NCBI RefSeq assembly: GCF_002067135.1 | Contig: NZ_CP020105.1 | Location: 1,240,001-1,304,000, forward strand | Reading direction: 5' to 3' | Origin: Spirosoma rigui | GTDB taxonomy: Bacteria > Bacteroidota > Bacteroidia > Cytophagales > Spirosomataceae | Length of the DNA: 64,000 bases | Shown here: one piece after another, positions 1 to 64,000 of the stretch | Numbering within the stretch: position 1 is the first letter of the stretch | Layout of the letters: the number at the start of each line of letters is the position of its first letter | The notes under the pieces: generated by a model | Databases searched by the model: none | What the model was told of the DNA's origin: nothing | What the model saw: the letters and a program-made list of their open reading frames with translations, nothing else | Position numbers and translations under genes: made by a program

Positions 1-173
1 GAGTTACGTTGCGTGGTATCGGGCCGGGTAGGTACTGCAGGACGCGTCGTATCTGGCTGCATACCCAGCGCACGCAGTACGTTGGGCCGGACCGGCGCTG
101 GCTGCTGCCCCCTGACTTCACCGAGCAATAGGTTTGTGGTAATAACGGCCGAAAAGACGAGACTATAGTTCAT
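1..173 (-). CDS. Secreted protein of unknown function (N-terminal part, cut by window edge)
   Basis: This is the N-terminal 57 residues of a minus-strand gene that runs off the left edge; the frame is open throughout. The product begins MNYSLVFSAVITT, a hydrophobic stretch ending near a VRG-QQ cleavage-like site, then a Pro/Thr/Arg-rich segment (RPAVPTRPDTT) typical of a low-complexity linker after a signal peptide. The frame stays open upstream to 296 with a possible GTG start at 248, but the signal peptide favours the ATG at 173. It shares its orientation with the genes at 519-1082, 2565-4280 and 4551-5471, and like them has an 11-bp repeat array upstream (364-396). The function cannot be read from this fragment. 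Confidence 0.6.
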   Translation of the reverse strand, partial: MNYSLVFSAVITTNLLLGEVRGQQPAPVRPNVLRALGMQPDTTRPAVPTRPDTTQRN

Positions 174-363
174 GTGGAAAAGGTTAGGGTAACGGTAAGT
201 AAAGTGAGTGCATAGCCGCTGATAATAAGCCCGTTGTGGTATATGCACGTGTATGATAGAATGATAATAACTAGAAATATAGAATTGGTGGATTTGTTAT
301 GGTATACGTCTTCCCGAAGCGAGCGGGTTGAGCGCAAACCAGCTCGATTGCCTCCAGGGGCAA

Positions 364-396
364 CTTAAGCAGACCTTAGAATTTGCTTAGAAATGC
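364..396 (-). promoter_or_regulatory. 11-bp direct repeat array A (3 units), candidate response-regulator operator
   Basis: Three consecutive 11-bp units start at 364, 375 and 386: CTTAAGCAGAC, CTTAGAATTTG, CTTAGAAATGC. The spacing is exactly 11 bp, about one helical turn, which is how PhoB/OmpR-type dimers bind direct half-sites. Similar arrays lie at 1158, 4341 and 5536, each upstream of a minus-strand gene. This one is about 190 bp upstream of the gene starting at 173. The rest of the non-coding stretch 174-518 holds an AT-rich part (240-300) and a small GAGCCG/CGGCTC hairpin near 413-426; I see no gene in it. Confidence 0.6.
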
Positions 397-518
397 AAAA
401 GGGGCCGAGTGAGCCGACCGGCTCCATCTCTCCTGCGTTTGTTTGTCGATCACCCCCGTACACCGAAGGTGGGGCGACTGATGAATAGGCGGAGTAGGTA
501 CCGAAAGCCGGATGGTTA

Positions 519-1082
519 CTAATCCAGGGTTGAAGCAGGCATAACGACCGTTGGTTTGTAGAACATGACTAGCGTTCCCAGCCGTTTGTTAGGGGCTGTT
601 ACGGGAGCGGAGAGTTCATAAACGGCTTTTTTGTTAAAATAAATGTCTTCTTTCTGAAGCAGGTAAACGGGAAAGCGGCTGGCAAACACAATACCCTCAT
701 TTTTTTTGTTGGTGGAGAGGGTCACTTTACCGGCGGAGTCAACCAGCAACACTTCCTGAACTCCTTTATGCTGAACCAGCGCATTGAAATACTCGCTTAT
801 TTCGCCGGGCTTGTTTTGTAATAAAGCATTCCGGACGGCCCAGCTGAAGGTTTTCATTCCAAATGTCAACTGTTGCTGATCTACAATGGCCTGATTATTC
901 TGAGCTGTTATGCGCATCAGGTTACGTTCGTGCGTAAACTGATTCGTTAACTGCCAGTTCCGGAAGAGTAAATAGCTGCAGCCGGCAAGCAACAGGATAA
1001 TGATGCCGTAGAATACGTTCCTGGGGTCCAGACTTAGTTTGGATGTTACCGTTGTTGGGGTGTTAGGTTGTTGAGTTGTCAT
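519..1082 (-). CDS. Single-pass membrane protein with a periplasmic sensor-like domain, no output domain
   Basis: 187 residues. A Gln/Thr-rich cytoplasmic N-terminus (1-22) is followed by one membrane helix (about 24-40, YGIIILLLAGCSYLLF), a helical linker (45-75) and a C-terminal region of about 110 residues. That region reads like a small Cache/PAS-type extracytoplasmic domain: VQEVLLVDSAGKVTLSTNKK, then a loop, then YELSAPVTAPNKRLGTLVMFY. The latter is the usual closing strand pair of such sensors. There is no kinase, cyclase, GGDEF or chemotaxis module, so it may act as an accessory sensor or stress subunit. It is monocistronic with repeat array B (1158-1201) upstream. The Cache-like assignment is inference; no exact family was recognised. 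Confidence 0.7.
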   Translation of the reverse strand: MTTQQPNTPTTVTSKLSLDPRNVFYGIIILLLAGCSYLLFRNWQLTNQFTHERNLMRITAQNNQAIVDQQQLTFGMKTFSWAVRNALLQNKPGEISEYFNALVQHKGVQEVLLVDSAGKVTLSTNKKNEGIVFASRFPVYLLQKEDIYFNKKAVYELSAPVTAPNKRLGTLVMFYKPTVVMPASTLD

Positions 1083-1157
1083 AGTTTATTCGTTGAGTAA
1101 TGCGTAGTAATCATCGACATAAAGTACTCGGCCGATAGCTCAAGTAACAGCGGAGAC

Positions 1158-1201
1158 GTTAGGCGGGGCTTAGGGGAGCCTTAGAATTTGGTTAGAACGT
1201 C
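1158..1201 (-). promoter_or_regulatory. 11-bp direct repeat array B (4 units), candidate response-regulator operator
   Basis: Four units start at 1158, 1169, 1180 and 1191, spaced exactly 11 bp: GTTAGGCGGGG, CTTAGGGGAGC, CTTAGAATTTG, GTTAGAACGTC. The third unit is identical to the central unit of array A. It lies 76 bp upstream of the minus-strand gene starting at 1082, and about 295 bp upstream of the plus-strand stress-protein gene at 1495, so it could serve either. The minus-strand gene is favoured because the other three arrays all precede minus-strand genes. Confidence 0.65.
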
Positions 1202-1494
1202 CCGGAAGCTACGAAAGCAATCTATCTTGGGTGATAAATTGGTTAGGACCATAAACCGTGGGTCGCGCAGCCGGGTAAAGGCCAGCAGCTCACCCGGGGC
1301 ATTCCTATCAGGCAAATACCCCGGCAATTTTGACCACCGCAGCGCCAGGAGTAGTGAGAATCACCCACCGGGTAGTGGGTGTAGCCTGGCCCAGGCAGAT
1401 TTTAAGCGAAAACTACATGGTTTTTAAGCGTATTGGTCGACTTTCGTTTTCGGCCTCACTGCGGCAAAAGCCTAGCTTGAACACATAACATCCT
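1202..1494. other. Non-coding stretch with two small palindromes
   Basis: Between array B and the universal stress protein gene there is no convincing coding sequence. It holds a hairpin with 7-bp arms CACCCAC/GTGGGTG (1362-1381), a near-palindrome GCCTGG-C-CCAGGC (1384-1396), and two copies of TTTTAAGCG (near 1402 and 1421). No clear TAnnTTTG box was found for the gene at 1495. Confidence 0.4.
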
Positions 1495-2424
1495 ATGGAC
1501 AATCACTCGACGGGAGTAATACTGGTACCTATCGACTTTACGGCGGTAACCGCTAACGCGCTGACGGTTGCCATTCGGCTGGCTCAACTGCTGAAGCTGA
1601 GTGTGCACCTGGTGCACGTGCTGGAGCCAGAGCTGATCAGTAGTGGCCTGCCCGGCAGGGTAGCGTCTGACAACGTACCGGCTTCACTCATTCAGGAAGG
1701 CACTGAACGCCTGCAGGCGCTGGCTATGCAGACGGTGCAACAACACCAGGTTGCCTGTTCAGCCAGCCACCGGGTGGGAGAGCCTGTGGAAGAAATTGCG
1801 TTCATCGGTCGGGAAACGAACACCCGGCTGATTGTAATGGGTGTTCGGCCGGGCAGCAATCTGTTGGCGCACCGACAAAATACGATTGCCTATCAACTGG
1901 TCAAAACGGCCGACAGCCCTGTGCTCACCATTCCTGCCGATCGGGTATGGCCTTCTTTCAGACGTATTCTGTTTCCAGTACGCCCCGTGCCGGGTGCGCT
2001 GGATAAATACGAATTCTCCCGGTCTTTCATCCGGGATAGTCAGACTGAATTGACGGTGCTGGCGCTGTTTAACCCTGATGAGATCATCAGCCGTCAGCAA
2101 CTGAACGACGAAATAGCCCTGCTCGACGAGAAGCTGGCTCAGGACGGTATCCGGTACCAAACCCTGTTTCAGGCTACAGAGTTAGCTGCCGAAGCTGTTC
2201 TGGGCAAAGCCACCGCTTTGGACGCCGATCTGCTGATCATTACAGCCGCTTTGAACACGACTTCAACCAACTTTTTTGTTGGCCCCTTTACCCGTCAGGT
2301 CATATACAATGCCCACCTGCCCGTGCTGGCCATTCGCCCCGAATCAACCTTGCCAACAACCACAGACCGGGTAGCCTGGCGATACGGGCAGATCGATACG
2401 GGACTGTCGGCGCTGGGCCTTTAG
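1495..2424 (+). CDS. Tandem universal stress protein (two Usp domains)
   Basis: 309 residues with two UspA-fold domains in tandem. The first (about 8-148) starts with the typical strand GVILVPIDFTAVTANAL and ends with IVMGVRPGSNLLAHRQ and SPVLTIP; its glycine-containing loop resembles the ATP-binding G-2x-G-9x-G(S/T) motif but is imperfect. The second (about 155-282) has RRILFPVRP at its start and LLIITAALNT...FVGPFTRQVIYNAHLPVLAI at its end, where the loop is more degenerate. Such proteins are cytoplasmic stress factors; in Bacteroidota tandem forms are common and their substrates mostly unknown. It is the only plus-strand gene in the block 1-5.5 kb. The fold is clear; nucleotide binding is uncertain. 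Confidence 0.9.
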   Translation: MDNHSTGVILVPIDFTAVTANALTVAIRLAQLLKLSVHLVHVLEPELISSGLPGRVASDNVPASLIQEGTERLQALAMQTVQQHQVACSASHRVGEPVEEIAFIGRETNTRLIVMGVRPGSNLLAHRQNTIAYQLVKTADSPVLTIPADRVWPSFRRILFPVRPVPGALDKYEFSRSFIRDSQTELTVLALFNPDEIISRQQLNDEIALLDEKLAQDGIRYQTLFQATELAAEAVLGKATALDADLLIITAALNTTSTNFFVGPFTRQVIYNAHLPVLAIRPESTLPTTTDRVAWRYGQIDTGLSALGL

Positions 2425-2564
2425 GATTTGCTCCGGCATACATCGCGCTCAGGTCTGGGGAGGGGATGGTCATCCGGTGGGGGCGCATTATCCCAAAATT
2501 CTGGATACAAAACCGCTACCAAAGATCGGGCTTCGGTAGCGGTATAGTACCCTATGAGCTTTTA

Positions 2565-4280
2565 TTACTGACTATCGTCGTCAGACGTAGCAATTTTGGC
2601 CAGATCCTTATTCTCAGGTAATAGCGCCAGCCCTTTTTTCAACCACTCGTTGCGGGCTGCTTCATCCTTTGTGACTAACTCATGGTAGGAGATAAGGTAC
2701 TTGAACGCAATGGCCAGGTCTTTCTTATACCGGTTTCGCTCCTCCTCTTTTCCTTCGACCATGCTGATGAACTGCTCGAAGTGAGGCTTTGCCTTGCCGT
2801 TACGTACTGCTTCTTCGGGTGTATAGGCGTAGTAGTTTGCTTTGGCCCGGTAAAGCACCGTTGGCACGTAATCGGGAGTTGCCTGTTGAGCCAGGGCCAG
2901 CGCAGAGTCGGCCAGGGCAAAGCGCGTGGTGTCGCGAATCAGTTTGCCCAGGCTATCGCGCTGGAAACCCAGCGTATAGTTACTCATACCGTAACGAAAC
3001 AAATCCTGCACATCGGCTTTGAAACCATGCCGAGCGGCAGAGTCGAGGGTGGCAACGGCCTGCGGGTGCTTCTTGGCGCGGTAGTAATACTTGGCAATGT
3101 CGCCATACAGGTTATCGGTCGTATCGAAGGGGGCGGCTTTTTCCAGATAAACGATCCCCAGCGAGTCGTTAATGGCTTTTAACGAATCGCTGCCGGCATT
3201 CTCGATACCCAGATAGGCTTGTCCCAGATACTTGTAATCGTCATACATGACTTTGTCTGGGGCTTTGTTGAGGAACGTATTGATGTTCTCGATGGCCTCC
3301 TGTGGTTTCTTGAGGGACGAATAAGCCCAGCCCTGAATGCGGTAGACAATGGGGTTTTGCGCCAGTGTAGTGCGGTTGCTATCGATCAGGTCAACCGTGC
3401 GCTGGTAGTCCTTGGCCAGAAAGTGAAACTGGGCCTGCCGCAGCAGCGTTTCCGGGCGTCGATCGTTCGATACCCGTACGTACTGATCCTGGTAGTTGGC
3501 GGCCTCTTTATACCGGTTTACCAGAAAATACAGTTCCGACAGCTGGCTGTAGGCCGGAGCGTAGTTGGGGTTAGCATCGATGGCCTTCTTGTAGTTTTCG
3601 ACGGCCAGATTCAGGTTGCGGCCCTGCCAGTAAATGTCGCCGATGCGCTGGTATGCCCGTGAAGGGTTCATACCCAGTTCAATGGCGCTCTCGTAGCGAG
3701 AAACGGCCGTACCTGCATCCCGGTTCAGGTAATGCGCATCGCCCAGAACCAGTTGAATGGCTGCGTTCTTCTTGTCACGCTCGGCGGCCCGGTTCAGGTA
3801 ATCGATAGCCTTGGCCGCGTTGACTACCTTCGGAAAGCGGGGTTTGATCGAGCCGCTATCGGGGGTAAGGTAACCAGTGTAGGCTTCGCCAATCCGGTAC
3901 AGAATATCCGCATTCTTTCCTTTGCTTGTCTTAACGACTTCCTCCAGGTTGGGGTCGGCCTGGGCCGCATTATTCTGGACAAGGTAGCTAATGGCCATGC
4001 CGGTCTTGTTGAGCGGAACCCGTTTTTCGTCCAATGGTACGCCCTGCTCGAACCAGGTGCGGGCCGAGTCGGGCTGACCCGCCCGGAGGTACCCGTAGCC
4101 CGCGTCGAAATAAGATTGCATGGATGGATTCTGCCGGGCTTGCCGGGTCAGCAGTTGCTTGGCTTCGGCAAAGCGTCCCTGATTCATCAGGGTAGCTGCG
4201 TCGGGGGCCGTCTGTTGAGCCAGTGCCGTCTGTGACAGCCCCGCCCCGGCTAGTAGTAAGCCAATAAGTTGCGTTTTCAT
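2565..4280 (-). CDS. Secreted TPR-repeat protein
   Basis: 571 residues. A clear signal peptide (MKTQLIGLLLAGAGLSQTALA, cleavage before QQ) is followed by tetratricopeptide repeats almost to the C-terminus. Readable TPR helices include RAGQPDSARTWFEQG, LNLAVENYKKAIDANPNYAPAYSQLSELY, YKEAANYQDQYVRV, KPQEAIENINTFLNKAP and KHPQAVATLDSAARHG. There is no enzymatic domain, so it probably acts as a periplasmic or outer-membrane scaffold. It is expressed alone, with repeat array C 61-105 bp upstream, and its neighbours are a coiled-coil membrane protein and an orphan sensor-like protein under the same repeat type. A role in envelope stress or assembly is inference. Confidence 0.88.
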   Translation of the reverse strand: MKTQLIGLLLAGAGLSQTALAQQTAPDAATLMNQGRFAEAKQLLTRQARQNPSMQSYFDAGYGYLRAGQPDSARTWFEQGVPLDEKRVPLNKTGMAISYLVQNNAAQADPNLEEVVKTSKGKNADILYRIGEAYTGYLTPDSGSIKPRFPKVVNAAKAIDYLNRAAERDKKNAAIQLVLGDAHYLNRDAGTAVSRYESAIELGMNPSRAYQRIGDIYWQGRNLNLAVENYKKAIDANPNYAPAYSQLSELYFLVNRYKEAANYQDQYVRVSNDRRPETLLRQAQFHFLAKDYQRTVDLIDSNRTTLAQNPIVYRIQGWAYSSLKKPQEAIENINTFLNKAPDKVMYDDYKYLGQAYLGIENAGSDSLKAINDSLGIVYLEKAAPFDTTDNLYGDIAKYYYRAKKHPQAVATLDSAARHGFKADVQDLFRYGMSNYTLGFQRDSLGKLIRDTTRFALADSALALAQQATPDYVPTVLYRAKANYYAYTPEEAVRNGKAKPHFEQFISMVEGKEEERNRYKKDLAIAFKYLISYHELVTKDEAARNEWLKKGLALLPENKDLAKIATSDDDSQ

Positions 4281-4340
4281 GTGCGTTGAGTTTAGCTGTT
4301 TTGTCTTCTATAAGGTTGATGGCACAAACTACACCGCTGA

Positions 4341-4385
4341 GTTAAGAGGAAGCTTAGAGATTACTTAGAATTAGATTAGAGGCAG
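4341..4385 (-). promoter_or_regulatory. 11-bp direct repeat array C (3 phased units plus one offset)
   Basis: Units start at 4353, 4364 and 4375 (CTTAGAGATTA, CTTAGAATTAG, ATTAGAGGCAG), exactly 11 bp apart, with a fourth related unit GTTAAGAGGAAG at 4341 that is 12 bp away. It sits 61-105 bp upstream of the TPR gene start at 4280. Reading towards the gene, a TAGTTTG sequence resembling the Bacteroidota -7 box follows within about 10 bp, so the array would cover the -33 region, the usual place for an activator. Confidence 0.65.
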
Positions 4386-4421
4386 AAATTAGGGTACTTT
4401 TCCTTACTTAAAAGCTATTTT

Positions 4422-4494
4422 GAACGCCGGAATGCAGCGCGTGCCTACAATTCCGACTAATGAGTCTTCAGCGATGTGCTGCGTTCCGGCGTTC
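4422..4494 (-). terminator. Long imperfect hairpin after the coiled-coil gene
   Basis: Arms at 4422-4440 and 4476-4494 match at 17 of 19 positions as an inverted repeat (core GAACGCCGGAA / TTCCGGCGTTC); both mismatches are of the type that pairs as G-U in RNA. It lies about 57 bp beyond the stop codon of the gene ending at 4551, in the direction of its transcription, followed by AAAATAGCTTTTAAG rather than a clean U tract. A terminator or mRNA 3'-end stabiliser is likely. Confidence 0.5.
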
Positions 4495-4550
4495 GCTGAC
4501 CGTACTGCGAACCGGTACGTATTAGCAGAAACGACCATTCAGCCCAATCC

Positions 4551-5471
4551 TCAAAAGAACCAGAAGCTATCCCGAAGCTGAAATTCAACCGATCCCAGGT
4601 AATGGGTTTTTGTATACACAGCTGCCCGGTACCTACCCGGCTTGAGCGACTGCTGCGGTTCGATCCCGAACGAAATTCGATGATCGCCCGCTCCAAAGTC
4701 GACCGACTGTTCACTATGAACTGGTATCACTTTATTAACGTCGGCCAGATTTACGGTAATCGTTCGCCGGGGTGGAATCACAGTGGCGCTGGATTCGTGG
4801 GTCAGGCTGACGAAGACATCCTGTCGGCCCTGCAATCCCAGTTCGGGCGATACGGTAAGCGATAGGGTCAGGGTTTTCACTTTTTTGGCCTTAGCCGTTT
4901 CTTTCCGGTTCGCCTTTTCGGCATCGACCCGGAATCTGTCACCCGTCAGCGCCGTGCGCGGAGCCATCATCAGCGCCTGGTTGGTCAATGTTGCAATAGT
5001 TTCATCGAGCTGGCTGGTCCGATTGGTCAACACGGTATTCGAGTCCGTCAGCCAGCCAATTTTGTCGCTCATTGCCGTGAGCTGGTTGGTCAGGCTATCA
5101 CGTGTCGTTGTTAGTCGGCTAAGCCGCTCGTTAAGCTGGCGGCTGCTTCGTGCCCACTCGGCCGAACGCCCTGCCAATGCCCGGCGGCTCATTTCTAAAC
5201 GGTTCTGCCGAGTCGTAGCGTCCTCTAATTGTTGTTGTAAGGCGGTCTGATCCGTTCGGGCCAGGGCTAACTGGTTGTTTAGCGACCGGGTATCGCTTTC
5301 GAGTTTCCACGTTGCCGACTGCAGTGAATCGGCCCGCGCCCGGGACCGGTTGTGCAACTGGGTCAAACTCCGGTTCTGATTCCAGTAAAATAGTCCACCA
5401 GCCAGAAACGCTGCTGACAGGCCACCGAGTAACCAGGTGATCCAGCCGCTTTTTTGTTCGTTGTCGTCCAT
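4551..5471 (-). CDS. Membrane-anchored coiled-coil protein with C-terminal beta domain
   Basis: 306 residues. A short acidic cytoplasmic N-terminus precedes one membrane helix (about 12-28, WLLGGLSAAFLAGGLFYW). A long coiled coil follows (about 35-165) with many Arg/Gln/Leu/Thr heptads. After a basic linker (RKETAKAKKVKTLTL) the C-terminal 110 residues are beta-rich (LSLTVSPELGLQGRQDVFVSLTH, FGIEPQQSLKPGRYRAAVYTK). The topology suggests a periplasmic rod carrying a small beta-sandwich. No family was recognised. It is divergent from the response regulator at 5892 and preceded by repeat array D, which makes it a good candidate target of that regulator. Confidence 0.8.
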   Translation of the reverse strand: MDDNEQKSGWITWLLGGLSAAFLAGGLFYWNQNRSLTQLHNRSRARADSLQSATWKLESDTRSLNNQLALARTDQTALQQQLEDATTRQNRLEMSRRALAGRSAEWARSSRQLNERLSRLTTTRDSLTNQLTAMSDKIGWLTDSNTVLTNRTSQLDETIATLTNQALMMAPRTALTGDRFRVDAEKANRKETAKAKKVKTLTLSLTVSPELGLQGRQDVFVSLTHESSATVIPPRRTITVNLADVNKVIPVHSEQSVDFGAGDHRISFGIEPQQSLKPGRYRAAVYTKTHYLGSVEFQLRDSFWFF

Positions 5472-5535
5472 GTTCGTCTATACGTTAGGGTTTACCTTTA
5501 TGCTGGCAAAATTCCGGCGCAGGGTTTACAGAAAC

Positions 5536-5568
5536 CTTAACGAGCCATTAGAATCTGATTAGAGGCTG
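5536..5568 (-). promoter_or_regulatory. 11-bp direct repeat array D (3 units), candidate response-regulator operator
   Basis: Units start at 5536, 5547 and 5558, exactly 11 bp apart: CTTAACGAGCC, ATTAGAATCTG, ATTAGAGGCTG. The array is 65-98 bp upstream of the coiled-coil gene (start 5471, minus strand) and 324-356 bp upstream of the divergent response regulator, so it could also serve autoregulation. Confidence 0.65.
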
Positions 5569-5683
5569 ATGGTAAGCGCAATAGCGATACTGCAGGCAAT
5601 CGGTATGGGCAGGGCGTGGTCGTAACAGGGTGACACGCCGGCCAACCTCCGTTCCTAAACAGGGCTGGAGACTACACAGCGAT

Positions 5684-5691
5684 TACCTTTG
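5684..5691 (+). promoter_or_regulatory. Possible -7 promoter box for the two-component operon
   Basis: TACCTTTG matches the Bacteroidota TAnnTTTG -7 consensus exactly. No good TTTG -33 box is found 19-21 bp upstream. If used, it would leave a leader of roughly 190 nt before the response regulator. The remaining sequence 5692-5891 shows no gene. Confidence 0.35.
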
Positions 5692-5891
5692 GTGTGCCGT
5701 TTATACCCAGTAGGGACAAAAAGGAACGGAACAGGGTGGAAAAGGGTATACAACCGTAGTAATGAGGTGGTATAGCGGGCAGGTACGAAGCTATACGGGC
5801 TGTTTTCGGGCTATTCGACCATTGGAAACGAGTAAGGATACCCGCAACCTGCTCTTCTTTGCCCCTGTGATCTACTCAATAAATATGTTTC

Positions 5892-6563
5892 ATGAAGATC
5901 CTTTTAGTTGAAGACGAAGAGCGGCTGGCTTCTTTTATCCGAAAAGGCATGTCGGCCGAGGGCTACGAAGTTGAAGTAGCTTACGATGGTCGTACCGGCC
6001 TGTCGTTGTTTCGTCGGGATATTTATGACATAATCATTCTGGATGTGAATCTGCCACAGATGAACGGCTTTGACCTGTGCCGGCTCATCCGCTCCGAAAA
6101 TGAGAGCGTTCCCGTGCTGATGCTCACCGCCCTGGACAGCATGGCCGACAAGTCGGATGGTTTCAACGCCGGTGCCGATGACTACCTGGCCAAACCGTTC
6201 GAATTTCAGGAGTTGCTGCTACGCGTCAGAGCGCTGACGCGCCGGAGTGGCTCCAAGCCGAAGCAAATACTACGGCTGGCCGATCTGGAGCTCAACCTGG
6301 ACAGCAAGACTGTAACGCGCGCGGGCAAACGCATTGACCTGACCACCCGCGAATACGCGCTGGTGGAATACATGATGCTCAACAAGGGGAAAATCATCTC
6401 ACGTGTCGATATCAGTGAACGCGTCTGGAGTCTTAATTTTGATAACAACAGCAACGTTATCGACGTGTATATCAGCTACCTGCGTAAAAAGATTGACAAA
6501 GACTTCTCCCCAAAACTGTTGCATACCATTGTGGGTATGGGATACGTTCTTCGGGAAAATTAA
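5892..6563 (+). CDS. OmpR/PhoB-family response regulator
   Basis: 223 residues, the normal length for this family. The receiver domain (1-120) has the acidic pair in LLVEDEE, phospho-acceptor Asp51 (IIILDVNLPQ), the Thr switch in VLMLTA and Lys101 (DDYLAKPF). The winged-helix DNA-binding domain (about 128-222) has the usual TTREYALVEYMM, ISRVDISERVW and VIDVYISYLRKKID segments. It pairs with the kinase at 6636, although a REP element separates the two genes. This family binds direct repeats of about 11 bp, which fits the four 11-bp arrays upstream of the minus-strand genes nearby; that link is inference. The general type is that of CusR/ArlR-like regulators. Confidence 0.95.
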   Translation: MKILLVEDEERLASFIRKGMSAEGYEVEVAYDGRTGLSLFRRDIYDIIILDVNLPQMNGFDLCRLIRSENESVPVLMLTALDSMADKSDGFNAGADDYLAKPFEFQELLLRVRALTRRSGSKPKQILRLADLELNLDSKTVTRAGKRIDLTTREYALVEYMMLNKGKIISRVDISERVWSLNFDNNSNVIDVYISYLRKKIDKDFSPKLLHTIVGMGYVLREN

Positions 6564-6566
6564 GTT

Positions 6567-6625
6567 GTAACGCGGACCGGTGTCCGCTTTTCATGACCAA
6601 CGATGCGGATCTGAGTCCGCGTTAC
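6567..6625. repeat. REP/BIME-like palindromic element between response regulator and kinase genes
   Basis: Outer arms GTAACGCGGAC (6567-6577) and GTCCGCGTTAC (6615-6625) are a perfect 11-bp inverted repeat. Inside each half is a smaller hairpin: GCGGAC-CGGT-GTCCGC at 6572-6587 and GCGGAT-CTGA-GTCCGC at 6605-6620. Two small palindromes in opposite orientation inside a larger one is the architecture of a bacterial interspersed mosaic element. The CGTAACGCGGACTT core recurs around the decayed transposase at 49.6-50.4 kb. It starts 4 bp after the regulator stop codon and ends 10 bp before the kinase start. Confidence 0.75.
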
Positions 6626-6635
6626 GCCTACGCTC

Positions 6636-7991
6636 GTGCTCATTCGAAATCGCCTGACCATTATTTTTACCTTGCTGGCTACGGCCATCCAGCTTACGTT
6701 ATCGCTGCTGGTTTGGTATTTCTATTCATTGTACCGGCAGGAGGAATTTTACAGTCGGCTGGAGTCGAAAGCCCGCGTGGCAGGGCGGGTGCTTATTTCC
6801 CGGCGGCATTTACACGACGACTTTTTTAAGAACATGGTGCGCACCGATTTGCTCACCATCGTGGAGGAGCAGATCAGTATTTATGATACCCGTCACAACC
6901 TGGTGTTTACCAACAGGACCCTGAAAGAATCGGATTACTACAAAGAGAAGATACCACTGCTGGCTACCGACCCGCTGTTCGAATTCAAGAGCGACCATCT
7001 CGAATCCATTGTAATACCCTACAAGGATCGCGGGCAGTTGTTCTACATTTTTGCCTCCGGCTACGACCGCATTGGCTTTGCCAAGTTGGGTACGCTGCAA
7101 AAGATCATGCTCCTGGCCAATTTGTTCGGCTTCACGCTGATCGTACTGGCGGGCTGGTATTTCTCCGGCCGGGTGCTCAATCCGATCTCGCAGATTGTCG
7201 ATGAGGTGGAGCAGATCACCGCTACGCATTTGTACAAACGAGTGAACGAAGGAAACCGGCGCGACGAAATTGCTCAACTCGCCATGACCTTCAACCAGAT
7301 GCTGTTTCGACTGGAAGACGCCTTTGTCTCCCAGCGTAGTTTTGTGGCTCATGCTTCCCACGAACTCCGCACGCCACTTACCAATACCCTGGGCACGCTG
7401 GAAACATCGCTTCGGTATGACCATAACCCTGGCGACTGGCGCGACAGCATGGAAATTGCCGTTGAAGAACTGAAAAAAGTGATCGCGCTGACGAATGGGT
7501 TGCTGGGGCTGGCCAAAGTTACCGACGGAACCGTGGCCCTGTCGGTCGTCCAGGTAGACGATTGTCTGCTTACGGCTATCGGACATGTGCAGGCCAAGTA
7601 TCCGGGCCGTAGCATCCCGCTCCAATTCGAGACAGACGACGAGGAATCTTTCACGGTAAAAGGCAACGCAACCTTGCTGACAACTGCGTTGCTGAATATA
7701 CTCGACAATGCCTGCAAGTACTCGGGCGAAGCAGTTGCGGTACAGCTACAGTCTCGTAAAGAACTGATCACAATAACAGTAACCGACCAGGGACGCGGTA
7801 TCTCCGAAACCGACGCAGCGCACATTTTCGATCCCCTGTACCGGGGTGAAAATGTGGAAGGGGTTCCCGGATACGGTATTGGGCTGGCCGTAACGCAGAA
7901 GATTATCGACCTCCACCAGGGTACCCTGCACATCAACTCCGCCGTTAACCAGGGAACCACCGTTGCCATTACCCTGCCAAGTTTGGCGTAA
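6636..7991 (+). CDS. Membrane sensor histidine kinase (HAMP, HisKA, HATPase)
   Basis: 451 residues. GTG start giving MLIRNRLTIIFTLL and the first membrane helix (about 8-29). A periplasmic region of about 135 residues follows, then a second helix (about 166-184), HAMP (185-237), the HisKA dimerisation domain with phospho-acceptor His242 (HASHELRTPLTNTL), and the HATPase domain with N box (LLNILDNACKYSG), G1 (VTDQGRGIS) and G2 (GYGIGLAVTQKII). It is the cognate partner of the response regulator just upstream. Translation starts 10 bp after the REP element, and the low-efficiency GTG start may lower kinase level relative to regulator. The ligand cannot be predicted. Confidence 0.93.
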   Translation: MLIRNRLTIIFTLLATAIQLTLSLLVWYFYSLYRQEEFYSRLESKARVAGRVLISRRHLHDDFFKNMVRTDLLTIVEEQISIYDTRHNLVFTNRTLKESDYYKEKIPLLATDPLFEFKSDHLESIVIPYKDRGQLFYIFASGYDRIGFAKLGTLQKIMLLANLFGFTLIVLAGWYFSGRVLNPISQIVDEVEQITATHLYKRVNEGNRRDEIAQLAMTFNQMLFRLEDAFVSQRSFVAHASHELRTPLTNTLGTLETSLRYDHNPGDWRDSMEIAVEELKKVIALTNGLLGLAKVTDGTVALSVVQVDDCLLTAIGHVQAKYPGRSIPLQFETDDEESFTVKGNATLLTTALLNILDNACKYSGEAVAVQLQSRKELITITVTDQGRGISETDAAHIFDPLYRGENVEGVPGYGIGLAVTQKIIDLHQGTLHINSAVNQGTTVAITLPSLA

Positions 7992-8071
7992 CATTATCCG
8001 GCCTGCACTATCTGGCTACAGCACCTAGGTGTAAGGCATCGGCAACACAAATCGCGCGCTCCAACTTTACG

Positions 8072-8141
8072 AAAAGCCATAAATAGTAAATTTTAATGGC
8101 TTTTAAATTTAGCTTCTTAATATAAAAAATAGTACTATTTT
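8072..8141. promoter_or_regulatory. AT-rich region with two palindromes upstream of the efflux operon
   Basis: AAAAGCCAT (8072-8080) and ATGGCTTTT (8096-8104) are a perfect 9-bp inverted repeat with a 15-nt spacer. AAAATAGTACTATTTT (8126-8141) is a perfect 16-bp palindrome. Both lie in the 346-bp gene-free stretch 7992-8337 between the kinase and the efflux operon, which is markedly more AT-rich than its surroundings. They are candidate operators for a dimeric regulator. No exact TAnnTTTG box was found; CAGTTTTG at 8243-8250 is the nearest match. Confidence 0.45.
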
Positions 8142-8337
8142 GATTTGGTATGCCGTGTTTAATGCGGCTGCATAACGCCTGTTACCGGCTAAAAGCCTGT
8201 TTTTTGGCAATTTGTGGGTTTTTTAGCGGTTAGGGTCATTTTCAGTTTTGGATATTTTTAATGCGTTCTAATTTCCTTCTCACACGGTTTTAATGTTACC
8301 GGGCTTGATTTGTGTAAAAGCATCATGGACACAAGCT

Positions 8338-8625
8338 ATGCAACGCCGGAATTTCCCATCGATTTTGCTCTACGGTTTTGGATTGGCATTGGCTCTTTCA
8401 CTGGGTTTCAATGGCTTTCTGCTGTACGAACAGAGCCATCGGCTGGGCCTCAATGACTACGAACTAGGCTATACCGTCCATCCGGTAGATCTCGTGGCCT
8501 GGCAACAACAGCTCTCCGATTGTAAGCGGGCCAACGAGCAGAAAGACAGCCTGATCAGCCGACTGGGGCAAACGCCCAACGCTCCTCCGGGGCATGCTGT
8601 CATTGTTCAGCGCATGTCACGATAG
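8338..8625 (+). CDS. Small single-pass membrane protein heading the efflux operon
   Basis: 95 residues from the ATG at 8338 (MQRRNFPSILLYGFG). A more upstream ATG at 8293 would add 15 residues without membrane character. One membrane helix (about 9-27, ILLYGFGLALALSLGFNGFLL) is followed by a soluble tail with a short helical stretch (VAWQQQLSDCKRANEQKDSL) and a Pro-rich end. It ends 57 bp before the membrane fusion protein gene in the same direction, so it is probably co-transcribed. No family was recognised; a small accessory subunit of the pump is possible but unproven. Confidence 0.65.
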   Translation: MQRRNFPSILLYGFGLALALSLGFNGFLLYEQSHRLGLNDYELGYTVHPVDLVAWQQQLSDCKRANEQKDSLISRLGQTPNAPPGHAVIVQRMSR

Positions 8626-8682
8626 TAGCTTCTATAGCCCTGTAAACCATCAAAATCGCTTCCTGTAAAAATTAAGATCAAT

Positions 8683-9774
8683 ATGAAAAGAAGTCACATT
8701 CTCATGAGCTTGTTCGGCTTGTTCGCCTTGGTAGGTACTATAGGCTGTTCATCGAATGCGGAAGAAAAGAAAGAAGAGGACGTAAAATTCCTGGTCACTA
8801 GTCCACTCCTGAAAGATACACTGGCTACTAAAGACTACGTATGTCAGGTCCACTCCATTCAGCACATCGAAGTGCGGGCGCTCGAGAAGGGCTACCTGCA
8901 AAAGATTTTTGTGGACGAGGGGCAGTACGTGAAGAAGGGACAACTTATGTTCCAGATCATGCCCGTGATCTACAACGCCGAACTTCAGAAATCACAGGCC
9001 GAAGCCAACTACGTGGGTATCGAACTCCAGAACACCAAGCGGCTGGCCGATAGCAACATCGTGTCGAAAAATGAACTGGCGCTGGCCAGAGCTAAGTTCG
9101 ACAAGGCCAACGCCGACGTTACACTGGCTAAAACCCACCTGCAGTTTACCGAAATCCGCGCGCCGTTCAGCGGGATTATGGATCACTTCCAGGTACGGCT
9201 GGGTAGCCTCCTCGACGATGGTGATTTGCTGACTACGCTGTCGGACAACAGCAAAATGTGGGTGTATTTCAACGTGCCCGAAGCCGAGTACCTTGACTTC
9301 AAAAGCCACCATGACGACAACATGAAGCACGTAAGACTGGTGATGGCGAATAACGAACTGTTCGACCAGCCCGGTGAAGTACAGACCATCGAAGCCGACT
9401 TCAACAACGAAACGGGTAACATTGCCTTCCGGGCTACCTTCCCCAACCCCAAAGGCCTCCTGCGCCATGGCGAAACCGGCAGCGTACGCATGACGGTACC
9501 GCTCAAAAATGCCCTCATCATCCCGCAGAAAGCCACCTTCGAAGTCCTCGAGAAGAAGTACGTCTATGTCGTCGACAAGAACAACACGATCCGGTCGAGA
9601 GAGATCACCATTGGGGCTGAAATGCCGCACATATTCGTCGTTCAGTCCGGTTTGAACAAAGGCGACAAGATCCTGCTGGAAGGCTTACGTCAGGTAAAAG
9701 AAAACGAAAAGATTCACTACAATTTCGTGCAACCTGCCTCTGTCATCTCAAATCTGGGTCTGTACGCTGAGTAA
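8683..9774 (+). CDS. RND efflux periplasmic adaptor (membrane fusion protein, AcrA/MexA family)
   Basis: 363 residues. A lipoprotein signal peptide ends in LVGTIGC, with lipidated Cys22. The biotinyl-lipoyl half motifs (IEVRALEKGYLQKIFVDEGQYVKKGQLMFQI and FTEIRAPFSGIMDHFQVRLGSLLDDG) flank a short alpha-hairpin (about 90-145), followed by a beta-barrel and membrane-proximal domain (to about 350). It bridges the inner-membrane pump and the outer-membrane channel encoded by the next two genes, 24 bp downstream. Substrates of such pumps are usually drugs, solvents or metabolites and cannot be read from the sequence. Confidence 0.95.
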   Translation: MKRSHILMSLFGLFALVGTIGCSSNAEEKKEEDVKFLVTSPLLKDTLATKDYVCQVHSIQHIEVRALEKGYLQKIFVDEGQYVKKGQLMFQIMPVIYNAELQKSQAEANYVGIELQNTKRLADSNIVSKNELALARAKFDKANADVTLAKTHLQFTEIRAPFSGIMDHFQVRLGSLLDDGDLLTTLSDNSKMWVYFNVPEAEYLDFKSHHDDNMKHVRLVMANNELFDQPGEVQTIEADFNNETGNIAFRATFPNPKGLLRHGETGSVRMTVPLKNALIIPQKATFEVLEKKYVYVVDKNNTIRSREITIGAEMPHIFVVQSGLNKGDKILLEGLRQVKENEKIHYNFVQPASVISNLGLYAE

Positions 9775-9798
9775 TCAACCAATCTAAAAGGAGAAGAC

Positions 9799-12700
9799 AT
9801 GTTCAATAAATTCATACGTAGACCTGTGTTCGCCATCGTGATTTCGATCATGATCGTGTTCATTGGTGTACTGGCCATCAAAAGCCTGCCCATATCTCAG
9901 TTTCCTGATATTGCCCCCACAACGGTCAATATATTCATTGCCTACCCCGGTTCCAGTGCCGACGTACTGGTTAAATCCACGCTGATTACCCTGGAACAGG
10001 CAATCAACGGCGTTCAGGACATGCGCTACATCGCTACTGATGCAACCAGTGCTGGTGAAGCTACCCTACGTATCATTTTTGAACCGGGTACCGACCCGAA
10101 CACTGCCGTCATCAGGGTCAAAACGAGGGTGGACCAGGTAATGCCGCTCTTGCCCGAACTGGTGCAGCGTGAAGGGGTCGTTATCTCGCCCGTTCAGCCC
10201 AGTATGCTGATGTACGTCAACCTTTTTTCCAAGGAAAAGAGCATTGACGAAAAATTCCTGTTTAACTACGCTACCGTTAAAATGATCCCTGAAATTCAGC
10301 GGACCAAAGGGGTTGCCAGGGCGCAAATCCTGGGTAGCCGGCGGTATGCTATGCGCGTATGGCTCAACCCGGAGCGGATGCGGGCCTACAATATTTCGAC
10401 CGAAGAGGTGATGAAGGCGATTGGTGAACAGAGTATTATCGGTCGGCCGGGCCGGATCGGTCAAAGCTCCGGTATAGCCGCTCAGTCGCTGGAATACGTA
10501 CTGACCTACAAGGGTCGGTATAACAAGCCGGAAGAGTACGAAGGAATCATTGTCCGGGCCAATGCCGCCGGCGAAAGCATTCACCTGAAAGACATTGCCA
10601 AGGTCGAGCTGGGCAGCGAATTCTTTGATATCTACTCTAACCTGGATGGTCATGCGTCGGCTGCTATCGTGTTGCGGCAAAACTATGGTAGTAATGCCAG
10701 TGATGTTATTAAGGAAGTCAAAGAGAAGCTCGAAGTAATGAAAGCGTCTTTCCCGCCGGGGGTAGACTACAAAATCAGCTACGACGTATCGAACTTCCTG
10801 GACGCGTCCATCGAGCAGGTAATCGATACCCTGCGCGATGCCTTCCTGCTGGTGGCGCTGGTGGTGTTTATCTTCCTGGGCGACTGGCGTTCGACGCTGA
10901 TTCCGATCCTGGCCGTTCCGGTATCGCTGATCGGAGCCTTCTTTGTGATCCAGGCTTTTGGCCTTTCCATCAACCTGATTACGCTCTTCGCCCTGGTACT
11001 GGCCATTGGTATTGTGGTCGATGATGCCATCGTGGTCGTGGAAGCGGTACACGCCAAGATGGAAGAAGAACCGCATTTGACGCCTTTCAAGGCGGTCCAG
11101 AAAGTGCTGGGCGAGATCAGTGGTGCAATTATCGCCATTACCCTCGTGATGGTATCGGTGTTCCTGCCGATCTCGTTCATGTCGGGTCCGGTGGGTACGT
11201 TCTACCGGCAGTTCTCGATCACTATGGCCAGCTCCATTGTAATTTCGGCCCTGATCGCGTTAACACTGACGCCGGTGTTGTGCGCCATGCTGCTGAAAAA
11301 TCACCACGGCCATCCGCCCAAGAAGAATATACTGACCCGGGCGCTCGACCGTTTCAACCGCGGATTTGACAGGATGACTGGCTGGTACGTAGGCTTGCTG
11401 AAATTAATCGTCAGTCGCCGGTTTGTTACGTTCGCCATCCTGATTGGTTTCTGCGCGGGTATCGTCGTGGTGAATAAAATCCTGCCTGCCGGCTTCATCC
11501 CGAACGAAGACCAGAGTACGATCTATGCCATTATCCAGACGCCCCCGGGCTCGACGCTGGAAAAAACGAACGAGGTTTCCCGGCGACTCCAGAAAATTTG
11601 TGAAGAAGTACCCGGTATTGAGTCCGTGTCGTCGCTGGCCGGCTACGAGATCATGACCGAAGGTCGGGGTTCTAACGCCGGTACCTGTCTGATCAACCTG
11701 AAGACCTGGGATGATCGGGATAAAAACGTGAAAGAGATCATGGAAGAGCTGGAAGAAAAATCGAGAAACCTCGGCGCGACAGTCGAATTCTTCGAGCCAC
11801 CGGCTATTCCGGGCTTCGGTACATCGGGTGGTTTCTCCATGCGTCTGCTCGATAAAACGACTGATACTGACTACAGCGAGTTCGACAAGATCAACAAGCA
11901 GTTCATGGATAATCTGAGCAAGCGTAAAGAGCTTACGGGCTTGTTTACCTTCTTTGCTGCCAACTATCCGCAGTACGAACTGGAGATCGACAACAAGCTG
12001 GCCATGCAGAAGGGCGTGTCGATCGGGAAAGCGATGGACAACCTGAACATTATGATTGGTAGTACCTACGAGCAAGGGTTTATCAAGTACAACCAGTTCT
12101 TTAAGGTATACGTCCAGTCGGACCCCAGCTTCCGCCGGCTTCCAACTGATCTGCTGAAGCTCTTTGTTAAAAACGACGAGGGTGAAATGGTACCGTACTC
12201 CGCGTTCATGCACCTGAAGAAAGGCCAGGGCCCCAACGAGATCACCCGCTTCAACCTGTATAATTCGGCGGCTATTCAGGGCCTTCCGGCCAAGGGGTAT
12301 ACCACCGCCGATGCTATTCAGGCCATCCGGGAAGTGGCAGCCAAAACATTGCCAAAAGGATATGACATTGCCTTCGAAGGGCTGTCGTACGACGAATCGA
12401 TACGGGGTAACGAGGCTCTGTACGTGTTCCTGATCGTACTATCCTTTGTGTACTTCGTACTGGCCGCCCAATACGAAAGTTTTATCATTCCGCTGGCCGT
12501 TGTATTCTCGCTGCCGGTGGGGGTATTCGGATCGTTCCTGCTGCTGAAGCTGATGGGGCTGGAGAACAATATCTACGCTCAGATCGGTCTCATCATGCTG
12601 ATTGGTCTGCTGGGCAAGAACGCTGTACTGATCGTGGAATTTGCCGTTCAGAAACGACAGCAGGGCGAAACGATTCTGAATGCGGCCATTGAAGGAGCCA

Positions 12701-13002
12701 AGGTTCGTTTCCGGCCCATTCTGATGACCTCGTTCGCTTTCGTTGCTGGTCTGATACCGCTGATCAGTGCAACGGGGGCCGGTGCAATTGGTAACCGGAC
12801 CATCGGTGCATCGGCACTGGGGGGCATGTTATTCGGGACCATTTTCGGGGTCATCATTATCCCCGGCTTATACTACATATTCGGTAGTCTGGCCGATGGC
12901 CGCAAGATGATCAAAGATGAGGAAGCCGATTCGTTGACCGACAATCTGGTTCATCAGCTAGACGCTTTTCCCGTAACCGAAGAAAGTACGAACCATGTTT
13001 AA
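9799..13002 (+). CDS. RND efflux pump inner-membrane transporter (AcrB/MexB, HAE1 family)
   Basis: 1067 residues, full length. It starts with the family N-terminus MFNKFIRRPVFAIVISIMIVFIG and has 12 membrane helices in two sets split by two large periplasmic loops. The proton-relay acids lie in the fourth helix segment LAIGIVVDDAIVVVEA, and the matching lysine lies in GLLGKNAVLIVEF. Drug/proton antiport across the inner membrane follows from the family. The last 8 bp overlap the next gene, which shows translational coupling. The pump is complete, with no missing key residues. Confidence 0.97.
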   Translation: MFNKFIRRPVFAIVISIMIVFIGVLAIKSLPISQFPDIAPTTVNIFIAYPGSSADVLVKSTLITLEQAINGVQDMRYIATDATSAGEATLRIIFEPGTDPNTAVIRVKTRVDQVMPLLPELVQREGVVISPVQPSMLMYVNLFSKEKSIDEKFLFNYATVKMIPEIQRTKGVARAQILGSRRYAMRVWLNPERMRAYNISTEEVMKAIGEQSIIGRPGRIGQSSGIAAQSLEYVLTYKGRYNKPEEYEGIIVRANAAGESIHLKDIAKVELGSEFFDIYSNLDGHASAAIVLRQNYGSNASDVIKEVKEKLEVMKASFPPGVDYKISYDVSNFLDASIEQVIDTLRDAFLLVALVVFIFLGDWRSTLIPILAVPVSLIGAFFVIQAFGLSINLITLFALVLAIGIVVDDAIVVVEAVHAKMEEEPHLTPFKAVQKVLGEISGAIIAITLVMVSVFLPISFMSGPVGTFYRQFSITMASSIVISALIALTLTPVLCAMLLKNHHGHPPKKNILTRALDRFNRGFDRMTGWYVGLLKLIVSRRFVTFAILIGFCAGIVVVNKILPAGFIPNEDQSTIYAIIQTPPGSTLEKTNEVSRRLQKICEEVPGIESVSSLAGYEIMTEGRGSNAGTCLINLKTWDDRDKNVKEIMEELEEKSRNLGATVEFFEPPAIPGFGTSGGFSMRLLDKTTDTDYSEFDKINKQFMDNLSKRKELTGLFTFFAANYPQYELEIDNKLAMQKGVSIGKAMDNLNIMIGSTYEQGFIKYNQFFKVYVQSDPSFRRLPTDLLKLFVKNDEGEMVPYSAFMHLKKGQGPNEITRFNLYNSAAIQGLPAKGYTTADAIQAIREVAAKTLPKGYDIAFEGLSYDESIRGNEALYVFLIVLSFVYFVLAAQYESFIIPLAVVFSLPVGVFGSFLLLKLMGLENNIYAQIGLIMLIGLLGKNAVLIVEFAVQKRQQGETILNAAIEGAKVRFRPILMTSFAFVAGLIPLISATGAGAIGNRTIGASALGGMLFGTIFGVIIIPGLYYIFGSLADGRKMIKDEEADSLTDNLVHQLDAFPVTEESTNHV

Positions 13003-14425
13003 AAAACTCATATATACAGGTCTGGGTCTTACCTGCATGACGTTAGCCATAACGTCATGCAAAACCCCGGCGCTGGTTACGCGAATAGAGAACCGAAACG
13101 TTCCCACCCGTTTCAACGTGGAAGGCGATACCCTCAACACGGGTAGAGCCAGATGGCGGGACTTCTTCACCGATCCGAACCTGGCCGCACTGATTGATAC
13201 AGCCCTGGGCAATAACCAGGAACTGAACATTTCGCTGCAGGAGATTCAGATCGCTCAGAACGAAATACGGGCCAGAACGGGAGAGTACCTGCCGTTTGTG
13301 GGCTTGCAGGCGGGAGCAGGTGTCGATAAAGTAGGTCGATACACCCGGTCAGGGGCCATTGAAGAAAGTACGGAAATCCGGCCCGGCCATAACTTCCCCA
13401 ATCCGCTGCCCGACTTTCTCCTGTCGGCCAATGCGTCCTGGCAGGTTGACATCTGGAACAAGTTGCACAACGCGAAGCGAGCAGCCGCCATCCGGTATTT
13501 GTCGTCCATCGAAGGGAGAAACTTCACCGTCACGAACCTGGTGGCCGAGATTGCCAATTCGTATTACGAATTGCTGGGGCTCGACACGCAGTTGGACATC
13601 GTCAAGCGTAACATTGATATCCAGACCAACGCGCTCTCTATCGTACGAACAGAAAAAGAGTCGGCCAAAGTGACCGAACTGGCGGTACGGCGGTTTGAAG
13701 CCCAGGTGTTGCGTACCCAGAGTCTTCAGTTCGATATTCAGCAGCGGATTACGGAAACTGAGAACCACATCAATTTTCTGGTAGGTCGGTTCCCGCAGCC
13801 GGTGCAGCGGACAGCGCAGGACCTTAATACGCTGGTGCCCGAAGTGATGCATGCCGGTATTCCGTCGCAGCTCTTGCAAAACCGCCCTGATATCCGGCGG
13901 GCCGAGCGGGAACTGGAGGCTTCCAAACTGGATGTACAGGTCGCCAGGGCTAACTTCCTGCCATCGCTGGACCTTTCCGCTGCCGTGGGGTTCAATTCAT
14001 ATAAGCCAACGCTGCTGCTGACGCCCGAATCCCTGTTGTATTCTTTGATTGGCGGCTTTACCCGGCCACTTATTAACCGGAACGCGATAAAGTCGATGTA
14101 CTACAGCGCGAATGCCAGGCAGATTCAGGCCGTTTACAATTACGAACGAACCATTCTGAACGCCTACGTTGAAGTAGCCAACCAGCTGGCTAGTATCAAT
14201 AACCTGCAAAAAAGCTACGATCTGAAAGCAAAGCAGGTGGAGGCCCTCATTCAATCGACCAATATTTCGAATACGCTCTTCAAGTCGGCGAGAGCTGATT
14301 ACATGGAAGTATTGCTGACCCAGCGCGACGCCCTGGAATCGCGGTTCGATCTGGTAGAAACCAAAGTACAGCAGCTCAATGCCATGGTTAATACCTACCG
14401 GGCGTTGGGTGGCGGCTGGAAGTAA
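12995..14425 (+). CDS. RND efflux outer-membrane lipoprotein channel (TolC/NodT family)
   Basis: 476 residues. A lipoprotein signal ends in AITSC, with Cys22 as lipidation site. Two OEP repeats (about 55-245 and 265-470) contain the long helices and porin strands of TolC-like channels; typical segments are GNNQELNISLQEIQIAQNEIRARTG, ELLQNRPDIRRAE and ADYMEVLLTQRDALESRFDL. It is the third component of the tripartite pump; its ATG lies inside the last codons of the transporter gene. A strong terminator follows at 14462. Confidence 0.95.
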   Translation: MFKKLIYTGLGLTCMTLAITSCKTPALVTRIENRNVPTRFNVEGDTLNTGRARWRDFFTDPNLAALIDTALGNNQELNISLQEIQIAQNEIRARTGEYLPFVGLQAGAGVDKVGRYTRSGAIEESTEIRPGHNFPNPLPDFLLSANASWQVDIWNKLHNAKRAAAIRYLSSIEGRNFTVTNLVAEIANSYYELLGLDTQLDIVKRNIDIQTNALSIVRTEKESAKVTELAVRRFEAQVLRTQSLQFDIQQRITETENHINFLVGRFPQPVQRTAQDLNTLVPEVMHAGIPSQLLQNRPDIRRAERELEASKLDVQVARANFLPSLDLSAAVGFNSYKPTLLLTPESLLYSLIGGFTRPLINRNAIKSMYYSANARQIQAVYNYERTILNAYVEVANQLASINNLQKSYDLKAKQVEALIQSTNISNTLFKSARADYMEVLLTQRDALESRFDLVETKVQQLNAMVNTYRALGGGWK

Positions 14426-14461
14426 CCAGCGTTGTTATCCCATGCGACACCAATAGGAAGC

Positions 14462-14497
14462 ATGCCTGACCAGCCCGTTGCTGGTCAGGCATTTTTG
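14462..14497 (+). terminator. Rho-independent terminator of the efflux operon
   Basis: Perfect 13-bp arms ATGCCTGACCAGC (14462-14474) and GCTGGTCAGGCAT (14480-14492) with a 5-nt loop, followed directly by TTTTT. It lies 36 bp after the channel gene stop. Confidence 0.88.
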
Positions 14498-14605
14498 TTG
14501 TTGATCAAGCAGCCACGCAGTAGAAAAGCGTTTTTCTGCCGCTTTAACCGATGGCCCCAATTCATTGATGCAACCGGGCATCGACAGCGCGGCCCTGACT
14601 GCTCC

Positions 14606-16633
14606 ATGAGAACCCATGCACTGCTTCAATGCCTGTTTGTGAGTGTTGCCCTGACTACGTTGGGACCGGCGAAGCTGGCCGCACAATCCACCGTTACTTA
14701 CCTAAGCAACCGGGCTCCTCTCCACCCAAACGCCTACCTGGAACTGCCGCTGGGAGCCATTAAGCCTAAAGGCTGGCTACGGGAAATGCTCGTTCGACAG
14801 AAAGAAGGCGCTACCGGTAATCTGGATAAACTGTATCCACTCGTGATGAACAACCGGAATGGCTGGCTGGGGGGCGATGGCGATCAGTGGGAGCGGGGGC
14901 CGTACTGGATCGACGGTCTGCTGCCGCTGGCCTACCTGCTGGACGATCAGGCACTCATTGCCAAAACGAAGCCGTGGGTCGAATGGGCCATTGCCAGCCA
15001 GCAGCCCGACGGCTATTTCGGTCCATCGAAAGACTACGGCCCAGAACCCGGTCTGCAGCGCGACAACAGCCGCGACTGGTGGCCAAAAATGGTAATGCTC
15101 AAAATACTGAAGCAGTATTATTCGGCTACCGGCGACAAGCGGGTGATTCGCCTGATGACCAACTATTTCAGGTACCAGCTCCGGGAGCTTCCGGCGAAAC
15201 CGCTTGACCACTGGACGTTCTGGGCGCGCTACCGCGGGGGCGACAATCTGATGATTGTATATTGGTTGTATAAGATCACAGGCGACAAATTTCTGCTCGA
15301 TCTGGGCGATCTGATCCATAAACAGACATTCAATTACACAAACGCGTTTCTGAATACCGATATGCTGACGAAAATGGGAAGTATCCATTGCGTCAATCTG
15401 GCTCAGGGTATAAAAGTGCCCGTCATCTATTACCAGCACCATCCCGAAAAGAAGTACCTCGACGCTACACACAAAGGATTCGCTGACATCCGGAAATACA
15501 ACGGTATGGCACACGGGCTGTATGGTGGCGATGAGGCTCTGCATGGTAATAACCCGACGCAGGGGTCGGAACTGTGCTCGGCCGTTGAAATGATGTTTTC
15601 GCTGGAGAGCATGCTCGAAATTACGGGAGAGGTGGGTTATGCTGACCACATGGAGAAAATCGCGTTCAATGCGCTGCCGGCTCAAATCTCGGACGACTTT
15701 ATGACCCGTCAGTATTTCCAGCAGGCTAATCAGGTGATGGCCACGCGGCACGCCCGCAATTTCGACGTTAATCACAGCGGAACCGACCTCTGCTACGGTC
15801 TGCTGTCGGGCTATCCCTGTTGTACGTCCAATATGCATCAGGGCTGGCCCAAATTCACGCAAAACCTCTGGTATGCCACGCCCGACAAAGGGCTGGCTGC
15901 TTTGGTCTACTCCCCCAGTGAGGTCAAAGCCGTTGTGGGCGACGGAACGGCGGTCTCGTTCAGTGAAGAGACGAACTACCCCTTTGGTGAGACGATTAAA
16001 TTCACGCTGACGACCAGTAAGTCCGTTGCCTTTCCGTTCCACCTTCGCATACCGGAATGGTGTAAAAAAGGGACGGTTAAGGTTAATGGTACCGTTTGGC
16101 AGGAGGGTAGCGGTAACCAGGTCGTTATACTGAAACGAACCTGGAAAACGGGCGATGTCGTCGAGTTAGCGTTGCCCATGCACGTTTTCAAGAATAACTG
16201 GTATGAAAACTCATTATCGATCGAGCGCGGTCCCCTTACTTACGCGCTGAAAATTGGCGAGGAGATAAAACGGGTTAAGAACGAAAAAGACCCCATCGAC
16301 TACGGGGATTCGTACGACGAGATACGCCCGACAACGCCCTGGAATTACAGCCTGATTCAGGTCCCGGACGCGGCTCTGGAAGCCAGTTATACCGTCGAAA
16401 AGAAGCTTCAGGTAGCGGCCTTTCCCTGGAATCCGGAGAATGCCCCGCTACAGATTAAAACAAAGGCAGTACGTATTCCAGGCTGGCAGCTGTACAACGA
16501 AATGGCCGGACCCATTCCCTACAGTGTTATGTACAATCCGGAAACGGCTGCGCAGCAGGAAGAAATCACGCTTATTCCCTATGGGTGTACTACCCTGCGT
16601 ATTGCGCAGTTTCCGGTAACCGGCGGCCGATAA
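14606..16633 (+). CDS. GH127-family glycosidase (beta-L-arabinofuranosidase-like, DUF1680)
   Basis: 675 residues from the ATG at 14606, which gives a signal peptide (MRTHALLQCLFVSVALTT...LAA-QS). The frame extends upstream to 14432 but would then include the terminator at 14462. The catalytic (alpha/alpha) barrel shows the metal-thiolate centre expected for GH127: Glu322 and Cys324 in GSELCSAVEMM, and Cys405-Cys406 in GYPCCTSNMHQGW, where a Cys acts as nucleophile. Beta-sandwich domains follow (about 440-670). It would act in the periplasm or at the surface on L-arabinofuranosides or related glycans. It is the first gene of an operon with a sulfatase (46 bp on) and a cupin protein. The exact sugar is unknown; many DUF1680 relatives have other specificities. 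Confidence 0.88.
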   Translation: MRTHALLQCLFVSVALTTLGPAKLAAQSTVTYLSNRAPLHPNAYLELPLGAIKPKGWLREMLVRQKEGATGNLDKLYPLVMNNRNGWLGGDGDQWERGPYWIDGLLPLAYLLDDQALIAKTKPWVEWAIASQQPDGYFGPSKDYGPEPGLQRDNSRDWWPKMVMLKILKQYYSATGDKRVIRLMTNYFRYQLRELPAKPLDHWTFWARYRGGDNLMIVYWLYKITGDKFLLDLGDLIHKQTFNYTNAFLNTDMLTKMGSIHCVNLAQGIKVPVIYYQHHPEKKYLDATHKGFADIRKYNGMAHGLYGGDEALHGNNPTQGSELCSAVEMMFSLESMLEITGEVGYADHMEKIAFNALPAQISDDFMTRQYFQQANQVMATRHARNFDVNHSGTDLCYGLLSGYPCCTSNMHQGWPKFTQNLWYATPDKGLAALVYSPSEVKAVVGDGTAVSFSEETNYPFGETIKFTLTTSKSVAFPFHLRIPEWCKKGTVKVNGTVWQEGSGNQVVILKRTWKTGDVVELALPMHVFKNNWYENSLSIERGPLTYALKIGEEIKRVKNEKDPIDYGDSYDEIRPTTPWNYSLIQVPDAALEASYTVEKKLQVAAFPWNPENAPLQIKTKAVRIPGWQLYNEMAGPIPYSVMYNPETAAQQEEITLIPYGCTTLRIAQFPVTGGR

Positions 16634-16679
16634 CGTATCAAAATATAGATCGGCGGCCCTCAGAAGGCGATGTCTGCAA

Positions 16680-18137
16680 ATGATAAATAACCGACTGTTT
16701 CGCGTATTGATGTGGGGGCTGGCCATTGGTGCCGGTTGTGCCGGCAGTATGGCCTGGATGAGTAAACCCGTAGCTAAGAAACCCAATATCGTTCTGTTTT
16801 TTATCGACGATCTGGGCTACGGCGACCTGTCCTGCACCGGGGCAATGGGCTACCGCACGCCCAACCTGGACCGAATGGCGGCCGAAGGGAGCCGATTTAC
16901 CAACTTTCTGGCTGCGCAGGCGGTGTGCAGTGCGTCAAGGGCCTCGTTGCTGACGGGCTGCTACCCCAACCGAATCGGTATTGCGGGTGCGTTGGGCCCC
17001 TCGTCGGCAGTTGGCATCAACCCCGACGAGGAAACGCTGCCCGAACTCCTGAAAGAGCAGGGGTATGCGACCGGCATCTTCGGCAAGTGGCATCTGGGCG
17101 ATAAGCAGGCGTTTCTGCCGCTGCAACACGGATTCGATGAGTACTACGGTGTTCCGTACTCGCATGATATGTGGCCGCTCCATCCCGACCAGGCCCGGGC
17201 CAACTACCCGCCCCTGTTTCTGATCGAGGGCAACCGGCCGACCAAAGAAGTCAAAACCCTGGACGATGCCAGTAACCTGACGTTAAGCCTCACCGAACGC
17301 GCCGTTTCGTTCGTCCGTCGGCATAAAAAAGAGCCCTTCTTTCTGTATATTCCCCACCCGCTGCCCCACGTACCACTGGCTGCATCGGCGCGATTCCGGG
17401 GTAAGAGCGAACGCGGTCTGTTTGGTGACGTGCTGATGGAGCTGGACTGGTCGGTAGGGCAGGTGATGGAGGAGTTGAAGCAGCAGGGACTGGACAAGAA
17501 TACGCTCGTTCTCTTTATCAGCGATAATGGTCCCTGGCTCAACTACGGTGACCATGCCGGATCGGCAGGCGGGTTGCGCGAGGGCAAGGGTACTACCTTC
17601 GAAGGAGGCCACCGGGTACCGTGTCTGGTGCGCTGGCCCGGCGTCGTACCGGCCGGCCGGGTTAGCAGTAAACTACTGACAACCATGGATGTACTGCCAA
17701 CCGTAGCCAGCCTGTGCGGAGCCCGGCTACCCAAAAAAACGATCGATGGGGTCAACTGGCTGGCGCTGCTGACGGGCGATGAGTCGGTAACGCCACGCGA
17801 TCACTTCTTTTATTACTACCGGAAAAATAGCCTCGAAGCCGTTCGGCAGGGCAACTGGAAGCTGGTCTTTGCGCATCCCGGACGAACGTATGAAGGATTT
17901 TTGCCGGGTGAGGGGGGGAAACCCGGCCCAAATACCGAGAATCACGCCTTTCCCGAGGCCCTCTACGATCTGCAGCGGGACCCCGGCGAGCGCTACGATG
18001 TCCGGGAACAGCATCCCGACATTGTGGGCCGGCTGCGCAAACTGGCCGACGGAGCGCGTGATGAGCTGGGAGATGATTTACAACAACGCCCGGGGCGCGG
18101 TCTCAGAGAGGCCGGAACCGTTTCGCAAAGCCGGTAA
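16680..18137 (+). CDS. Exported type I sulfatase (arylsulfatase family)
   Basis: 485 residues. A membrane-like N-terminus (VLMWGLAIGAGCAGSMAW, about 9-27) may be a signal peptide or anchor. The alkaline-phosphatase-like fold begins at KPNIVLFFIDDLGYGDL, with the metal-binding Asp pair. The formylglycine motif C-x-A-x-R is CSASR at 83-87, so it needs an anaerobic-type or FGE maturase encoded elsewhere. Further signatures are GIFGKWHLG, LFISDNGPW and the C-terminal ALYDLQRDPGERYDV. With the GH127-type enzyme upstream it suggests breakdown of a sulfated plant or algal glycan. The specificity is not readable. Confidence 0.93.
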   Translation: MINNRLFRVLMWGLAIGAGCAGSMAWMSKPVAKKPNIVLFFIDDLGYGDLSCTGAMGYRTPNLDRMAAEGSRFTNFLAAQAVCSASRASLLTGCYPNRIGIAGALGPSSAVGINPDEETLPELLKEQGYATGIFGKWHLGDKQAFLPLQHGFDEYYGVPYSHDMWPLHPDQARANYPPLFLIEGNRPTKEVKTLDDASNLTLSLTERAVSFVRRHKKEPFFLYIPHPLPHVPLAASARFRGKSERGLFGDVLMELDWSVGQVMEELKQQGLDKNTLVLFISDNGPWLNYGDHAGSAGGLREGKGTTFEGGHRVPCLVRWPGVVPAGRVSSKLLTTMDVLPTVASLCGARLPKKTIDGVNWLALLTGDESVTPRDHFFYYYRKNSLEAVRQGNWKLVFAHPGRTYEGFLPGEGGKPGPNTENHAFPEALYDLQRDPGERYDVREQHPDIVGRLRKLADGARDELGDDLQQRPGRGLREAGTVSQSR

Positions 18138-18172
18138 AATCTGTTCGTTATCCCGTAAAGAAACGTATCACT

Positions 18173-18937
18173 ATGAAAACGATCGCTATCGGCTGGCTGC
18201 TCTTTCTGGCCGTAACACCCGTCTTTTCTCAGCGTATACCCTCGAATGTGTACCGCTGGCACCAGGCACCGGTCAGCAAACACGCGGGCTACGAAGACCG
18301 GACGCTGCTGGAAGGAACGACGCGGGATTTTAATAATTTCTCCGTCCATGCCCTGACCGTTTTCCCCAACCAGCCTGCGCAGCCCCTGCAGCAACTGGAT
18401 GAGGAACTCCTGATTATTGTCAAAGAAGGGGAGATATCGGTGACGGCTGCGGGAAAACACAAGACGCTGGGCCCGGGTAGTGTTGTCTTAATTATGCCCG
18501 GCGATGCGTACCGGCTGGAAAATAAGAGCGCAAAGCCACTCACGTACTACGTTATGCGGTACACTTCGAACGAAGTGCCGGATCTGGATCTGTACCAGAT
18601 GGCCGGGGAGTCGTTCTGGATCGACTGGAAAGAGGTGCCGTTTCAGGCGCACGACAAAGGCGGCATTCGCCGGATGTTTGACCGGGCTACGGTCATGACC
18701 CGGCGCTTTGAGATGCACGTAACAACGCTCAACGCTGGTTTGTGGAGCCACCCGCCCCACACCCATCGGGCCGCCGAGATACTGCTTTTGATGGAAAATA
18801 AGGCGCAGGAAAGCATTGATGGAGTGCTACACCCCGCCGAGGTGGGGGATATAATTTTTTTGGAAGCCAATGTTCCTCACGCGATTCAGAACACCGGTCA
18901 GGGAAGCTGTACGTACTTCGCTTTTCAGTTTGAGTAA
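18173..18937 (+). CDS. Secreted bicupin protein
   Basis: 254 residues. A signal peptide (MKTIAIGWLLFLAVTPVFS) is followed by two cupin modules. The first (about 55-125) contains EELLIIVKEGEISVTAAGKHKTLGPGSVVLIMPGD. The second (about 175-250) contains SHPPHTHRAAEILLLMENKAQESIDGVLHPAEVGDIIFLEANVPHAIQN. The second keeps the metal ligands HPPHTH-x4-E and a later His; the first lacks the HxH set and is probably structural. It is the last gene of the glycosidase-sulfatase operon (35-bp gap). Sugar binding, isomerisation or lyase activity on a released uronate are all possible; none is shown. Confidence 0.8.
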   Translation: MKTIAIGWLLFLAVTPVFSQRIPSNVYRWHQAPVSKHAGYEDRTLLEGTTRDFNNFSVHALTVFPNQPAQPLQQLDEELLIIVKEGEISVTAAGKHKTLGPGSVVLIMPGDAYRLENKSAKPLTYYVMRYTSNEVPDLDLYQMAGESFWIDWKEVPFQAHDKGGIRRMFDRATVMTRRFEMHVTTLNAGLWSHPPHTHRAAEILLLMENKAQESIDGVLHPAEVGDIIFLEANVPHAIQNTGQGSCTYFAFQFE

Positions 18938-18968
18938 CCAGACGCGAATACCCCGTTCGGGGCAGTTT

Positions 18969-18995
18969 AGGCCCGTCGCTGCGCGAAACGGGCCT
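18969..18995. terminator. Hairpin between convergent cupin and recQ genes
   Basis: Arms AGGCCCGT (18969-18976) and ACGGGCCT (18988-18995), with a CCCCG-TT-CGGGG mini-hairpin just upstream (near 18951-18962). It sits in the 69-bp gap between two genes that end towards each other and could terminate both, although the T tracts are poor. Confidence 0.55.
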
Positions 18996-19006
18996 CCGTA
19001 CACCTT

Positions 19007-20923
19007 TTATTGATTCAGCGTCAGGTTACCGTTCTTGTTGTATTTGATTTCTTCTTCGGCCAGCATTTGCTTTACCGTCTGGGCCAGTGCGTCGGCATCG
19101 GTCTGGGCGAAGTGGTGGCTCAGCTGCTTGGGCGACACGCCGGGGCCATTGGCCAGGGCTACATAATCGCGCACCTGTTCCCGAACCGCCGGCGAGGGGG
19201 GCACTGCCTCCGACGCTTTCTTTTTCCTGATGCAGTTGTCGCAGATACCGCACCGCTCGCCCGGTTTTTCACCAAAATACGCTTGCAGCAGGCGCGTCCG
19301 GCACTGGGTGGGGTGCTCGGTATAAAGAATGGCCGACTGTACCTTCCGCATCGCGAGTTCTTTCCGACGGTTCAGCTCCGCAAAGTTGATGGGTAGCGAG
19401 GGCGCGTCGTAGCGGGGGGTCAGGTAGGTAAGCTGGGGCTTGTCTTTCTGCTTTTCATAGATGATGACGTTTCGCTGGTGTAGCTGTTCCAGCAGGGTGA
19501 CCACCTCGCTCTGGTTGATCTTAAAAGCCATCGCCATCGCCGTTTCCGATATGGTGATGAACTCGGTAAAGACCTCCCCGCCGTACATGCGAAGAATCAG
19601 CTTGAGGAAGGAGTCGAAGCGTGGGTTCAGCACCTGAAATTCGTACAGTTGCCGGTTATCCATCGTCAGTGTCAGCTTGGACGGTCGGTAGTAATTCTCG
19701 CTCAGCTGGATGAGACCCTCCAGCTGGAGCTGCTTCAGGGCGTAGTGCGTTTCCTGCGGAGGCAGGCTGAACGTGTTCGTGAAGGCGCTTAGATCGAAGT
19801 CGTAGCTGTTGAACTCACCCCCGCCCAGCGGTACGGCGGTGTAGTTGGCAATCGCCTGGTACACCCGGCGCAGCATGGCCACGGGCTGGTAGAGCTGCTC
19901 CGTGCGGAACGTCAGGCTTTCCAGATCGCCGGACGTGTAGAGCATGACGGCGTAGGCTTTTTGCCCGTCGCGTCCGGCCCGGCCTGCTTCCTGGTAGTAG
20001 GCTTCGAGGGAGTCGGGTACGTCGAGGTGAACGACCGTCCGGACGTCGGGCTTATCAATACCCATCCCGAAGGCGTTGGTTGCCACCATGACCCGGGTCC
20101 GGTTTTGTATCCAGGCATCCTGTTTCGCCGACCGCTGCTCGTTGGTCAGGCCGGCGTGGTAAAAGTCGGCCGAGATGTTCTGGCGGCTCAATAGCTGCGC
20201 TACCTGCTGGGTTTGCTTGCGGCTGCGAACGTAGACGATAGCCGAGCCGGGTACCCGCTCCAGTATGCGGAGCAGGCGGTTTTCCTTATTTTCTTCCAGC
20301 ATGACCGAATACGACAGGTTCGGGCGGGCGAAAGTTTGCCGGAACAACTCCGGTGAGCGCATCGCCAGCTTTTCCAGAATGTCGGTCTGCACGTCGGGAG
20401 TAGCCGATGCAGTCAGGGCAATCACCGGCGTATCGGGAATCAGCGCCCTGAATTCGGCAATCTGCAGGTAAGGTGGACGGAAGTCATACCCCCAGGCCGA
20501 CACGCAGTGGGCTTCGTCAACGGCCAGCAGACAAACGGTCATCTGCTTGGCCCGCTCAATGACAATTTCGGTACGTAGCCGCTCGGGCGACAGGTACAGA
20601 AACTTGGTGTTGCCGTAAATGCAGTTGTCGAGTGTCGTATCGATTTCGCGGTAGTTCATGCCCGCGTAGATAGCTGCGGCTGGAATACCCCGCCGGCGCA
20701 GCTGCTCAACCTGGTCTTTCATGAGCGCAATCAGGGGCGTGACAACGATACAAACGCCCTTCATGGCCAGCGTAGGTACCTGGAAGCAGATCGATTTGCC
20801 CCCGCCGGTGGGCATCAGTACGAGCGCATCCTGCCGGGCCAGCACGGTGTTGACAACCTCTTCCTGCATGGGTCGGAACGAGTTGTATCCCCAAAACTGC
20901 TGTAATATCTGCCGCGTGGTCAT
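19007..20923 (-). CDS. recQ: ATP-dependent DNA helicase RecQ
   Basis: 638 residues from the ATG at 20923 (MTTRQILQQFWGYNSFRPMQ). A GTG seven codons upstream lies inside a palindromic repeat and is less likely. Helicase motifs in order: FRPMQEEVV (motif 0), PTGGGKSICFQVP (Walker A, I), VDEAHCVSAWGYDFR (II), ALTASA (III), YVRSRKQ (IV), VATNAFGMGIDKPDVR (V) and QEAGRAGRDG (VI). The zinc-binding RQC part shows CRTRLLQAYFGE...CGICDNC (about 540-565). An HRDC domain is absent or reduced to about 60 residues, which is normal for short RecQ forms. It unwinds DNA 3'-5' in recombination repair. It is divergent from msrB. Confidence 0.96.
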   Translation of the reverse strand: MTTRQILQQFWGYNSFRPMQEEVVNTVLARQDALVLMPTGGGKSICFQVPTLAMKGVCIVVTPLIALMKDQVEQLRRRGIPAAAIYAGMNYREIDTTLDNCIYGNTKFLYLSPERLRTEIVIERAKQMTVCLLAVDEAHCVSAWGYDFRPPYLQIAEFRALIPDTPVIALTASATPDVQTDILEKLAMRSPELFRQTFARPNLSYSVMLEENKENRLLRILERVPGSAIVYVRSRKQTQQVAQLLSRQNISADFYHAGLTNEQRSAKQDAWIQNRTRVMVATNAFGMGIDKPDVRTVVHLDVPDSLEAYYQEAGRAGRDGQKAYAVMLYTSGDLESLTFRTEQLYQPVAMLRRVYQAIANYTAVPLGGGEFNSYDFDLSAFTNTFSLPPQETHYALKQLQLEGLIQLSENYYRPSKLTLTMDNRQLYEFQVLNPRFDSFLKLILRMYGGEVFTEFITISETAMAMAFKINQSEVVTLLEQLHQRNVIIYEKQKDKPQLTYLTPRYDAPSLPINFAELNRRKELAMRKVQSAILYTEHPTQCRTRLLQAYFGEKPGERCGICDNCIRKKKASEAVPPSPAVREQVRDYVALANGPGVSPKQLSHHFAQTDADALAQTVKQMLAEEEIKYNKNGNLTLNQ

Positions 20924-20933
20924 TGCATGGATT

Positions 20934-21013
20934 CGGACGGCCACGTCCAGGAGCCGTCAGGCCAGGTTGCAAGTCAATGAGTAGCCTCTCGGCTGCCGGA
21001 CGTGGCCGTCCGG
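20934..21013. repeat. Second REP-like palindromic element (recQ upstream region)
   Basis: Arms CGGACGGCCACGTCC (20934-20948) and GGACGTGGCCGTCCG (20998-21012) form a perfect 15-bp inverted repeat. Each arm is itself a hairpin: GGACG-GCCA-CGTCC on the left, GCCGGACG-TGGC-CGTCCGGC (8-bp stem) on the right. The layout matches the element at 6567 but the sequence family differs. It occupies half of the 177-bp recQ-msrB gap. The 14-mer CGGCTGCCGGACGT from its right half recurs at about 27239-27252, upstream of the M14 peptidase gene. Confidence 0.6.
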
Positions 21014-21100
21014 CGTGGGTGCGAATTTACGGCGCGAAAAAGACAAATCGGTCGGCTGGGTGTTTTACGTTTGTAGGCAATTATCCAACCAATTGTGCAA

Positions 21101-21514
21101 ATGACGATGATTCAGAAAGTTATTAAGACCGATGAAGAGTGGCGGCAGCAGCTGACGCCGGAACAATACCGGGTGGCGCGGGGCAAAGGAACCGAGCGGG
21201 CTTTCTCGGGTGAGTACTGCGAAGCCCACGAGCCGGGTCTGTATGCCTGCGTATGCTGCGGCACCGACCTGTTCGAGTCGACCACCAAATTTGAGTCCGG
21301 TACGGGCTGGCCCAGCTTCACCGAACCCATCGCTGAGGACCGCATCCGGCTGGAAAAAGATTTCAGCCATGGGATGTTTCGTGTCGAGGTACTGTGCAAC
21401 GTGTGCGACGCGCACCTGGGCCATGTCTTCAACGACGGCCCTAAACCAACCGGTATGCGTTACTGCCTCAATTCGGTATCGCTGGTGCTAAAACGGGCTG
21501 AAGAATCAAAATAG
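21101..21514 (+). CDS. msrB: Peptide-methionine (R)-S-oxide reductase MsrB
   Basis: 137 residues from the ATG at 21101; a further ATG two codons on is equally possible. It contains the structural zinc pairs CVCCG and CNVCDAHLGHVF, the substrate motif SGTGWPSF, and the catalytic Cys in MRYCLNSVSL. It reduces the R epimer of methionine sulfoxide in proteins. There is no signal peptide, so it acts in the cytoplasm. It is not fused to MsrA, and no msrA is present in the window. Confidence 0.96.
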   Translation: MTMIQKVIKTDEEWRQQLTPEQYRVARGKGTERAFSGEYCEAHEPGLYACVCCGTDLFESTTKFESGTGWPSFTEPIAEDRIRLEKDFSHGMFRVEVLCNVCDAHLGHVFNDGPKPTGMRYCLNSVSLVLKRAEESK

Positions 21515-21531
21515 GCGATTATACAACAGGG

Positions 21532-21577
21532 GCGGGCAATCGGGGTCGGGGTTTTTCGTTATATCCCGGTTGCCCGC
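21532..21577 (+). terminator. Hairpin after msrB
   Basis: Arms GCGGGCAATCGGG (21532-21544) and CCCGGTTGCCCGC (21565-21577) pair at 12 of 13 positions, with the mismatch able to form G-U. The T run lies in the loop rather than after the stem. It starts 17 bp after the msrB stop. Confidence 0.5.
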
Positions 21578-21633
21578 AACATCTTTTACCAACGAACGTA
21601 GTACCGTATTGATCTAAGTTTACAACAACCTGC

Positions 21634-24330
21634 ATGCTTTATTGGAAATTAGCAGCCCGGTCAGTCCGAGCTGGACTTGTGCTGACGGGGAGCGTGATGG
21701 CTAGCCTCCTGCTTCCTGAAACTGCGCCGGCACAGCAGATGGCCCGATCGAACCCCTCGGCCAAAGTACGGACCATACCCTCGGCCGCTTATGAGCAGTT
21801 TGCCCGGCAACTGCATACCCAATTGCCGGTTCCCAAAACCATCTGTTACAAAACAGACCGCGACGAATTCACCCGGATTCTGCCGCCCGACGCGTTTCTG
21901 AAAGCGCGCCGGAATCCTGGTGCCCGCCTGGCACCCACGGCTCAGTTTATCGTCTCTTATTCCGGATTCACGCCCGAAGCGCAAAAAGCGTTTCAGTATG
22001 CGGTCGATATCTGGTCGAGTATTTTAGTGTCGCCGGTGCCCATCCGTATCCAGGCCAACTGGGTCCAGCAGGACCGCGGGGTACTCGGCTCAGCGGGGCC
22101 AACTGAAATTCGCGTGGGTACCGACGGTGTGCAGAAGGCAAACGGTATCTATGCCATTGCTCTGGCGGAGAAAATAGCCCGTCGTCAACTAAATCACCCG
22201 GACTCGGCCGATATCGTTGCCTCGTTCAACCGCAATAACAACTGGTACTACGGAATCGACGCCAATCCACCTACCGGCCAAACGGATCTGGTGTCGGTTG
22301 TCCTGCACGAAATATGCCACGGACTGGGTTTCATCGGTTACTTCGGCGCGCCCGATAACGGGAACGTCGGCCAATACCTGTCGAGTGGCTTTCCGGGCGT
22401 ATACGACCATTTCATCGAAAATGGACAGGGCCAGCGACTAGTGGCCTCTACGGAGCTGTTTCCTGATAACTCCAACGAGTTGTTTCGGCAGCTAACGGGT
22501 AACAATCTATTCCTGAACGGGCCGTTGCTGCGGCAGAGTACGGGTCAGCGGGCCAAAATATACGCCCCCGCGACCTTCGACCGGGGATCGAGTATTTACC
22601 ACCTCGACGAGAGCACCTACCCGGCCCGGAATGCCAACTCGCTGATGACCCCCCAACTGGGCAATGCCGAAGCTATTCACTCGCCAGGACCACTGGTGCT
22701 GAATATCATGTCGGATATGGAATGGAAAACGACATCCGTGCTGCACGATCGGCTGGCGAGCAGCGAAGACGTTACTGATCTGGTGTTTAGTACCCGTGTT
22801 ATCAGCGACACCACGCTGGCTGCCGGATCAGTACGGTTGTTTTACCGTAAGGGACCACCAACCGCTACCGACTCAAGCTTTATCGCCATTACGCCGGCCC
22901 GGGTCGGCACCACCGACGAATATCGGTACACGCTGCCGGCCGCCCAGGCGCAGGGCGACATCTGGTACTATTTTCAGGCGCAGGATGCATCCGGGCGGAC
23001 GTTCACCAACCCCGGCAAACGGCCATCGGGCCAGCAGGCCCTCAATCGGGTTCAGATTGGCCCGGACAAGGCTCCGCCGACCATCCGCTACAGTCCACCC
23101 AAAAATTTCCTCTTCACGACTGCCGTCGCTGATAGTTTACCGCTCTACGTCACCATCTCCGACGACCGGCCAACGGGCATCGACACGGCCTATGTTGAAT
23201 ACCAGATCAACGGACAGGCGCAGCCGGCATTGCCACTGCGCTACAACCGAGGGGCAATTAACGGGGTGTTTTACGACAGTCTTTACGTAAATCGCATCAC
23301 GTTTCCCGCCAACTCGCTGAAAGCGGGGGATAAGCTGACGTACCGGTTTGTAGCGCGGGATGCATCGCGGTCGACAAACCAGTCTGTCAGCCCGGCAACG
23401 GGTTTCTACGAACTAACCGTTGTGAGTCCACTGGCTCCGCGCGATCGATACACCACCACCTTTCAGAATGCCACCGCGGCTACTGATTTTGTTGGCTACG
23501 GATTCAGCGTTTCTACGCCGGTCAGCTTCACGAACCCGGCGGCTCATTCGGAGCATCCCTATCGGAACGGTGCCGATTACCAGAACCAGAGCAATTACGA
23601 ATACGTGTTGCTGGCCCCCATCACTCTAAAAGCCAATCCCGACAGCGCGGTCATGCGGTACGACGAAGTCGTGCTCGTTGAACCCGGCGACCCCGCCAGC
23701 CGGTTTGGCGAAGACGGCTTCTATGACTACGTGATTGTGGAAGGGTCCAGCGACAATGGAAAAACCTGGAAGCCGCTGGTGAACGGCTATGACTCAAACG
23801 ACCAGTTCGACTGGCTGGCTGCCTATAACCGTAGTCTGGTGTCGGGACTGCCGGGTGAGCAGAACTCCGCAACGGTGGGTACGGCGACGTTATACAAGCG
23901 ACGAACGGTGCCGATGCTGGCGACAGGAAATTTCCAGGCGGGTCAAACGATCCTGATCCGATTCCGGCTCTTTGCCGATCAGCTGGCACATGGCTGGGGC
24001 TGGGCCATTGACAACCTCGATATTCAGGTGCCGCCCCCACCGCCGGTGCTGGCCAATGAGCCCGTCAACGCCGGCCGGTTCACGGTATACCCTAACCCTG
24101 TCACGACGGGCCTGATCCGGATCGAAGCCGAGCTGAGCAGACCCGTTGCCGAAGCCGGACTGGTTATTTCCGGGCCAACGGGACAGACGTTCCGGCAGTC
24201 GACGGTAAAAGTAGGTGGTACTACCTTCAGCCAGCAGCTGGATCTAACCCAGTTACCAACGGGGCTGTACGTTGTTCGGCTGAAAGCAGGTGATGTCGTC
24301 CTGACGCAAAAGGTTATTATTGCACGGTAA
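21634..24330 (+). CDS. T9SS-secreted metallopeptidase-like protein
   Basis: 898 residues. A signal peptide (to about residue 34, ...ETAPAQQ) is followed by a catalytic-like region with the zinc motif HEICHGLGF (about 228-236), the HExxHG-type motif of metzincin-like peptidases. A third ligand is not obvious from reading. Two or more beta-sandwich regions follow (about 365-600), then an MAM- or jelly-roll-like segment (600-810). The final 80 residues are a type A T9SS sorting domain (FTVYPNPVTTGLIRIEAEL...GLYVVRLKAGDVVLTQKVII). It is therefore exported and either released or attached to the surface. It is monocistronic; a terminator follows at 24360. Peptidase activity is inferred from the motif alone. 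Confidence 0.85.
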   Translation: MLYWKLAARSVRAGLVLTGSVMASLLLPETAPAQQMARSNPSAKVRTIPSAAYEQFARQLHTQLPVPKTICYKTDRDEFTRILPPDAFLKARRNPGARLAPTAQFIVSYSGFTPEAQKAFQYAVDIWSSILVSPVPIRIQANWVQQDRGVLGSAGPTEIRVGTDGVQKANGIYAIALAEKIARRQLNHPDSADIVASFNRNNNWYYGIDANPPTGQTDLVSVVLHEICHGLGFIGYFGAPDNGNVGQYLSSGFPGVYDHFIENGQGQRLVASTELFPDNSNELFRQLTGNNLFLNGPLLRQSTGQRAKIYAPATFDRGSSIYHLDESTYPARNANSLMTPQLGNAEAIHSPGPLVLNIMSDMEWKTTSVLHDRLASSEDVTDLVFSTRVISDTTLAAGSVRLFYRKGPPTATDSSFIAITPARVGTTDEYRYTLPAAQAQGDIWYYFQAQDASGRTFTNPGKRPSGQQALNRVQIGPDKAPPTIRYSPPKNFLFTTAVADSLPLYVTISDDRPTGIDTAYVEYQINGQAQPALPLRYNRGAINGVFYDSLYVNRITFPANSLKAGDKLTYRFVARDASRSTNQSVSPATGFYELTVVSPLAPRDRYTTTFQNATAATDFVGYGFSVSTPVSFTNPAAHSEHPYRNGADYQNQSNYEYVLLAPITLKANPDSAVMRYDEVVLVEPGDPASRFGEDGFYDYVIVEGSSDNGKTWKPLVNGYDSNDQFDWLAAYNRSLVSGLPGEQNSATVGTATLYKRRTVPMLATGNFQAGQTILIRFRLFADQLAHGWGWAIDNLDIQVPPPPPVLANEPVNAGRFTVYPNPVTTGLIRIEAELSRPVAEAGLVISGPTGQTFRQSTVKVGGTTFSQQLDLTQLPTGLYVVRLKAGDVVLTQKVIIAR

Positions 24331-24359
24331 TAGCGACTATTGTTTTATAGTAGACATAT

Positions 24360-24395
24360 GAATGCCATTACTCCGGGTAATGGCATTCGTGTTTT
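24360..24395 (+). terminator. Terminator after the T9SS protein gene
   Basis: Perfect 12-bp arms GAATGCCATTAC (24360-24371) and GTAATGGCATTC (24377-24388) with a 5-nt loop, followed by GTGTTTTC. It lies before the true start of the next gene, which supports the downstream start chosen there. Confidence 0.8.
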
Positions 24396-24412
24396 CAGGA
24401 CATCCCAAGCCC

Positions 24413-25675
24413 ATGAAATACTTTTTCCTGTTCGTTAGTTGCTTGCTGGTTGTCAGCTGCTCTCCCGCCCGGCGGCTGGTAAAAGACCTGCAGACTAAAC
24501 CTGACTACACGAGCCGTGCCGTGGGTCTTGCACTCTTCGACCCTGCCAGCAGGAAACACCTGATCAGTTACAACGCCGACCAAACTTTTACGCCGGCATC
24601 CAACACTAAACTATTCAGTTTTTATGCCGGGCTGCTGACTTTGCCCGACTCACTACCTGCCTTGCGTTACGTAGTCCGGTCCGACTCGCTGATTTTCTGG
24701 GGCACGGGCAATCCGCTACTCCTTCATCCCGACCTGCCCGATACTACCGCACTAGCTTTTTTGCGCAGTCGGCCCGAAAAGCTGTATTTCTCGCCCGCCA
24801 ACTACGATGGTCCCCGGTATGGACCGGGTTGGGCTTGGGACGATTATAACGATGATTATTCCGCTGAACTGTCGCCCCTGCCTATCTACGGCAATGTTGT
24901 CCGGTTTAAGCCGGGTCAGAGCAGTCCCCGTCGGTTTATGGATAGTACCCGAACCGATGGCGTAAAGGCCGCGACGGGTATTAAACGGGCCGAGTTCGGC
25001 AACCAGTTTTCGCGCCCGGCCGCCGGTAAAGCCACCAGTCAGGATGTACCGTTTCACTGGTCGGCGGGGCTGGCGGCTCAGCTTCTGGCCGATACGCTGC
25101 ACAGACCAGTGGGCGTACTCCAGCTACCCGTTCCATCCGATGCCCGGTTGCTGCGGGGTGGGCTCTCCGACTCGCTATACAAACGGATGCTTTGGGTGAG
25201 TGACAATCAGTTTGCCGAGCAGGTGCTGTTCATGGGATCGGCTGAGCGAAAAGCGCCAACCCTCGATCCCGTTGGGCTGTTGCGTCGTATGGCCGACTCG
25301 GTGCTGCGTTACCCGGCCGTTTCGGCGAAGTGGGTCGATGGGTCGGGCCTGTCGCGGTATAATCTCTTCACACCGAATGTATTGATCGATCTACTTGCCA
25401 AAATTGCCGCGGTTGTTCCGCAGCCGCGTCTGTTTGCCTTGCTGCCCGCTGCTGGACAGTCGGGTACCCTGAAAGGGATGGTGGTGGGAAGTAAACCCTA
25501 TATTTTCGCTAAATCCGGGTCGATGAGTGGCGTATATAATCTGAGCGGATACCTCCTGACCCAACGCGGCAGGCTGCTGTATTTCAGTATCATGAACAAT
25601 AACTTTACCGGGCCTGTATCGACTGTGCGCCGGCAAACGGCTGATCTGCTCAAACGGATTCACGAGCAATTTTGA
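24413..25675 (+). CDS. D-alanyl-D-alanine carboxypeptidase/endopeptidase, PBP4 (S13) family
   Basis: 420 residues from the ATG at 24413, giving a lipoprotein signal (MKYFFLFVSCLLVVSC). The longer frame from 24362 would start inside the terminator hairpin. The serine-acyl motif SxxK is SNTK in TPASNTKLFSFY; the second motif is SDN in WVSDNQFAEQVLF; the third is KSG in FAKSGSMSGVYNL. It cleaves the terminal D-Ala or cross-links of peptidoglycan in the periplasm. It is shorter than E. coli DacB (477 residues), with a reduced inserted domain between the first two motifs, as in many Bacteroidota. Confidence 0.92.
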   Translation: MKYFFLFVSCLLVVSCSPARRLVKDLQTKPDYTSRAVGLALFDPASRKHLISYNADQTFTPASNTKLFSFYAGLLTLPDSLPALRYVVRSDSLIFWGTGNPLLLHPDLPDTTALAFLRSRPEKLYFSPANYDGPRYGPGWAWDDYNDDYSAELSPLPIYGNVVRFKPGQSSPRRFMDSTRTDGVKAATGIKRAEFGNQFSRPAAGKATSQDVPFHWSAGLAAQLLADTLHRPVGVLQLPVPSDARLLRGGLSDSLYKRMLWVSDNQFAEQVLFMGSAERKAPTLDPVGLLRRMADSVLRYPAVSAKWVDGSGLSRYNLFTPNVLIDLLAKIAAVVPQPRLFALLPAAGQSGTLKGMVVGSKPYIFAKSGSMSGVYNLSGYLLTQRGRLLYFSIMNNNFTGPVSTVRRQTADLLKRIHEQF

Positions 25676-25724
25676 GTTGCCGGGATCTGCTGCTACGACT
25701 AAGTGGATGCGGTTAACCGCGGAT

Positions 25725-27047
25725 CTAGATTCTGCGTGGCTCCTTCGTTTTTATCAGCCGGTACACGGGGTAACTCACGATAATGAAACCGAGGGCATAC
25801 ATACTACTCGAAAAGTCGCCGATAACGACGCCGACGAGAAAAGCCAGTGAAGCCAGGAGCAAAAGCCAGGTCGTGAACGGATAACCCCAGGCCCTGACCG
25901 GACGGGCGAGTTCGGGCTCGGTTCGTCGCATACGAATCAGGGCCGCAAAAGCTGATGCGTAGCAGAGCACGAAAAAGAAGGTAGCAATGTCGGAGAGTTT
26001 GCTGTAGGTGTTGGTCAGAATCATCAGGATAGAAGCCCCCGCTGTCAGCGCTGTAGCGTACAGTGGAGTTCCTCCTGAGTTGACCTGCGTAACGAAGCGA
26101 AAAAAAAGCCCGTCGCGGCCCATTGCGAAAATTACCCGCGGGTTAAACATGATCTGGGCGTTGATGATGCCCATAATGGAAATCATCAGCAGAAACGTAA
26201 CCACCTGCGCGCTGCCCGGCCCAAACAGGACCTGGACCGCATCGGCGGCCGGTAGTTTTAAGCCCGCCAGTGCAGAAACGGGCAATACGTATAGTAACGC
26301 CAGATTGACCAGCACATAAATACCAATAATGAGCAGTACCCCGCTGATCATGGATCGGGGCAGGTTTCGGCTGGGGTCTACATCTTCTTCGGTAAAATAG
26401 GCCGCTGTGTGCCAGCCATCGTAAGTATAGAAAACGGCCTGCAGGGCTGCCAGTACCCCCAGCCATAGACCGCTTTCGGCTATTGGCTGAAGGCTGGCGG
26501 CAGTGGTAACAACCGGCTGGTCGGGTTTTACGACGAAACAAACCACCACGAAGGCAAGTAAACCAACGCCTTTCAGCAAACTCATGACCTCCTGCGCCCG
26601 ACTTGCCAGCTTTACCCCAACGGAGTGAAAGGCCACAAAGGCCACCAGAATACCGATGGCTATTACTTTCTGATAGTCGACAACGGCGGGGTATAGCAGA
26701 CCAATGTATTCACTCATAACAGCCGCCCCGAACGCCATGGCCGATACGCTGCCGAGCCAGCTGCTGATGCCAATGATGAAACCTGCGTAGTTGCCAAACG
26801 CCCGGCGGGCATATACGTACCACCCGCCCGCTTTGGGCAGCATAGTCCCCAGTTCCATCACCGATAACGACCCGACGAGTGCGTACAAACCAACAATCAG
26901 CCAGACGGCGATGATGAGGGTTGGGTTAGGAAGGTCCTGGGCAATAGGACCAGGTTTGCGCAGGATGCCGGTGCCAATAGTGCCACCAATTGTGACAGCC
27001 ACGCCAAAGCCGACGCCCAGTAATTTTTTCAGTTGATTTTGAGCCAT
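25725..27047 (-). CDS. APC-superfamily amino acid permease
   Basis: 440 residues with about 12 hydrophobic helices. The first helix carries the substrate-binding glycine-rich break (VAVTIGGTIGTGILRKPG), and helix 2-3 contains the LPKAGGWYVYARRAFG signature of the family. Other helices include YTYDGWHTAAYFTEED, typical of LAT-like members. It is an inner-membrane amino acid or polyamine transporter; the substrate is unknown. It stands alone, convergent with the PBP4-type gene. Confidence 0.93.
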   Translation of the reverse strand: MAQNQLKKLLGVGFGVAVTIGGTIGTGILRKPGPIAQDLPNPTLIIAVWLIVGLYALVGSLSVMELGTMLPKAGGWYVYARRAFGNYAGFIIGISSWLGSVSAMAFGAAVMSEYIGLLYPAVVDYQKVIAIGILVAFVAFHSVGVKLASRAQEVMSLLKGVGLLAFVVVCFVVKPDQPVVTTAASLQPIAESGLWLGVLAALQAVFYTYDGWHTAAYFTEEDVDPSRNLPRSMISGVLLIIGIYVLVNLALLYVLPVSALAGLKLPAADAVQVLFGPGSAQVVTFLLMISIMGIINAQIMFNPRVIFAMGRDGLFFRFVTQVNSGGTPLYATALTAGASILMILTNTYSKLSDIATFFFVLCYASAFAALIRMRRTEPELARPVRAWGYPFTTWLLLLASLAFLVGVVIGDFSSSMYALGFIIVSYPVYRLIKTKEPRRI

Positions 27048-27268
27048 GAGCGCAGATCGACCCTGTAGTAATCAAAGACCCCGGTAGCGGTCTTCGCCTG
27101 GCTGACAGGAGCCTTCGGGTAACGAATAGTGGTCAGGAAGTTATGATTACAACCTGTACCAGACCTTGGCAAGCCACTGGCAGGGTTGTGCAATCAACAA
27201 TGATAGCGAAAAAGACGGTATAGCGGACCTATGGAACCCGGCTGCCGGACGTAATAGCGTCTTTTTTG
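27048..27268. other. Gene-free stretch upstream of the M14 peptidase
   Basis: This is divergent intergenic DNA between the permease (minus strand) and the next plus-strand unit. It contains a small AAGACC/GGTCTT hairpin (near 27084-27103) and the 14-mer CGGCTGCCGGACGT near 27239-27252, shared with the REP-like element at 20934. I see no RNA gene. Confidence 0.35.
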
Positions 27269-27276
27269 TAAGTTTG
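27269..27276 (+). promoter_or_regulatory. Possible -7 promoter box
   Basis: TAAGTTTG is an exact TAnnTTTG match, 20 bp before the ATG of a small ORF at 27296 and 130 bp before the peptidase start. A T-rich tract precedes it, but no separate -33 TTTG at the usual distance is clear. Confidence 0.45.
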
Positions 27277-27295
27277 TCCACCGAAAAGTGAATTC

Positions 27296-27409
27296 ATGGC
27301 CGTTGGCAGGCCAGTGAAATTTGATCAGATACTTCTTAGCAAATGGGTGCATCGATCGGACGAATGGCGCGAGAGACTACAGAATATGGCCAGCACACTG
27401 GCTCAATGA
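27296..27409 (+). CDS. Possible 37-residue leader ORF coupled to the M14 peptidase gene
   Basis: The ATG at 27296 opens a 37-codon frame (MAVGRPVKFDQILLSKW...NMASTLAQ) whose TGA overlaps the peptidase ATG as ATGA at 27406-27409. That overlap is typical of translational coupling. The product is basic, with no membrane helix, and unlike any family I know. The good -7 box just upstream and the overlap argue for translation; the shortness and lack of known homologues mean it may be chance. Confidence 0.3.
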   Translation: MAVGRPVKFDQILLSKWVHRSDEWRERLQNMASTLAQ

Positions 27410-28875
27410 TTCCGTTTGGTCGTATCGTTGCATCGGTCATGGTCGTGCTCCTGTTCCTTTCCATGACCCAGGCACAGGATATGGCGCGTCGGCTGCACGA
27501 CGCGCATGATGCGTACAAAGAGCAGACCTTTACGCACCGGCGGTTCAAGCACCGCGACATTGTACCGTTGCTGGACAGCCTCAATGGCCAGGGTCCGTTA
27601 GCCGTCAGTCAGGTAGGGGAGTCGCTGGAAAAGCGCGCCATTTATCAGGTATCGGCCGGTACGGGTCCCAACAAGATCCTGCTCTGGAGCCAGATGCACG
27701 GCGATGAAGCCACGGCGACAATGGCGCTGTTTGATCTGTTTAACTTTCTGAAAGCCGAAAACGATGGATTTGACAGCCTGCGTCAGGCTATTCTGAGCAG
27801 TACAACGCTCTATGCCATTCCTATGCTCAACCCCGACGGGGCCGAGCGGTTCCAGCGCCGGACAGCCACCGATATTGACATGAACCGCGATGCGCTACGG
27901 CTACAAACTCCCGAGGGTCGACTGCTTAAGAAGCTGCAGCAAACGCTCAAACCCCTCGTTGGGTTTAACCTCCACGACCAGAATCCACGGTATAGCGTGG
28001 GCAGGACCGGCAAACAGGCCGTTGTGTCGTTTCTGGCAACGGCCTATGACCCCGCCCGGAACGTGAACGACGTGCGACAGCGATCCATGCAGCTCATTGT
28101 GGGCATGAACCGGGTGTTGCAGCAGTTTGTGCCGGGTCAGATTGCCCGTTACGACGATGAGTTTGAGCCACGGGCCTTCGGCGATAATATTCAGAAATGG
28201 GGAACAACGCTGATCCTGATTGAATCGGGCGGCTATGCGGGCGATGCCGAGAAGATGACCATTCGGCGGCTCAACTTCGTGGCTATTCTAACGGCGCTGA
28301 TGGCCATTACCGACGGCTCGTACAAAGAGGAGCGTATTGCCGATTACCAGGCCATCCCGGAAAATGGCCGGGGTCTGTTCGATGTCCTGATCCGTAACGC
28401 GACGGTAGTTCGGAACGGTAAACCCGTAACGATGGACATTGGTATTAACCGGCTGGAGGTTAATACCGACTCGGCCCGATCCTTTAAGTATAAAAGCATT
28501 ATTGAGGACATCGGCGACCTGTCGACGTTCAATGGGCTGGAGGAGTTCGACGCGAGTGGCATGACGCTGCTGCCCGCCCGGGTGCATGAACAGGTAATCG
28601 ACTCCATAGCCGACCTGCGCCGGCTGGATCTGGCTGCGCTCCGGAGCGAAGGCATAACCGTGTTCAAGGTGCGCCGAACCCGGAAAGACAATTTTCCCGA
28701 TCAGCCGGTACACCTGCTTCACGAAGGAAAACTACCCGCGCGCCCGCTGTTGCTGGGCCAGATTCCGACCTTTCTGCTGAAGCGCGATAGTAAGGTTCAG
28801 TACAATTTCGTCAATGGGTTCTGGGTAGACGGTCCCCTTGGGACTGTGGGAAAGGCAAATGGTGTGGCCGAATAA
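27406..28875 (+). CDS. Secreted M14-family zinc carboxypeptidase-like protein
   Basis: 489 residues from the ATG at 27406, giving a signal peptide (MIPFGRIVASVMVVLLFLSMTQAQ). The M14 fold shows zinc ligands His and Glu in WSQMHGDEATATMALFDL, the third ligand His in VGFNLHDQNPR, the substrate Arg/Asn region MLNPDGAERFQRR...DMNRD, and the catalytic Glu in TLILIESGGYAGD. The C-terminal 170 residues (about 320-489) are beta-rich and not clearly assignable. It acts in the periplasm or outside the cell on peptides or peptidoglycan stems. Starts at 27343 or 27364 would add residues before the signal peptide. Confidence 0.88.
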   Translation: MIPFGRIVASVMVVLLFLSMTQAQDMARRLHDAHDAYKEQTFTHRRFKHRDIVPLLDSLNGQGPLAVSQVGESLEKRAIYQVSAGTGPNKILLWSQMHGDEATATMALFDLFNFLKAENDGFDSLRQAILSSTTLYAIPMLNPDGAERFQRRTATDIDMNRDALRLQTPEGRLLKKLQQTLKPLVGFNLHDQNPRYSVGRTGKQAVVSFLATAYDPARNVNDVRQRSMQLIVGMNRVLQQFVPGQIARYDDEFEPRAFGDNIQKWGTTLILIESGGYAGDAEKMTIRRLNFVAILTALMAITDGSYKEERIADYQAIPENGRGLFDVLIRNATVVRNGKPVTMDIGINRLEVNTDSARSFKYKSIIEDIGDLSTFNGLEEFDASGMTLLPARVHEQVIDSIADLRRLDLAALRSEGITVFKVRRTRKDNFPDQPVHLLHEGKLPARPLLLGQIPTFLLKRDSKVQYNFVNGFWVDGPLGTVGKANGVAE

Positions 28876-28895
28876 ACTAGTTATAAATACGCATA

Positions 28896-28933
28896 TGGCC
28901 GAAGGAACATGCTGTTCTTCAGCAATACGGCCA
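28896..28933 (+). terminator. Weak hairpin after the M14 peptidase gene
   Basis: Outer arms TGGCC/GGCCA and inner arms GAA-GAACA/TGTTC-TTC (one bulged G) fold around a 3-nt loop, followed by AATTATTT. This is a plausible but imperfect terminator. Confidence 0.4.
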
Positions 28934-29029
28934 AATTATTTGCGAATCTGTTGTGTTGGTGTTAACATATTGATTTTTAGTGGGTTGCTGTTTCGTCCAA
29001 TGTTAATTCAAGGGTAACACTGAGGTAAC

Positions 29030-29058
29030 GTTGGCGTAATATTGGGCTGGTAGCTTTG
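29030..29058 (+). promoter_or_regulatory. Bacteroidota-type promoter of the TonB receptor gene
   Basis: The -7 box TAGCTTTG (29051-29058) is an exact TAnnTTTG match, and GTTG at 29030-29033 sits 17 bp upstream as a -33 box. Transcription would begin near 29065, leaving a leader of about 40 nt before the ATG at 29107. This rules out the longer in-frame start at 29056. Confidence 0.65.
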
Positions 29059-29068
29059 CGGTGCGAAA

Positions 29069-29104
29069 GCGATATCAACCAAAAAAGCGATATCAACCAA
29101 ACCA
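29069..29104 (+). repeat. 18-bp tandem duplication in the TonB receptor leader
   Basis: Two adjacent 18-bp copies start at 29069 and 29087: GCGATATCAACCAAAAAA and GCGATATCAACCAAACCA. They fill almost the whole predicted 5' leader just before the start codon. Each contains the palindrome GATATC. It could be a recent slippage duplication or a translation-enhancing A-rich leader. Confidence 0.6.
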
Positions 29105-29106
29105 AT

Positions 29107-31974
29107 ATGAAACGGAACGTATTACTTATCCTATTTTCACTACTCCCCTTCGCCGTGCTGGCGCAGTCGGGTACCGTCAGGGGTACCATTAAAGACGGTA
29201 AAACCAAAGAGTCACTGATTGGCTGCACTGTCCAGGTCGACGGTTCACAACTTGGTACAACGACGGATGTCGACGGCGCCTTTACCATTGCTAACGTACC
29301 GGCGGGCAACCATACCATTGTTATCTCCTACGTTTCGTACAAAACGAAATCCATTCCAAACGTCCGGGTCGAGTCGGGAAACACAACGGCCATAGAAACC
29401 GAACTGGACGAAGAAGGTAAATCACTCCAGGAAGTTGTTGTCCGCGCTAACCGGGCGACGAATACGGAAGTCGCCGTAATCACCGAAATCAAACAACTGA
29501 AAGCACTTGCAGTCGGTATTTCGGCGCAGCAGATTCAGAAATCACAGGATCGCGATGCCGCAGCGGCTATTCGTCGGGTACCGGGTGTTAGTATCGTCGA
29601 TAACCGATTTGTGTTGATTCGCGGTCTGGCCGCCCGGTACAACTCCGTGCTTATTAACGACGTTATCACGCCCTCGTCCGAAGTTGATACCCGCTCATTC
29701 TCGTTCGATCTGGTGCCTAGTAACATTATTGACCGGATGATCGTCTATAAATCCGGCTCGGCCGAGCTGCCCGGCGACTTTGCGGGTGGGGTTGTCAAGA
29801 TTTACACGAAACGCCGTCCGGAGCAGAACTTCATCGACTTCGGTGCCACGATCGGCTATCGTCCGTCAACAACTTTCCAGAACGTACAAACCCAGACCCG
29901 CAACGGACTGAACTTCCTGGGTCTGTGGAGTGCCGATCAACGGCTGCCGAGCAGCTTTCCCCAGCAGGCAGGTACTTTTAATGCGTTGAACCCGGCCCAG
30001 CGTGCGGCTTATGCCCGCTTACTGCCCAACAGCTGGGCGTTGAACAACATGGCCGTATCGCCCGATATTCGCCTGGCCCTGAATATGGGTCGTCGGTTCG
30101 ATGTGGGATCGGTTCGGGTGAGTAACCTGACGAGTATCAACTACTCATCGACCAACCAGGCCGCTACAATCGATTTCCGCGTGTATGAGCCCGGCACAAC
30201 GGCTAATTCCATTGCACAGCAATATACTGATGCCAATTACGCCCGCAGCACCCGCCTGGGTATTCTGCACAACTGGTCGGCCCGGTTCTCACCTGCTTTC
30301 AACCTGGAGTGGAAAACACTTTTCAACCAGCTCAGTACGACCGAGACGGTCGTGCGGGAAGGTAAGAACTATGACAATTCGAACGACTCCCGGAGCTACT
30401 CGCAGCGGTTCGAGAACCGGAGTATCCTGACCACGCAGCTGGCCGGCGAACACACGATGAGCCCGCTCACCAAAATTAACTGGGTGGGTAGTTTTGGCTA
30501 CACGGGCCGTTGGGAGCCCGACTGGAAGCGGGCCCGCTACATCCGGGCACTCGACTCCAGTGATCCTTACGTGCTGACAACCCCGAACGATCCGACGCCG
30601 ACTGAAACCGGCCGCTTCAACTCAACCCTGCATGAGTATGTATATTCGGCCGTTGTCAACGGTGAGCATTCGTTTGGCAACCCCTCCGACCGGGAACCCA
30701 ACCGCATCCGGTTTGGTGTGTATGGCGAGCAGAAAAACCGCGACTATGCTGCCCGTTTCTACGGTTATCAGACGGTAGGAAGTGCTGCCGAAACCCTCAA
30801 ACAGCGTGATATCAACACTGTTTTTTCGCCACAATACGTAACGGGTCAAACTGGCGGCTTCTCCCTGCTCGACGGTACCCGTGATCTGGATTCATACCGT
30901 GGTATTAACACGTACGGCGCTGCCTACGTATCGGGCGACGTCTACTTTGGGCCACAAGCTAACCTGACCGTTGGTTTCCGAGGTGAGTACAACGACCAGC
31001 AAGTACGGTCTACGATCCAGAATAAAGATACCCAACTGGTATCGAACAAAATTTTCAGCCCGCTGCCATCGCTCAACTTCACCTATAAGTTAAGCGACCG
31101 CACCAACCTGCGCCTGGCTTACTCGGCTTCGGTGAACCGGCCCGAGCTGCGGGAGCTGGCGCCGTTCCGCTACTACGATTTCAACCTGCTGGCCGATATT
31201 CAGGGTAACCCCCGCCTAACGACCGCCACAATCCAGAACCTCGACGCCAAGTGGGAGTTCTATCCAACCCCCAATGAGTTGATTTCGGTAACGGGTTTCT
31301 ACAAGAAGTTCAAAAACCCGATCGAGTCGCTGCTGCTGCTGCAGGCCAACGGCTTTGCTTATACCTACTTCAACAGCCAGTCGGCGCAGAACTACGGTGT
31401 TGAGATCGAGGTACGGAAGGGATTCCAGAACTCGGCGAGTGCTTTTATGCAAAACCTGACGCTGGTAGGGAACGTGTCGTTCATCAATAGCAAGGTGAAA
31501 GTAGGCGACAAGATCACCGCTCCTGACCTGAGTGGTCAAATCAACGAATACAGTGGCATAACGGATGCCGAGCGGCCACTGGCGGGACAGTCGCCCTACC
31601 TGATCAACGCGGGAGTATACTACGCAGCCCCCAACTCGGGCTGGCAGGGCAACATCTTGTACAACGTATTTGGGCAGCGGATCTTCGCGGTGGGTAACAT
31701 CCAGAACCCTACCATCTACGAGATGCCCCGCAACGTAGTAGACCTCAACCTGACCAAGCAGTTCAACAAGAAAATCGAGTTGCGGCTGGGTATCCAGGAT
31801 ATTCTTAATCAATACGTACGCTTCTCGCAGGATTTCAGCCGCGATGGCAAGGTAGGTAGTGACGTAACGTCTAAAACTGCCAATGCCGACCAGGACATCC
31901 GGAAGTTCAAGCGGGGAAGCTACTATACAGTCAGTGCGGTCTACACCTTTGGCCGTCGGGTTATAGTGCCTTAA
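29107..31974 (+). CDS. TonB-dependent outer-membrane receptor with CarboxypepD_reg-like N-terminus
   Basis: 955 residues from the ATG at 29107 (MKRNVLLILFSLLPFAVLAQ signal peptide). A carboxypeptidase-regulatory-like beta domain (about 22-105, SGTVRGTIKDGKTKESLIGCTV) precedes the plug domain (about 125-245), which has the conserved IRRVPGVSIVDNRFVLIRGLAARYNS and LPGDFAGGVVKI segments. A 22-strand barrel ends in RGSYYTVSAVYTFGRRVIV with an aromatic-rich C-terminal strand. It is not a SusC-type receptor with an adjacent SusD; its partner is the surface protein 38 bp downstream. The substrate is unknown: it could be a siderophore, vitamin, peptide or metal complex. Confidence 0.92.
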   Translation: MKRNVLLILFSLLPFAVLAQSGTVRGTIKDGKTKESLIGCTVQVDGSQLGTTTDVDGAFTIANVPAGNHTIVISYVSYKTKSIPNVRVESGNTTAIETELDEEGKSLQEVVVRANRATNTEVAVITEIKQLKALAVGISAQQIQKSQDRDAAAAIRRVPGVSIVDNRFVLIRGLAARYNSVLINDVITPSSEVDTRSFSFDLVPSNIIDRMIVYKSGSAELPGDFAGGVVKIYTKRRPEQNFIDFGATIGYRPSTTFQNVQTQTRNGLNFLGLWSADQRLPSSFPQQAGTFNALNPAQRAAYARLLPNSWALNNMAVSPDIRLALNMGRRFDVGSVRVSNLTSINYSSTNQAATIDFRVYEPGTTANSIAQQYTDANYARSTRLGILHNWSARFSPAFNLEWKTLFNQLSTTETVVREGKNYDNSNDSRSYSQRFENRSILTTQLAGEHTMSPLTKINWVGSFGYTGRWEPDWKRARYIRALDSSDPYVLTTPNDPTPTETGRFNSTLHEYVYSAVVNGEHSFGNPSDREPNRIRFGVYGEQKNRDYAARFYGYQTVGSAAETLKQRDINTVFSPQYVTGQTGGFSLLDGTRDLDSYRGINTYGAAYVSGDVYFGPQANLTVGFRGEYNDQQVRSTIQNKDTQLVSNKIFSPLPSLNFTYKLSDRTNLRLAYSASVNRPELRELAPFRYYDFNLLADIQGNPRLTTATIQNLDAKWEFYPTPNELISVTGFYKKFKNPIESLLLLQANGFAYTYFNSQSAQNYGVEIEVRKGFQNSASAFMQNLTLVGNVSFINSKVKVGDKITAPDLSGQINEYSGITDAERPLAGQSPYLINAGVYYAAPNSGWQGNILYNVFGQRIFAVGNIQNPTIYEMPRNVVDLNLTKQFNKKIELRLGIQDILNQYVRFSQDFSRDGKVGSDVTSKTANADQDIRKFKRGSYYTVSAVYTFGRRVIVP

Positions 31975-32012
31975 CGATTGCAACAAAAACGGATTAACCA
32001 ATTCACTTTTCT

Positions 32013-33692
32013 ATGCAAGTTTTCAGAAAATGGCAGTATTCACTGCTTGTCCTGTTCGGTTTGACAGCCGCCATCACGGCTTGTAAAAATGACAGCGAGC
32101 CAGATCCTGTGCTTAGTATCACCGGCATCAGCCCGGCATCGGCTCCGGTTAGCAGCACCGTCACGATCTCAGGTACCCAATTTAACGCCACGCCCACCAG
32201 CAATACAGTCACGTTTGGCGGTAACGCGGTAGCGACGATCCTGTCGGCCTCGCCAACCCAACTGGTGGTTACGGTTCCGGCGGGGGCGCAGAACGGTACC
32301 ATCTCGGTGGCGGCAAACGGCCAGACAACCACGAGCACGCAGGCCTTTTCGCTCAGTAACCGGCCGGTCGTAACCATCACGGGCAATATTACGACCAATA
32401 CGACCTGGACATCTGGAAACGTGTATTTACTGCAGGGCTTTGTAAACGTTGATAATGGAGCCACACTGACTATTCAACCCGGTACCATTATCAAAGGAGC
32501 CGGTAAAGAGGCCGACCCCTCGGGCGCGCAAAAAGGAGCAACGCTCATTGTGCGGCCAGGTGCTAAAATTAGCGCCGTAGGTACGGCCGATGCGCCCATT
32601 GTGTTCACCTCCAGTAAAGCGGCCGGCAGTCGCGCCTACGGCGACTGGGGTGGCATTGTCCTTATCGGTAAAGCGCCCATTAACCAGCCTGGCAGTACCT
32701 TGCTGGAAGGTGGTTTGGGGGGTACGACGGGTACGTACAACGAGCCAGCCGACAACTCAGGGGTGATGCAGTACGTCCGGATCGAGTTTGGCGGTATCGC
32801 GTTGCTCGCCGGTAGTGAAATCAACGGTCTGACCATGTATGGTGTAGGCTCGGGCACGACGATTGATCACATCCAGGTGTCGTACTCGGGTGATGATTCG
32901 TACGAATGGTTTGGCGGATCGGTAAACATGAAATACCTCATTGCCTACCGTGGCTTCGATGATGACTGGGATACAGACTTTGGTTACTCGGGTAAAGTGC
33001 AGTACGGGGTATCGCTGCGTGATCCTAACGTAGCTGACCAGTCTGCGTCCAATGGTTTCGAGTCGGATAACTTTAACAATGGTTTCCCGGCTTCGGGTAC
33101 CAATGCCGGGTTGCCGCTGACGGCTCCGGTTTTCGCAAACATGAGCAACTTCGTATTCAGCGGTACGCCGTCGGCTGCGTCGACATCGGGTGGCAGCGGC
33201 CCTTACCAATCGGGTATGCACCTGCGCCGGAACACGTCGATCAGCATTTTCAACTCGGTATTAGCTGGCTATCCTGAAGGGCTGCGGTTAGACTCACCGG
33301 CTGACGTATTGACGGGTAGTACGCTCGACAACGCGACCAGCAATGCCATGCAGTTGCGCGGTATTGTGATTGCCAACACGAACACGCCCGTTCGGGGAGC
33401 TGGTCGGATCACCAATGATCAGGCCACGGCTTTCTTCAACACGGCTGCGTTCAAAAACCAGATCATTGCCACTTCAGACATTGCTACACTGCTCCTGAAC
33501 GGAGATAACTTTAAACTGGACGCGCCAAATTTCCTGCCCCAGGCTAGCTCACCGCTGTTACAGGGCGCTATCTGGGACGGTAAAGGAGCCGACGGATTCT
33601 TCACCAAAGAAACATTCCGTGGCGCTTTTGGCACAACCGACTGGACGAAAGGCTGGGCAAACTTCAACCCCCAGGCTACGCCCTACAACTAA
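32013..33692 (+). CDS. Surface lipoprotein with IPT/TIG domain and repetitive beta region
   Basis: 559 residues. A lipoprotein signal ends in AAITAC (Cys near 24). An IPT/TIG immunoglobulin-like domain follows (about 32-112, ITGISPASAPVSSTVTISGTQF ... LVVTVPAGAQNGTISV). After a linker comes a long region rich in Gly, Asn and Thr (about 120-550) beginning VTITGNITTNTTWTSGNVYLLQGFVNVDNGATLTIQPG. This looks like a right-handed beta-helix. It is co-directional with the TonB receptor and 38 bp behind it, so they are probably an uptake pair in which this protein captures the ligand. No SusD-type TPR fold is present. The function is inferred from context. Confidence 0.8.
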   Translation: MQVFRKWQYSLLVLFGLTAAITACKNDSEPDPVLSITGISPASAPVSSTVTISGTQFNATPTSNTVTFGGNAVATILSASPTQLVVTVPAGAQNGTISVAANGQTTTSTQAFSLSNRPVVTITGNITTNTTWTSGNVYLLQGFVNVDNGATLTIQPGTIIKGAGKEADPSGAQKGATLIVRPGAKISAVGTADAPIVFTSSKAAGSRAYGDWGGIVLIGKAPINQPGSTLLEGGLGGTTGTYNEPADNSGVMQYVRIEFGGIALLAGSEINGLTMYGVGSGTTIDHIQVSYSGDDSYEWFGGSVNMKYLIAYRGFDDDWDTDFGYSGKVQYGVSLRDPNVADQSASNGFESDNFNNGFPASGTNAGLPLTAPVFANMSNFVFSGTPSAASTSGGSGPYQSGMHLRRNTSISIFNSVLAGYPEGLRLDSPADVLTGSTLDNATSNAMQLRGIVIANTNTPVRGAGRITNDQATAFFNTAAFKNQIIATSDIATLLLNGDNFKLDAPNFLPQASSPLLQGAIWDGKGADGFFTKETFRGAFGTTDWTKGWANFNPQATPYN

Positions 33693-33724
33693 GCAGTACA
33701 ATTAATTCATATTGGTGTCGCACG

Positions 33725-33755
33725 AAAAGGCCGGAGCATTGCTCTGGCTTTTTTC
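33725..33755 (+). terminator. Terminator after the TonB receptor/lipoprotein operon
   Basis: Arms AAAAGGCCGGAGC (33725-33737) and GCTCTGGCTTTTT (33741-33753) pair with two mismatches around an ATT loop and run into T residues, about 33 bp after the stop codon. Confidence 0.8.
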
Positions 33756-33870
33756 TTGTTTATCCGGACCGGCGGCATGAACGGGGCTGGCAGCGCGTGT
33801 CAATGCAATGGAAACGAGTAGTAGGTAAGCTACAACGCGCCAGTAGCCGCTACCAAGCGCGGAACCGGTG

Positions 33871-33960
33871 AGTATAAATAATTATACACCAACTTAATAT
33901 GCTATAAGTATTTATACTACTTTCGTTATGCATTAAGTGTAAAAATATATTTCTTAAGTG
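33871..33960 (+). promoter_or_regulatory. AT-rich upstream region of the monooxygenase with repeats
   Basis: AGTATAAAT (33871-33879) and ATTTATACT (33910-33918) are a 9-bp inverted repeat. TTAAGTG occurs twice, at 33933 and 33954, 21 bp (two helical turns) apart. TACTTTCG at 33918-33925 matches the TAnnTTTG -7 box at 7 of 8 positions. The density of repeats in 90 bp suggests an operator region. Confidence 0.45.
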
Positions 33961-33970
33961 CAATGAAAAA

Positions 33971-35275
33971 ATGACTAGTGGTGCCATAAATGATGTATGT
34001 ATCATTGGTGCAGGGTCGTCGGGTATAGCGGCCGCCAAAACGTTTCATCAGGCAGGCATTTCGTTTGACTGTTTCGAGAAAGGGTCGGGCGTGGGCGGCA
34101 ACTGGCGTTATGGCAATGACAATGGTATGTCGTCGGCTTATCGGTCGCTGCACATCAATACCAACCGGAACGTAATGGCATACTCCGACTATCCGATGCC
34201 GGCCCATTACCCCATGTTCCCACACCACAGTCAGATCATTCACTATTTCGACAATTACGTCGATCACTTCGGCTTTCGCGACAAAATCCAGTTCTCAACC
34301 ACCGTCGAGCGGGTACACCGGACCGACAGCGGGGCTTATCAGATTACAACCGATACGGGGATCACCCGTACGTACACGCATCTGGTGGTGGCTAACGGGC
34401 ATCACTGGAACCCCCGGTACCCTGCCCCTGCTTTTCCGGGCGTATTTGCGGGCGAAACTCTACACTCCCATCACTATAAGCTCCCGGAGCAGATCAGGAA
34501 CAAAAAGCTGCTCATTGTGGGCATTGGTAATTCGGCTGTTGATATTGCCTGTGAGGCCGCCCGCCAGTACGGGGATGTTGTCACCATTTCGACCCGCAGC
34601 GGAGCGTATATTATGCCCAACTGGTTGCTGAGTATGCCATTCGATTCGCTGGTTAATCCACTCATCAGCCGGCTGCCTTTGACCGTTCAGCGGGGGTTGC
34701 TGGGGCTCTCACTCTGGCTGGCCCGGGGGCGTCAGGAAGATTATGGCGTGCCAACGCCCAAGCGTCCGCTGCTGACCGAGCATCCAACCATTTCGCAGGA
34801 TCTGTTATACCTGGCCGGGCGGGGTTTAATTAAATTTAAACCGAACATCAGTCGATTTGATGACCGGGATGTGATTTTTGACGATGGTACCCGCGATCGT
34901 TTCGATATGATTGTGTATGCAACAGGGTACAAGGTTTCTTTTCCTTTTTTCGACGACAATTTTTTCAATGTCGAGCAAACGAATGACCTGCAATTATACC
35001 AGCGGGTGGTGCATCCCGATTATCCCGGATTATATTTTTTGGGACTGATTCAGCCATTGGGCGCTATCATGCCACTGGCCGAAAAACAATCAATGTGGCT
35101 GGCAAAACTGATACGTGGCGAGTGCCATTTACCCGAAAAAACACAAATGATTCGATCAATTCAGGCTAGTGCCGCGCAAAATAATCGACGATATACGCCA
35201 TCATTCCGGCACACGATGGAGGTTGATTTCTATCCTTATAGACAAAGTATTGAACGTGAAATGCGCAGGCGCTGA
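33971..35275 (+). CDS. Flavin-containing monooxygenase-like oxidoreductase
   Basis: 434 residues. The N-terminal FAD-binding motif is VCIIGAGSSGIAAAKTFHQAGI, with a second dinucleotide (NADPH) motif LLIVGIGNSAVDIACEAAR (about 178-196). Between them lies FAGETLHSHHY, an exact match to the FxGxxxHxxxY signature of class B flavoprotein monooxygenases; the final Tyr matches the FMO/N-hydroxylase rather than the Baeyer-Villiger (Trp) subtype. VYATGYKVSFPFF is the usual ATG-type motif. It oxygenates a nucleophilic N or S or a hydrophobic substrate in the cytosol. It is monocistronic in an AT-rich island. Confidence 0.92.
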   Translation: MTSGAINDVCIIGAGSSGIAAAKTFHQAGISFDCFEKGSGVGGNWRYGNDNGMSSAYRSLHINTNRNVMAYSDYPMPAHYPMFPHHSQIIHYFDNYVDHFGFRDKIQFSTTVERVHRTDSGAYQITTDTGITRTYTHLVVANGHHWNPRYPAPAFPGVFAGETLHSHHYKLPEQIRNKKLLIVGIGNSAVDIACEAARQYGDVVTISTRSGAYIMPNWLLSMPFDSLVNPLISRLPLTVQRGLLGLSLWLARGRQEDYGVPTPKRPLLTEHPTISQDLLYLAGRGLIKFKPNISRFDDRDVIFDDGTRDRFDMIVYATGYKVSFPFFDDNFFNVEQTNDLQLYQRVVHPDYPGLYFLGLIQPLGAIMPLAEKQSMWLAKLIRGECHLPEKTQMIRSIQASAAQNNRRYTPSFRHTMEVDFYPYRQSIEREMRRR

Positions 35276-35548
35276 GTTGTAAAAAAAACGACCCGTTACT
35301 TACAATCGAAACATGCGTCTAACAGTCAATTAAATCCATGAACTTTTATCTTACAGACGGGCGTTTGACCGTAAACTGCCTTCCAGGCGAAAAAAGTGAC
35401 ATTGGTAAGTTAAAATAATAGCGATTTTGCTTAAACAAGGTCAACTTTTTGGCTGATCGTTAATACCTTACTAATTTAGTCGTTTTAAATGTATACCACC
35501 TTCAGAACCAATACTCACTAGCACACACAACTTTAATTTACCGTAACT

Positions 35549-36043
35549 ATGATTTCGAAGAAAGCAAAATACGCCATCAAAGCCCTCAAGGTTTTGACTG
35601 AGGAATATGGAAAAGGCCCTGTGCTGATTTCTTATATTTCGGCTAAGGAAAATATTCCGAAGAAATTTCTGGAGGCCATTCTGCTGGAACTTCGTAATCA
35701 CGGAATACTACAGAGCCAAAAAGGTAAGGGAGGTGGTTATCTGTTGCGCGTCGATCCGGGCCGCGTAAATTTAGCCCAGGTGCTACGCGTTATTGATGGC
35801 CCTATTGCACCAACTCCCTGTGTATCGTTTAATTTTTACGTCAAGTGTGACGATTGTAATGATGAGATTGCCTGCGCTCTGAAACCAATTATGGAGCGGG
35901 TACGGGATGCAAATCTTGGTGTGTATGAAAATACCACGCTGCTGGCGTTCCAGAACCCGTCGTCGCTCGAGACAAAAGAAATTGCCATCGGCTCGACCGT
36001 TTCTGAATTGATGGATTCGTCGGAGAACCGCATGACGGCGTAG
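35549..36043 (+). CDS. Rrf2-family transcriptional regulator
   Basis: 164 residues, the usual Rrf2 length. The N-terminal winged helix (1-75) has MISKKAKYAIKALKVL, IPKKFLEAILLELRNHGIL and the wing QKGKGGGYLLRV. The C-terminal half contains four Cys in PTPCVSFNFYVKCDDCNDEIAC (about 91-112), a pattern that could hold an Fe-S cluster or act as a thiol sensor as in IscR/CymR relatives. Its target is not evident: the upstream neighbour is the monooxygenase and the downstream gene is convergent. The 273-bp gap before it is AT-rich with no clear promoter box. Confidence 0.92.
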   Translation: MISKKAKYAIKALKVLTEEYGKGPVLISYISAKENIPKKFLEAILLELRNHGILQSQKGKGGGYLLRVDPGRVNLAQVLRVIDGPIAPTPCVSFNFYVKCDDCNDEIACALKPIMERVRDANLGVYENTTLLAFQNPSSLETKEIAIGSTVSELMDSSENRMTA

Positions 36044-36062
36044 GAGAAATTCAACTGGTTAT

Positions 36063-36136
36063 AAAGTCGAAAAGTCATACGTGGCTGACGCGGGTTTTTA
36101 AGCTCCTGCGTCAGCCACGTATGACTTTTCGACTTT
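36063..36136. terminator. Perfect 29-bp inverted repeat between convergent genes
   Basis: The left arm (36063-36091) and right arm (36108-36136) are exact reverse complements over 29 bp, with a 16-nt loop. They carry the core CATACGTGGCTGACGC with A/T-rich ends. The arms sit almost symmetrically, 20 bp from the Rrf2 stop and 21 bp from the DUF4301 stop. It should work as a bidirectional terminator; its perfection and length are unusual. Confidence 0.75.
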
Positions 36137-36157
36137 GTGATGTTCGACGCCTGAAAA

Positions 36158-37675
36158 CTAGTCCTCGGGCTGGTGCTCTTTGCGCAGCAGGTCGTTAACG
36201 GTTTTAACGGGATTGAAAGTTATCAGTGGTACTTCAACAAAGATGGTGTTCCAGTCGGCCATAGCCCCGTTCCAGAGACCGGGTAATTCCTGGGCTTTCA
36301 GATCCTTACCATCCTTCGATTTGGCCGTGATGAAACCCGTCAGGGGATCGCGGAAATCGGGTAGGTTGTACTTGCGGCCGTGGTAGTCTTTAAGGCCGCA
36401 CACCAAATCGACCGGGTTAAAATGCGTTGCTTCATCAAAAATGGCTTTCTGATCGGGATTCGTCAGATCGATCTGGGCCGACTCCACCACCTGCAGCGAA
36501 ACTGAACCGTCCTGGTTCCTGGCCCAGAAAGGACCCCCACCCGGCTCACCAACGTTTTGTACCATACCACACGCCCGAACCGGCCGATTCAGCTTACGAC
36601 GGTAATAATCCAGCTTCTCGGCTTTCGTTAAAGTGTCAAAGCCGTCCGGCGGCAGCGTGAACAGCGTACGGCGCAGCAGGTCGTCGGCTTCGGCCAGGTA
36701 GCCATCGCTCACCCCGGCGTCTCCATCCAGCAAGCCCTGCAGGCGCGCTATTTGCTGTTGCGCATCGAGCAACACAGCAGCCAGCACTTTCTTGTAGGTA
36801 ACGGTCGTTTCCTTGATCGCATCCGGCACAACATTATCGATGTTCTTGATGAACACCAGGTCAGCGTCGATGTCGTTCAGGTTCTCGATCAGGGCTCCGT
36901 GGCCCGCGGGCCGGAACAGCAGCGTGCCGTCTCCATTGCGGAAGGGTTCATTCGCCATATCGACCGAAATCGTGTCGGTCGATTTTTTCTGTTCGGAAAA
37001 CGTTACGTCGAACGTAACGCCGAGCCAGGCTTCGTAATCAGCTTTCTCGTGGTCGATCAGGGCTTCGAACCGGTCGCGGTGTTCGGGCGAGACGGTAAAG
37101 TGGATGCGTACGGTACCATCAGAATTGGCGTAGGCTGCTCCTTCCACCAGGTGTTCCTCAACGGGCGTACGGGGACCGTCCAGGTAACGGTGAAACTTCA
37201 GTAGGCCTTTTGGTAGACTGCCGTAATCAAGGCCTTCATCGGTGAGCAAAAAGCGCAGTACCGTAACCCGGTCATTGGCGGCTACGGCCTCATCGAGGTT
37301 CACCCCTTTGCTGTCCATGACCGCTTTGAGGTCGTCGTAGAACGCGAAATCCGCCATTCGGGCAAAAACTTCGTCAGTACTCTTGTCCGATTTTCCGTCG
37401 AGTGCGGCAAATAGTGATTTAAACATCCGGGTAGCGGCTCCGGATGCAGGTACAAACTTAACCAGGTCGCGTTCATGAGCTGCCGCATCGAACCTGTGGA
37501 TGTAATTACTCAATTGATCGTCGGGAACCCGTACGATACCATCACCAATGGTAGCGGCTTTTATAACATTGAGGTAAGGAAATCCGTGGACGAAGTAATG
37601 CAACTGATGGTCGATCTGTTCGGGCGAAATGCCCTGCGCCAGAATCTGATCCTGATCCTTCTCGGAAAACTGCAT
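36158..37675 (-). CDS. DUF4301 family protein
   Basis: 505 residues, full length for the family. It begins MQFSEKDQDQILAQGISPEQIDHQL and contains the conserved LVKFVPASGAATRMFKSLFAAL (about 62-83), a glycine/arginine loop similar in look to the nucleotide-binding loop of sugar-nucleotide pyrophosphorylases. Other conserved segments are LLFRPAGHGALIENLNDIDADLVFIKNIDNVVP and ACGMVQNVGEPGGGPFW. Those resemble GT-A-type nucleotidyltransferase motifs, but the activity is unknown. It has no signal peptide and is therefore cytoplasmic. The 187-bp gap to the upstream gene suggests its own promoter. Confidence 0.88.
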   Translation of the reverse strand: MQFSEKDQDQILAQGISPEQIDHQLHYFVHGFPYLNVIKAATIGDGIVRVPDDQLSNYIHRFDAAAHERDLVKFVPASGAATRMFKSLFAALDGKSDKSTDEVFARMADFAFYDDLKAVMDSKGVNLDEAVAANDRVTVLRFLLTDEGLDYGSLPKGLLKFHRYLDGPRTPVEEHLVEGAAYANSDGTVRIHFTVSPEHRDRFEALIDHEKADYEAWLGVTFDVTFSEQKKSTDTISVDMANEPFRNGDGTLLFRPAGHGALIENLNDIDADLVFIKNIDNVVPDAIKETTVTYKKVLAAVLLDAQQQIARLQGLLDGDAGVSDGYLAEADDLLRRTLFTLPPDGFDTLTKAEKLDYYRRKLNRPVRACGMVQNVGEPGGGPFWARNQDGSVSLQVVESAQIDLTNPDQKAIFDEATHFNPVDLVCGLKDYHGRKYNLPDFRDPLTGFITAKSKDGKDLKAQELPGLWNGAMADWNTIFVEVPLITFNPVKTVNDLLRKEHQPED

Positions 37676-37862
37676 GGTGAGAATGGGTATATAGCGTTAG
37701 GAATACGACCGGCAAATTGGGGATTTAGCCAACGCAACGCAAATGAAATTATCGTATGATTAACCGAAGACGACGGTCATGTTTACCGAACGTATTTCTG
37801 CTTACCTGGTTTAAGGAAGCTGAAAATCGGGCAACGACCGGGCGCAGCGGGTACTGAGCGGC

Positions 37863-38651
37863 CTAGGACTGATGGATCGTGAATTGATCGGCATCGAGGT
37901 GAGCCGGGAAATGGGCGCGAAATGTGCGCAGGTCTGTAAGGGACAAGGTCTGTTGATGCGTTACCTCCGTATCGGAGTGCCGGAACAACACATCGCCCTT
38001 AAAATCGATCAGGGCCGAGTCACCGGTGTAATTGTGCTGATTGCTGTCGTGTCCGACGCGGTTCACACCCGCAACGTAGCTGAGGTTCTCGATGGCGCGG
38101 GCCTGTAACAAAACATTCCACGCATTACGCCGGGCAGCGGGCCAGTTGGCAACGTAAAGCAGCAGGTCATAGGCATACTCCTGGGCCGGTTCGTTCACAT
38201 TGCGGCTCCAGACCGGAAACCGCAGGTCATAACAAACGAGCGGGCAGATGCGCCAGCCTTTCCATTCCTTAACGATACGCTGGGTACCGGCGGTATACAC
38301 ACCATCTTCGCCCGCCATCCGAAACAGGTGCCGTTTATCGTATACATCGTATACACCATCGGGCTGCATCCAGATAAGCCGGTTATAGAATCCGTTGTTT
38401 TCCCGTACAACGTAGCTACCTGTCACTACCGCACCGGTTTGCGCAGCCATTTGCCGGAGCCACCGGAACGTAGTCAGGTTCATCGGTTCGGCCACCGCCC
38501 GGGCATCCATCGTGAAACCCGTTGTGAACATCTCGGGCAGCACGATCAGGTCGGTTGGCTCGGGCAGGGTAAAAATGCGCTCCTCCAGCATGGCCCGGTT
38601 TGCGACGGGGTCGTGCCAGTACAGGTCGGTCTGGAGGAGGGTAATATTCAT
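37863..38651 (-). CDS. Nitrilase-superfamily amidohydrolase (omega-amidase-like)
   Basis: 262 residues with the Glu-Lys-Cys triad in order: Glu in LIVLPEMFTTGF, Lys in YDKRHLFRMAGE, and Cys in CPLVCYDLRFPVWSRN. The short length and the DLRFPVWSRN segment are typical of the YafV/Nit2 omega-amidase group, which hydrolyses alpha-ketoglutaramate or alpha-ketosuccinamate. It starts 1 bp after the stop of the peptide deformylase gene, so it is co-transcribed and probably translationally coupled. Confidence 0.92.
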   Translation of the reverse strand: MNITLLQTDLYWHDPVANRAMLEERIFTLPEPTDLIVLPEMFTTGFTMDARAVAEPMNLTTFRWLRQMAAQTGAVVTGSYVVRENNGFYNRLIWMQPDGVYDVYDKRHLFRMAGEDGVYTAGTQRIVKEWKGWRICPLVCYDLRFPVWSRNVNEPAQEYAYDLLLYVANWPAARRNAWNVLLQARAIENLSYVAGVNRVGHDSNQHNYTGDSALIDFKGDVLFRHSDTEVTHQQTLSLTDLRTFRAHFPAHLDADQFTIHQS

Positions 38652-38652
38652 C

Positions 38653-39225
38653 CTATTTGGGGAATTTCATCCGATACTCGGCGTCGGTTTTGCCCTTGGT
38701 AATGTCAGCCAGCTTCTTTTTTATCAGTTGGCGACGCAGGGTGGGCAGGTAATCGGTGAAGAGTTTGCCATCCAGATGATCGTATTCATGCTGAATGATC
38801 CGGGCGGCCATTCCTTCGTACTCTTCTTCGTGCTCGACCCAGTCGACATCAAAATACCGGACAACAACGATCTCGGGCCGCATCACCTCACCCCGGATAC
38901 CGGGAATGCTCAGGCAGCCTTCTTCAAAGCCCCAGTCCTCCCCCGCTTCTTCAATGATCTCGGGATTGATAAATACTTTTTTGAATCCGACCAGTTCCTG
39001 ATCGATGTCCTCATCGGCTTCATCTTCGTTGAGGGGCTCCCCGTCAACGACGAACATCCGGATGCTCTGACCGATCTGCGGAGCGGCCAGGCCCACGCCC
39101 GATGCGGCATACATCGTCTCAAACATGTTTTCACTCAACGTTTTCACGTCGATGGTACCAGGTTCAATTTCTTTGGCCCGTTTGCGAAGGACCGGGTCGC
39201 CGTAGGCAATAATTGGGAGAATCAT
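38653..39225 (-). CDS. def: Peptide deformylase
   Basis: 190 residues with the three diagnostic motifs: GVGLAAPQIG (motif I), EGCLSIPG (motif II, metal Cys) and QHEYDHLDG (motif III, HExxH metal ligands and catalytic Glu). It removes the formyl group from nascent N-terminal Met in the cytoplasm and is usually essential. An acidic insert (NEDEADEDIDQEL, about 61-73) lengthens the loop after motif I compared with E. coli Def (169 residues). The gene precedes the amidohydrolase by 1 bp and follows yqgF by 75 bp. Confidence 0.96.
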   Translation of the reverse strand: MILPIIAYGDPVLRKRAKEIEPGTIDVKTLSENMFETMYAASGVGLAAPQIGQSIRMFVVDGEPLNEDEADEDIDQELVGFKKVFINPEIIEEAGEDWGFEEGCLSIPGIRGEVMRPEIVVVRYFDVDWVEHEEEYEGMAARIIQHEYDHLDGKLFTDYLPTLRRQLIKKKLADITKGKTDAEYRMKFPK

Positions 39226-39300
39226 TGGTAATGGTGATGTGTGATGAGGGATGCATTATGAATGAACCGCGAACGGGAAATCGTAACGCATCGACGATCA

Positions 39301-39714
39301 CTATTTTTTACTTTCCATGTACGACTGTAAAATGATAGCGGCACTGACTTTGTCAATGTTGCCTTTCACGCGCCGGTCTTTTTTCGTGCTGCCGTTCGCA
39401 ATCATGGCTTGCAGGGCCATGACGGACGTAAAGCGTTCATCATGCCAATAAACCGGAATATCAGGCAAAGCGTTCTGCAAATGGGTCACGAACTTCCGGA
39501 CACGCGGGGTGTTGTCGGTGTCGTTCCCATCGAGGCCTTTGGGCAAGCCAACGATAAACGCTTCGACCGGTTCCTTCGCTACGTATGCTTTCAGAAACTT
39601 CAGCATCTCCTGCGACGGTACCGTTTCCAGCGCCGTTGCAATCAGCTGAAGGGGGTCGGTTACGGCAACACCCGTGCGTTTTGCGCCATAATCAATTGCT
39701 ACCAGTCTTGCCAT
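39301..39714 (-). CDS. yqgF: Putative pre-16S rRNA nuclease / Holliday junction resolvase YqgF (RuvX)
   Basis: 137 residues with an RNase H-like fold: IDYGAKRTGVAVTDPLQLIA (first catalytic Asp), FIVGLPKGLDGNDTDNTPRVRKF, the VYWHDERFTSVMA motif (acid pair), and the C-terminal DKVSAAIILQSYM. The family matures 16S rRNA ends or resolves junctions. It lies in a run of housekeeping genes on the minus strand upstream of def, a pairing seen in other Bacteroidota by general knowledge. Confidence 0.94.
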   Translation of the reverse strand: MARLVAIDYGAKRTGVAVTDPLQLIATALETVPSQEMLKFLKAYVAKEPVEAFIVGLPKGLDGNDTDNTPRVRKFVTHLQNALPDIPVYWHDERFTSVMALQAMIANGSTKKDRRVKGNIDKVSAAIILQSYMESKK

Positions 39715-39787
39715 ATCGGTACAAAGGTACGGATATCAGCTAACAGCTATTCGTCAGGACCAAACATTCCTGCCCGTTCGTGGTAGA

Positions 39788-40393
39788 TTAGGGTTTGCTC
39801 CGCACTGCCTGCTGCCATCTGGCCACATCCTCTGGCGTATCAAGATCGACGCTCCCCTGCGGGAAAGGAACTTCTGCACAGTCGTCGGGGTACTGACGGA
39901 TTAGCTTACGAGCGCCTACGTCACCGGTGAATGTCAGAAATTCCCGTATATACCGGCGATCGAAGAGAGCGGGGACACCCAGGTGGGCCGGTTCGGCATA
40001 GCGACTTGCTATAATACCCCGACCCGTTGTTTGGCGCGCATTTATAAGTTGCCGGAGTAAATCGGCCGTTACGTAGGGCTGATCGGTCAGTAAAACAAGA
40101 AACGCGTTGATCGACTCATCGGCCAGGGCGTTCAGCCCCACCCGCAGCGAAGCCGCCAGCCCTTCAGTCCAGTTAGGATTGAACGGCGTAAGAAGGGGTA
40201 ATCCCGCCAGTTCCTGTCTTATCAGCTCTTCGTTTGCGCCCAGCACGACCACAACGGGGCCACTGTCCAGTGACAGCGCCAGTTCGGCCATTTGCCGGAC
40301 CAGCGTTGTTCCGTGCTGATGCAGTAATTGTTTGGGTCGACCGCCCAGCCGGCTTGAACTGCCGGCGGCTAACAGTAACGTGGCCAGTTGCAT
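39788..40393 (-). CDS. Molybdenum cofactor nucleotidyltransferase (MocA/MobA-like)
   Basis: 201 residues with a GT-A nucleotidyltransferase fold: LLAAGSSSRLGGRPKQLLHQHGTTL (nucleotide loop), VVVLGAN, LVLLTDQPYVTADLL (metal Asp), IASRYAEPAHLGVPALFDRRY, and VDLDTPEDVARW at the end. The LGVP form and the DQP motif match MocA-type enzymes, which attach CMP to molybdopterin. The gene begins 3 bp after the xdhC stop and the hydroxylase subunits lie upstream, so cofactor supply for that enzyme is likely. MCD rather than MGD is inferred from the family. Confidence 0.88.
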   Translation of the reverse strand: MQLATLLLAAGSSSRLGGRPKQLLHQHGTTLVRQMAELALSLDSGPVVVVLGANEELIRQELAGLPLLTPFNPNWTEGLAASLRVGLNALADESINAFLVLLTDQPYVTADLLRQLINARQTTGRGIIASRYAEPAHLGVPALFDRRYIREFLTFTGDVGARKLIRQYPDDCAEVPFPQGSVDLDTPEDVARWQQAVRSKP

Positions 40394-40396
40394 GGA

Positions 40397-41551
40397 TCAG
40401 GCGTTATTATCGACCGTGTCCGATTCAGGCTGGGCACTTCGATAAAAGCCAAGCCGCTCGTGAATAGGGCCATCCTTATCTTTCAAAAACCCACCAGACC
40501 GTTTCGTAAAGAAAGTTTTCACTTCGGCAATGATCGACAGTGCGATCTCGTCGGGCGTTTCGGCCCCCAAATCCAGCCCGATGGGGGCATGAACACGATC
40601 CAGGTCGTTTGCGGTGAAGAAATGACCGGCTTTTTCGAACTCAACCTGCAGCTTATCGAAGCGCTTACGCGGTCCCAGCATACCAATGTACGGTACGTTG
40701 GTGGTGAGCAGCGCTTCCAGGACGGACCGATCGTAATTAAAATTATGCGACATCAACACCGCGGCCGTCCGCTCCGTGATAGTCAGCTGATCGATAACGG
40801 CGGCCCGGTCGGCAAACAGTACGCAGGTGGCAACCGGAAATCGCTTGGGCGACAGGTGAGCCACACAATCGTCCGTTACGGTCACCTGCCACCCCAGTTC
40901 GCGGGCCAGTTTCGCTACCGGAACGACGTCGTAGCCAGCGCCAAAAATGATAAGCTCGATGCCGGGGTCAATACGCTCAATAAAAACTTCGGCGCTGCCA
41001 GCATCCAGTAAAAATGGCTTCGTCTGCGGTTTTCCGGTCTCAAATACCTCCCGCATCGTGTCGAAGAGCCAGTTGGGAACGGTGGTGTCCTGCTCGGTCA
41101 GCACGTAGCGGGTACCGGGCATGAGGCTGGTCGATGCATCCGCTTTCAATACGGTGGCCAGCACGCGGACATCACGCTTCTGCACGAATTCGCGCAGTAC
41201 TTCAACGGGGTTTTGTTGATCGGTAGGGTCGATGGGTTCGATCAGGACATCGATGATGCCGTTGCAGCCAAGCCCAACGCCGAAGCTGTTGGCCGAATCA
41301 TCCATTGTGTCGTAGGTGACGACAATGGGCGAACCATCCCGCATGACCTGACGGGCTTTCCGCAGGGCGTCTCCTTCGAGACAACCGCCACTGATAGCTC
41401 CTTCCCAACGGCCATCGTCGGTGATGAGCATGCGTGCGCCCGGCCGCCGGTATGATGAGCCTTCGACCCACACGACGGTAGCCAGCGCAGCTTTGCGACT
41501 CGCAAAGTCAACCTGCTCATAAACTTCCAGAATGCGGGTTATTTCTTTCAT
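40397..41551 (-). CDS. XdhC-family molybdenum cofactor insertion/sulfuration protein
   Basis: 384 residues. The XdhC N-terminal part (about 15-100) contains ALATVVWVEGSSYRRPGARMLI and GAISGGCLEGDALRKA, with the conserved Cys. The C-terminal Rossmann-like part (about 205-350) contains LIIFGAGYDVVPVAKLARELGWQV and YIGMLGPRKRF. Such proteins protect, sulfurate and insert the molybdenum cofactor into xanthine-dehydrogenase-type enzymes. It is encoded between the hydroxylase subunit genes (118 bp upstream) and the nucleotidyltransferase gene, consistent with that job. Confidence 0.94.
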   Translation of the reverse strand: MKEITRILEVYEQVDFASRKAALATVVWVEGSSYRRPGARMLITDDGRWEGAISGGCLEGDALRKARQVMRDGSPIVVTYDTMDDSANSFGVGLGCNGIIDVLIEPIDPTDQQNPVEVLREFVQKRDVRVLATVLKADASTSLMPGTRYVLTEQDTTVPNWLFDTMREVFETGKPQTKPFLLDAGSAEVFIERIDPGIELIIFGAGYDVVPVAKLARELGWQVTVTDDCVAHLSPKRFPVATCVLFADRAAVIDQLTITERTAAVLMSHNFNYDRSVLEALLTTNVPYIGMLGPRKRFDKLQVEFEKAGHFFTANDLDRVHAPIGLDLGAETPDEIALSIIAEVKTFFTKRSGGFLKDKDGPIHERLGFYRSAQPESDTVDNNA

Positions 41552-41565
41552 GAACGATTAGTGCC

Positions 41566-41618
41566 GTTATAACCGGAACCTGCACCGGCAAGTAGTTTGG
41601 CAACGTCCCGGTTATAAC
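41566..41618 (-). terminator. Hairpin between the hydroxylase large subunit gene and xdhC
   Basis: GTTATAACCGG (41566-41576) and CCGGTTATAAC (41608-41618) are perfect 11-bp arms, each also containing the GTTATAAC palindrome. The arms are extended by TGCC/GGCA outside, with a 3-nt bulge. In the 117-bp gap it could partially terminate or process the mRNA so that subunits are made in excess over the maturation factor. Confidence 0.5.
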
Positions 41619-41668
41619 AACGGCAGAGGCTAAAATGTGTTTTGTAAAACAACGCGGTGCATCTTCCT

Positions 41669-43897
41669 TTACACCTTGGTCAGGTCGAACGGGAGTTTGC
41701 GCACGCGTTTTCCCGTTGCGGCAAATACCGCATTGGCCAGCGCGGGTGCCAGCGGGGGAAGACCCGGTTCACCCACCCCTTTGATGGTTGGCCCGCCGTC
41801 GGCCAGAATGTGCACCTCCACGGGCGGCATCTCATTGATGCGAACCATCCGGTTGGCATCGAAGTTCGTCTGAACCGCCTGCCCTTTCTCAAAGGTAATC
41901 CCGTCTTTGGTAGCTGCGGTAATCGCCATCGTCACCGACCCTTCTACCTGCGCCTGCACGGTATCGGGATTGACAACGGTGCCGAGGTCAATGACGCAGT
42001 AGACCTTGTCGATCGTTACGCCCCCCTTGCCATCGCTGGATACTTCGACCACCTGACCGGCCAGCCCGGCAAAGAACTCCCACTGGGCAATGCCCCGGCC
42101 TTTGCCCGCCGGTAGTGGCTTGTCCCAGCCTGATACCTCCTTAAGCCTGGTCAGTACCCGTTTGGCATCGCTGTCTTTGGTGAGCATCGCCAGCCGGAAC
42201 GCCAGCGGGTCCTGACCAGCTTTGTGAGCCAGTTCATCGATGAAGCACTCGTGGGCAAACGCCAGCGTCGAACTCGTTACCGACCGCCAGTAGGTGAGCG
42301 GCACGTGCGTTTCGGCATGAACGTAGCGGGTGTTGAGGTTAGGGATTTCGTATTTCTGCTCGTTGGTGGCTTCGAGCATGGTACCATCCGGCTTTGTCTT
42401 GTCGTAAGTTTCATTCATCGTCGCGTCAATGGATGGCGCGATGACTTTATGCTGCAGGGCAACCGCTTTACCGTCGGCCGAGAGGGCTCCCCGCATAGCC
42501 GAGAACGTCATCGGTCGGAAAGGGCCGAGCTGCGTATCATCTTCCCGGGTCCAGATGACCTTAACGGGTTTACCGATGGTTTTGGACAGAAAAGCGGCTT
42601 CAGTTGCAAAATCCTGCGTTAGCCGACGGCCAAAGCCTCCTCCGCTGAACAGCATGTGAACGGTGATGTTCTCGGCGGGGATGTTGAGCACCTTGGCCAC
42701 TTCGTCGCGTACCAGATCGCCACCCTGCGAAGATACCCATAGCTCCAGTTTGTCGCCGGTTTTTTCGCCCGGCGTCGTCGCTGCCTGCTGGTAGTGAGCC
42801 AGGGCATTCATCGGCTCCATCGTCGAGTGGCTCACCATGGGCGTTTCGTAAAAAGCCTCCACCTGGTTGGGTGACTCAGCAAAGGTCTTATCAAAGTCAC
42901 CGACATTATGGCCCTGCACCCCGTCGGTTTTAGCCAGGGTACGCAGTTGCTGCTCGAAATCGGCTGAGTTGAACGTGTCGTGGCCGTTGTGGTTCCACGT
43001 TACTTTCAGGGCTTTCCGGCCCTGCAGGGCGGCCCAGTAATTGTCGGCGATAATGGCGACGCCCTCGTAGCGGTTCTTGCCAACAACACGCTCTACCTTT
43101 ACGGCCTGCCGAACGCCTTTTACGGTCAGTGCTTTTGTGGCATCGAAGCTGACCAGCGTACTGCCCAATACGGGGCAGCGCTCGACCGACGCATACACCG
43201 TACCGATCGGGGCTTTGGCGTCGATGCCAAACATAGCGTGTCCCGTTACTTTCAACGGAACGTCGGGCCGGGGCATCGACTTACCCAGCATCGTAAACTG
43301 ATTCGGGCTTTTCAGCGTCGGCTCCTTAGGAACGGGGAGTTTGGCGGCTGTTTCGGCCAGCTGACCGTAGGGAATTCGTTTGCCGGTAGGTTTATGAACG
43401 ATAGTCGCGTTCTCGGCGATGCACTCGTCGATGGGTACGTTCCACTGCTGGCTGGCAGCCTGCCGAAGCATATCGCGTGCCGACGCACCCACTTTGCGCA
43501 TCTGCGTGTAGCCACCCCGGATGGAGCCGCTGCCGCCCACTGCCTGCGACCAGAGTTCACCATATTTGGGCTCACCCCCGGTTTGCCGGATGGTAACCTT
43601 GTCCAGTGATACGTTCAGTTCTTCGGCAATGAGCGCCGGAACAGACTGATATGTGCCCTGCCCAATTTCGGGCCGGGGGTTCATAATAATGATCCGCCCC
43701 GATTTTTCAATAATCACGTAAGGCGTGAGTTCGGCGGCTTCGGGCAGTGCCAGGCCAGGTTTAGAACTGACGTTCAGAATCGGGCTGGCGAAGGCGTCGG
43801 TCGAGGACAGGCCCAGTGCGAAAGCTACCCCGGTTAGTCCGGTTGCTTTCAGGAAACCCCGCCGGCTTGTGCCGGTTTTGTCAACGTGTGTGCTCAT
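41669..43897 (-). CDS. Molybdenum hydroxylase large subunit (isoquinoline 1-oxidoreductase beta type)
   Basis: 742 residues. A twin-arginine signal ([20 protein letters not shown], about 9-28) indicates Tat export to the periplasm. Two aldehyde-oxidase/xanthine-dehydrogenase molybdopterin-binding regions follow, with [33 protein letters not shown] and [13 protein letters not shown] catalytic-type Glu in the final [17 protein letters not shown] matches the family. The size and the permuted layout match IorB rather than XdhB. It overlaps the small-subunit gene by 4 bp (ATGA). The substrate is unknown: aldehydes or N-heterocycles. Confidence 0.93.
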
Positions 43898-44400
43898 CGT
43901 TTCCCGATTTTAGGCGTGGATTTTGGCATTTTAGGCGCCGAAGCCATCTCTGCCGAAGCCGAATGAATAGCTTTTCGAATACGACCGTAGGTGCCGCAGC
44001 GGCAAATGTTACCCTGCATGGCTGCGTCGATATCGTCGTCGGTTGGTTTAGGCGTCTGTTTCAGCAGGGCGGCTGCCGACATGATCTGGCCCGACTGGCA
44101 GTAACCGCACTGGGGTACCTGGTGCTCGATCCACGCTTTCTGAACGGGATGATCGGCGTTTTTGGAAAGGCCCTCAATGGTGGTAATCTTTTGTCCCGCC
44201 ACGGCCGAAACCGGAACACTGCAGGAACGGGTCGGGGTACCATCGAGGTGAACGGTACAGGCTCCGCACTGGGCAATGCCGCAGCCAAATTTAGTACCCG
44301 TCAGGCCCACTACGTCCCGAATAGCCCACAGCAGGGGCATATCGGGATCGACGTCGAGGGTATGCGGCCGGTTATTGATGGTAAGTTTTACCGTAGCCAT
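43894..44400 (-). CDS. Molybdenum hydroxylase 2Fe-2S small subunit (IorA type)
   Basis: 168 residues from the ATG at 44400 ([15 protein letters not shown]); the longer frame from 44445 adds a non-conserved Pro-rich stretch. The plant-type ferredoxin domain has [21 protein letters not shown] (four Cys). The all-helical second domain has [16 protein letters not shown] and [15 protein letters not shown] (four Cys), so both 2Fe-2S clusters are complete. It passes electrons from the molybdenum centre. There is no Tat signal of its own, so it is likely exported with the large subunit. First gene of the unit. Confidence 0.95.
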
Positions 44401-44542
44401 TTGCTGGAAGATAAATGGTGAGATGGGAGGGCTGGGAGAACCCAAATCCAGTACCCTATAATGAACCGAAAGTTAGCCGGATAAAACTAAAAAACATAGT
44501 TGCCTGACCATTACCTTGCAGGCTTCAACGCGTCAATCTGCT

Positions 44543-45046
44543 ATGCCCGAAATGAATTTTTGTCCGCAGTGCGCCAGCCCTTTGGTACCGGGGCAGGCAA
44601 GTGGTCGAGAACGACTTATCTGTTCCAGACCCTGCGGCTATATTTACTACGACAACCCCCTGCCGGTGGTGGGTGCCATCGTTGAATACGACGATGATAC
44701 GGTTATTCTGACCCAGAATATCGGCTGGCCCGCCGAATGGTTTGGAATCGTGACGGGTTTTCTGGAAAAGGGGGAAGAACCCGCCGAAGCCATACTGCGC
44801 GAAATTCGGGAGGAAATTGGCCTGACCGATGCCCGCATCGTATCGTTTCTGGGTATCTACACCTTCTACCAGCGTAACGAAGTCATTTTTACGTACCACG
44901 TGCGGGCGTCGGGTACTATCATTATGGACGCGACTGAGTTGCAGGCGGTAAAGATCGTTCCTGTTGCCAAGCTACGGCCCTGGCCTTTTGGTACGGGGCC
45001 GGCGGTGGCCGACTGGTTAAAGGCCCGTACCGAGGCCCGGCAGTAA
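44543..45046 (+). CDS. Nudix hydrolase with N-terminal zinc ribbon
   Basis: 167 residues from the ATG at 44543. An N-terminal zinc ribbon (FCPQC...LICSRPCGY, residues 5-31) is followed by a Nudix domain with the full box GFLEKGEEPAEAILREIREEIGL (G-x5-E-x7-REUxEExGU). The zinc ribbon plus Nudix order resembles NADH pyrophosphatase NudC, but the SQPWPFPxS motif expected for NADH specificity is not seen, so the substrate is open. It is divergent from the molybdenum hydroxylase operon. Confidence 0.93.
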   Translation: MPEMNFCPQCASPLVPGQASGRERLICSRPCGYIYYDNPLPVVGAIVEYDDDTVILTQNIGWPAEWFGIVTGFLEKGEEPAEAILREIREEIGLTDARIVSFLGIYTFYQRNEVIFTYHVRASGTIIMDATELQAVKIVPVAKLRPWPFGTGPAVADWLKARTEARQ

Positions 45047-45122
45047 CCTGTCTGTTACCCCAAGTCCACGTGGGCACCATGTATTCCCCGCCGGAATACG
45101 GTTAGCCTTTGGGTGATTCACC

Positions 45123-45130
45123 TACCTTTG
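45123..45130 (+). promoter_or_regulatory. -7 promoter box of the SnoaL-like gene
   Basis: TACCTTTG matches TAnnTTTG exactly, 33 bp before the ATG at 45163. A TTTG lies at 45108-45111, only 11 bp upstream, too close for a normal -33. It supports the start at 45163 over the longer frame from 45109. Confidence 0.5.
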
Positions 45131-45162
45131 CGGTTTCATTTTACCTAACGTTATCTGCCTCA

Positions 45163-45573
45163 ATGACCACACATTCGATAGCTACTGCCTACTACGATGC
45201 GTTCAACCGGAAAGACTGGCCGGCTATGCTGGCGCTTGTTGACCCCAACGTTCAGCACGACAGCAACCAGGGCCCAACCCGGATGGGAAAGGATATATTC
45301 GCTCAGTTCCTGAAACACATGGACGAGTGCTACGACGAAACGCTGACCGATATGGTCGTGATGGACGAGCCAACAGGTACCCGCGTGGCCTGTGAATTTG
45401 TCGTTAACGGCACCTACAAAAAAACGGATGGTGACCTGCCCGCTGCTACGGGACAAACCTATACCCTGCCCGCGGGATCGTTTCTGACCATTGCCAATGG
45501 ACTGATTACCCGCGTAACAACCTACTATAACCTGCCGCTCTGGGAGTCACTGGTGCTGGGTGGGAGCAATTAA
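45163..45573 (+). CDS. SnoaL-like (NTF2-fold) small protein
   Basis: 136 residues from the ATG at 45163 (MTTHSIATAYYDAFNRKDWPAMLALVDPNVQHDSN). The cone-shaped alpha+beta barrel pattern is typical of SnoaL/ketosteroid-isomerase-like proteins: two N-terminal helices, AYYDAFNRKDWPAM, then strands with CEFVVNGTYK and GSFLTIANGLITRVTTYYNL. Members are isomerases, hydrolases or non-catalytic ligand binders; the catalytic Asp/His set is uncertain here. Only 10 bp separate it from the acetyltransferase gene, so the two are co-transcribed. Confidence 0.88.
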   Translation: MTTHSIATAYYDAFNRKDWPAMLALVDPNVQHDSNQGPTRMGKDIFAQFLKHMDECYDETLTDMVVMDEPTGTRVACEFVVNGTYKKTDGDLPAATGQTYTLPAGSFLTIANGLITRVTTYYNLPLWESLVLGGSN

Positions 45574-45583
45574 GGGGATTGTC

Positions 45584-46177
45584 ATGCCGGAGTTGACGTT
45601 TGTTTCGCGGGAGGCCCAGGCCATCCGCTCCCTTCGTGATGAATTGGCCGCCCTTCGTATGCGGGTTTTTCGCAGTTTTCCTTACCTGTATGATGGCGAC
45701 GAGGCCTACGAACGAGCATACCTGGAAACGTATATCCGCTCGGATCGCTCGTTGCTGTTTGCTGTCATGGACGGAGATCAAATGGTAGGGGCCACAACAG
45801 CCCTGCCGTTGAGCGACGAAACCGCCGAAGTTCAGGCACCTTTTCTGCAGGCCGGGTATGACCTGAGCCAGGTTTTCTACTTCGGTGAAAGTATCCTGCT
45901 GCCAGAATACCGGGGGCTGGGGCTGGGAAACCGCTTCTTCGATGAGCGGGAGGCACACGCCCGGCGGTTCGGTACGTATTCGCTCACCAGCTTTTGTGCG
46001 GTGCAGCGCCCGGCCACTCATCCCCTGCGGCCGGCTGACTACCGGCCGCTCGACGATTTCTGGATCAAACGTGGCTACTCAGCCCGCCCTGACCTGCAGA
46101 CTACGTTCGTCTGGCCTGACCGGGGCGAAACGGAGTCGACGGGGAAGACAATGGTGTACTGGACCCGGCCGCTGTGA
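45584..46177 (+). CDS. GNAT-family N-acetyltransferase
   Basis: 197 residues from the ATG at 45584. It has helical N-terminal segments (SLRDELAALRMRVFRSFPYLYDGD), a central VMDGDQMVGATTALPL strand pair, and the acetyl-CoA binding region FYFGESILLPEYRGLGLGNRFFDEREAHARRFG (motif A, R-G-L-G-L-G). The C-terminal FWIKRGYSARPDLQTTFVWPD completes the fold. The substrate is unknown. It is coupled with the SnoaL-like gene just upstream. Confidence 0.92.
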   Translation: MPELTFVSREAQAIRSLRDELAALRMRVFRSFPYLYDGDEAYERAYLETYIRSDRSLLFAVMDGDQMVGATTALPLSDETAEVQAPFLQAGYDLSQVFYFGESILLPEYRGLGLGNRFFDEREAHARRFGTYSLTSFCAVQRPATHPLRPADYRPLDDFWIKRGYSARPDLQTTFVWPDRGETESTGKTMVYWTRPL

Positions 46178-46320
46178 CGCGGGCCTGCCCCTTTTTTTGC
46201 TCCTCTGGAAGGGCCACGCGGCCGTGGTACAGCCGTTCGCCGGTTTAGCTCAAATCCAGTACTCATTAACATAAACGATTCGCAGGCAGTTGTTTCAATG
46301 GATACAACAAAAACGAGGAT

Positions 46321-47463
46321 ATGGAAACAACCGGAACCGCAGAACGCGAATTGGGAATAGGGGTCATTGGTATGGGCGGCTTTGGGCTGTTTGCCGTGCA
46401 GCAGTTCGTCCAGGCACCGGGCGTCCGGCTGGTAGCCATTGCCGGATCGAAGCGCGAAGAAGCCATCCGAACCGCTGAACGATTTGGCGCCGACCAGCTG
46501 GCTACGCTGGACGAACTCGTCAATCATCCCGATGTCGATATCGTGTACATTGCCACTCCGCCGTTCATGCACTACGAACAGGCTATGCTGGCGCTGAATG
46601 CGGGCAAGAACGTCATTTGTGAAAAACCGCTGGCTATGAACCCCGAGCAGGGGGCGGAAATGCTGGCCTTGGCAAAGGAAAAAGGATTGCTGATGGTAAC
46701 CAACCTGATGCAGCGTTATAACCCCATGTATGCCCGGATTAAGCAACTGGTCGATAAAAACCTGCTCGGTGATTTCCTGCACGGCTATTTCGAAAACTAT
46801 GCCGGTGACGAAGGCCTTTCGCCCGAGCACTGGTTCTGGGATCGGGAAAAAAGCGGGGGTATATTCATTGAACACGGGGTTCACTTCTTCGATATGTTTG
46901 CCGGCTGGTTTGGGGAGGGTACGGTGAAGGCCGCCCAGCTTATCAAACGGCCCAACAGCAATGACATCGAAGACCAGGTACAGGCAACGGTTGAGTATGG
47001 CAACGACGAAACGGGGCGCAAACTGGTCAATTTCTACCACGGCTTCACCCAAACGGGTCGCATGGACCGGCAGGAGATGCGGCTGGTGTTCGAGCGCGGT
47101 GACGTTACACTTCATGAATGGGTGCCTACGCGTATGGTACTCCGCTGCGTAGCCGACGAAGCAACGACCCGTGAACTGATGTTGCTGTTTCCCGGCGCTC
47201 AGTTGAACGTGACGGCTAACATTTCGGGTAAGGATTTGCCGTTGCGGGGGCGCCACAAAGCATTTAATGCCTATCAGCAGATCGAAATCAAGTTTGGCTT
47301 CGAGCAGGAAAAGCAACACCTCTACAGTGAATTGCTACGGCTAATGTTCCGCGATCAGCTCAGTGGAATCAAATACCCGGCCACCCACCGGATCATTACC
47401 GAGGAAAACGGCCTCCGTTCGCTGGAAACAGCCGCTGAAGCGGATAAAATGGCGCGGGCGTAA
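46321..47463 (+). CDS. Gfo/Idh/MocA-family oxidoreductase
   Basis: 380 residues. The N-terminal Rossmann domain has GVIGMGGFGLFAVQQF and the typical VDIVYIATPPFMHYEQAMLALNAGKNVICEKPLAM, with the EKP motif. The C-terminal alpha/beta substrate domain (about 140-370) holds the DREKSGGIFIEHGVHFFDMFAGWFG segment, where His acts in catalysis. It is an NAD(P)-dependent sugar or inositol-type dehydrogenase. It has no signal peptide. A hairpin terminator follows; the next gene codes for the amino-sugar fusion enzyme. Confidence 0.95.
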   Translation: METTGTAERELGIGVIGMGGFGLFAVQQFVQAPGVRLVAIAGSKREEAIRTAERFGADQLATLDELVNHPDVDIVYIATPPFMHYEQAMLALNAGKNVICEKPLAMNPEQGAEMLALAKEKGLLMVTNLMQRYNPMYARIKQLVDKNLLGDFLHGYFENYAGDEGLSPEHWFWDREKSGGIFIEHGVHFFDMFAGWFGEGTVKAAQLIKRPNSNDIEDQVQATVEYGNDETGRKLVNFYHGFTQTGRMDRQEMRLVFERGDVTLHEWVPTRMVLRCVADEATTRELMLLFPGAQLNVTANISGKDLPLRGRHKAFNAYQQIEIKFGFEQEKQHLYSELLRLMFRDQLSGIKYPATHRIITEENGLRSLETAAEADKMARA

Positions 47464-47473
47464 ACTGGTAAAA

Positions 47474-47523
47474 AAGGGTTCGTAGATGCCTTTGTCAGAG
47501 AAACACAAAAACTACGAACCCTT
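47474..47523 (+). terminator. Hairpin after the Gfo/Idh gene
   Basis: Perfect 12-bp arms AAGGGTTCGTAG (47474-47485) and CTACGAACCCTT (47512-47523), with an inner TTTGT/ACAAA pair. It is preceded by an A run and followed by ATGTTT, 10 bp after the stop codon. Confidence 0.7.
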
Positions 47524-47589
47524 ATGTTTATAAAATCTTTTAAAAACTCCGATATTCGCGCTGTCAAACCAACTCTCTCCGCATAGCGC

Positions 47590-49563
47590 ATGATTACGGA
47601 GTCTCCTTTACTCGAAAGCCCCGATGGGCAAGTACCGGGCACGTCGCCCACGGGTGGCCCCATTCAGTCGGCCATTACGTACGAAAAAATTCCAACGCAC
47701 ATTTACGCGGATGCCAAAGATGCATCGCGGGCCGTTGCGCACGAAATTGCCGATCTGATCCGGCAAAAACAGAGCGAGGGCAAACCCTGCGTACTAGGAC
47801 TGGCTACGGGCTCTTCTCCCAAAACGGTCTATGCCGAATTGATTCGGATGCACCGCGAGGAAGGGCTAAGTTTCCGGAACGTGGTATCGTTCAATCTGGA
47901 CGAATACTATCCCATGGAGCCCGATTCGCTGCAAAGCTACGTCCGGTTCATGAAAGAGCAGTTGTTTGACCACGTTGACATCCCTGCGGGTAACTATCAC
48001 CTGCCCGATGGTACCGTTCGGGTCGACAAAGTAGGCGAGTTTGCCCGGCAGTACGAAGCCGAAATCGAAGCGGCCGGTGGGCTGGACTTCCAGCTGCTCG
48101 GTATCGGCGGTAACGGCCATATCGGGTTCAACGAACCGGGGTCGCTCATCAACTCGCACACCCGCCTGATGATGCTCGACAACTCGACGCGGGCGGCAGC
48201 ATCGGTTGATTTCGGTGGTCTGCCCAAAACCCCTCGTAAAGCCATTACCATGGGGGTTTCGAGCATTCTGAGTGCCCGGCGCGTGGTGCTGCTGGCCTGG
48301 GGTGAGCGCAAGGCACCCGTCATTCGGGGTGCTGTGGAAGGACTGGTTACCGAACTCAATCCCGCTTCATACCTGCAAACCCACCCCAACGCGCTCTTCG
48401 TTATCGACGAAGCCGCTGCGTCGGAGCTGACCCGCATGAAAACACCCTGGCTGGTGGATTCGGTGGAGTGGGACAACAAGATGAAGAAAAAGGCCGTAAC
48501 CTACCTGTCGCTGGCGTTGAGCAAACCGGTTCTGAAACTGACCGACCGCGACTACAACGACAACGGGATGAGCGACCTGCTGGCCCAATACGGTCAGGCC
48601 TATGATATCAACATCGACGTATTTAACCAGCTGCAGCATACCATCACGGGCTGGCCCGGCGGCAAACCCAACGCCGATGATACCAACCGCCCCGAGCGGG
48701 CGCTGCCGGCTACCAAGCGCTGCCTGATTTTCAGTCCCCACCCCGACGATGATATTATCTCGATGGGCGGCACCTTCCAGCGTCTGGTCGATCAGGGCCA
48801 CGAGGTGCACGTTGGCTACCAGACATCGGGCAACATTGCCGTGGCTGATGATGAAGCCCTGCGCTTTGCCGACTACGTTGTTGACTTCAACACTAAATTC
48901 GGTATCAAAAGCCCCGAAGCAACCCGGATTTTCCAGGACGCTGCGGCCTCCCTGCGGGAGAAGAAAGATTCCGAAATGGATACCCCCGAGGTACGCTACG
49001 TAAAAGGGCTGATCCGGATGGGTGAAGCAAAGTCGACCTGCCGGTTTGTGGGTATCCCGGTCGAACAGGCGCACTTTATGAACATGCCGTTCTACGAAAC
49101 GGGAACGGTGGCCAAGAAGCCGCTCAGCGAAGAAGATATCAAGATTACGATGGCGCTGATCGAAGAAGTGAAGCCCCATCAGATTTATGCGGCCGGTGAC
49201 CTCGCCGACCCGCATGGTACGCACAAAGTCTGTCTGGATGCCGTGCTCGAAGCTGTGCGCCGGTTGAAGCACAAGAACTTTATGAAAGACTGCTGGGTAT
49301 GGCTCTACCGCGGAGCCTGGGCCGAGTGGGATATTCACGAAATTGAAATGGCGGTGCCAATGTCGCCCGACCAGGTAATGAAGAAGCGGTTGGGTATTTT
49401 CAAACACCAGTCGCAGAAAGACGGAGTAGTATACCAGGGTACCGACTCGCGCGAGTTCTGGCAGCGTGCCGAGGAGCGCAACCGCGCTACGGCTGGCCTC
49501 TACAACCGGCTTGGCCTGGCCGAGTACGAAGCCATGGAAGCCTACGTTCGCTGGCGTTTCTAA
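47590..49563 (+). CDS. nagB: Glucosamine-6-phosphate deaminase fused to PIG-L-type deacetylase domain
   Basis: 657 residues. The NagB domain (about 35-300) has LGLATGSSPKTVYAELIR, FNLDEYYPMEPDSLQSY and LLGIGGNGHIGFNEPG, the active-site segments that convert glucosamine 6-phosphate to fructose 6-phosphate and ammonia. The C-terminal LmbE/PIG-L domain (about 375-640) begins CLIFSPHPDDDIISMGGTFQRL, the zinc-binding HPDDD motif, and ends with the YRGAWAEWDIHEIEMAVPMSPDQ region. Both active sites look intact, so deacetylation and deamination of an amino sugar may be combined. The same fusion is known in other Bacteroidota. The first 25 residues are non-conserved and the start could be slightly downstream. 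Confidence 0.93.
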   Translation: MITESPLLESPDGQVPGTSPTGGPIQSAITYEKIPTHIYADAKDASRAVAHEIADLIRQKQSEGKPCVLGLATGSSPKTVYAELIRMHREEGLSFRNVVSFNLDEYYPMEPDSLQSYVRFMKEQLFDHVDIPAGNYHLPDGTVRVDKVGEFARQYEAEIEAAGGLDFQLLGIGGNGHIGFNEPGSLINSHTRLMMLDNSTRAAASVDFGGLPKTPRKAITMGVSSILSARRVVLLAWGERKAPVIRGAVEGLVTELNPASYLQTHPNALFVIDEAAASELTRMKTPWLVDSVEWDNKMKKKAVTYLSLALSKPVLKLTDRDYNDNGMSDLLAQYGQAYDINIDVFNQLQHTITGWPGGKPNADDTNRPERALPATKRCLIFSPHPDDDIISMGGTFQRLVDQGHEVHVGYQTSGNIAVADDEALRFADYVVDFNTKFGIKSPEATRIFQDAAASLREKKDSEMDTPEVRYVKGLIRMGEAKSTCRFVGIPVEQAHFMNMPFYETGTVAKKPLSEEDIKITMALIEEVKPHQIYAAGDLADPHGTHKVCLDAVLEAVRRLKHKNFMKDCWVWLYRGAWAEWDIHEIEMAVPMSPDQVMKKRLGIFKHQSQKDGVVYQGTDSREFWQRAEERNRATAGLYNRLGLAEYEAMEAYVRWRF

Positions 49564-49575
49564 CGTAGTAGGAAT

Positions 49576-49644
49576 TTCAGGTCGCCTTTTGTATATAAAC
49601 TAGTATAGTGTAGGTACAAAAGGCAGTCTGAAGTCCGTGTTATG
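49576..49644. repeat. Left REP-like repeat and hairpin flanking the decayed transposase
   Basis: The 28-nt segment 49617-49644 matches the reverse complement of 50304-50331 at 23 of 28 positions (shared core TGAAGTCCG), so the transposase lies between inverted copies. The segment also pairs with 49576-49593 (15 of 18 positions, arms around TACAAAAGGC / GCCTTTTGTA), making a hairpin with a 21-nt loop. It starts 13 bp after the nagB stop and could terminate it. Confidence 0.65.
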
Positions 49645-49659
49645 TAGATTCCACCGACG

Positions 49660-50308
49660 ATGAAAACAGAATACTACAGAAGACTGCCCCATCTACAATA
49701 TGTTGGGGCAGTTTTTTTTATAACCTTTAATCGAGCCATCCCTACTGAGGTCGTGGCCCGTCTCGCCGAAGAAAAACAGCTGGCTCTGTTGATCCTCAAA
49801 AAGAGTGGTGGCGACATGGAGGAACTATACAAAGAACACAAGCATCATTTTGCCCGTGTCGACCATATTTTAGACACCTTTCAGTATAGCCCTGACTGGC
49901 TTAAAAAAACCGTCCGTAGCGGAATGTGCTAAGAAAAAAAGCCATGAATATGACTCGGTCAACTATGAACGGCTGGCCTATTGTATAATGGCTAATCATG
50001 TACGTATCGTTGTTAATACGGCCGTTCAGCTGGATAATCTTACGGCAAACGAAACGATCACATCGGCTAACTATACCCAACTTTATACAGCACTGAAACA
50101 CATAAAGGGAGGCTCTGCCCGGTTGGTGAATCAACTGCTTGATCGAACCGGCGCGTTTTGGCAACCCGAGGGCTATGACCACTATGTCCGAAATAGTGCG
50201 GAGCTGCAACGCATCATCAACTACACGGTACAAAACCCCGTGAAAGCAGGCCTCGTCGATAACTGGGAAGAGTGGCCCCATACCTACCTGAGTCCAGCCC
50301 TATCGTAA
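49660..50308 (+). pseudogene. REP-associated tyrosine transposase (RAYT, Y1_Tnp), frameshifted
   Basis: Two frames together make one RAYT. The first part (from 49660) reads MKTEYYRRLPHLQYVGAVFFITFNR... to DWLKK; the second continues PSVAECAKKKSHEYDSVNYE...MANHV...NPVKAGL to the stop at 50306. The break is a run of seven A at 49903-49909; six A would restore one frame of about 215 codons. The metal-binding His-x-His pair, normally NHVH, reads NHVR here, so one catalytic His is lost. The catalytic Tyr remains in INYTVQNPVKAGL. Family members cut and move REP elements. The frameshift plus lost His suggest an inactive copy. Confidence 0.82.
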
Positions 50309-50364
50309 CGCGGACTTCAATCTGCTTTTTGATGCTATATCAGCCAACTAAAGTCCGCATTACG
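50304..50364. repeat. Right REP/BIME-like element flanking the decayed transposase
   Basis: CGTAACGCGGACTT (50304-50317) and AAGTCCGCATTACG (50351-50364) pair at 13 of 14 positions. The first arm carries the same CGTAACGCGGAC core as the element at 6567-6625. The transposase stop codon lies inside it. It is the inverted partner of the repeat at 49617-49644. The rest of the gap to 50511 has no visible feature. Confidence 0.7.
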
Positions 50365-50511
50365 TCACATGGGCCCCGCTGGATTAATGCGTTTATAACC
50401 TAGAAATCATCCGAATTGATGACAAGTTGGCCAGGCCCAGACGCAAATCAGGATATAGTACGGGCTATGTTTCCGAAAAGGCGGTCCATTAAATTTCTCA
50501 TGCGTCGTTTA

Positions 50512-50565
50512 TTATAATACAAAATATAGATATAATTGCGCCATTATATAATAGTTGTATTATAA
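50512..50565 (+). promoter_or_regulatory. AT-rich inverted repeat upstream of the nucleotide-binding effector-like gene
   Basis: TTATAATACAA (50512-50522) and TTGTATTATAA (50555-50565) are a perfect 11-bp inverted repeat with a 32-nt spacer, 39 bp before the ATG at 50604. The stretch is almost pure A/T, unlike its surroundings, and probably contains the promoter and an operator. The boxes cannot be placed exactly. Confidence 0.45.
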
Positions 50566-50603
50566 AAACGGTAACCGCTTTTCCAGCTTCGCCAATCAAC
50601 CTT

Positions 50604-51368
50604 ATGACAAAACAGGAAAAAATACGAACCGATCGGCTCTTTCTGCTGCACGAATTCGTGAAAGATTATTTCACCAAATCCGATTGGATAAAAATTGGCT
50701 ACCTGACCGATAGCCTTGAATTAATTGAGGACCACCCGCGGCTGTTGCGTAGTCTGGATTTCGACGATGATGACTACGAAGGAAACAGTTTACAGGTATT
50801 GTCGAAATTGGTTAGCGAAAGCAACAGCAACCTGGTCGAAATAGAGCGCTTTGTCGAAGCCAAGAAGGCGAACCCGGTAAAGCCTGTTCGGGAATTCATC
50901 TCGACGGTGCAACCGCGCCAGCCTGAACGGGTTATCACGTTTGCACCCGACGTGTTCCGGCTGCCCGAGAAACCCGTCGAAACGAACGTACTGTCGGTGA
51001 TGATGCCGTTCGAGGGTAAGTTTTCGGGCACCTATGCGGCCATTCGCTCCGTATGCGCCAAACTCCGGATCGAGTGCCGCCGGGCCGATGATATCTGGGA
51101 TAACAGCATCCTGATTCAGGACGTATTCGAGTTGATTTTCACGTCACGCGCGGTCATCACGGACTTTACGGATCGGAATCCCAACGTGTTTTACGAAACC
51201 GGTGTAGCGCATACGCTCGGAAAACTGGTCATTCCCATTACGCAATCGGTGGGCGACATTCCGTTCGACCTGCGCCACCACCGGGCGTTAACGTACCTGC
51301 CCAACGCAGAGGGACTGGCAAAATTGGAGGCCGATCTGGAGAAAAAGCTGACGAAGGTGTTTAATTAG
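50604..51368 (+). CDS. Putative nucleotide-binding effector protein: helical N-domain plus TIR/deoxyribosyltransferase-like domain
   Basis: 254 residues. Residues 10-85 are helical (RLFLLHEFVKDYFTKSDWIKIGYL ... LQVLSKLVSESNSNLVEIERFVE), in size and pattern like a death-fold or effector-associated adaptor domain. After a Pro-rich linker, residues 127-252 form a flavodoxin-like domain: VLSVMMPFEG (131-138), ECRRADDIWDNSILIQDVFELI, and AVITDFTDRNPNVFYETGVAHTLGK with Asp187, Asn194 and Glu198. That signature is shared by nucleoside deoxyribosyltransferases and TIR-like nucleotide-cleaving proteins, where the Glu is catalytic. Such domains occur in bacterial immune effectors. It sits beside a decayed transposase in an AT-rich pocket. 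A role in nucleotide sensing or defence is inference. Confidence 0.7.
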   Translation: MTKQEKIRTDRLFLLHEFVKDYFTKSDWIKIGYLTDSLELIEDHPRLLRSLDFDDDDYEGNSLQVLSKLVSESNSNLVEIERFVEAKKANPVKPVREFISTVQPRQPERVITFAPDVFRLPEKPVETNVLSVMMPFEGKFSGTYAAIRSVCAKLRIECRRADDIWDNSILIQDVFELIFTSRAVITDFTDRNPNVFYETGVAHTLGKLVIPITQSVGDIPFDLRHHRALTYLPNAEGLAKLEADLEKKLTKVFN

Positions 51369-51399
51369 CACTTTGTTACGTTTCTTTTCCCGGCTTTTT

Positions 51400-52509
51400 G
51401 TGCAACAACAACGTCTCTTATCGCTCGATGCCTTTCGTGGTCTAACTGTTGCGGGTATGATACTGGTCAATAACCCCGGCGACTGGGCGCATATTTACGC
51501 GCCACTCGAACACGCGCCCTGGAACGGCTGGACCCCCACCGATCTCATTTTTCCGTTCTTTCTGTTCATTGTTGGCGTCTCTATTACGTTTGCGTTGGGT
51601 GGGAGTGGAGCCAATGGTCAGGGCATTATTGGCAAGATTGTGAAACGCAGCCTGACCCTGTTTTTGCTGGGCGTATTTCTTAGTTTCTTTCCGAAGTTCG
51701 ATATGACTACCGTGCGGATTCCGGGCGTGCTGCAACGAATTGCGCTGGTTTACCTGACCTGCTCGCTGCTCTTTCTGAAAACTACCCCCCGCCAGCAGTT
51801 GTACATATTGGTCAGCGTCCTCATTGGCTACTGGCTGCTGATGACCGTAGTGCCGGTGCCGGGTGTGGGCTATCCCAATCTCGAACCGACAACCAACCTC
51901 GCGGCCTGGGTCGACCGGGTCATCATAACCCCCGCCCACGTGTACAAAGCCACGAAGGTCTGGGACCCGGAGGGTTTGTTGAGTACACTACCAGCTGTAG
52001 GGACGGGTATTCTGGGCCTGCTAACCGGAACCTGGCTGCGCAGCAACCGACCTGCCACCGATAGAATAGCCTGGCTGTTTGCGGCTGGCTGCCTGGTAAC
52101 CCTGGCCGGCCTGGTCTGGGATGGGTTTTTCCCGATCAACAAATCGCTGTGGACCTCGTCATTTGTGCTGTTGGCGGGTGGTTTGGCCATGCTGGGCCTG
52201 GCACTGAGCTACTGGCTGATCGACGTAAAAGGGTACCGGAAAGGCGTGTTGCCGTTCGTGGCGTTTGGCGTTAATGCCATTACCGTCTTTTTCCTGTCGG
52301 GGCTGATTCCCCGGATGATGAACCTGATCAAGGTGAAGAACGGCACCGGGGCCACGGTGGGGCTGAAAGAATACCTGTACCAGACGTTCATTGCGCCACC
52401 TTTCACTAACCCCACCAACGCGTCGCTGGCTGGTGCCCTGACGTTTGTGCTGATCTGGTTTGTGATCCTGTGGTGGATGTATCGCAAAAACGTGATCGTT
52501 AAAGTGTGA
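51400..52509 (+). CDS. NagX-like membrane acyltransferase (DUF5009/HGSNAT family)
   Basis: 369 residues from a GTG at 51400, which gives the family N-terminus MQQQRLLSLDAFRGLTVAGMILVNNPGDW. A TTG at 51373 would add nine residues and lies 5 bp after the preceding stop. About ten membrane helices follow, with the conserved TPTDLIFPFFLFIVGVSITFAL and a final FVLIWFVILWWMYRKNVIVKV. The family resembles heparan-alpha-glucosaminide N-acetyltransferase and in bacteria is linked to transport or acylation of N-acetylglucosamine-type sugars. The nagB fusion gene 2 kb upstream fits loosely. The activity is not proven for bacterial members. Confidence 0.88.
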   Translation: MQQQRLLSLDAFRGLTVAGMILVNNPGDWAHIYAPLEHAPWNGWTPTDLIFPFFLFIVGVSITFALGGSGANGQGIIGKIVKRSLTLFLLGVFLSFFPKFDMTTVRIPGVLQRIALVYLTCSLLFLKTTPRQQLYILVSVLIGYWLLMTVVPVPGVGYPNLEPTTNLAAWVDRVIITPAHVYKATKVWDPEGLLSTLPAVGTGILGLLTGTWLRSNRPATDRIAWLFAAGCLVTLAGLVWDGFFPINKSLWTSSFVLLAGGLAMLGLALSYWLIDVKGYRKGVLPFVAFGVNAITVFFLSGLIPRMMNLIKVKNGTGATVGLKEYLYQTFIAPPFTNPTNASLAGALTFVLIWFVILWWMYRKNVIVKV

Positions 52510-52901
52510 TCCGGCATACCGACGATATCAAACAGCAGGTAGAACGTATCCTGAACTGGGGGCCATCGAAACACTGGCGGCAGCGCGATTTCACGCAATT
52601 GAGTGAACTGGTAGCTACCCGCACCGACGAACACGTCGACGCCCGCGATCTGCAGCTGTTCTGGCAGGTATCGTGGGCGTCGTCGCCGGCTATCCTGGAT
52701 GCGCTCGCCCATTTTGCGGACTATGACGACTGGGACGATTTTTGCCGCCGAAATGCGTATGGCGTTGTTGATACCGACGATGAAACCCGGCTCACGCACC
52801 TACCCGGCTGGGAAGTTCCCACGAAATGGGTCATTGTTATTTGTTGGCTATCCGTGGTAGCGTCGATATTGGTCGGGTTAGCCCTTTGTTTGAGTAAATA
52901 G
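52506..52901 (+). CDS. Hypothetical protein with C-terminal membrane anchor
   Basis: 131 residues from a GTG overlapping the preceding stop codon by 4 bp, which indicates translational coupling. The soluble part (1-105) is charged and Trp-rich (ILNWGPSKHWRQRDFTQLSELVATRT, FADYDDWDDFCRRNA); one helix (about 108-128, WVIVICWLSVVASILVGLAL) anchors the C-terminus. The N-terminal part resembles a small helical domain found before membrane anchors in Bacteroidota, but I do not recognise a family. Co-transcribed with the acyltransferase. Confidence 0.72.
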   Translation: MIRHTDDIKQQVERILNWGPSKHWRQRDFTQLSELVATRTDEHVDARDLQLFWQVSWASSPAILDALAHFADYDDWDDFCRRNAYGVVDTDDETRLTHLPGWEVPTKWVIVICWLSVVASILVGLALCLSK

Positions 52902-52998
52902 TATTCATAGTGCGACTATCCGTCCGGTTAATTGGCTAAACGTTTCGGCTGCACACAACGTTATCAACCTAGTAAAAACCACAACCTTAAACGACCGG

Positions 52999-55854
52999 AT
53001 GGTACGTTTCCCACTCGCGCTGAGCTTGCTGTTCTGCGCTTCCCTGGTACTGGCGCAACCCGCTGCCACCCCCAAACGCTCACCTGTAAAATCGGCCAAA
53101 CCGGCGGCAAAACCCGGTACGTCCCTCAATCAGCCCATTCCGCTCGATCCTAGCGTAAAAGTCGGGAAGTTGCCCAATGGTCTGACGTATTACATCCGGA
53201 AGAATACCGAACCGAAAAACCGGGCCGAACTGCGGCTGGTGATCCGGGCGGGGTCGGTGCTGGAAACCGACGCCCAGCAGGGACTGGCTCACTTCATGGA
53301 ACACATGGAGTTTAACGGCACCAAAAACTTCCCCAAAAATGAACTTGTCAACTTCCTGCAGTCGGCGGGGGTACGCTTCGGGGCCGATCTGAACGCCTAT
53401 ACCGGTTTCGACGAGACGGTCTACCAGTTGCCCGTCCCAACCGATTCGGCGAAGCTGTTCGAGCGGTCGTTTCAAATTCTGGAAGACTGGGCGCATAATG
53501 CCACCATCGACCCGGCCGAGATTGAGAAGGAGCGGGGTGTGGTGCTGGAAGAACGGCGGTTGGGACGCGGAGCTGGTCAGCGGATGCGTGACAAGTACTT
53601 TCCGGTGCTGCTCAATAACTCCCGCTACGCCAGCCGTTTGCCCATTGGTACCGAAGAAGTGCTGAAAACCTTCACCCCCGAAACCCTGCGGCAGTTTTAC
53701 AAAGACTGGTACCGCCCCGATCTGATGGCCGTTATTGCCGTAGGCGATTTCAACGTCAGCGAAGTGGAGGCTACCATTCGTCAGAAATTTGGTCGCATAC
53801 CCCCCGTTGCCAATCCGAAGCCCCGGACGGAGTACGACATCCCCGCTCATAAAGACACGAAGGTCATTATCGTGACCGATCCTGAGCAGCCAAATACGGT
53901 GGTGCAGGTAATTTACAAACGGCCCGAGATTAAAGAGCGTACCCTGAACGATTTGCGCGAAGGCATCAAGCGGGGGCTGTTCAACACCATGCTGGGCAAT
54001 CGGATTCAGGAGCTGACTCAACAGGCGAATCCGCCATTTTTGGGGGGCTACAGCAACTACAGCGACTTTTTGGGTAATGTCGACGCCTTTACATCCATTG
54101 CCGTCGCCAAGGAAGGGAACGTCGAGAAAGCGATCCGGGCGGTACTGGACGAAAACGCCCGCGTGAAACAGTTTGGCTTTACCCCAACCGAGCTGGCACG
54201 TGCCAAACAGGAATTTTATACCAGTGTGGAGCAGGCCTACAGCGAACGGGATAAAACCCGGTCGGCCAACTTCGTCAACGAGTACGTGCAGAACTTCACG
54301 GACAAGGAGCCCTACACGAGCATCGACTTCTATTTCAACTTCCTGAAGAAAGAGCAGGCGGGGATCACGCTGGCCGAGGTAAATGCCCTCGTTGATCAGT
54401 TTATCCGCAATGAGAACCGGGCCGTGATTGTGATGGCCCCCGAAAAGGATAAGAACAAGCTGCCCTCTGTGGAGCAGATTATTGGCTACGTCGACAATGC
54501 CGGTAAAGGGCTGACAGCCTACGAAGACAAAACCCTTGATGCCCCTCTGGTACCAACTCCGCCCACGCCATCCCCCGTTGCCAACGCGCGGGAGATCAAG
54601 GAGATTGGCGTAACGGAGTGGACACTTCGGAACGGTGTTCGGGTGGTGCTGAAGCCGACAAACTTCAAGAACGACCAGATTTTGTTCTCCGCCAGCAGCT
54701 TTGGCGGTACGTCACTTTATGATCTGAAAGATTTCCAGTCGGCCCGCTTCTCGTCGACATTGGCGGGGCTTGGTGGCACGGGAGCTTACAGCCAGGTTCA
54801 GCTGGGCAAATTCCTGTCGGGTAAACAAGTGAGCGTGTATCCGTACGTAAGCGAACTGAGCGAAGGTATCAACGGTAGCGCAGCTCCGAAGGATCTTGAA
54901 ACGGCGCTGCAGTTACTGTACAGCTATTTTACCCAGCCGCGTAAAGATGCGGATGTCGTAGCAGGTTTTCTCTCTAACCAGCGGAGTGCCCTGCAAAACC
55001 AGATCAACACGCCAACGCCCCAGCGCGTATTCCAGGATACCGTTGCCGTGACGCTGGGCAACGGCAACCCGCGCCGGTTACCGCTGCAGCCCGCCGATTT
55101 GGACAAAATCGACCTCGACCGCGCCCTGACAATCTACAAAGAGCGCTTTGCCAACGCGGGCGACTTTACTTTCTATTTCGTAGGTAACTTCAACGAAGCG
55201 ACGCTGAAACCGCTGGTCGAGAAGTATCTGGGCGGACTGCCGGCTACGGACAGGAAAGAAAAATTTGTAGATCTGGGTATCCGGGCTCCGCTGGGCGAAA
55301 TCAGCAAAACGGTCTACAAAGGTCTCGACCCTAAAGCGTCGGTGCAGCTCGTATACAGTGGTGACCTGACCTGGTCGCCGGAGACGACGACGCAGATCGA
55401 CGCGCTGGCCGAAGTGCTCGAAATCAAGCTCATTGAAAAGCTACGCGAAGAAGAAAGTGGCGTGTATGGCGTATCGGCTAATGGAGCTTACAGCAAGTTT
55501 CCGGTTCCGCGTTACACGTTCCGCATCAGCTTTGGCTGCGCTCCCGAAAATGTGGAGAAGCTTATTGCCAAAACGCAGGAACTCATCAACGAGTTGAAGC
55601 AGAAAGGCGCGGTACCAGCCGATATTGCCAAGTTTAAAGCCGAAACACAGCGCGAAACCGAATTGCAGGTGAAAGACAACCAGTTCTGGCTGGGCTATCT
55701 GCAAAGTCAGTATTACAATGGCGACGACCCAACCGAAGTCCTGCGCGAGCCCGAACTGCTGAAGAAAGTAACGGTAGAAAGCACAAAGGAGGCTGCCAAC
55801 ACCTACTTCGGAAAAAACTACATCCGGCTGGTGCTCATGCCGGAGAAGAAATAA
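52999..55854 (+). CDS. Secreted M16-family zinc metallopeptidase (two catalytic-like halves)
   Basis: 951 residues. A signal peptide (MVRFPLALSLLFCASLVLAQ) and a Pro/Lys-rich spacer precede the first M16 unit (about 50-500), whose inverted zinc motif HxxEH is HFMEHMEFNG, with the downstream Glu in ...EIEKERGVVLEERRLG. The second unit (about 530-950) lacks the HxxEH motif, as is normal for the inactive C-terminal half. The family (pitrilysin-like, PqqL group) degrades short peptides in the periplasm. Monocistronic, with a strong hairpin after the stop. Confidence 0.94.
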   Translation: MVRFPLALSLLFCASLVLAQPAATPKRSPVKSAKPAAKPGTSLNQPIPLDPSVKVGKLPNGLTYYIRKNTEPKNRAELRLVIRAGSVLETDAQQGLAHFMEHMEFNGTKNFPKNELVNFLQSAGVRFGADLNAYTGFDETVYQLPVPTDSAKLFERSFQILEDWAHNATIDPAEIEKERGVVLEERRLGRGAGQRMRDKYFPVLLNNSRYASRLPIGTEEVLKTFTPETLRQFYKDWYRPDLMAVIAVGDFNVSEVEATIRQKFGRIPPVANPKPRTEYDIPAHKDTKVIIVTDPEQPNTVVQVIYKRPEIKERTLNDLREGIKRGLFNTMLGNRIQELTQQANPPFLGGYSNYSDFLGNVDAFTSIAVAKEGNVEKAIRAVLDENARVKQFGFTPTELARAKQEFYTSVEQAYSERDKTRSANFVNEYVQNFTDKEPYTSIDFYFNFLKKEQAGITLAEVNALVDQFIRNENRAVIVMAPEKDKNKLPSVEQIIGYVDNAGKGLTAYEDKTLDAPLVPTPPTPSPVANAREIKEIGVTEWTLRNGVRVVLKPTNFKNDQILFSASSFGGTSLYDLKDFQSARFSSTLAGLGGTGAYSQVQLGKFLSGKQVSVYPYVSELSEGINGSAAPKDLETALQLLYSYFTQPRKDADVVAGFLSNQRSALQNQINTPTPQRVFQDTVAVTLGNGNPRRLPLQPADLDKIDLDRALTIYKERFANAGDFTFYFVGNFNEATLKPLVEKYLGGLPATDRKEKFVDLGIRAPLGEISKTVYKGLDPKASVQLVYSGDLTWSPETTTQIDALAEVLEIKLIEKLREEESGVYGVSANGAYSKFPVPRYTFRISFGCAPENVEKLIAKTQELINELKQKGAVPADIAKFKAETQRETELQVKDNQFWLGYLQSQYYNGDDPTEVLREPELLKKVTVESTKEAANTYFGKNYIRLVLMPEKK

Positions 55855-55873
55855 GTTGCTTGTTGCTTTTTGT

Positions 55874-55933
55874 GTCGCCAGGATCGGTTTGCTATTCATT
55901 CGCAGAAATGAACAGCAAACCGATCCTGGCGAC
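55874..55933 (+). terminator. Long hairpin terminator after the M16 peptidase gene
   Basis: Perfect 20-bp arms at 55874-55893 and 55914-55933 (outer GTCGCCAGGATC / GATCCTGGCGAC), continued after one mismatch by TTCATT/AATGAA inside, with a 6-nt loop. TTTTATTT follows. It starts 19 bp after the stop. Confidence 0.85.
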
Positions 55934-55954
55934 TTTTATTTGCTGGTGGATTAG

Positions 55955-56189
55955 GAGGCCGAGCCGGCATCTTTCAAAAACCTGGTGCAGTTAGCACTCT
56001 TCTTCAAAAACGCTTTACAGCAGAAAAATGAGCTGTTGACATAGGCATGGCTACGTGCCCGACTGAGGCAATACATCGCTGAAGACGTTGACTATGTCGC
56101 GCTCACTGATTGAGTATCGGGAGCATATCCTGACCGAAACTGACTTCCTGGTTGAAGTCAGAACAAGGCAAAGTAAATTCCGGAATTAG
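55955..56189 (+). pseudogene. Decayed small ORF
   Basis: Read as one unit, this stretch gives a coding-like helical product broken twice: EAEPASFKNLVQLALFF... with a TAG at 56042, then AWLRARLRQYIAEDVDYVALTD with a TGA at 56111, then a +1 shift into IEYREHILTETDFLVEV ending at a TAG at 56187. No start codon is obvious. It is probably a degraded gene of about 80 residues; the family is unknown. It includes a small hairpin CTGACTTC/GAAGTCAG (56140-56161). The gene-free stretch 55934-56282 contains nothing else I can support. Confidence 0.3.
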
Positions 56190-56282
56190 CATTTAAGGTC
56201 GGATAAGTCAGGGTTGGTTTGCAGGTCAGGGGTACCGACTTTTTATCTGGTCGAGCCCACATCGTAAAGGCCGTATGAACAC

Positions 56283-57161
56283 TCACTTCGTTGGAAACCC
56301 TACTCGCTTAAGGGTTTCGAATAACTGCCTGACTTCACCAAGGCGTTGGTCGCCGTTGAGGGCGAAATACCAGAACGTTTCCAGCTCACCGCGGTGCATA
56401 GCCTGATTCATGTCGCCACTCTGGGTCTTGTGTGATGCCTTGACCCAGTCGGCGACGATCATGTAACTGTGTTTGTTGTCTTCGCCGAAGCCGAATGACC
56501 GATCGAATGCAAAAACGGGTGCCATAGCGCTGATCCGGCTCTCCGGATAACCGGATAGCTCCGTAAATGAAAACGTATTCCCCTTATTTTGCGCCTGCCC
56601 GCCCAGGATGAGGGGCTTTTTTATGCCTTTGTAGCGTTGAACGGCCCGGAGTGCGCTCAGCGAAGCGGCTTTGTGGTGCGCGTGCTGACCCTCGTGCGGC
56701 AGGAGACAAAAGATATACTCATACTGCCCGCTGGCCAAGATGCTGTCCAGCCGTCTTTCGACGTAGCCGATGTTCCAGCGTTTGCCCTGCAGGTAGGGTG
56801 CTTCGTCGCGGTTGTAGAAGTCGTCGCGCTGGTCGAAAAAAAAGTAATTTTTGATGCCGATGATTTCGCCCGATGCCTTCATCTCCTTCTTCCGAAGGAT
56901 GGGCAGCTGTTTGCGACCCACCACCGAATCCAGCATGTTCATGCCAAAATAACTGGAAGCGACCATGCCGTTAAATCCGCCTGACGCATCGGTGAGCAGG
57001 GCCAGATCGGCCGAGCCGTTCATTTCGTGCGTAATCTTGAAAACCACAACCGGAAACATCGTTTCATCGTCGGGGTGAGCCGTTACGATCAGCACTTTTG
57101 GTCCCTGCGCCCGGGCAGTCAGGCCCAGAAACAGCAGATAGATGACGTAGCGTAGGGTCAT
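56283..57161 (-). CDS. Secreted PIG-L family deacetylase
   Basis: 292 residues. A signal peptide (MTLRYVIYLLFLGLTARAQG) is followed by the zinc-binding motif VLIVTAHPDDETMFPV (AHPDDE, about 25-36) and the third zinc ligand region LLPHEGQHAHHKAASL (about 157-172). The family removes N-acetyl groups from GlcNAc-type sugars. As an exported form it could act on polysaccharide or peptidoglycan-derived amino sugars, upstream of the cytoplasmic NagB/PIG-L enzyme at 47.6 kb. It is divergent from the hybrid two-component gene. Confidence 0.92.
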   Translation of the reverse strand: MTLRYVIYLLFLGLTARAQGPKVLIVTAHPDDETMFPVVVFKITHEMNGSADLALLTDASGGFNGMVASSYFGMNMLDSVVGRKQLPILRKKEMKASGEIIGIKNYFFFDQRDDFYNRDEAPYLQGKRWNIGYVERRLDSILASGQYEYIFCLLPHEGQHAHHKAASLSALRAVQRYKGIKKPLILGGQAQNKGNTFSFTELSGYPESRISAMAPVFAFDRSFGFGEDNKHSYMIVADWVKASHKTQSGDMNQAMHRGELETFWYFALNGDQRLGEVRQLFETLKRVGFPTK

Positions 57162-57187
57162 AGTCGTCGAGGGCTAATGATAATACA

Positions 57188-57264
57188 TATACGTAGTGGT
57201 TTCTGACAAAGGCCAGAGCCTGCAATAAATACCGGCTGGCTACCTGCTACTAAATTTACGTATA
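57188..57264. promoter_or_regulatory. Inverted repeat in the divergent PIG-L / hybrid sensor gap
   Basis: TATACGTA (57188-57195) and TACGTATA (57257-57264) are perfect 8-bp inverted copies, 61 bp apart, within the 170-bp divergent intergenic region. This is a candidate operator for a looping regulator, possibly the AraC output domain of the hybrid sensor. The short length means it could be chance. Confidence 0.3.
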
Positions 57265-57331
57265 CTAACCGGGCTGGTTAATTAATCAATTGTCTGTTTT
57301 TGTGTAGTTTAAAGGCCGCTAATCAGTATTT

Positions 57332-60300
57332 ATGCGCCTTTTCTACCTGCTCCTGTTTCTTCCACTGACACTTGCGGGCCAACCCAAAGGCTGGCAGGAA
57401 TTAACCATATCCGATGGCTTGTCGCAGGGAATGATTTTCGGGTTGAAACAGGACCGGAAGGGATTCATCTGGGTAGCTACCAAAGATGGTCTTAATCGCT
57501 ATGACGGGCATAACTTTACGGTATTTACCCACGATCCCTACAGCGATTTCAGCCTGTCGGACAACTACTGTTCGGCCCTGCACATCGACAGCCGGGGGCG
57601 GATCTGGGTGGGTACGATCAATCAGGGTCTGAATCTTTTCGACGACCGAACCCAGCGTTTTTACCACATCGCCATTCGGGACCAGGTATCGGACGATGCG
57701 GGTAACTACGAAATCCACCTGCTCACCGAAGACCCGGAAGGGAATATCTGGGTGGGTACCAACAAGGATAAACTGTTCAAGATTATCCTGCCCAGGGTTC
57801 TTCAAACGAACTTTCCGAATCAGGCGGACTTAACCAACCAGGTGCAGGTTGTCCAGATTGAACTGCCTCAGGACAAAACCAACAGCTATATCTATCATAT
57901 CAGTTTCCGGCCCAATGGTCAGGCTATTGTTGGGACAACGTATGGTTTTTTCTCATTCAACTGGCAGAAGCCCCGTAAAACGGTTCCTATGGAGCTGGCC
58001 GCTCGCCAACTGGGAGACTTCTATATGTTCTACAGCGACGTAAAGCACAATTTTCTGGCTGCTACAACGACCAGTAATATCGTATGCTGGCAGCAGGGCG
58101 TTCAGAAGATTATTCCCTTTCGGCGGAAGAACAACTTTAGCGTTAACCTGAAAGCCATTGACGAAAATACGCTGGCTATTGCTACGCCGGACCTGCTGTG
58201 GGTGATGTCGCCCGCCCAACTGTTCGCTCTGGATAGCCTGACGGCCCGCAACGCCTTTGCGCGTGTTCCACCCAATGTCTACACCGTAACGGATTTGATG
58301 ATGGACAAAACGGGCAACATCTGGCTTGGAACCGGTGGGTATGGCCTGCGCCGGTATAATCCGAAGATAAAACCTTTTCGGTCTTTTCTGGCCGACACCT
58401 CGTTGGGTAGCCTCTATATCGACCGCCAGAACCGGACCTACGTACGACACAAGTATGCCTACGACCAGCTCGACTGGTCGCACAATCGGCTGGTACCGTT
58501 TATACAGGGTGATCTGCCGGCCGCCGACAAACGACAGCGGCATATGATGCAGGACCGGCAGGGCAATTTCTGGGTGTCCAACGTTCATTTTGAAACGCAC
58601 GAGAACCGGTTGTTCAAGTTTTCGAGCGACTGGCGGCTCCTCAAAAAGTACCCGCTTCCCGATCAGGTAACGTTCGGGTTTTTCAACAACTGTACCTTCG
58701 AAGACAAAGCGGGTTATCTCTGGCTCGGCGCTACGAATGGTAACCTGCTCCGGTTCGACCCAAAAACTGAATCCTTCCGGGTGTTCAGCTTCCAGGCGCT
58801 GCTACCGCGCAATGGTGCCGAAATTTCGACCAACGCGCTGCATCAGGATCAGGCGGGCACGTTATGGATTGCAACCCAGCAGGGATTAGTTCGCGCCGAC
58901 CGTATCGCTGTAAAACCCATCTTTTCGCTGTATAAGAACGATAAAGCCAATCGCCGGAGCCTGAGTAATGATTTTGTATCCAGCCTGGCCGATGATCCCT
59001 ACGAACCTGGCCGGTACTTGTGGCTGGGCACGAAAGGGGGTGGGTTGGAACGGCTGGACAAAAAAAACGGCCGTTTCGAGCACTTTACCGAAGTACAAGG
59101 CCTGCCGAACAAAGTGGTGTATGGCATTCTGGTCGACGAGTCTAGAAACCTTTGGCTGAGTACCAACCGGGGACTTTCCCGGTATAACCCCAAAACCGGC
59201 ATATTCCGAAATTACACCAAAGCCGATGGATTGCAGGATGATGAATTCAATACGTCATCGTTTTATAAAAATGCGTCGGGTGAGTTGCTGTTCGGGGGGG
59301 TAAACGGACTAACTATTTTCCGGCCGTCGGAGATTACGCCAGCCAACGCGCAAATACCAGTGGTCAACCTGATTGGCCTTAAAGTCAACAACGAGGTGGT
59401 GAAGGTAGGCGGAGCCGATGGTATACTGGCGCAGGCTATCGAATATACCCGGTCCATCAAGTTGTCGCACACGCAAAACCTGCTGACGCTGGAGTTTGCC
59501 GTCATGGACTTCACGAATTCGGTTAAGAATCAGTATCGCTACCGGCTGGCGGGGGTTGATGATGATTGGGTAACCGCGGGTACCAATCGATTTGCCAACT
59601 ACGTCCAGCTGCCCGACGGCAATTACACCTTTCAGGTGGAAGGGTCGACTGATGGCGAGAGCTGGAGCCAGCCGACGGAACTGCAGATACGGGTACGTCC
59701 TCCGTTCTATCGCACCTGGTGGGCTTACCTGCTCTATCTGCTCGGGCTGGGTTTTCTGGCCTGGCAGCTGTACCGGTTTCAGAAACAGCGGTTACTGCTG
59801 CAGCAGCAAATAGAATTTGAGCAGAAAGAAGCCACGCGGCTGGCCGAACTGGACGCGCTCAAAACACAGTTCTTCGCCAACATATCCCACGAGTTTCGTA
59901 CGCCTTTGACATTGATCATGGGGCCCATTGAAGAAGCCATTCAGGATTACGCGGCCGATGTTCGCTTTCCCATGATACAGCGGAATGCCAACCGGTTGCT
60001 TGGCCTGATCAATCAACTGCTCGACCTGAGTAAGCTCGAAGCAGGCCAGCTCAAACCAGAGTCGGACCGGGGCGATATTGCACTGTTCTTCCGGGCGCTG
60101 GCCACGTCGTTTACGGCGCTGGCCGAAAGTCGCCAGATTCAGTTCTCATTCACGCAGAATGAATCAAACTTCCTGGCGGAATTTGACCGGGACAAGATGG
60201 AAAAAATCGTGACTAATCTGTTGTCCAACGCGTTCAAGTTTACCCCGGCGGGTAACCATGTTCGTATAGATGTTCAACTGGCTCCGCCCACGGCTGCCGA

Positions 60301-61447
60301 TACGTTACGGATAACCATCGAGGACAGCGGTATTGGTATTTCGGCCGATAGCATGCCCCACATCTTTGAGCGATTTTATCAGGTTTCCGCCCAAACGAAT
60401 CGACCTTATGAGGGCACGGGTATTGGATTGGCGCTGGTGAATGAACTGGTGAATGTACTGGAAGGAACTATCTGCGTGACGAGCACAGAAGGAATGGGTA
60501 CCACCTTTACCGTTGTATTGCCGCTGGTGGCAGCCGCTGACGATACACCACACCCCCAACAGACGACCGTGTTTGACGTTGTGGGGCCAGTGCCGCCCGG
60601 CGCAGAATTGCTGCAGCCGGCTAGTCAGCCTACCCCCGCTCCGGAAGAAAAAATCCTGCTTATCATCGACGACAATGCCGACATACGCGCCTATGTGCGC
60701 CGATTTTTCGAAGGGTATTACCAGGTCATGGAAGCGGCTGACGGCCAGCAGGGACTGGAGATGGCAACAACCCATTTGCCCGATGTCGTCATCTGCGACT
60801 TAATGATGCCCCGACTCGATGGCTTTGGTTTTTGCCGGGCGCTCAAAAGTGAGGTTGCCACCAGCCATATCCCGGTGGTGATGCTAACGGCCCGGACCAG
60901 CGTCGAACGCCGGGTTGAAGGATTCGAACTTGGTGCCGACGACTACCTGACCAAACCCTTTAACCGGGCTGAAATTCAGGCCCGGGTACATAATCTGATC
61001 CGCCAGCGCCAGCGGCTATACCACTATTTTGCCGCCCGGCAAACTGCGCCGGCTGCCGCCCTGACGGTACCCACTCCCCTGACGGCCGAACAGAAGTTTC
61101 TGGATCGTTTGTCTGCGATGGTACAGCAGCACCTTGACGATGTCGAGTTCACCGTTGAGGATCTGGCTGCGGGGGTTAACATGAGCCGGGTACAGTTGCA
61201 TCGCAAATTGAAAACGCTTACCAACAGTTCCGCCACGAACTTTATCCGGGTAATTCGGCTAACACGGGCGGCCGAATTGCTGGCCGGGAGAGAGCACAGC
61301 GTCACGCAGGTCGCCTACATGACCGGTTTCGAAAACCTGTCTTACTTCGCCAAGGTCTTCCAGGAGCGCTACGGATTGCTCCCCTCCCAGTACGGATACC
61401 CCTCAACACCGCCCAAAGATCGGCAGGCAATGAAGCAGGCCGAGTAA
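57332..61447 (+). CDS. Hybrid two-component system: propeller sensor, kinase, receiver, AraC regulator
   Basis: 1371 residues. Signal peptide (1-16, MRLFYLLLFLPLTLAG), then about 700 residues of two-component-propeller repeats (for example GFIWVATKDGLNRYDGHNF, NIWLGTGGYGLRRYN, NLWLSTNRGLSRYN), which make a double seven-bladed propeller. A Y_Y_Y domain (about 720-787) precedes one membrane helix (795-813). The cytoplasmic part has HisKA with His853 (ISHEFRTPLTLIMG), HATPase (DSGIGIS, GTGIGL near 1028), a receiver with Asp1156 (VICDLMMPRLDG) and an AraC-type DNA-binding domain (about 1265-1360). This class senses glycan fragments and controls polysaccharide-use genes. No SusC/SusD locus lies beside it; its target is unknown. 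Confidence 0.97.
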   Translation: MRLFYLLLFLPLTLAGQPKGWQELTISDGLSQGMIFGLKQDRKGFIWVATKDGLNRYDGHNFTVFTHDPYSDFSLSDNYCSALHIDSRGRIWVGTINQGLNLFDDRTQRFYHIAIRDQVSDDAGNYEIHLLTEDPEGNIWVGTNKDKLFKIILPRVLQTNFPNQADLTNQVQVVQIELPQDKTNSYIYHISFRPNGQAIVGTTYGFFSFNWQKPRKTVPMELAARQLGDFYMFYSDVKHNFLAATTTSNIVCWQQGVQKIIPFRRKNNFSVNLKAIDENTLAIATPDLLWVMSPAQLFALDSLTARNAFARVPPNVYTVTDLMMDKTGNIWLGTGGYGLRRYNPKIKPFRSFLADTSLGSLYIDRQNRTYVRHKYAYDQLDWSHNRLVPFIQGDLPAADKRQRHMMQDRQGNFWVSNVHFETHENRLFKFSSDWRLLKKYPLPDQVTFGFFNNCTFEDKAGYLWLGATNGNLLRFDPKTESFRVFSFQALLPRNGAEISTNALHQDQAGTLWIATQQGLVRADRIAVKPIFSLYKNDKANRRSLSNDFVSSLADDPYEPGRYLWLGTKGGGLERLDKKNGRFEHFTEVQGLPNKVVYGILVDESRNLWLSTNRGLSRYNPKTGIFRNYTKADGLQDDEFNTSSFYKNASGELLFGGVNGLTIFRPSEITPANAQIPVVNLIGLKVNNEVVKVGGADGILAQAIEYTRSIKLSHTQNLLTLEFAVMDFTNSVKNQYRYRLAGVDDDWVTAGTNRFANYVQLPDGNYTFQVEGSTDGESWSQPTELQIRVRPPFYRTWWAYLLYLLGLGFLAWQLYRFQKQRLLLQQQIEFEQKEATRLAELDALKTQFFANISHEFRTPLTLIMGPIEEAIQDYAADVRFPMIQRNANRLLGLINQLLDLSKLEAGQLKPESDRGDIALFFRALATSFTALAESRQIQFSFTQNESNFLAEFDRDKMEKIVTNLLSNAFKFTPAGNHVRIDVQLAPPTAADTLRITIEDSGIGISADSMPHIFERFYQVSAQTNRPYEGTGIGLALVNELVNVLEGTICVTSTEGMGTTFTVVLPLVAAADDTPHPQQTTVFDVVGPVPPGAELLQPASQPTPAPEEKILLIIDDNADIRAYVRRFFEGYYQVMEAADGQQGLEMATTHLPDVVICDLMMPRLDGFGFCRALKSEVATSHIPVVMLTARTSVERRVEGFELGADDYLTKPFNRAEIQARVHNLIRQRQRLYHYFAARQTAPAAALTVPTPLTAEQKFLDRLSAMVQQHLDDVEFTVEDLAAGVNMSRVQLHRKLKTLTNSSATNFIRVIRLTRAAELLAGREHSVTQVAYMTGFENLSYFAKVFQERYGLLPSQYGYPSTPPKDRQAMKQAE

Positions 61448-61459
61448 CAGACGGTACAC

Positions 61460-61499
61460 AACACCCAAAAAGCCCGGAATTCCGGGCTTTTTGGGTGTT
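61460..61499 (+). terminator. 40-bp perfect palindrome terminator
   Basis: A perfect 40-bp palindrome runs from 61460 to 61499 (half-site AACACCCAAAAAGCCCGGAA, centre GGAATTCC), 12 bp after the hybrid sensor stop. The GC-rich core with T run in the outer arm is a strong bidirectional terminator. Confidence 0.88.
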
Positions 61500-61610
61500 A
61501 TGTAACATACGAGGTAATGAATGTAACGAGGGTGTTAGCGCAGCGAAGCCCATTGGTGGTACTTGCCGGGAAAAAATTAATCAAACACAAATTCCTTCCC
61601 CCACAAGTCC

Positions 61611-62363
61611 ATGAAACACAATCTCTTCTACGTACTCGCAGCTATCCTGTTTTTCGGGTGTACTAAAAACGAAACCGACAGCCAGCCCGACCGCATCATG
61701 GGACAGTCTGCGGCCATGGGTAGTGGTAAAGTTACCACCTGGATGTCGCTCGACGCGCAGGGAAATCCGGCTTCCATCGGGTTCACGATGACCAAGGAAG
61801 CCCTGGAAAGCATGCCGTCTATCAAGACAGTCAGCGCTTATATGCTGGCCCTGCCGGATGAGGCTATCGCTAAGACGCCTTACAAGCACGTAATGATCGA
61901 TTGGAACCCCCAGGGCCACGAACCGGCGGGTATCTATGATGTACCGCACTTCGATTTTCACTTCTACATGCAGCCCATGAATGAGGTGATGGCCATTCCG
62001 GCCTACGAAAAAGCACCGGCCAAATTTGATAATGTACCGGCCGCCAGCTACCTGCCCGTCGATTTTGTGAAAGGGCCGGGGGGCGTGCCGGCAATGGGCG
62101 CGCACTGGTCTGACGTGACCAGCCCGGAGTTCAAAGGCCAGCCCTTTACTGAAACGTTCGTCTTTGGCTCGTACGATGGCAAGGTGACGTTTTGGGAGCA
62201 AATGGTCACTCTGGATTTTCTGAAATCGAAGCCTGCACTGGATAAAGCCATCCGGCAGCCCGCCCAGTTTCAGGTGCCTGGCTACTACCCAACGCGATAT
62301 AGCATTCGTACCAATGCCGACGGTAGTCAGGATATTGCCATGGACGGCCTGACCAAGCGGTAA
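61611..62363 (+). CDS. Lipoprotein of DUF5602 / TTHB210-like type
   Basis: 250 residues. A lipoprotein signal (MKHNLFYVLAAILFFGC, Cys17) precedes a compact domain with several His-aromatic segments: VPHFDFHFYMQPMNE (about 107-121), MGAHWSDVTSPEF, and FVFGSYDGKVTFWEQMVTLDFL. The His pattern (HFDFHFY, GAHW) is typical of the TTHB210-like beta-barrel family, whose role is unknown. It has its own unit after a strong terminator. Assignment is from memory of the family motif and should be treated as likely rather than certain. Confidence 0.78.
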   Translation: MKHNLFYVLAAILFFGCTKNETDSQPDRIMGQSAAMGSGKVTTWMSLDAQGNPASIGFTMTKEALESMPSIKTVSAYMLALPDEAIAKTPYKHVMIDWNPQGHEPAGIYDVPHFDFHFYMQPMNEVMAIPAYEKAPAKFDNVPAASYLPVDFVKGPGGVPAMGAHWSDVTSPEFKGQPFTETFVFGSYDGKVTFWEQMVTLDFLKSKPALDKAIRQPAQFQVPGYYPTRYSIRTNADGSQDIAMDGLTKR

Positions 62364-62451
62364 ACTCACGCCTTTTCTGTTTCTACCCTCTTTCGCTCAA
62401 CCGCCCCCGCCACAAGCAGGGGGCCTGAGCGTGCTATGCCAACGGATACGC

Positions 62452-63528
62452 ATGAAAACAACTAACTACCCCAAATCGGTCTGGCTTACCCTCGGCCTTG
62501 CACTGGCCTTTATGGTGGGTTGGGAAACCTACTGGCGTCAACAACATCTGCCTTTCTCCTACAACGATGATGAAAGTATGTGGGCCAGTAAGCGGAAGCA
62601 GGTTTACGAGAGCAGCCCTGCAAAGCCAGTTCTGATTGGTTCGTCGCGGATTAAGTTCGATCTGGATCAGGTCACCTGGACGCGTATCACGGGCGAAAAA
62701 CCAATTCAGCTGTCGATTGACGGTACGTCGCCCCGGCCCGTTCTGACCGATTTGGGTAACGATCCAAATTTCAAAGGAACGCTGATCATCGACGTAACAG
62801 AAATGCTCTTTTTTACGCCGGATGGCTCATTTCCGGAGAAAGAAGCTATCAAACGCGTGAGCGCCTATCCTACCTGGTCGTTGTCGCAGCAGGCCAGTTT
62901 CCAGATCAACCGGCTGCTGGAGTCGAGCCTGCTCTTCCTCGATGACCGAAATCTGGCGCTGAATCCGCTGCTGAACTTGCTGCCCATTCCAACCCGGGCG
63001 GGCGTATGGGGCGGGCCGCAGTTTCCGCGTGAGTTTTTTATTGTCGATGAGAACCGGCAGTCGAAAATGACGCCCGCTTTTGTGGCGGATACCAATCTGC
63101 AGAACCGTGTAAAAAAGGTATGGATGGATGTGGGCGTTCACAGCCCGCCCAATGCCGTAGATGGTGCCGCACTGCTGACTATTCTGGATGATACCAAACG
63201 ATCAATTGATCAGATCCGGGCGCGTGGGGGCCAGGTACTATTCCTGCGTACACCGTCTGAAGGGGCTATGTGGGAAGCCGAAAAGAAGATGTATCCGCGC
63301 AGGAAGTACTGGGATCGGCTGCTGGCCCATACTCAAACACCGGGCATCTACTTCGAGGATTACCCGGCGCTAAACAGTTTCTACTGCCCGGAATGGTCCC
63401 ACCTGACGCCCGAAGGAGCCGAGCAGTTTACCGAAGACTTAATTCCTATTATGGTTCAGAAAACGGGCTGGCCGCTCGGTCAGCCACTGTCAGCCATGCT
63501 CAGCCAGCCGATTCCCACCTGTCGTTAA
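62452..63528 (+). CDS. AlgJ/AlgX-like membrane-anchored acylation partner protein
   Basis: 358 residues from the ATG at 62452 (MKTTNYPKSVWLTLGLALAF), with one N-terminal membrane helix (about 9-26). The external part starts with AKPVLIGSSRIKFDLD, a GSSR block like the SGNH-hydrolase first block, and ends with EDYPALNSFYCPEWSHLTPEGAEQFTEDL, matching the D-x-x-H block V. It lies 12 bp before an MBOAT acyltransferase gene, the arrangement of AlgI/AlgJ-type O-acetylation systems. It probably transfers acyl groups onto an exported polysaccharide. The upstream in-frame ATG at 62431 adds only seven residues. Confidence 0.8.
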   Translation: MKTTNYPKSVWLTLGLALAFMVGWETYWRQQHLPFSYNDDESMWASKRKQVYESSPAKPVLIGSSRIKFDLDQVTWTRITGEKPIQLSIDGTSPRPVLTDLGNDPNFKGTLIIDVTEMLFFTPDGSFPEKEAIKRVSAYPTWSLSQQASFQINRLLESSLLFLDDRNLALNPLLNLLPIPTRAGVWGGPQFPREFFIVDENRQSKMTPAFVADTNLQNRVKKVWMDVGVHSPPNAVDGAALLTILDDTKRSIDQIRARGGQVLFLRTPSEGAMWEAEKKMYPRRKYWDRLLAHTQTPGIYFEDYPALNSFYCPEWSHLTPEGAEQFTEDLIPIMVQKTGWPLGQPLSAMLSQPIPTCR

Positions 63529-63540
63529 TGCGATTCTACC

Positions 63541-64000
63541 ATGGTTTTTAACTCCTACACATTCATTGTTTTCTTTGCCATCGTTCTGATCCTGCACAAT
63601 TTGCCGCTTTCGTGGACGGTAAAAAAGGTAAACCTGCTGCTGGGTAGCTACCTTTTCTATGCACTCTGGAATCCGCCATTTATTTTACTGCTGTGGCTGT
63701 CGACAGTGGTCGACTTTTATATGGCCCGACTCATTGCCGGGGAGCAGCAGCCCCTGCGCCGGAAACTGCTGCTGGCGGTGAGTCTGGTACTGAACCTGGG
63801 TATGCTGAGCTACTTCAAATACGGAGGCTTCCTGCTCGACAATTTCACTGCGCTGCTGTCGACCGTGGGTATCGTTTTTCAGGCCGCCAAACCGGATATT
63901 ATTCTGCCGGTGGGGATTTCGTTTTATACCTTCGTTACGCTCTCCTACACACTGGACGTGTACCGACGCAAGTTCGACCCCGAACCATCGTTCCTGAATT
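63541..64000 (+). CDS. MBOAT-family O-acyltransferase (AlgI-like), cut by right edge
   Basis: The first 153 residues of a multi-pass protein, open to the window end. It begins MVFNSYTFIVFFAIVLILHN, the usual N-terminus of bacterial MBOAT/AlgI proteins. Then come LLLGSYLFYALWNPPFILLLWLSTVVDFYMARLI, LNLGMLSYFKYGGFLLDNF and ILPVGISFYTFVTLSYTLDVYRRKF, all conserved AlgI helices. It should bring acyl groups across the inner membrane to the partner encoded 12 bp upstream. The catalytic His region lies beyond the edge. Confidence 0.92.
   Translation, partial: MVFNSYTFIVFFAIVLILHNLPLSWTVKKVNLLLGSYLFYALWNPPFILLLWLSTVVDFYMARLIAGEQQPLRRKLLLAVSLVLNLGMLSYFKYGGFLLDNFTALLSTVGIVFQAAKPDIILPVGISFYTFVTLSYTLDVYRRKFDPEPSFLN

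Follow-up and report, generated by a model that had tools for sequence, protein, structure and literature searches.

The window, by which we mean the whole 64-kb stretch of the Spirosoma rigui genome analysed here, carries at its left end four minus-strand genes that are each preceded by an array of short tandem repeats. The first of these genes (3..173) is the 5′ end of the gene for a TonB-dependent-receptor-like outer membrane protein, which measures 887 aa from its ATG and has its remainder beyond the window (L258:5511-8174). It is followed by P0003 (519..1082; 187 aa), which has an apparent N-terminal hydrophobic segment and no Pfam or NCBIfam match at E 0.001, by a TPR-repeat protein of 571 aa with an apparent signal peptide (2565..4280), and by an apparently membrane-anchored coiled-coil protein of 306 aa (4551..5471). 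The homologues of P0003, of the TPR protein and of the coiled-coil protein in relatives are likewise preceded by an array. On the plus strand lie the OmpR-family response regulator RR-A (5892..6563), the adjoining histidine kinase presumed to be its partner (6636..7991) and, next to RR-A, the RND efflux genes for a membrane fusion protein, an AcrB-type pump and an outer membrane factor (8683..14425).

Read along the coding strand of the four minus-strand genes, an array comprises four units of the form (T/C)TCTAAG-N4 with an 11-bp period, the best units being TTCTAAG-N4. The array in front of the gene that starts at 173 (349..392, minus strand), which is of the type assigned below to the regulator RR-B, reads TTCTAAGCAAA TTCTAAGGTCT GCTTAAGTTGC CCCTGGAGGCA, with unit 4 hardly discernible. 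The other three, also on the minus strand, lie upstream of P0003 (1154..1197), of the TPR gene (4338..4381, with a final step of 12 bp) and of the coiled-coil gene (5521..5564, the weakest among the four). The initial annotation had placed arrays near 364, 1158, 4341 and 5536, with a 12-bp step in the 4341 array; all four are present at the correct positions, and the step is real. The TTAG repeats that it described are present too, but the 364 and 5536 arrays hold two TTAG units and a third that reads TTAA, and its count of three or four units becomes four everywhere, as a weaker fourth unit completes every array. A -7-like element at a fixed distance from each array was missing from that account.

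Counting TTAG pairs on both strands of the window gave 7 pairs at a spacing of 11 bp, against a mean of 1.05 and a maximum of 5 in 200 Markov-1 resamplings, and no more than 3 at every other spacing from 7 to 30. The 3 pairs found at 22 bp belong to these same arrays. A genome-wide search for exact TTAG triplets was too strict and also caught other kinds of site (255296, 1867578), so a profile was used instead. Two sequence-only models, of 36 and 62 columns, were trained on ten other genomes, which supplied 53 sites, the window's own genome being excluded. Over the 64 kb, the 36-position profile retrieved these four arrays and no others, with E 1.3e-8 to 6.7e-5.

Over the whole 5.83 Mb genome, the 36-column profile detected ten sites at E<0.01. 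Nine of them lie in front of a gene or open frame: the four window genes (the TonB-type protein at 173, the sensor-like P0003, the TPR gene and the coiled-coil gene), a TreZ-like gene, OtsAB, the gene for an RND membrane fusion protein, an open frame of 52 aa that precedes a Na+/H+ antiporter, and another of 77 aa. The tenth, a strong site (4513982-4514041), has no evident gene, which counts against the RR-B reading developed below. The 62-column model kept nine of the ten at E<1e-4, moved the 77-aa site to 0.03 and added a site at 3425268, a part of the RR-C locus. A weak array (E 0.18 with 36 columns, 0.64 with 62) precedes the genome's own DUF4136 lipoprotein gene; in some relatives TreS-maltokinase, Usp and DUF4136 are additional targets, the TreS, Usp and better DUF4136 sites being those of relatives and not of the window's genome. 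Among the proteins of the relative G001, OtsAB (956.6 bits, cut-off 634) and TreS (900, cut-off 678) exceeded the cut-offs of curated models, the maltokinase part and the TreZ-like and antiporter matches stayed below theirs, and the Usp, DUF4136, membrane-fusion and Na+/H+ exchanger domains passed the Pfam cut-offs. The trehalose, ion antiport and envelope targets together suggest a regulon for osmotic, desiccation or envelope stress, any of which would be the putative stimulus. A regulon of secreted or membrane proteins, as first proposed, is right in including envelope proteins but too narrow, since trehalose synthesis, ion antiport and efflux figure prominently in it.

The motif search was extended to 36 genomes, in which the pattern TCTAANNNNNTTCTAAG was commoner than its reversed control (229 matches vs 37, overlapping units within one array being scored separately). 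Arrays are also kept beside orthologues in relatives: at 18 of 21 loci of the coiled-coil orthologue (L010-L030, from other genomes, ≥40% identity, 1.5 kb flanks) an array of CTAA pairs spaced exactly 11 bp apart, often TTCTAAGNNAATTCTAAGNANTCTTTAAG, was found alongside it or ahead of the next gene, and the three loci without an array were L013, L014 and L028. The OmpR/PhoB type of operator claimed in the initial annotation is borne out by these tandem direct repeats with their period of about 11 bp.

The arrays stand in a fixed frame. When 140 sites were aligned on the array alone, with units beginning at grid positions 0, 11, 22 and 33, a conserved stretch appeared at 51-57, with A51 in 69%, T54 and T55 in 99% each, T56 in 61% and G57 in 54% of a set that includes own-genome and orthologous sites and from which rows were removed only where they agreed in all of their first 60 bases. 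The element is indistinct on single promoters and becomes visible once the 140 sites are aligned. The TT at 54-55 keeps a constant helical phase to the arrays in 53 of 53 relatives' sites, aligned without gaps, and in 10 of 10 own sites; with the mean TT frequency of the window, the latter has a chance probability of about 1.3e-12, which is somewhat higher in AT-rich spacers. The models that found and framed the sites (36-column profile, 33-column matrix) end before the TT columns. In the window, all on the minus strand, the element reads CTGGTTTG at 335..342 (grid 50-57), TTACTTGA at 1140..1147 (TT at 54-55 and then G, without the full TTTG), TAGTTTGT at 4324..4331 (TTTG one base early) and GAATTTTG at 5507..5514 (with the array upstream of the coiled-coil gene).

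TAnnTTTG, spanning -12 to -5, is given as the -7 element for the primary sigma factor of Bacteroidota (PMC9723704; PMC6847099), and the -33 motif as far less evident in Bacteroidota promoters (PMC6847099). This -7 element is the best candidate for the identity of the TT-containing element, which may in that way belong to the promoter core, and the fit is partial: among the relatives' sites, TTTG starts at grid 54 in 25/53 and at 53 in 8/53, and A stands at 51 in 36/53, and the full TAnnTTTG at the fixed place occurs in 0/53 and in 4/140 of the wider set, which counts against the RR-B reading. A weak -7 box would be in keeping with a promoter that depends on an activator. The expected -33 place is occupied by array units 3-4, and if the TT element is the -7 box, unit 4 would span about -29 to -23, a place used by activators of the PhoB type. 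With the spacing rule stated in PMC6847099, transcription starts are predicted near grid position 62 (window 330, 1135, 4319 and 5502).

The regulator whose distribution follows the arrays is RR-B, an OmpR-type response regulator encoded with a histidine kinase outside the window (G000:C1:4517262-4517936, minus strand). It is 56% identical to RR-A and is located within or near the array clusters of relatives. RR-B is present in 29 of 36 Spirosoma genomes (E<=1e-95, ≥79% identity), which hold 5-13 pattern matches each, and the seven genomes without it hold 3, 0, 0, 2, 1, 0 and 0 (p 2.3e-5; 2.2e-4 for the 32 genomes that are ≥90% complete). Among 160 genomes of the family, the 36 with RR-B (E<=1.2e-118; 62 genomes gave no match at all) have 1-15 sites, with a mean of 6.2, and the 124 without have 0-3, 82 of them zero (p 6e-22). 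Outside the genus, 18 RR-B genomes compared with 121 RR-B-less genomes gave p 1e-13; as the genomes are related, all these p-values overstate independence, which weighs against the RR-B reading. The same pattern holds inside single genera: no site was found in the RR-B-less member of genus g3 (G087) and 7, 7 and 1 in its RR-B members, and none in the RR-B-less G042 and G088 of genus g8, with 7, 5 and 7 in its RR-B members. Two RR-B genomes of the family, G063 and G099 (71% complete), have a single site, which again speaks against RR-B. The presence and absence data would fit equally well another cluster gene lost along with RR-B, a further point on the opposing side.

Location points to RR-B as well. 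Among 80 loci from named genomes, an array (score 18) lies in the retrieved flank of all 33 loci with ≥77% identity to RR-B and of 7 of the 47 others. At 25 of the 33, it is just behind the kinase gene, 2.0-2.3 kb after the RR-B start. Three of the seven remaining array-bearing loci are Emticicia homologues, which belong to the sister group of RR-B and have the array directly before the regulator start; L210 and L215, in the same sister group, have no array. In 12 of the 33 relatives' RR-B loci, an array is found 46-111 bp before RR-B, inverted relative to it, and in the window genome no array precedes the RR-B gene, which counts against the RR-B reading. In the tree, the RR-B sequences group together, separate from RR-A and RR-C. 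OtsAB was followed in 18 chosen genomes, 13 drawn from the 29 with RR-B and the other five being the nearly complete genomes that lack it; at ≥69% identity it occurs in 12 of the 13 and in one of the five. Its array is present in 10 of the 12 RR-B genomes having the orthologue; it is absent in G009 and G020 (both copies), where RR-B is present and the absence tells against the reading, and in the RR-B-less G023. Distant OtsAB paralogues have no array at three of four, the fourth not having been located. A further point against RR-B is that a single array persists in each of three RR-B-less genomes (G003, G019 and G023), in two cases ahead of the gene for an efflux outer membrane factor; a similar unit can thus serve another regulator.

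A related box, assigned to RR-A by location, lies on the plus strand upstream of the efflux operon (8255..8298, TTTTTAATGCG TTCTAATTTCC TTCTCACACGG TTTTAATGTTA), followed by a -7-like element (TTGATTTG, 8305..8312, plus strand) at the same grid offset as in the RR-B-type arrays. This box was found in the window and in 8 of 12 fetched relatives, with a variant having one extra base in a ninth (L283), and was not found in L286, L287 and L289 (from G004, G017 and G005). The RR-A box and the RR-B array share grid and -7 offset, with the exceptions that unit 1 of the RR-A box is shifted by one base and that TTTG comes one base early in L285. RR-C is 61% identical to RR-B, and a TTTAAG box was observed behind its kinase gene in three of four genomes examined (G000, G017 and G009), being absent from G022. 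A loose fixed-grid regular expression finds one of the four window arrays, and its misses elsewhere carry little weight. In the C-terminal part, 24 RR-A and 27 RR-B sequences differ at 11 near-fixed columns, including S/N and V/F, which, by analogy with PhoB, may fall within the recognition helix and the wing and may set specificity. The frame seems to be common while the half-site differs, each box being matched to its regulator by location. We are evenly divided on the wider proposal that paralogous OmpR-type regulators of Spirosoma use one promoter frame, with four 11-bp half-sites and a fixed -7-like element, in which half-sites diverged after duplication and RR-B is the lineage's stress regulator. 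The half-sites would be TTTAAT/TTCTAAT for RR-A, TTCTAAG for RR-B and TTTAAGG for RR-C. For the RR-B box, the proposal takes in other Spirosomataceae as well.

Compared with known systems, the arrays resemble in design the pho box of E. coli and other bacteria, described in PMC4415409 as tandem 11-nt direct repeats of 7 conserved and 4 less conserved bases that an OmpR/PhoB-family regulator binds head to tail. The arrays, too, are tandem 11-nt repeats of 7 conserved and 4 weaker bases, but they use TTCTAAG and not CTGTCAT, run to four units and sit at a Bacteroidota promoter. Their targets are trehalose, ion and envelope genes rather than phosphate genes, none of the about a dozen annotated targets being a phosphate-acquisition gene, and RR-B stays below the cut-offs of the PhoB models (161.7 bits vs 296.2 for TIGR02154; 161 vs 270 for NF053854). 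Like the Salmonella PhoP boxes, which in PMC3335776 are direct repeats in fixed orientation, 12 nt from the -10 when activating (architectures I and II), the arrays are fixed in orientation about one helical turn upstream, but they differ in unit, sigma factor and regulon, and their four units run together. Among NCBIfam models, RR-A and RR-B both score best with the heavy-metal family CusR/CzcR/CopR (TIGR01387), and one own RR-B target is an RND efflux operon; however, the scores (RR-A 256.9, RR-B 252.3) miss the curated cut-off of 279.2, and most RR-B targets do not resemble metal genes. PhoPR of Riemerella anatipestifer, also of the Bacteroidota, is a two-component regulator like RR-B; mapped by DAP-seq, it binds upstream of its own operon with the motif core TTTAACA (PMC9603813). 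Its motif and regulon differ, and the portion of that paper available describes no 11-bp promoter-grid array. RR-B matches OmpR-family models and the 1kgs and PhoP/PrrA structures over its full length and has the receiver and winged-helix parts, the Pfam domain search having covered RR-A. The comparison suggests a regulon of a known kind with a PhoB-like operator. A description of this motif or regulon was not found in the open-access literature.

We consider it probable, by comparison of sequences, that the arrays are promoter-proximal operators of the OmpR/PhoB-family regulator RR-B and that they probably switch on stress genes. The kinase encoded with RR-B would phosphorylate it, and RR-B dimers would bind head to tail on the four 11-bp half-sites, the last of which would take the place of the would-be -33 element, about 10 bp ahead of the -7-like element. 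Bound RR-B may then recruit RNA polymerase, as PhoB does at the pho box, and would probably activate the genes for trehalose synthesis, Na+/H+ antiport, RND efflux and envelope proteins.

The initial annotation had named RR-A at 5892 as the reader of the arrays, a view that is now very unlikely. It is favoured by adjacency in the window, by the position of the 5536 array between RR-A and the divergent coiled-coil gene, by a TTCTAAT unit within RR-A's own box, and by arrays adjoining RR-A in G027, G010 and G007, which also count against the RR-B reading. The array counts, however, are unrelated to RR-A: with presence set by us at ≥85% identity (24 of 36 genomes, an 83% fragment in G028 being scored absent), the mean is 6.5 in the 12 genomes without RR-A and 6.3 in the 24 with it (p 0.53), and zero array matches were found in G004 and G017, whose RR-A is 90% identical. 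At 20 of 24 RR-A orthologue loci (1.5 kb flank) no array was found at score 12, and the orthologues in relatives sit apart from the array clusters (in G001, RR-A at 3501766 and arrays at 3156079-3180296). Given this lack of association and the distinct box at its operon, RR-A was rejected as the main reader.

A broader alternative, unlikely in our estimate, is that the arrays serve several paralogous OmpR-type regulators in common and so integrate the signals of RR-B and its relatives; the common grid, -7 spacing and similar T.TAA units of the RR-A, RR-B and RR-C boxes agree with it, as do the lone arrays of RR-B-less genomes. Against this, arrays are almost absent from RR-B-less genomes, and G017, which lacks RR-B, keeps TTTAAG at its RR-C locus and has zero TTCTAAG matches. 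Repression in place of activation seems improbable to a high degree: some 10 bp separate the end of unit 4 from the -7-like element, a distance near the activating PhoP geometry of Salmonella (PMC3335776), and the inverted array before RR-B at 12 of the 33 loci, which could be cited for repression, could be autoregulatory with either sign. Functionless chance or low-complexity repeats, for which nothing speaks beyond the unit being short, run counter to both the conservation and the profile scan and have a negligible probability.

To our knowledge, few response-regulator regulons have been mapped in Bacteroidota. Here the RR-B regulon is defined to base level by comparison only, and this yields predicted transcription starts and a list of targets. 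The likely regulator moves from the adjacent gene to one far outside the window. The lineage concerned consists of environmental bacteria, the genome of the window being that of a soil bacterium. The different half-sites that paralogous regulators seem to use in the same frame offer a ready test of how regulators and operators co-evolve without cross-talk, and, if the shared-frame proposal is true, these boxes would form a natural series for studying the insulation between two-component systems.

A strong array with a -7-like element was observed on the minus strand of the S. rigui genome (G000) at G000:4513982-4514041, with no evident open frame (locus L104). A hairpin that resembles a terminator and carries a T run is located about 150 bp downstream of the array, and both the array and this hairpin are conserved in S. 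utsteinense. The site, comprising the array and its downstream region (L104:5840-6042), is a candidate for either a small RNA or a promoter stranded by rearrangement.

Further arrays and boxes were also detected. A TerB-domain gene is preceded, at a distance of about 190 bp, by a three-unit TTAG array (L101, about 5579-5604, corresponding to G000:1867578-1867603), which was absent from the matches of the RR-B profile in the genome scan. An interleaved five-fold CTAA array was found immediately upstream of a response regulator gene (L100:6578-7346) with an RND pump gene nearby, and in the receiver of this regulator a Thr apparently replaces the phosphorylated Asp (VTPELP). Within the window, a four-unit box on the plus strand at 29001-29058 uses the grid of the RR-B-type arrays with a differing unit (TGTTAATTCAA GGGTAACACTG AGGTAACGTTG GCGTAATATTG, N6, TAGCTTTG) and ends about 50 bp before the ATG of a TonB-dependent receptor at 29108; its reader may be yet another OmpR-type regulator. 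In the neighbourhood of the paralogous regulator RR-C, a TTTAAG box precedes the gene of an apparently membrane-anchored protein (L275:4295-5327), and it may be homologues of this protein, carried by other genomes, that the search with the coiled-coil protein of the window found as distant relatives.

TTCTAAG arrays with roughly four to five units were also observed in two genomes lacking RR-B, the probable reader of such arrays, where they precede an efflux outer membrane factor gene (L055 and L060). A contig labelled Flavobacterium sp. SUN052 (L188) carries RR-B at 84% identity together with a Spirosoma-like array cluster, and the assembly behind it is probably mislabelled or contaminated. 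Two RR-B copies each were found in the relatives' genomes G035 (84% and 83% identical) and G031 (92% and 79% identical). Because the 79% copy of G031 lies near a coiled-coil/TPR block resembling that of the window, the data suggest that this block formerly adjoined RR-B.
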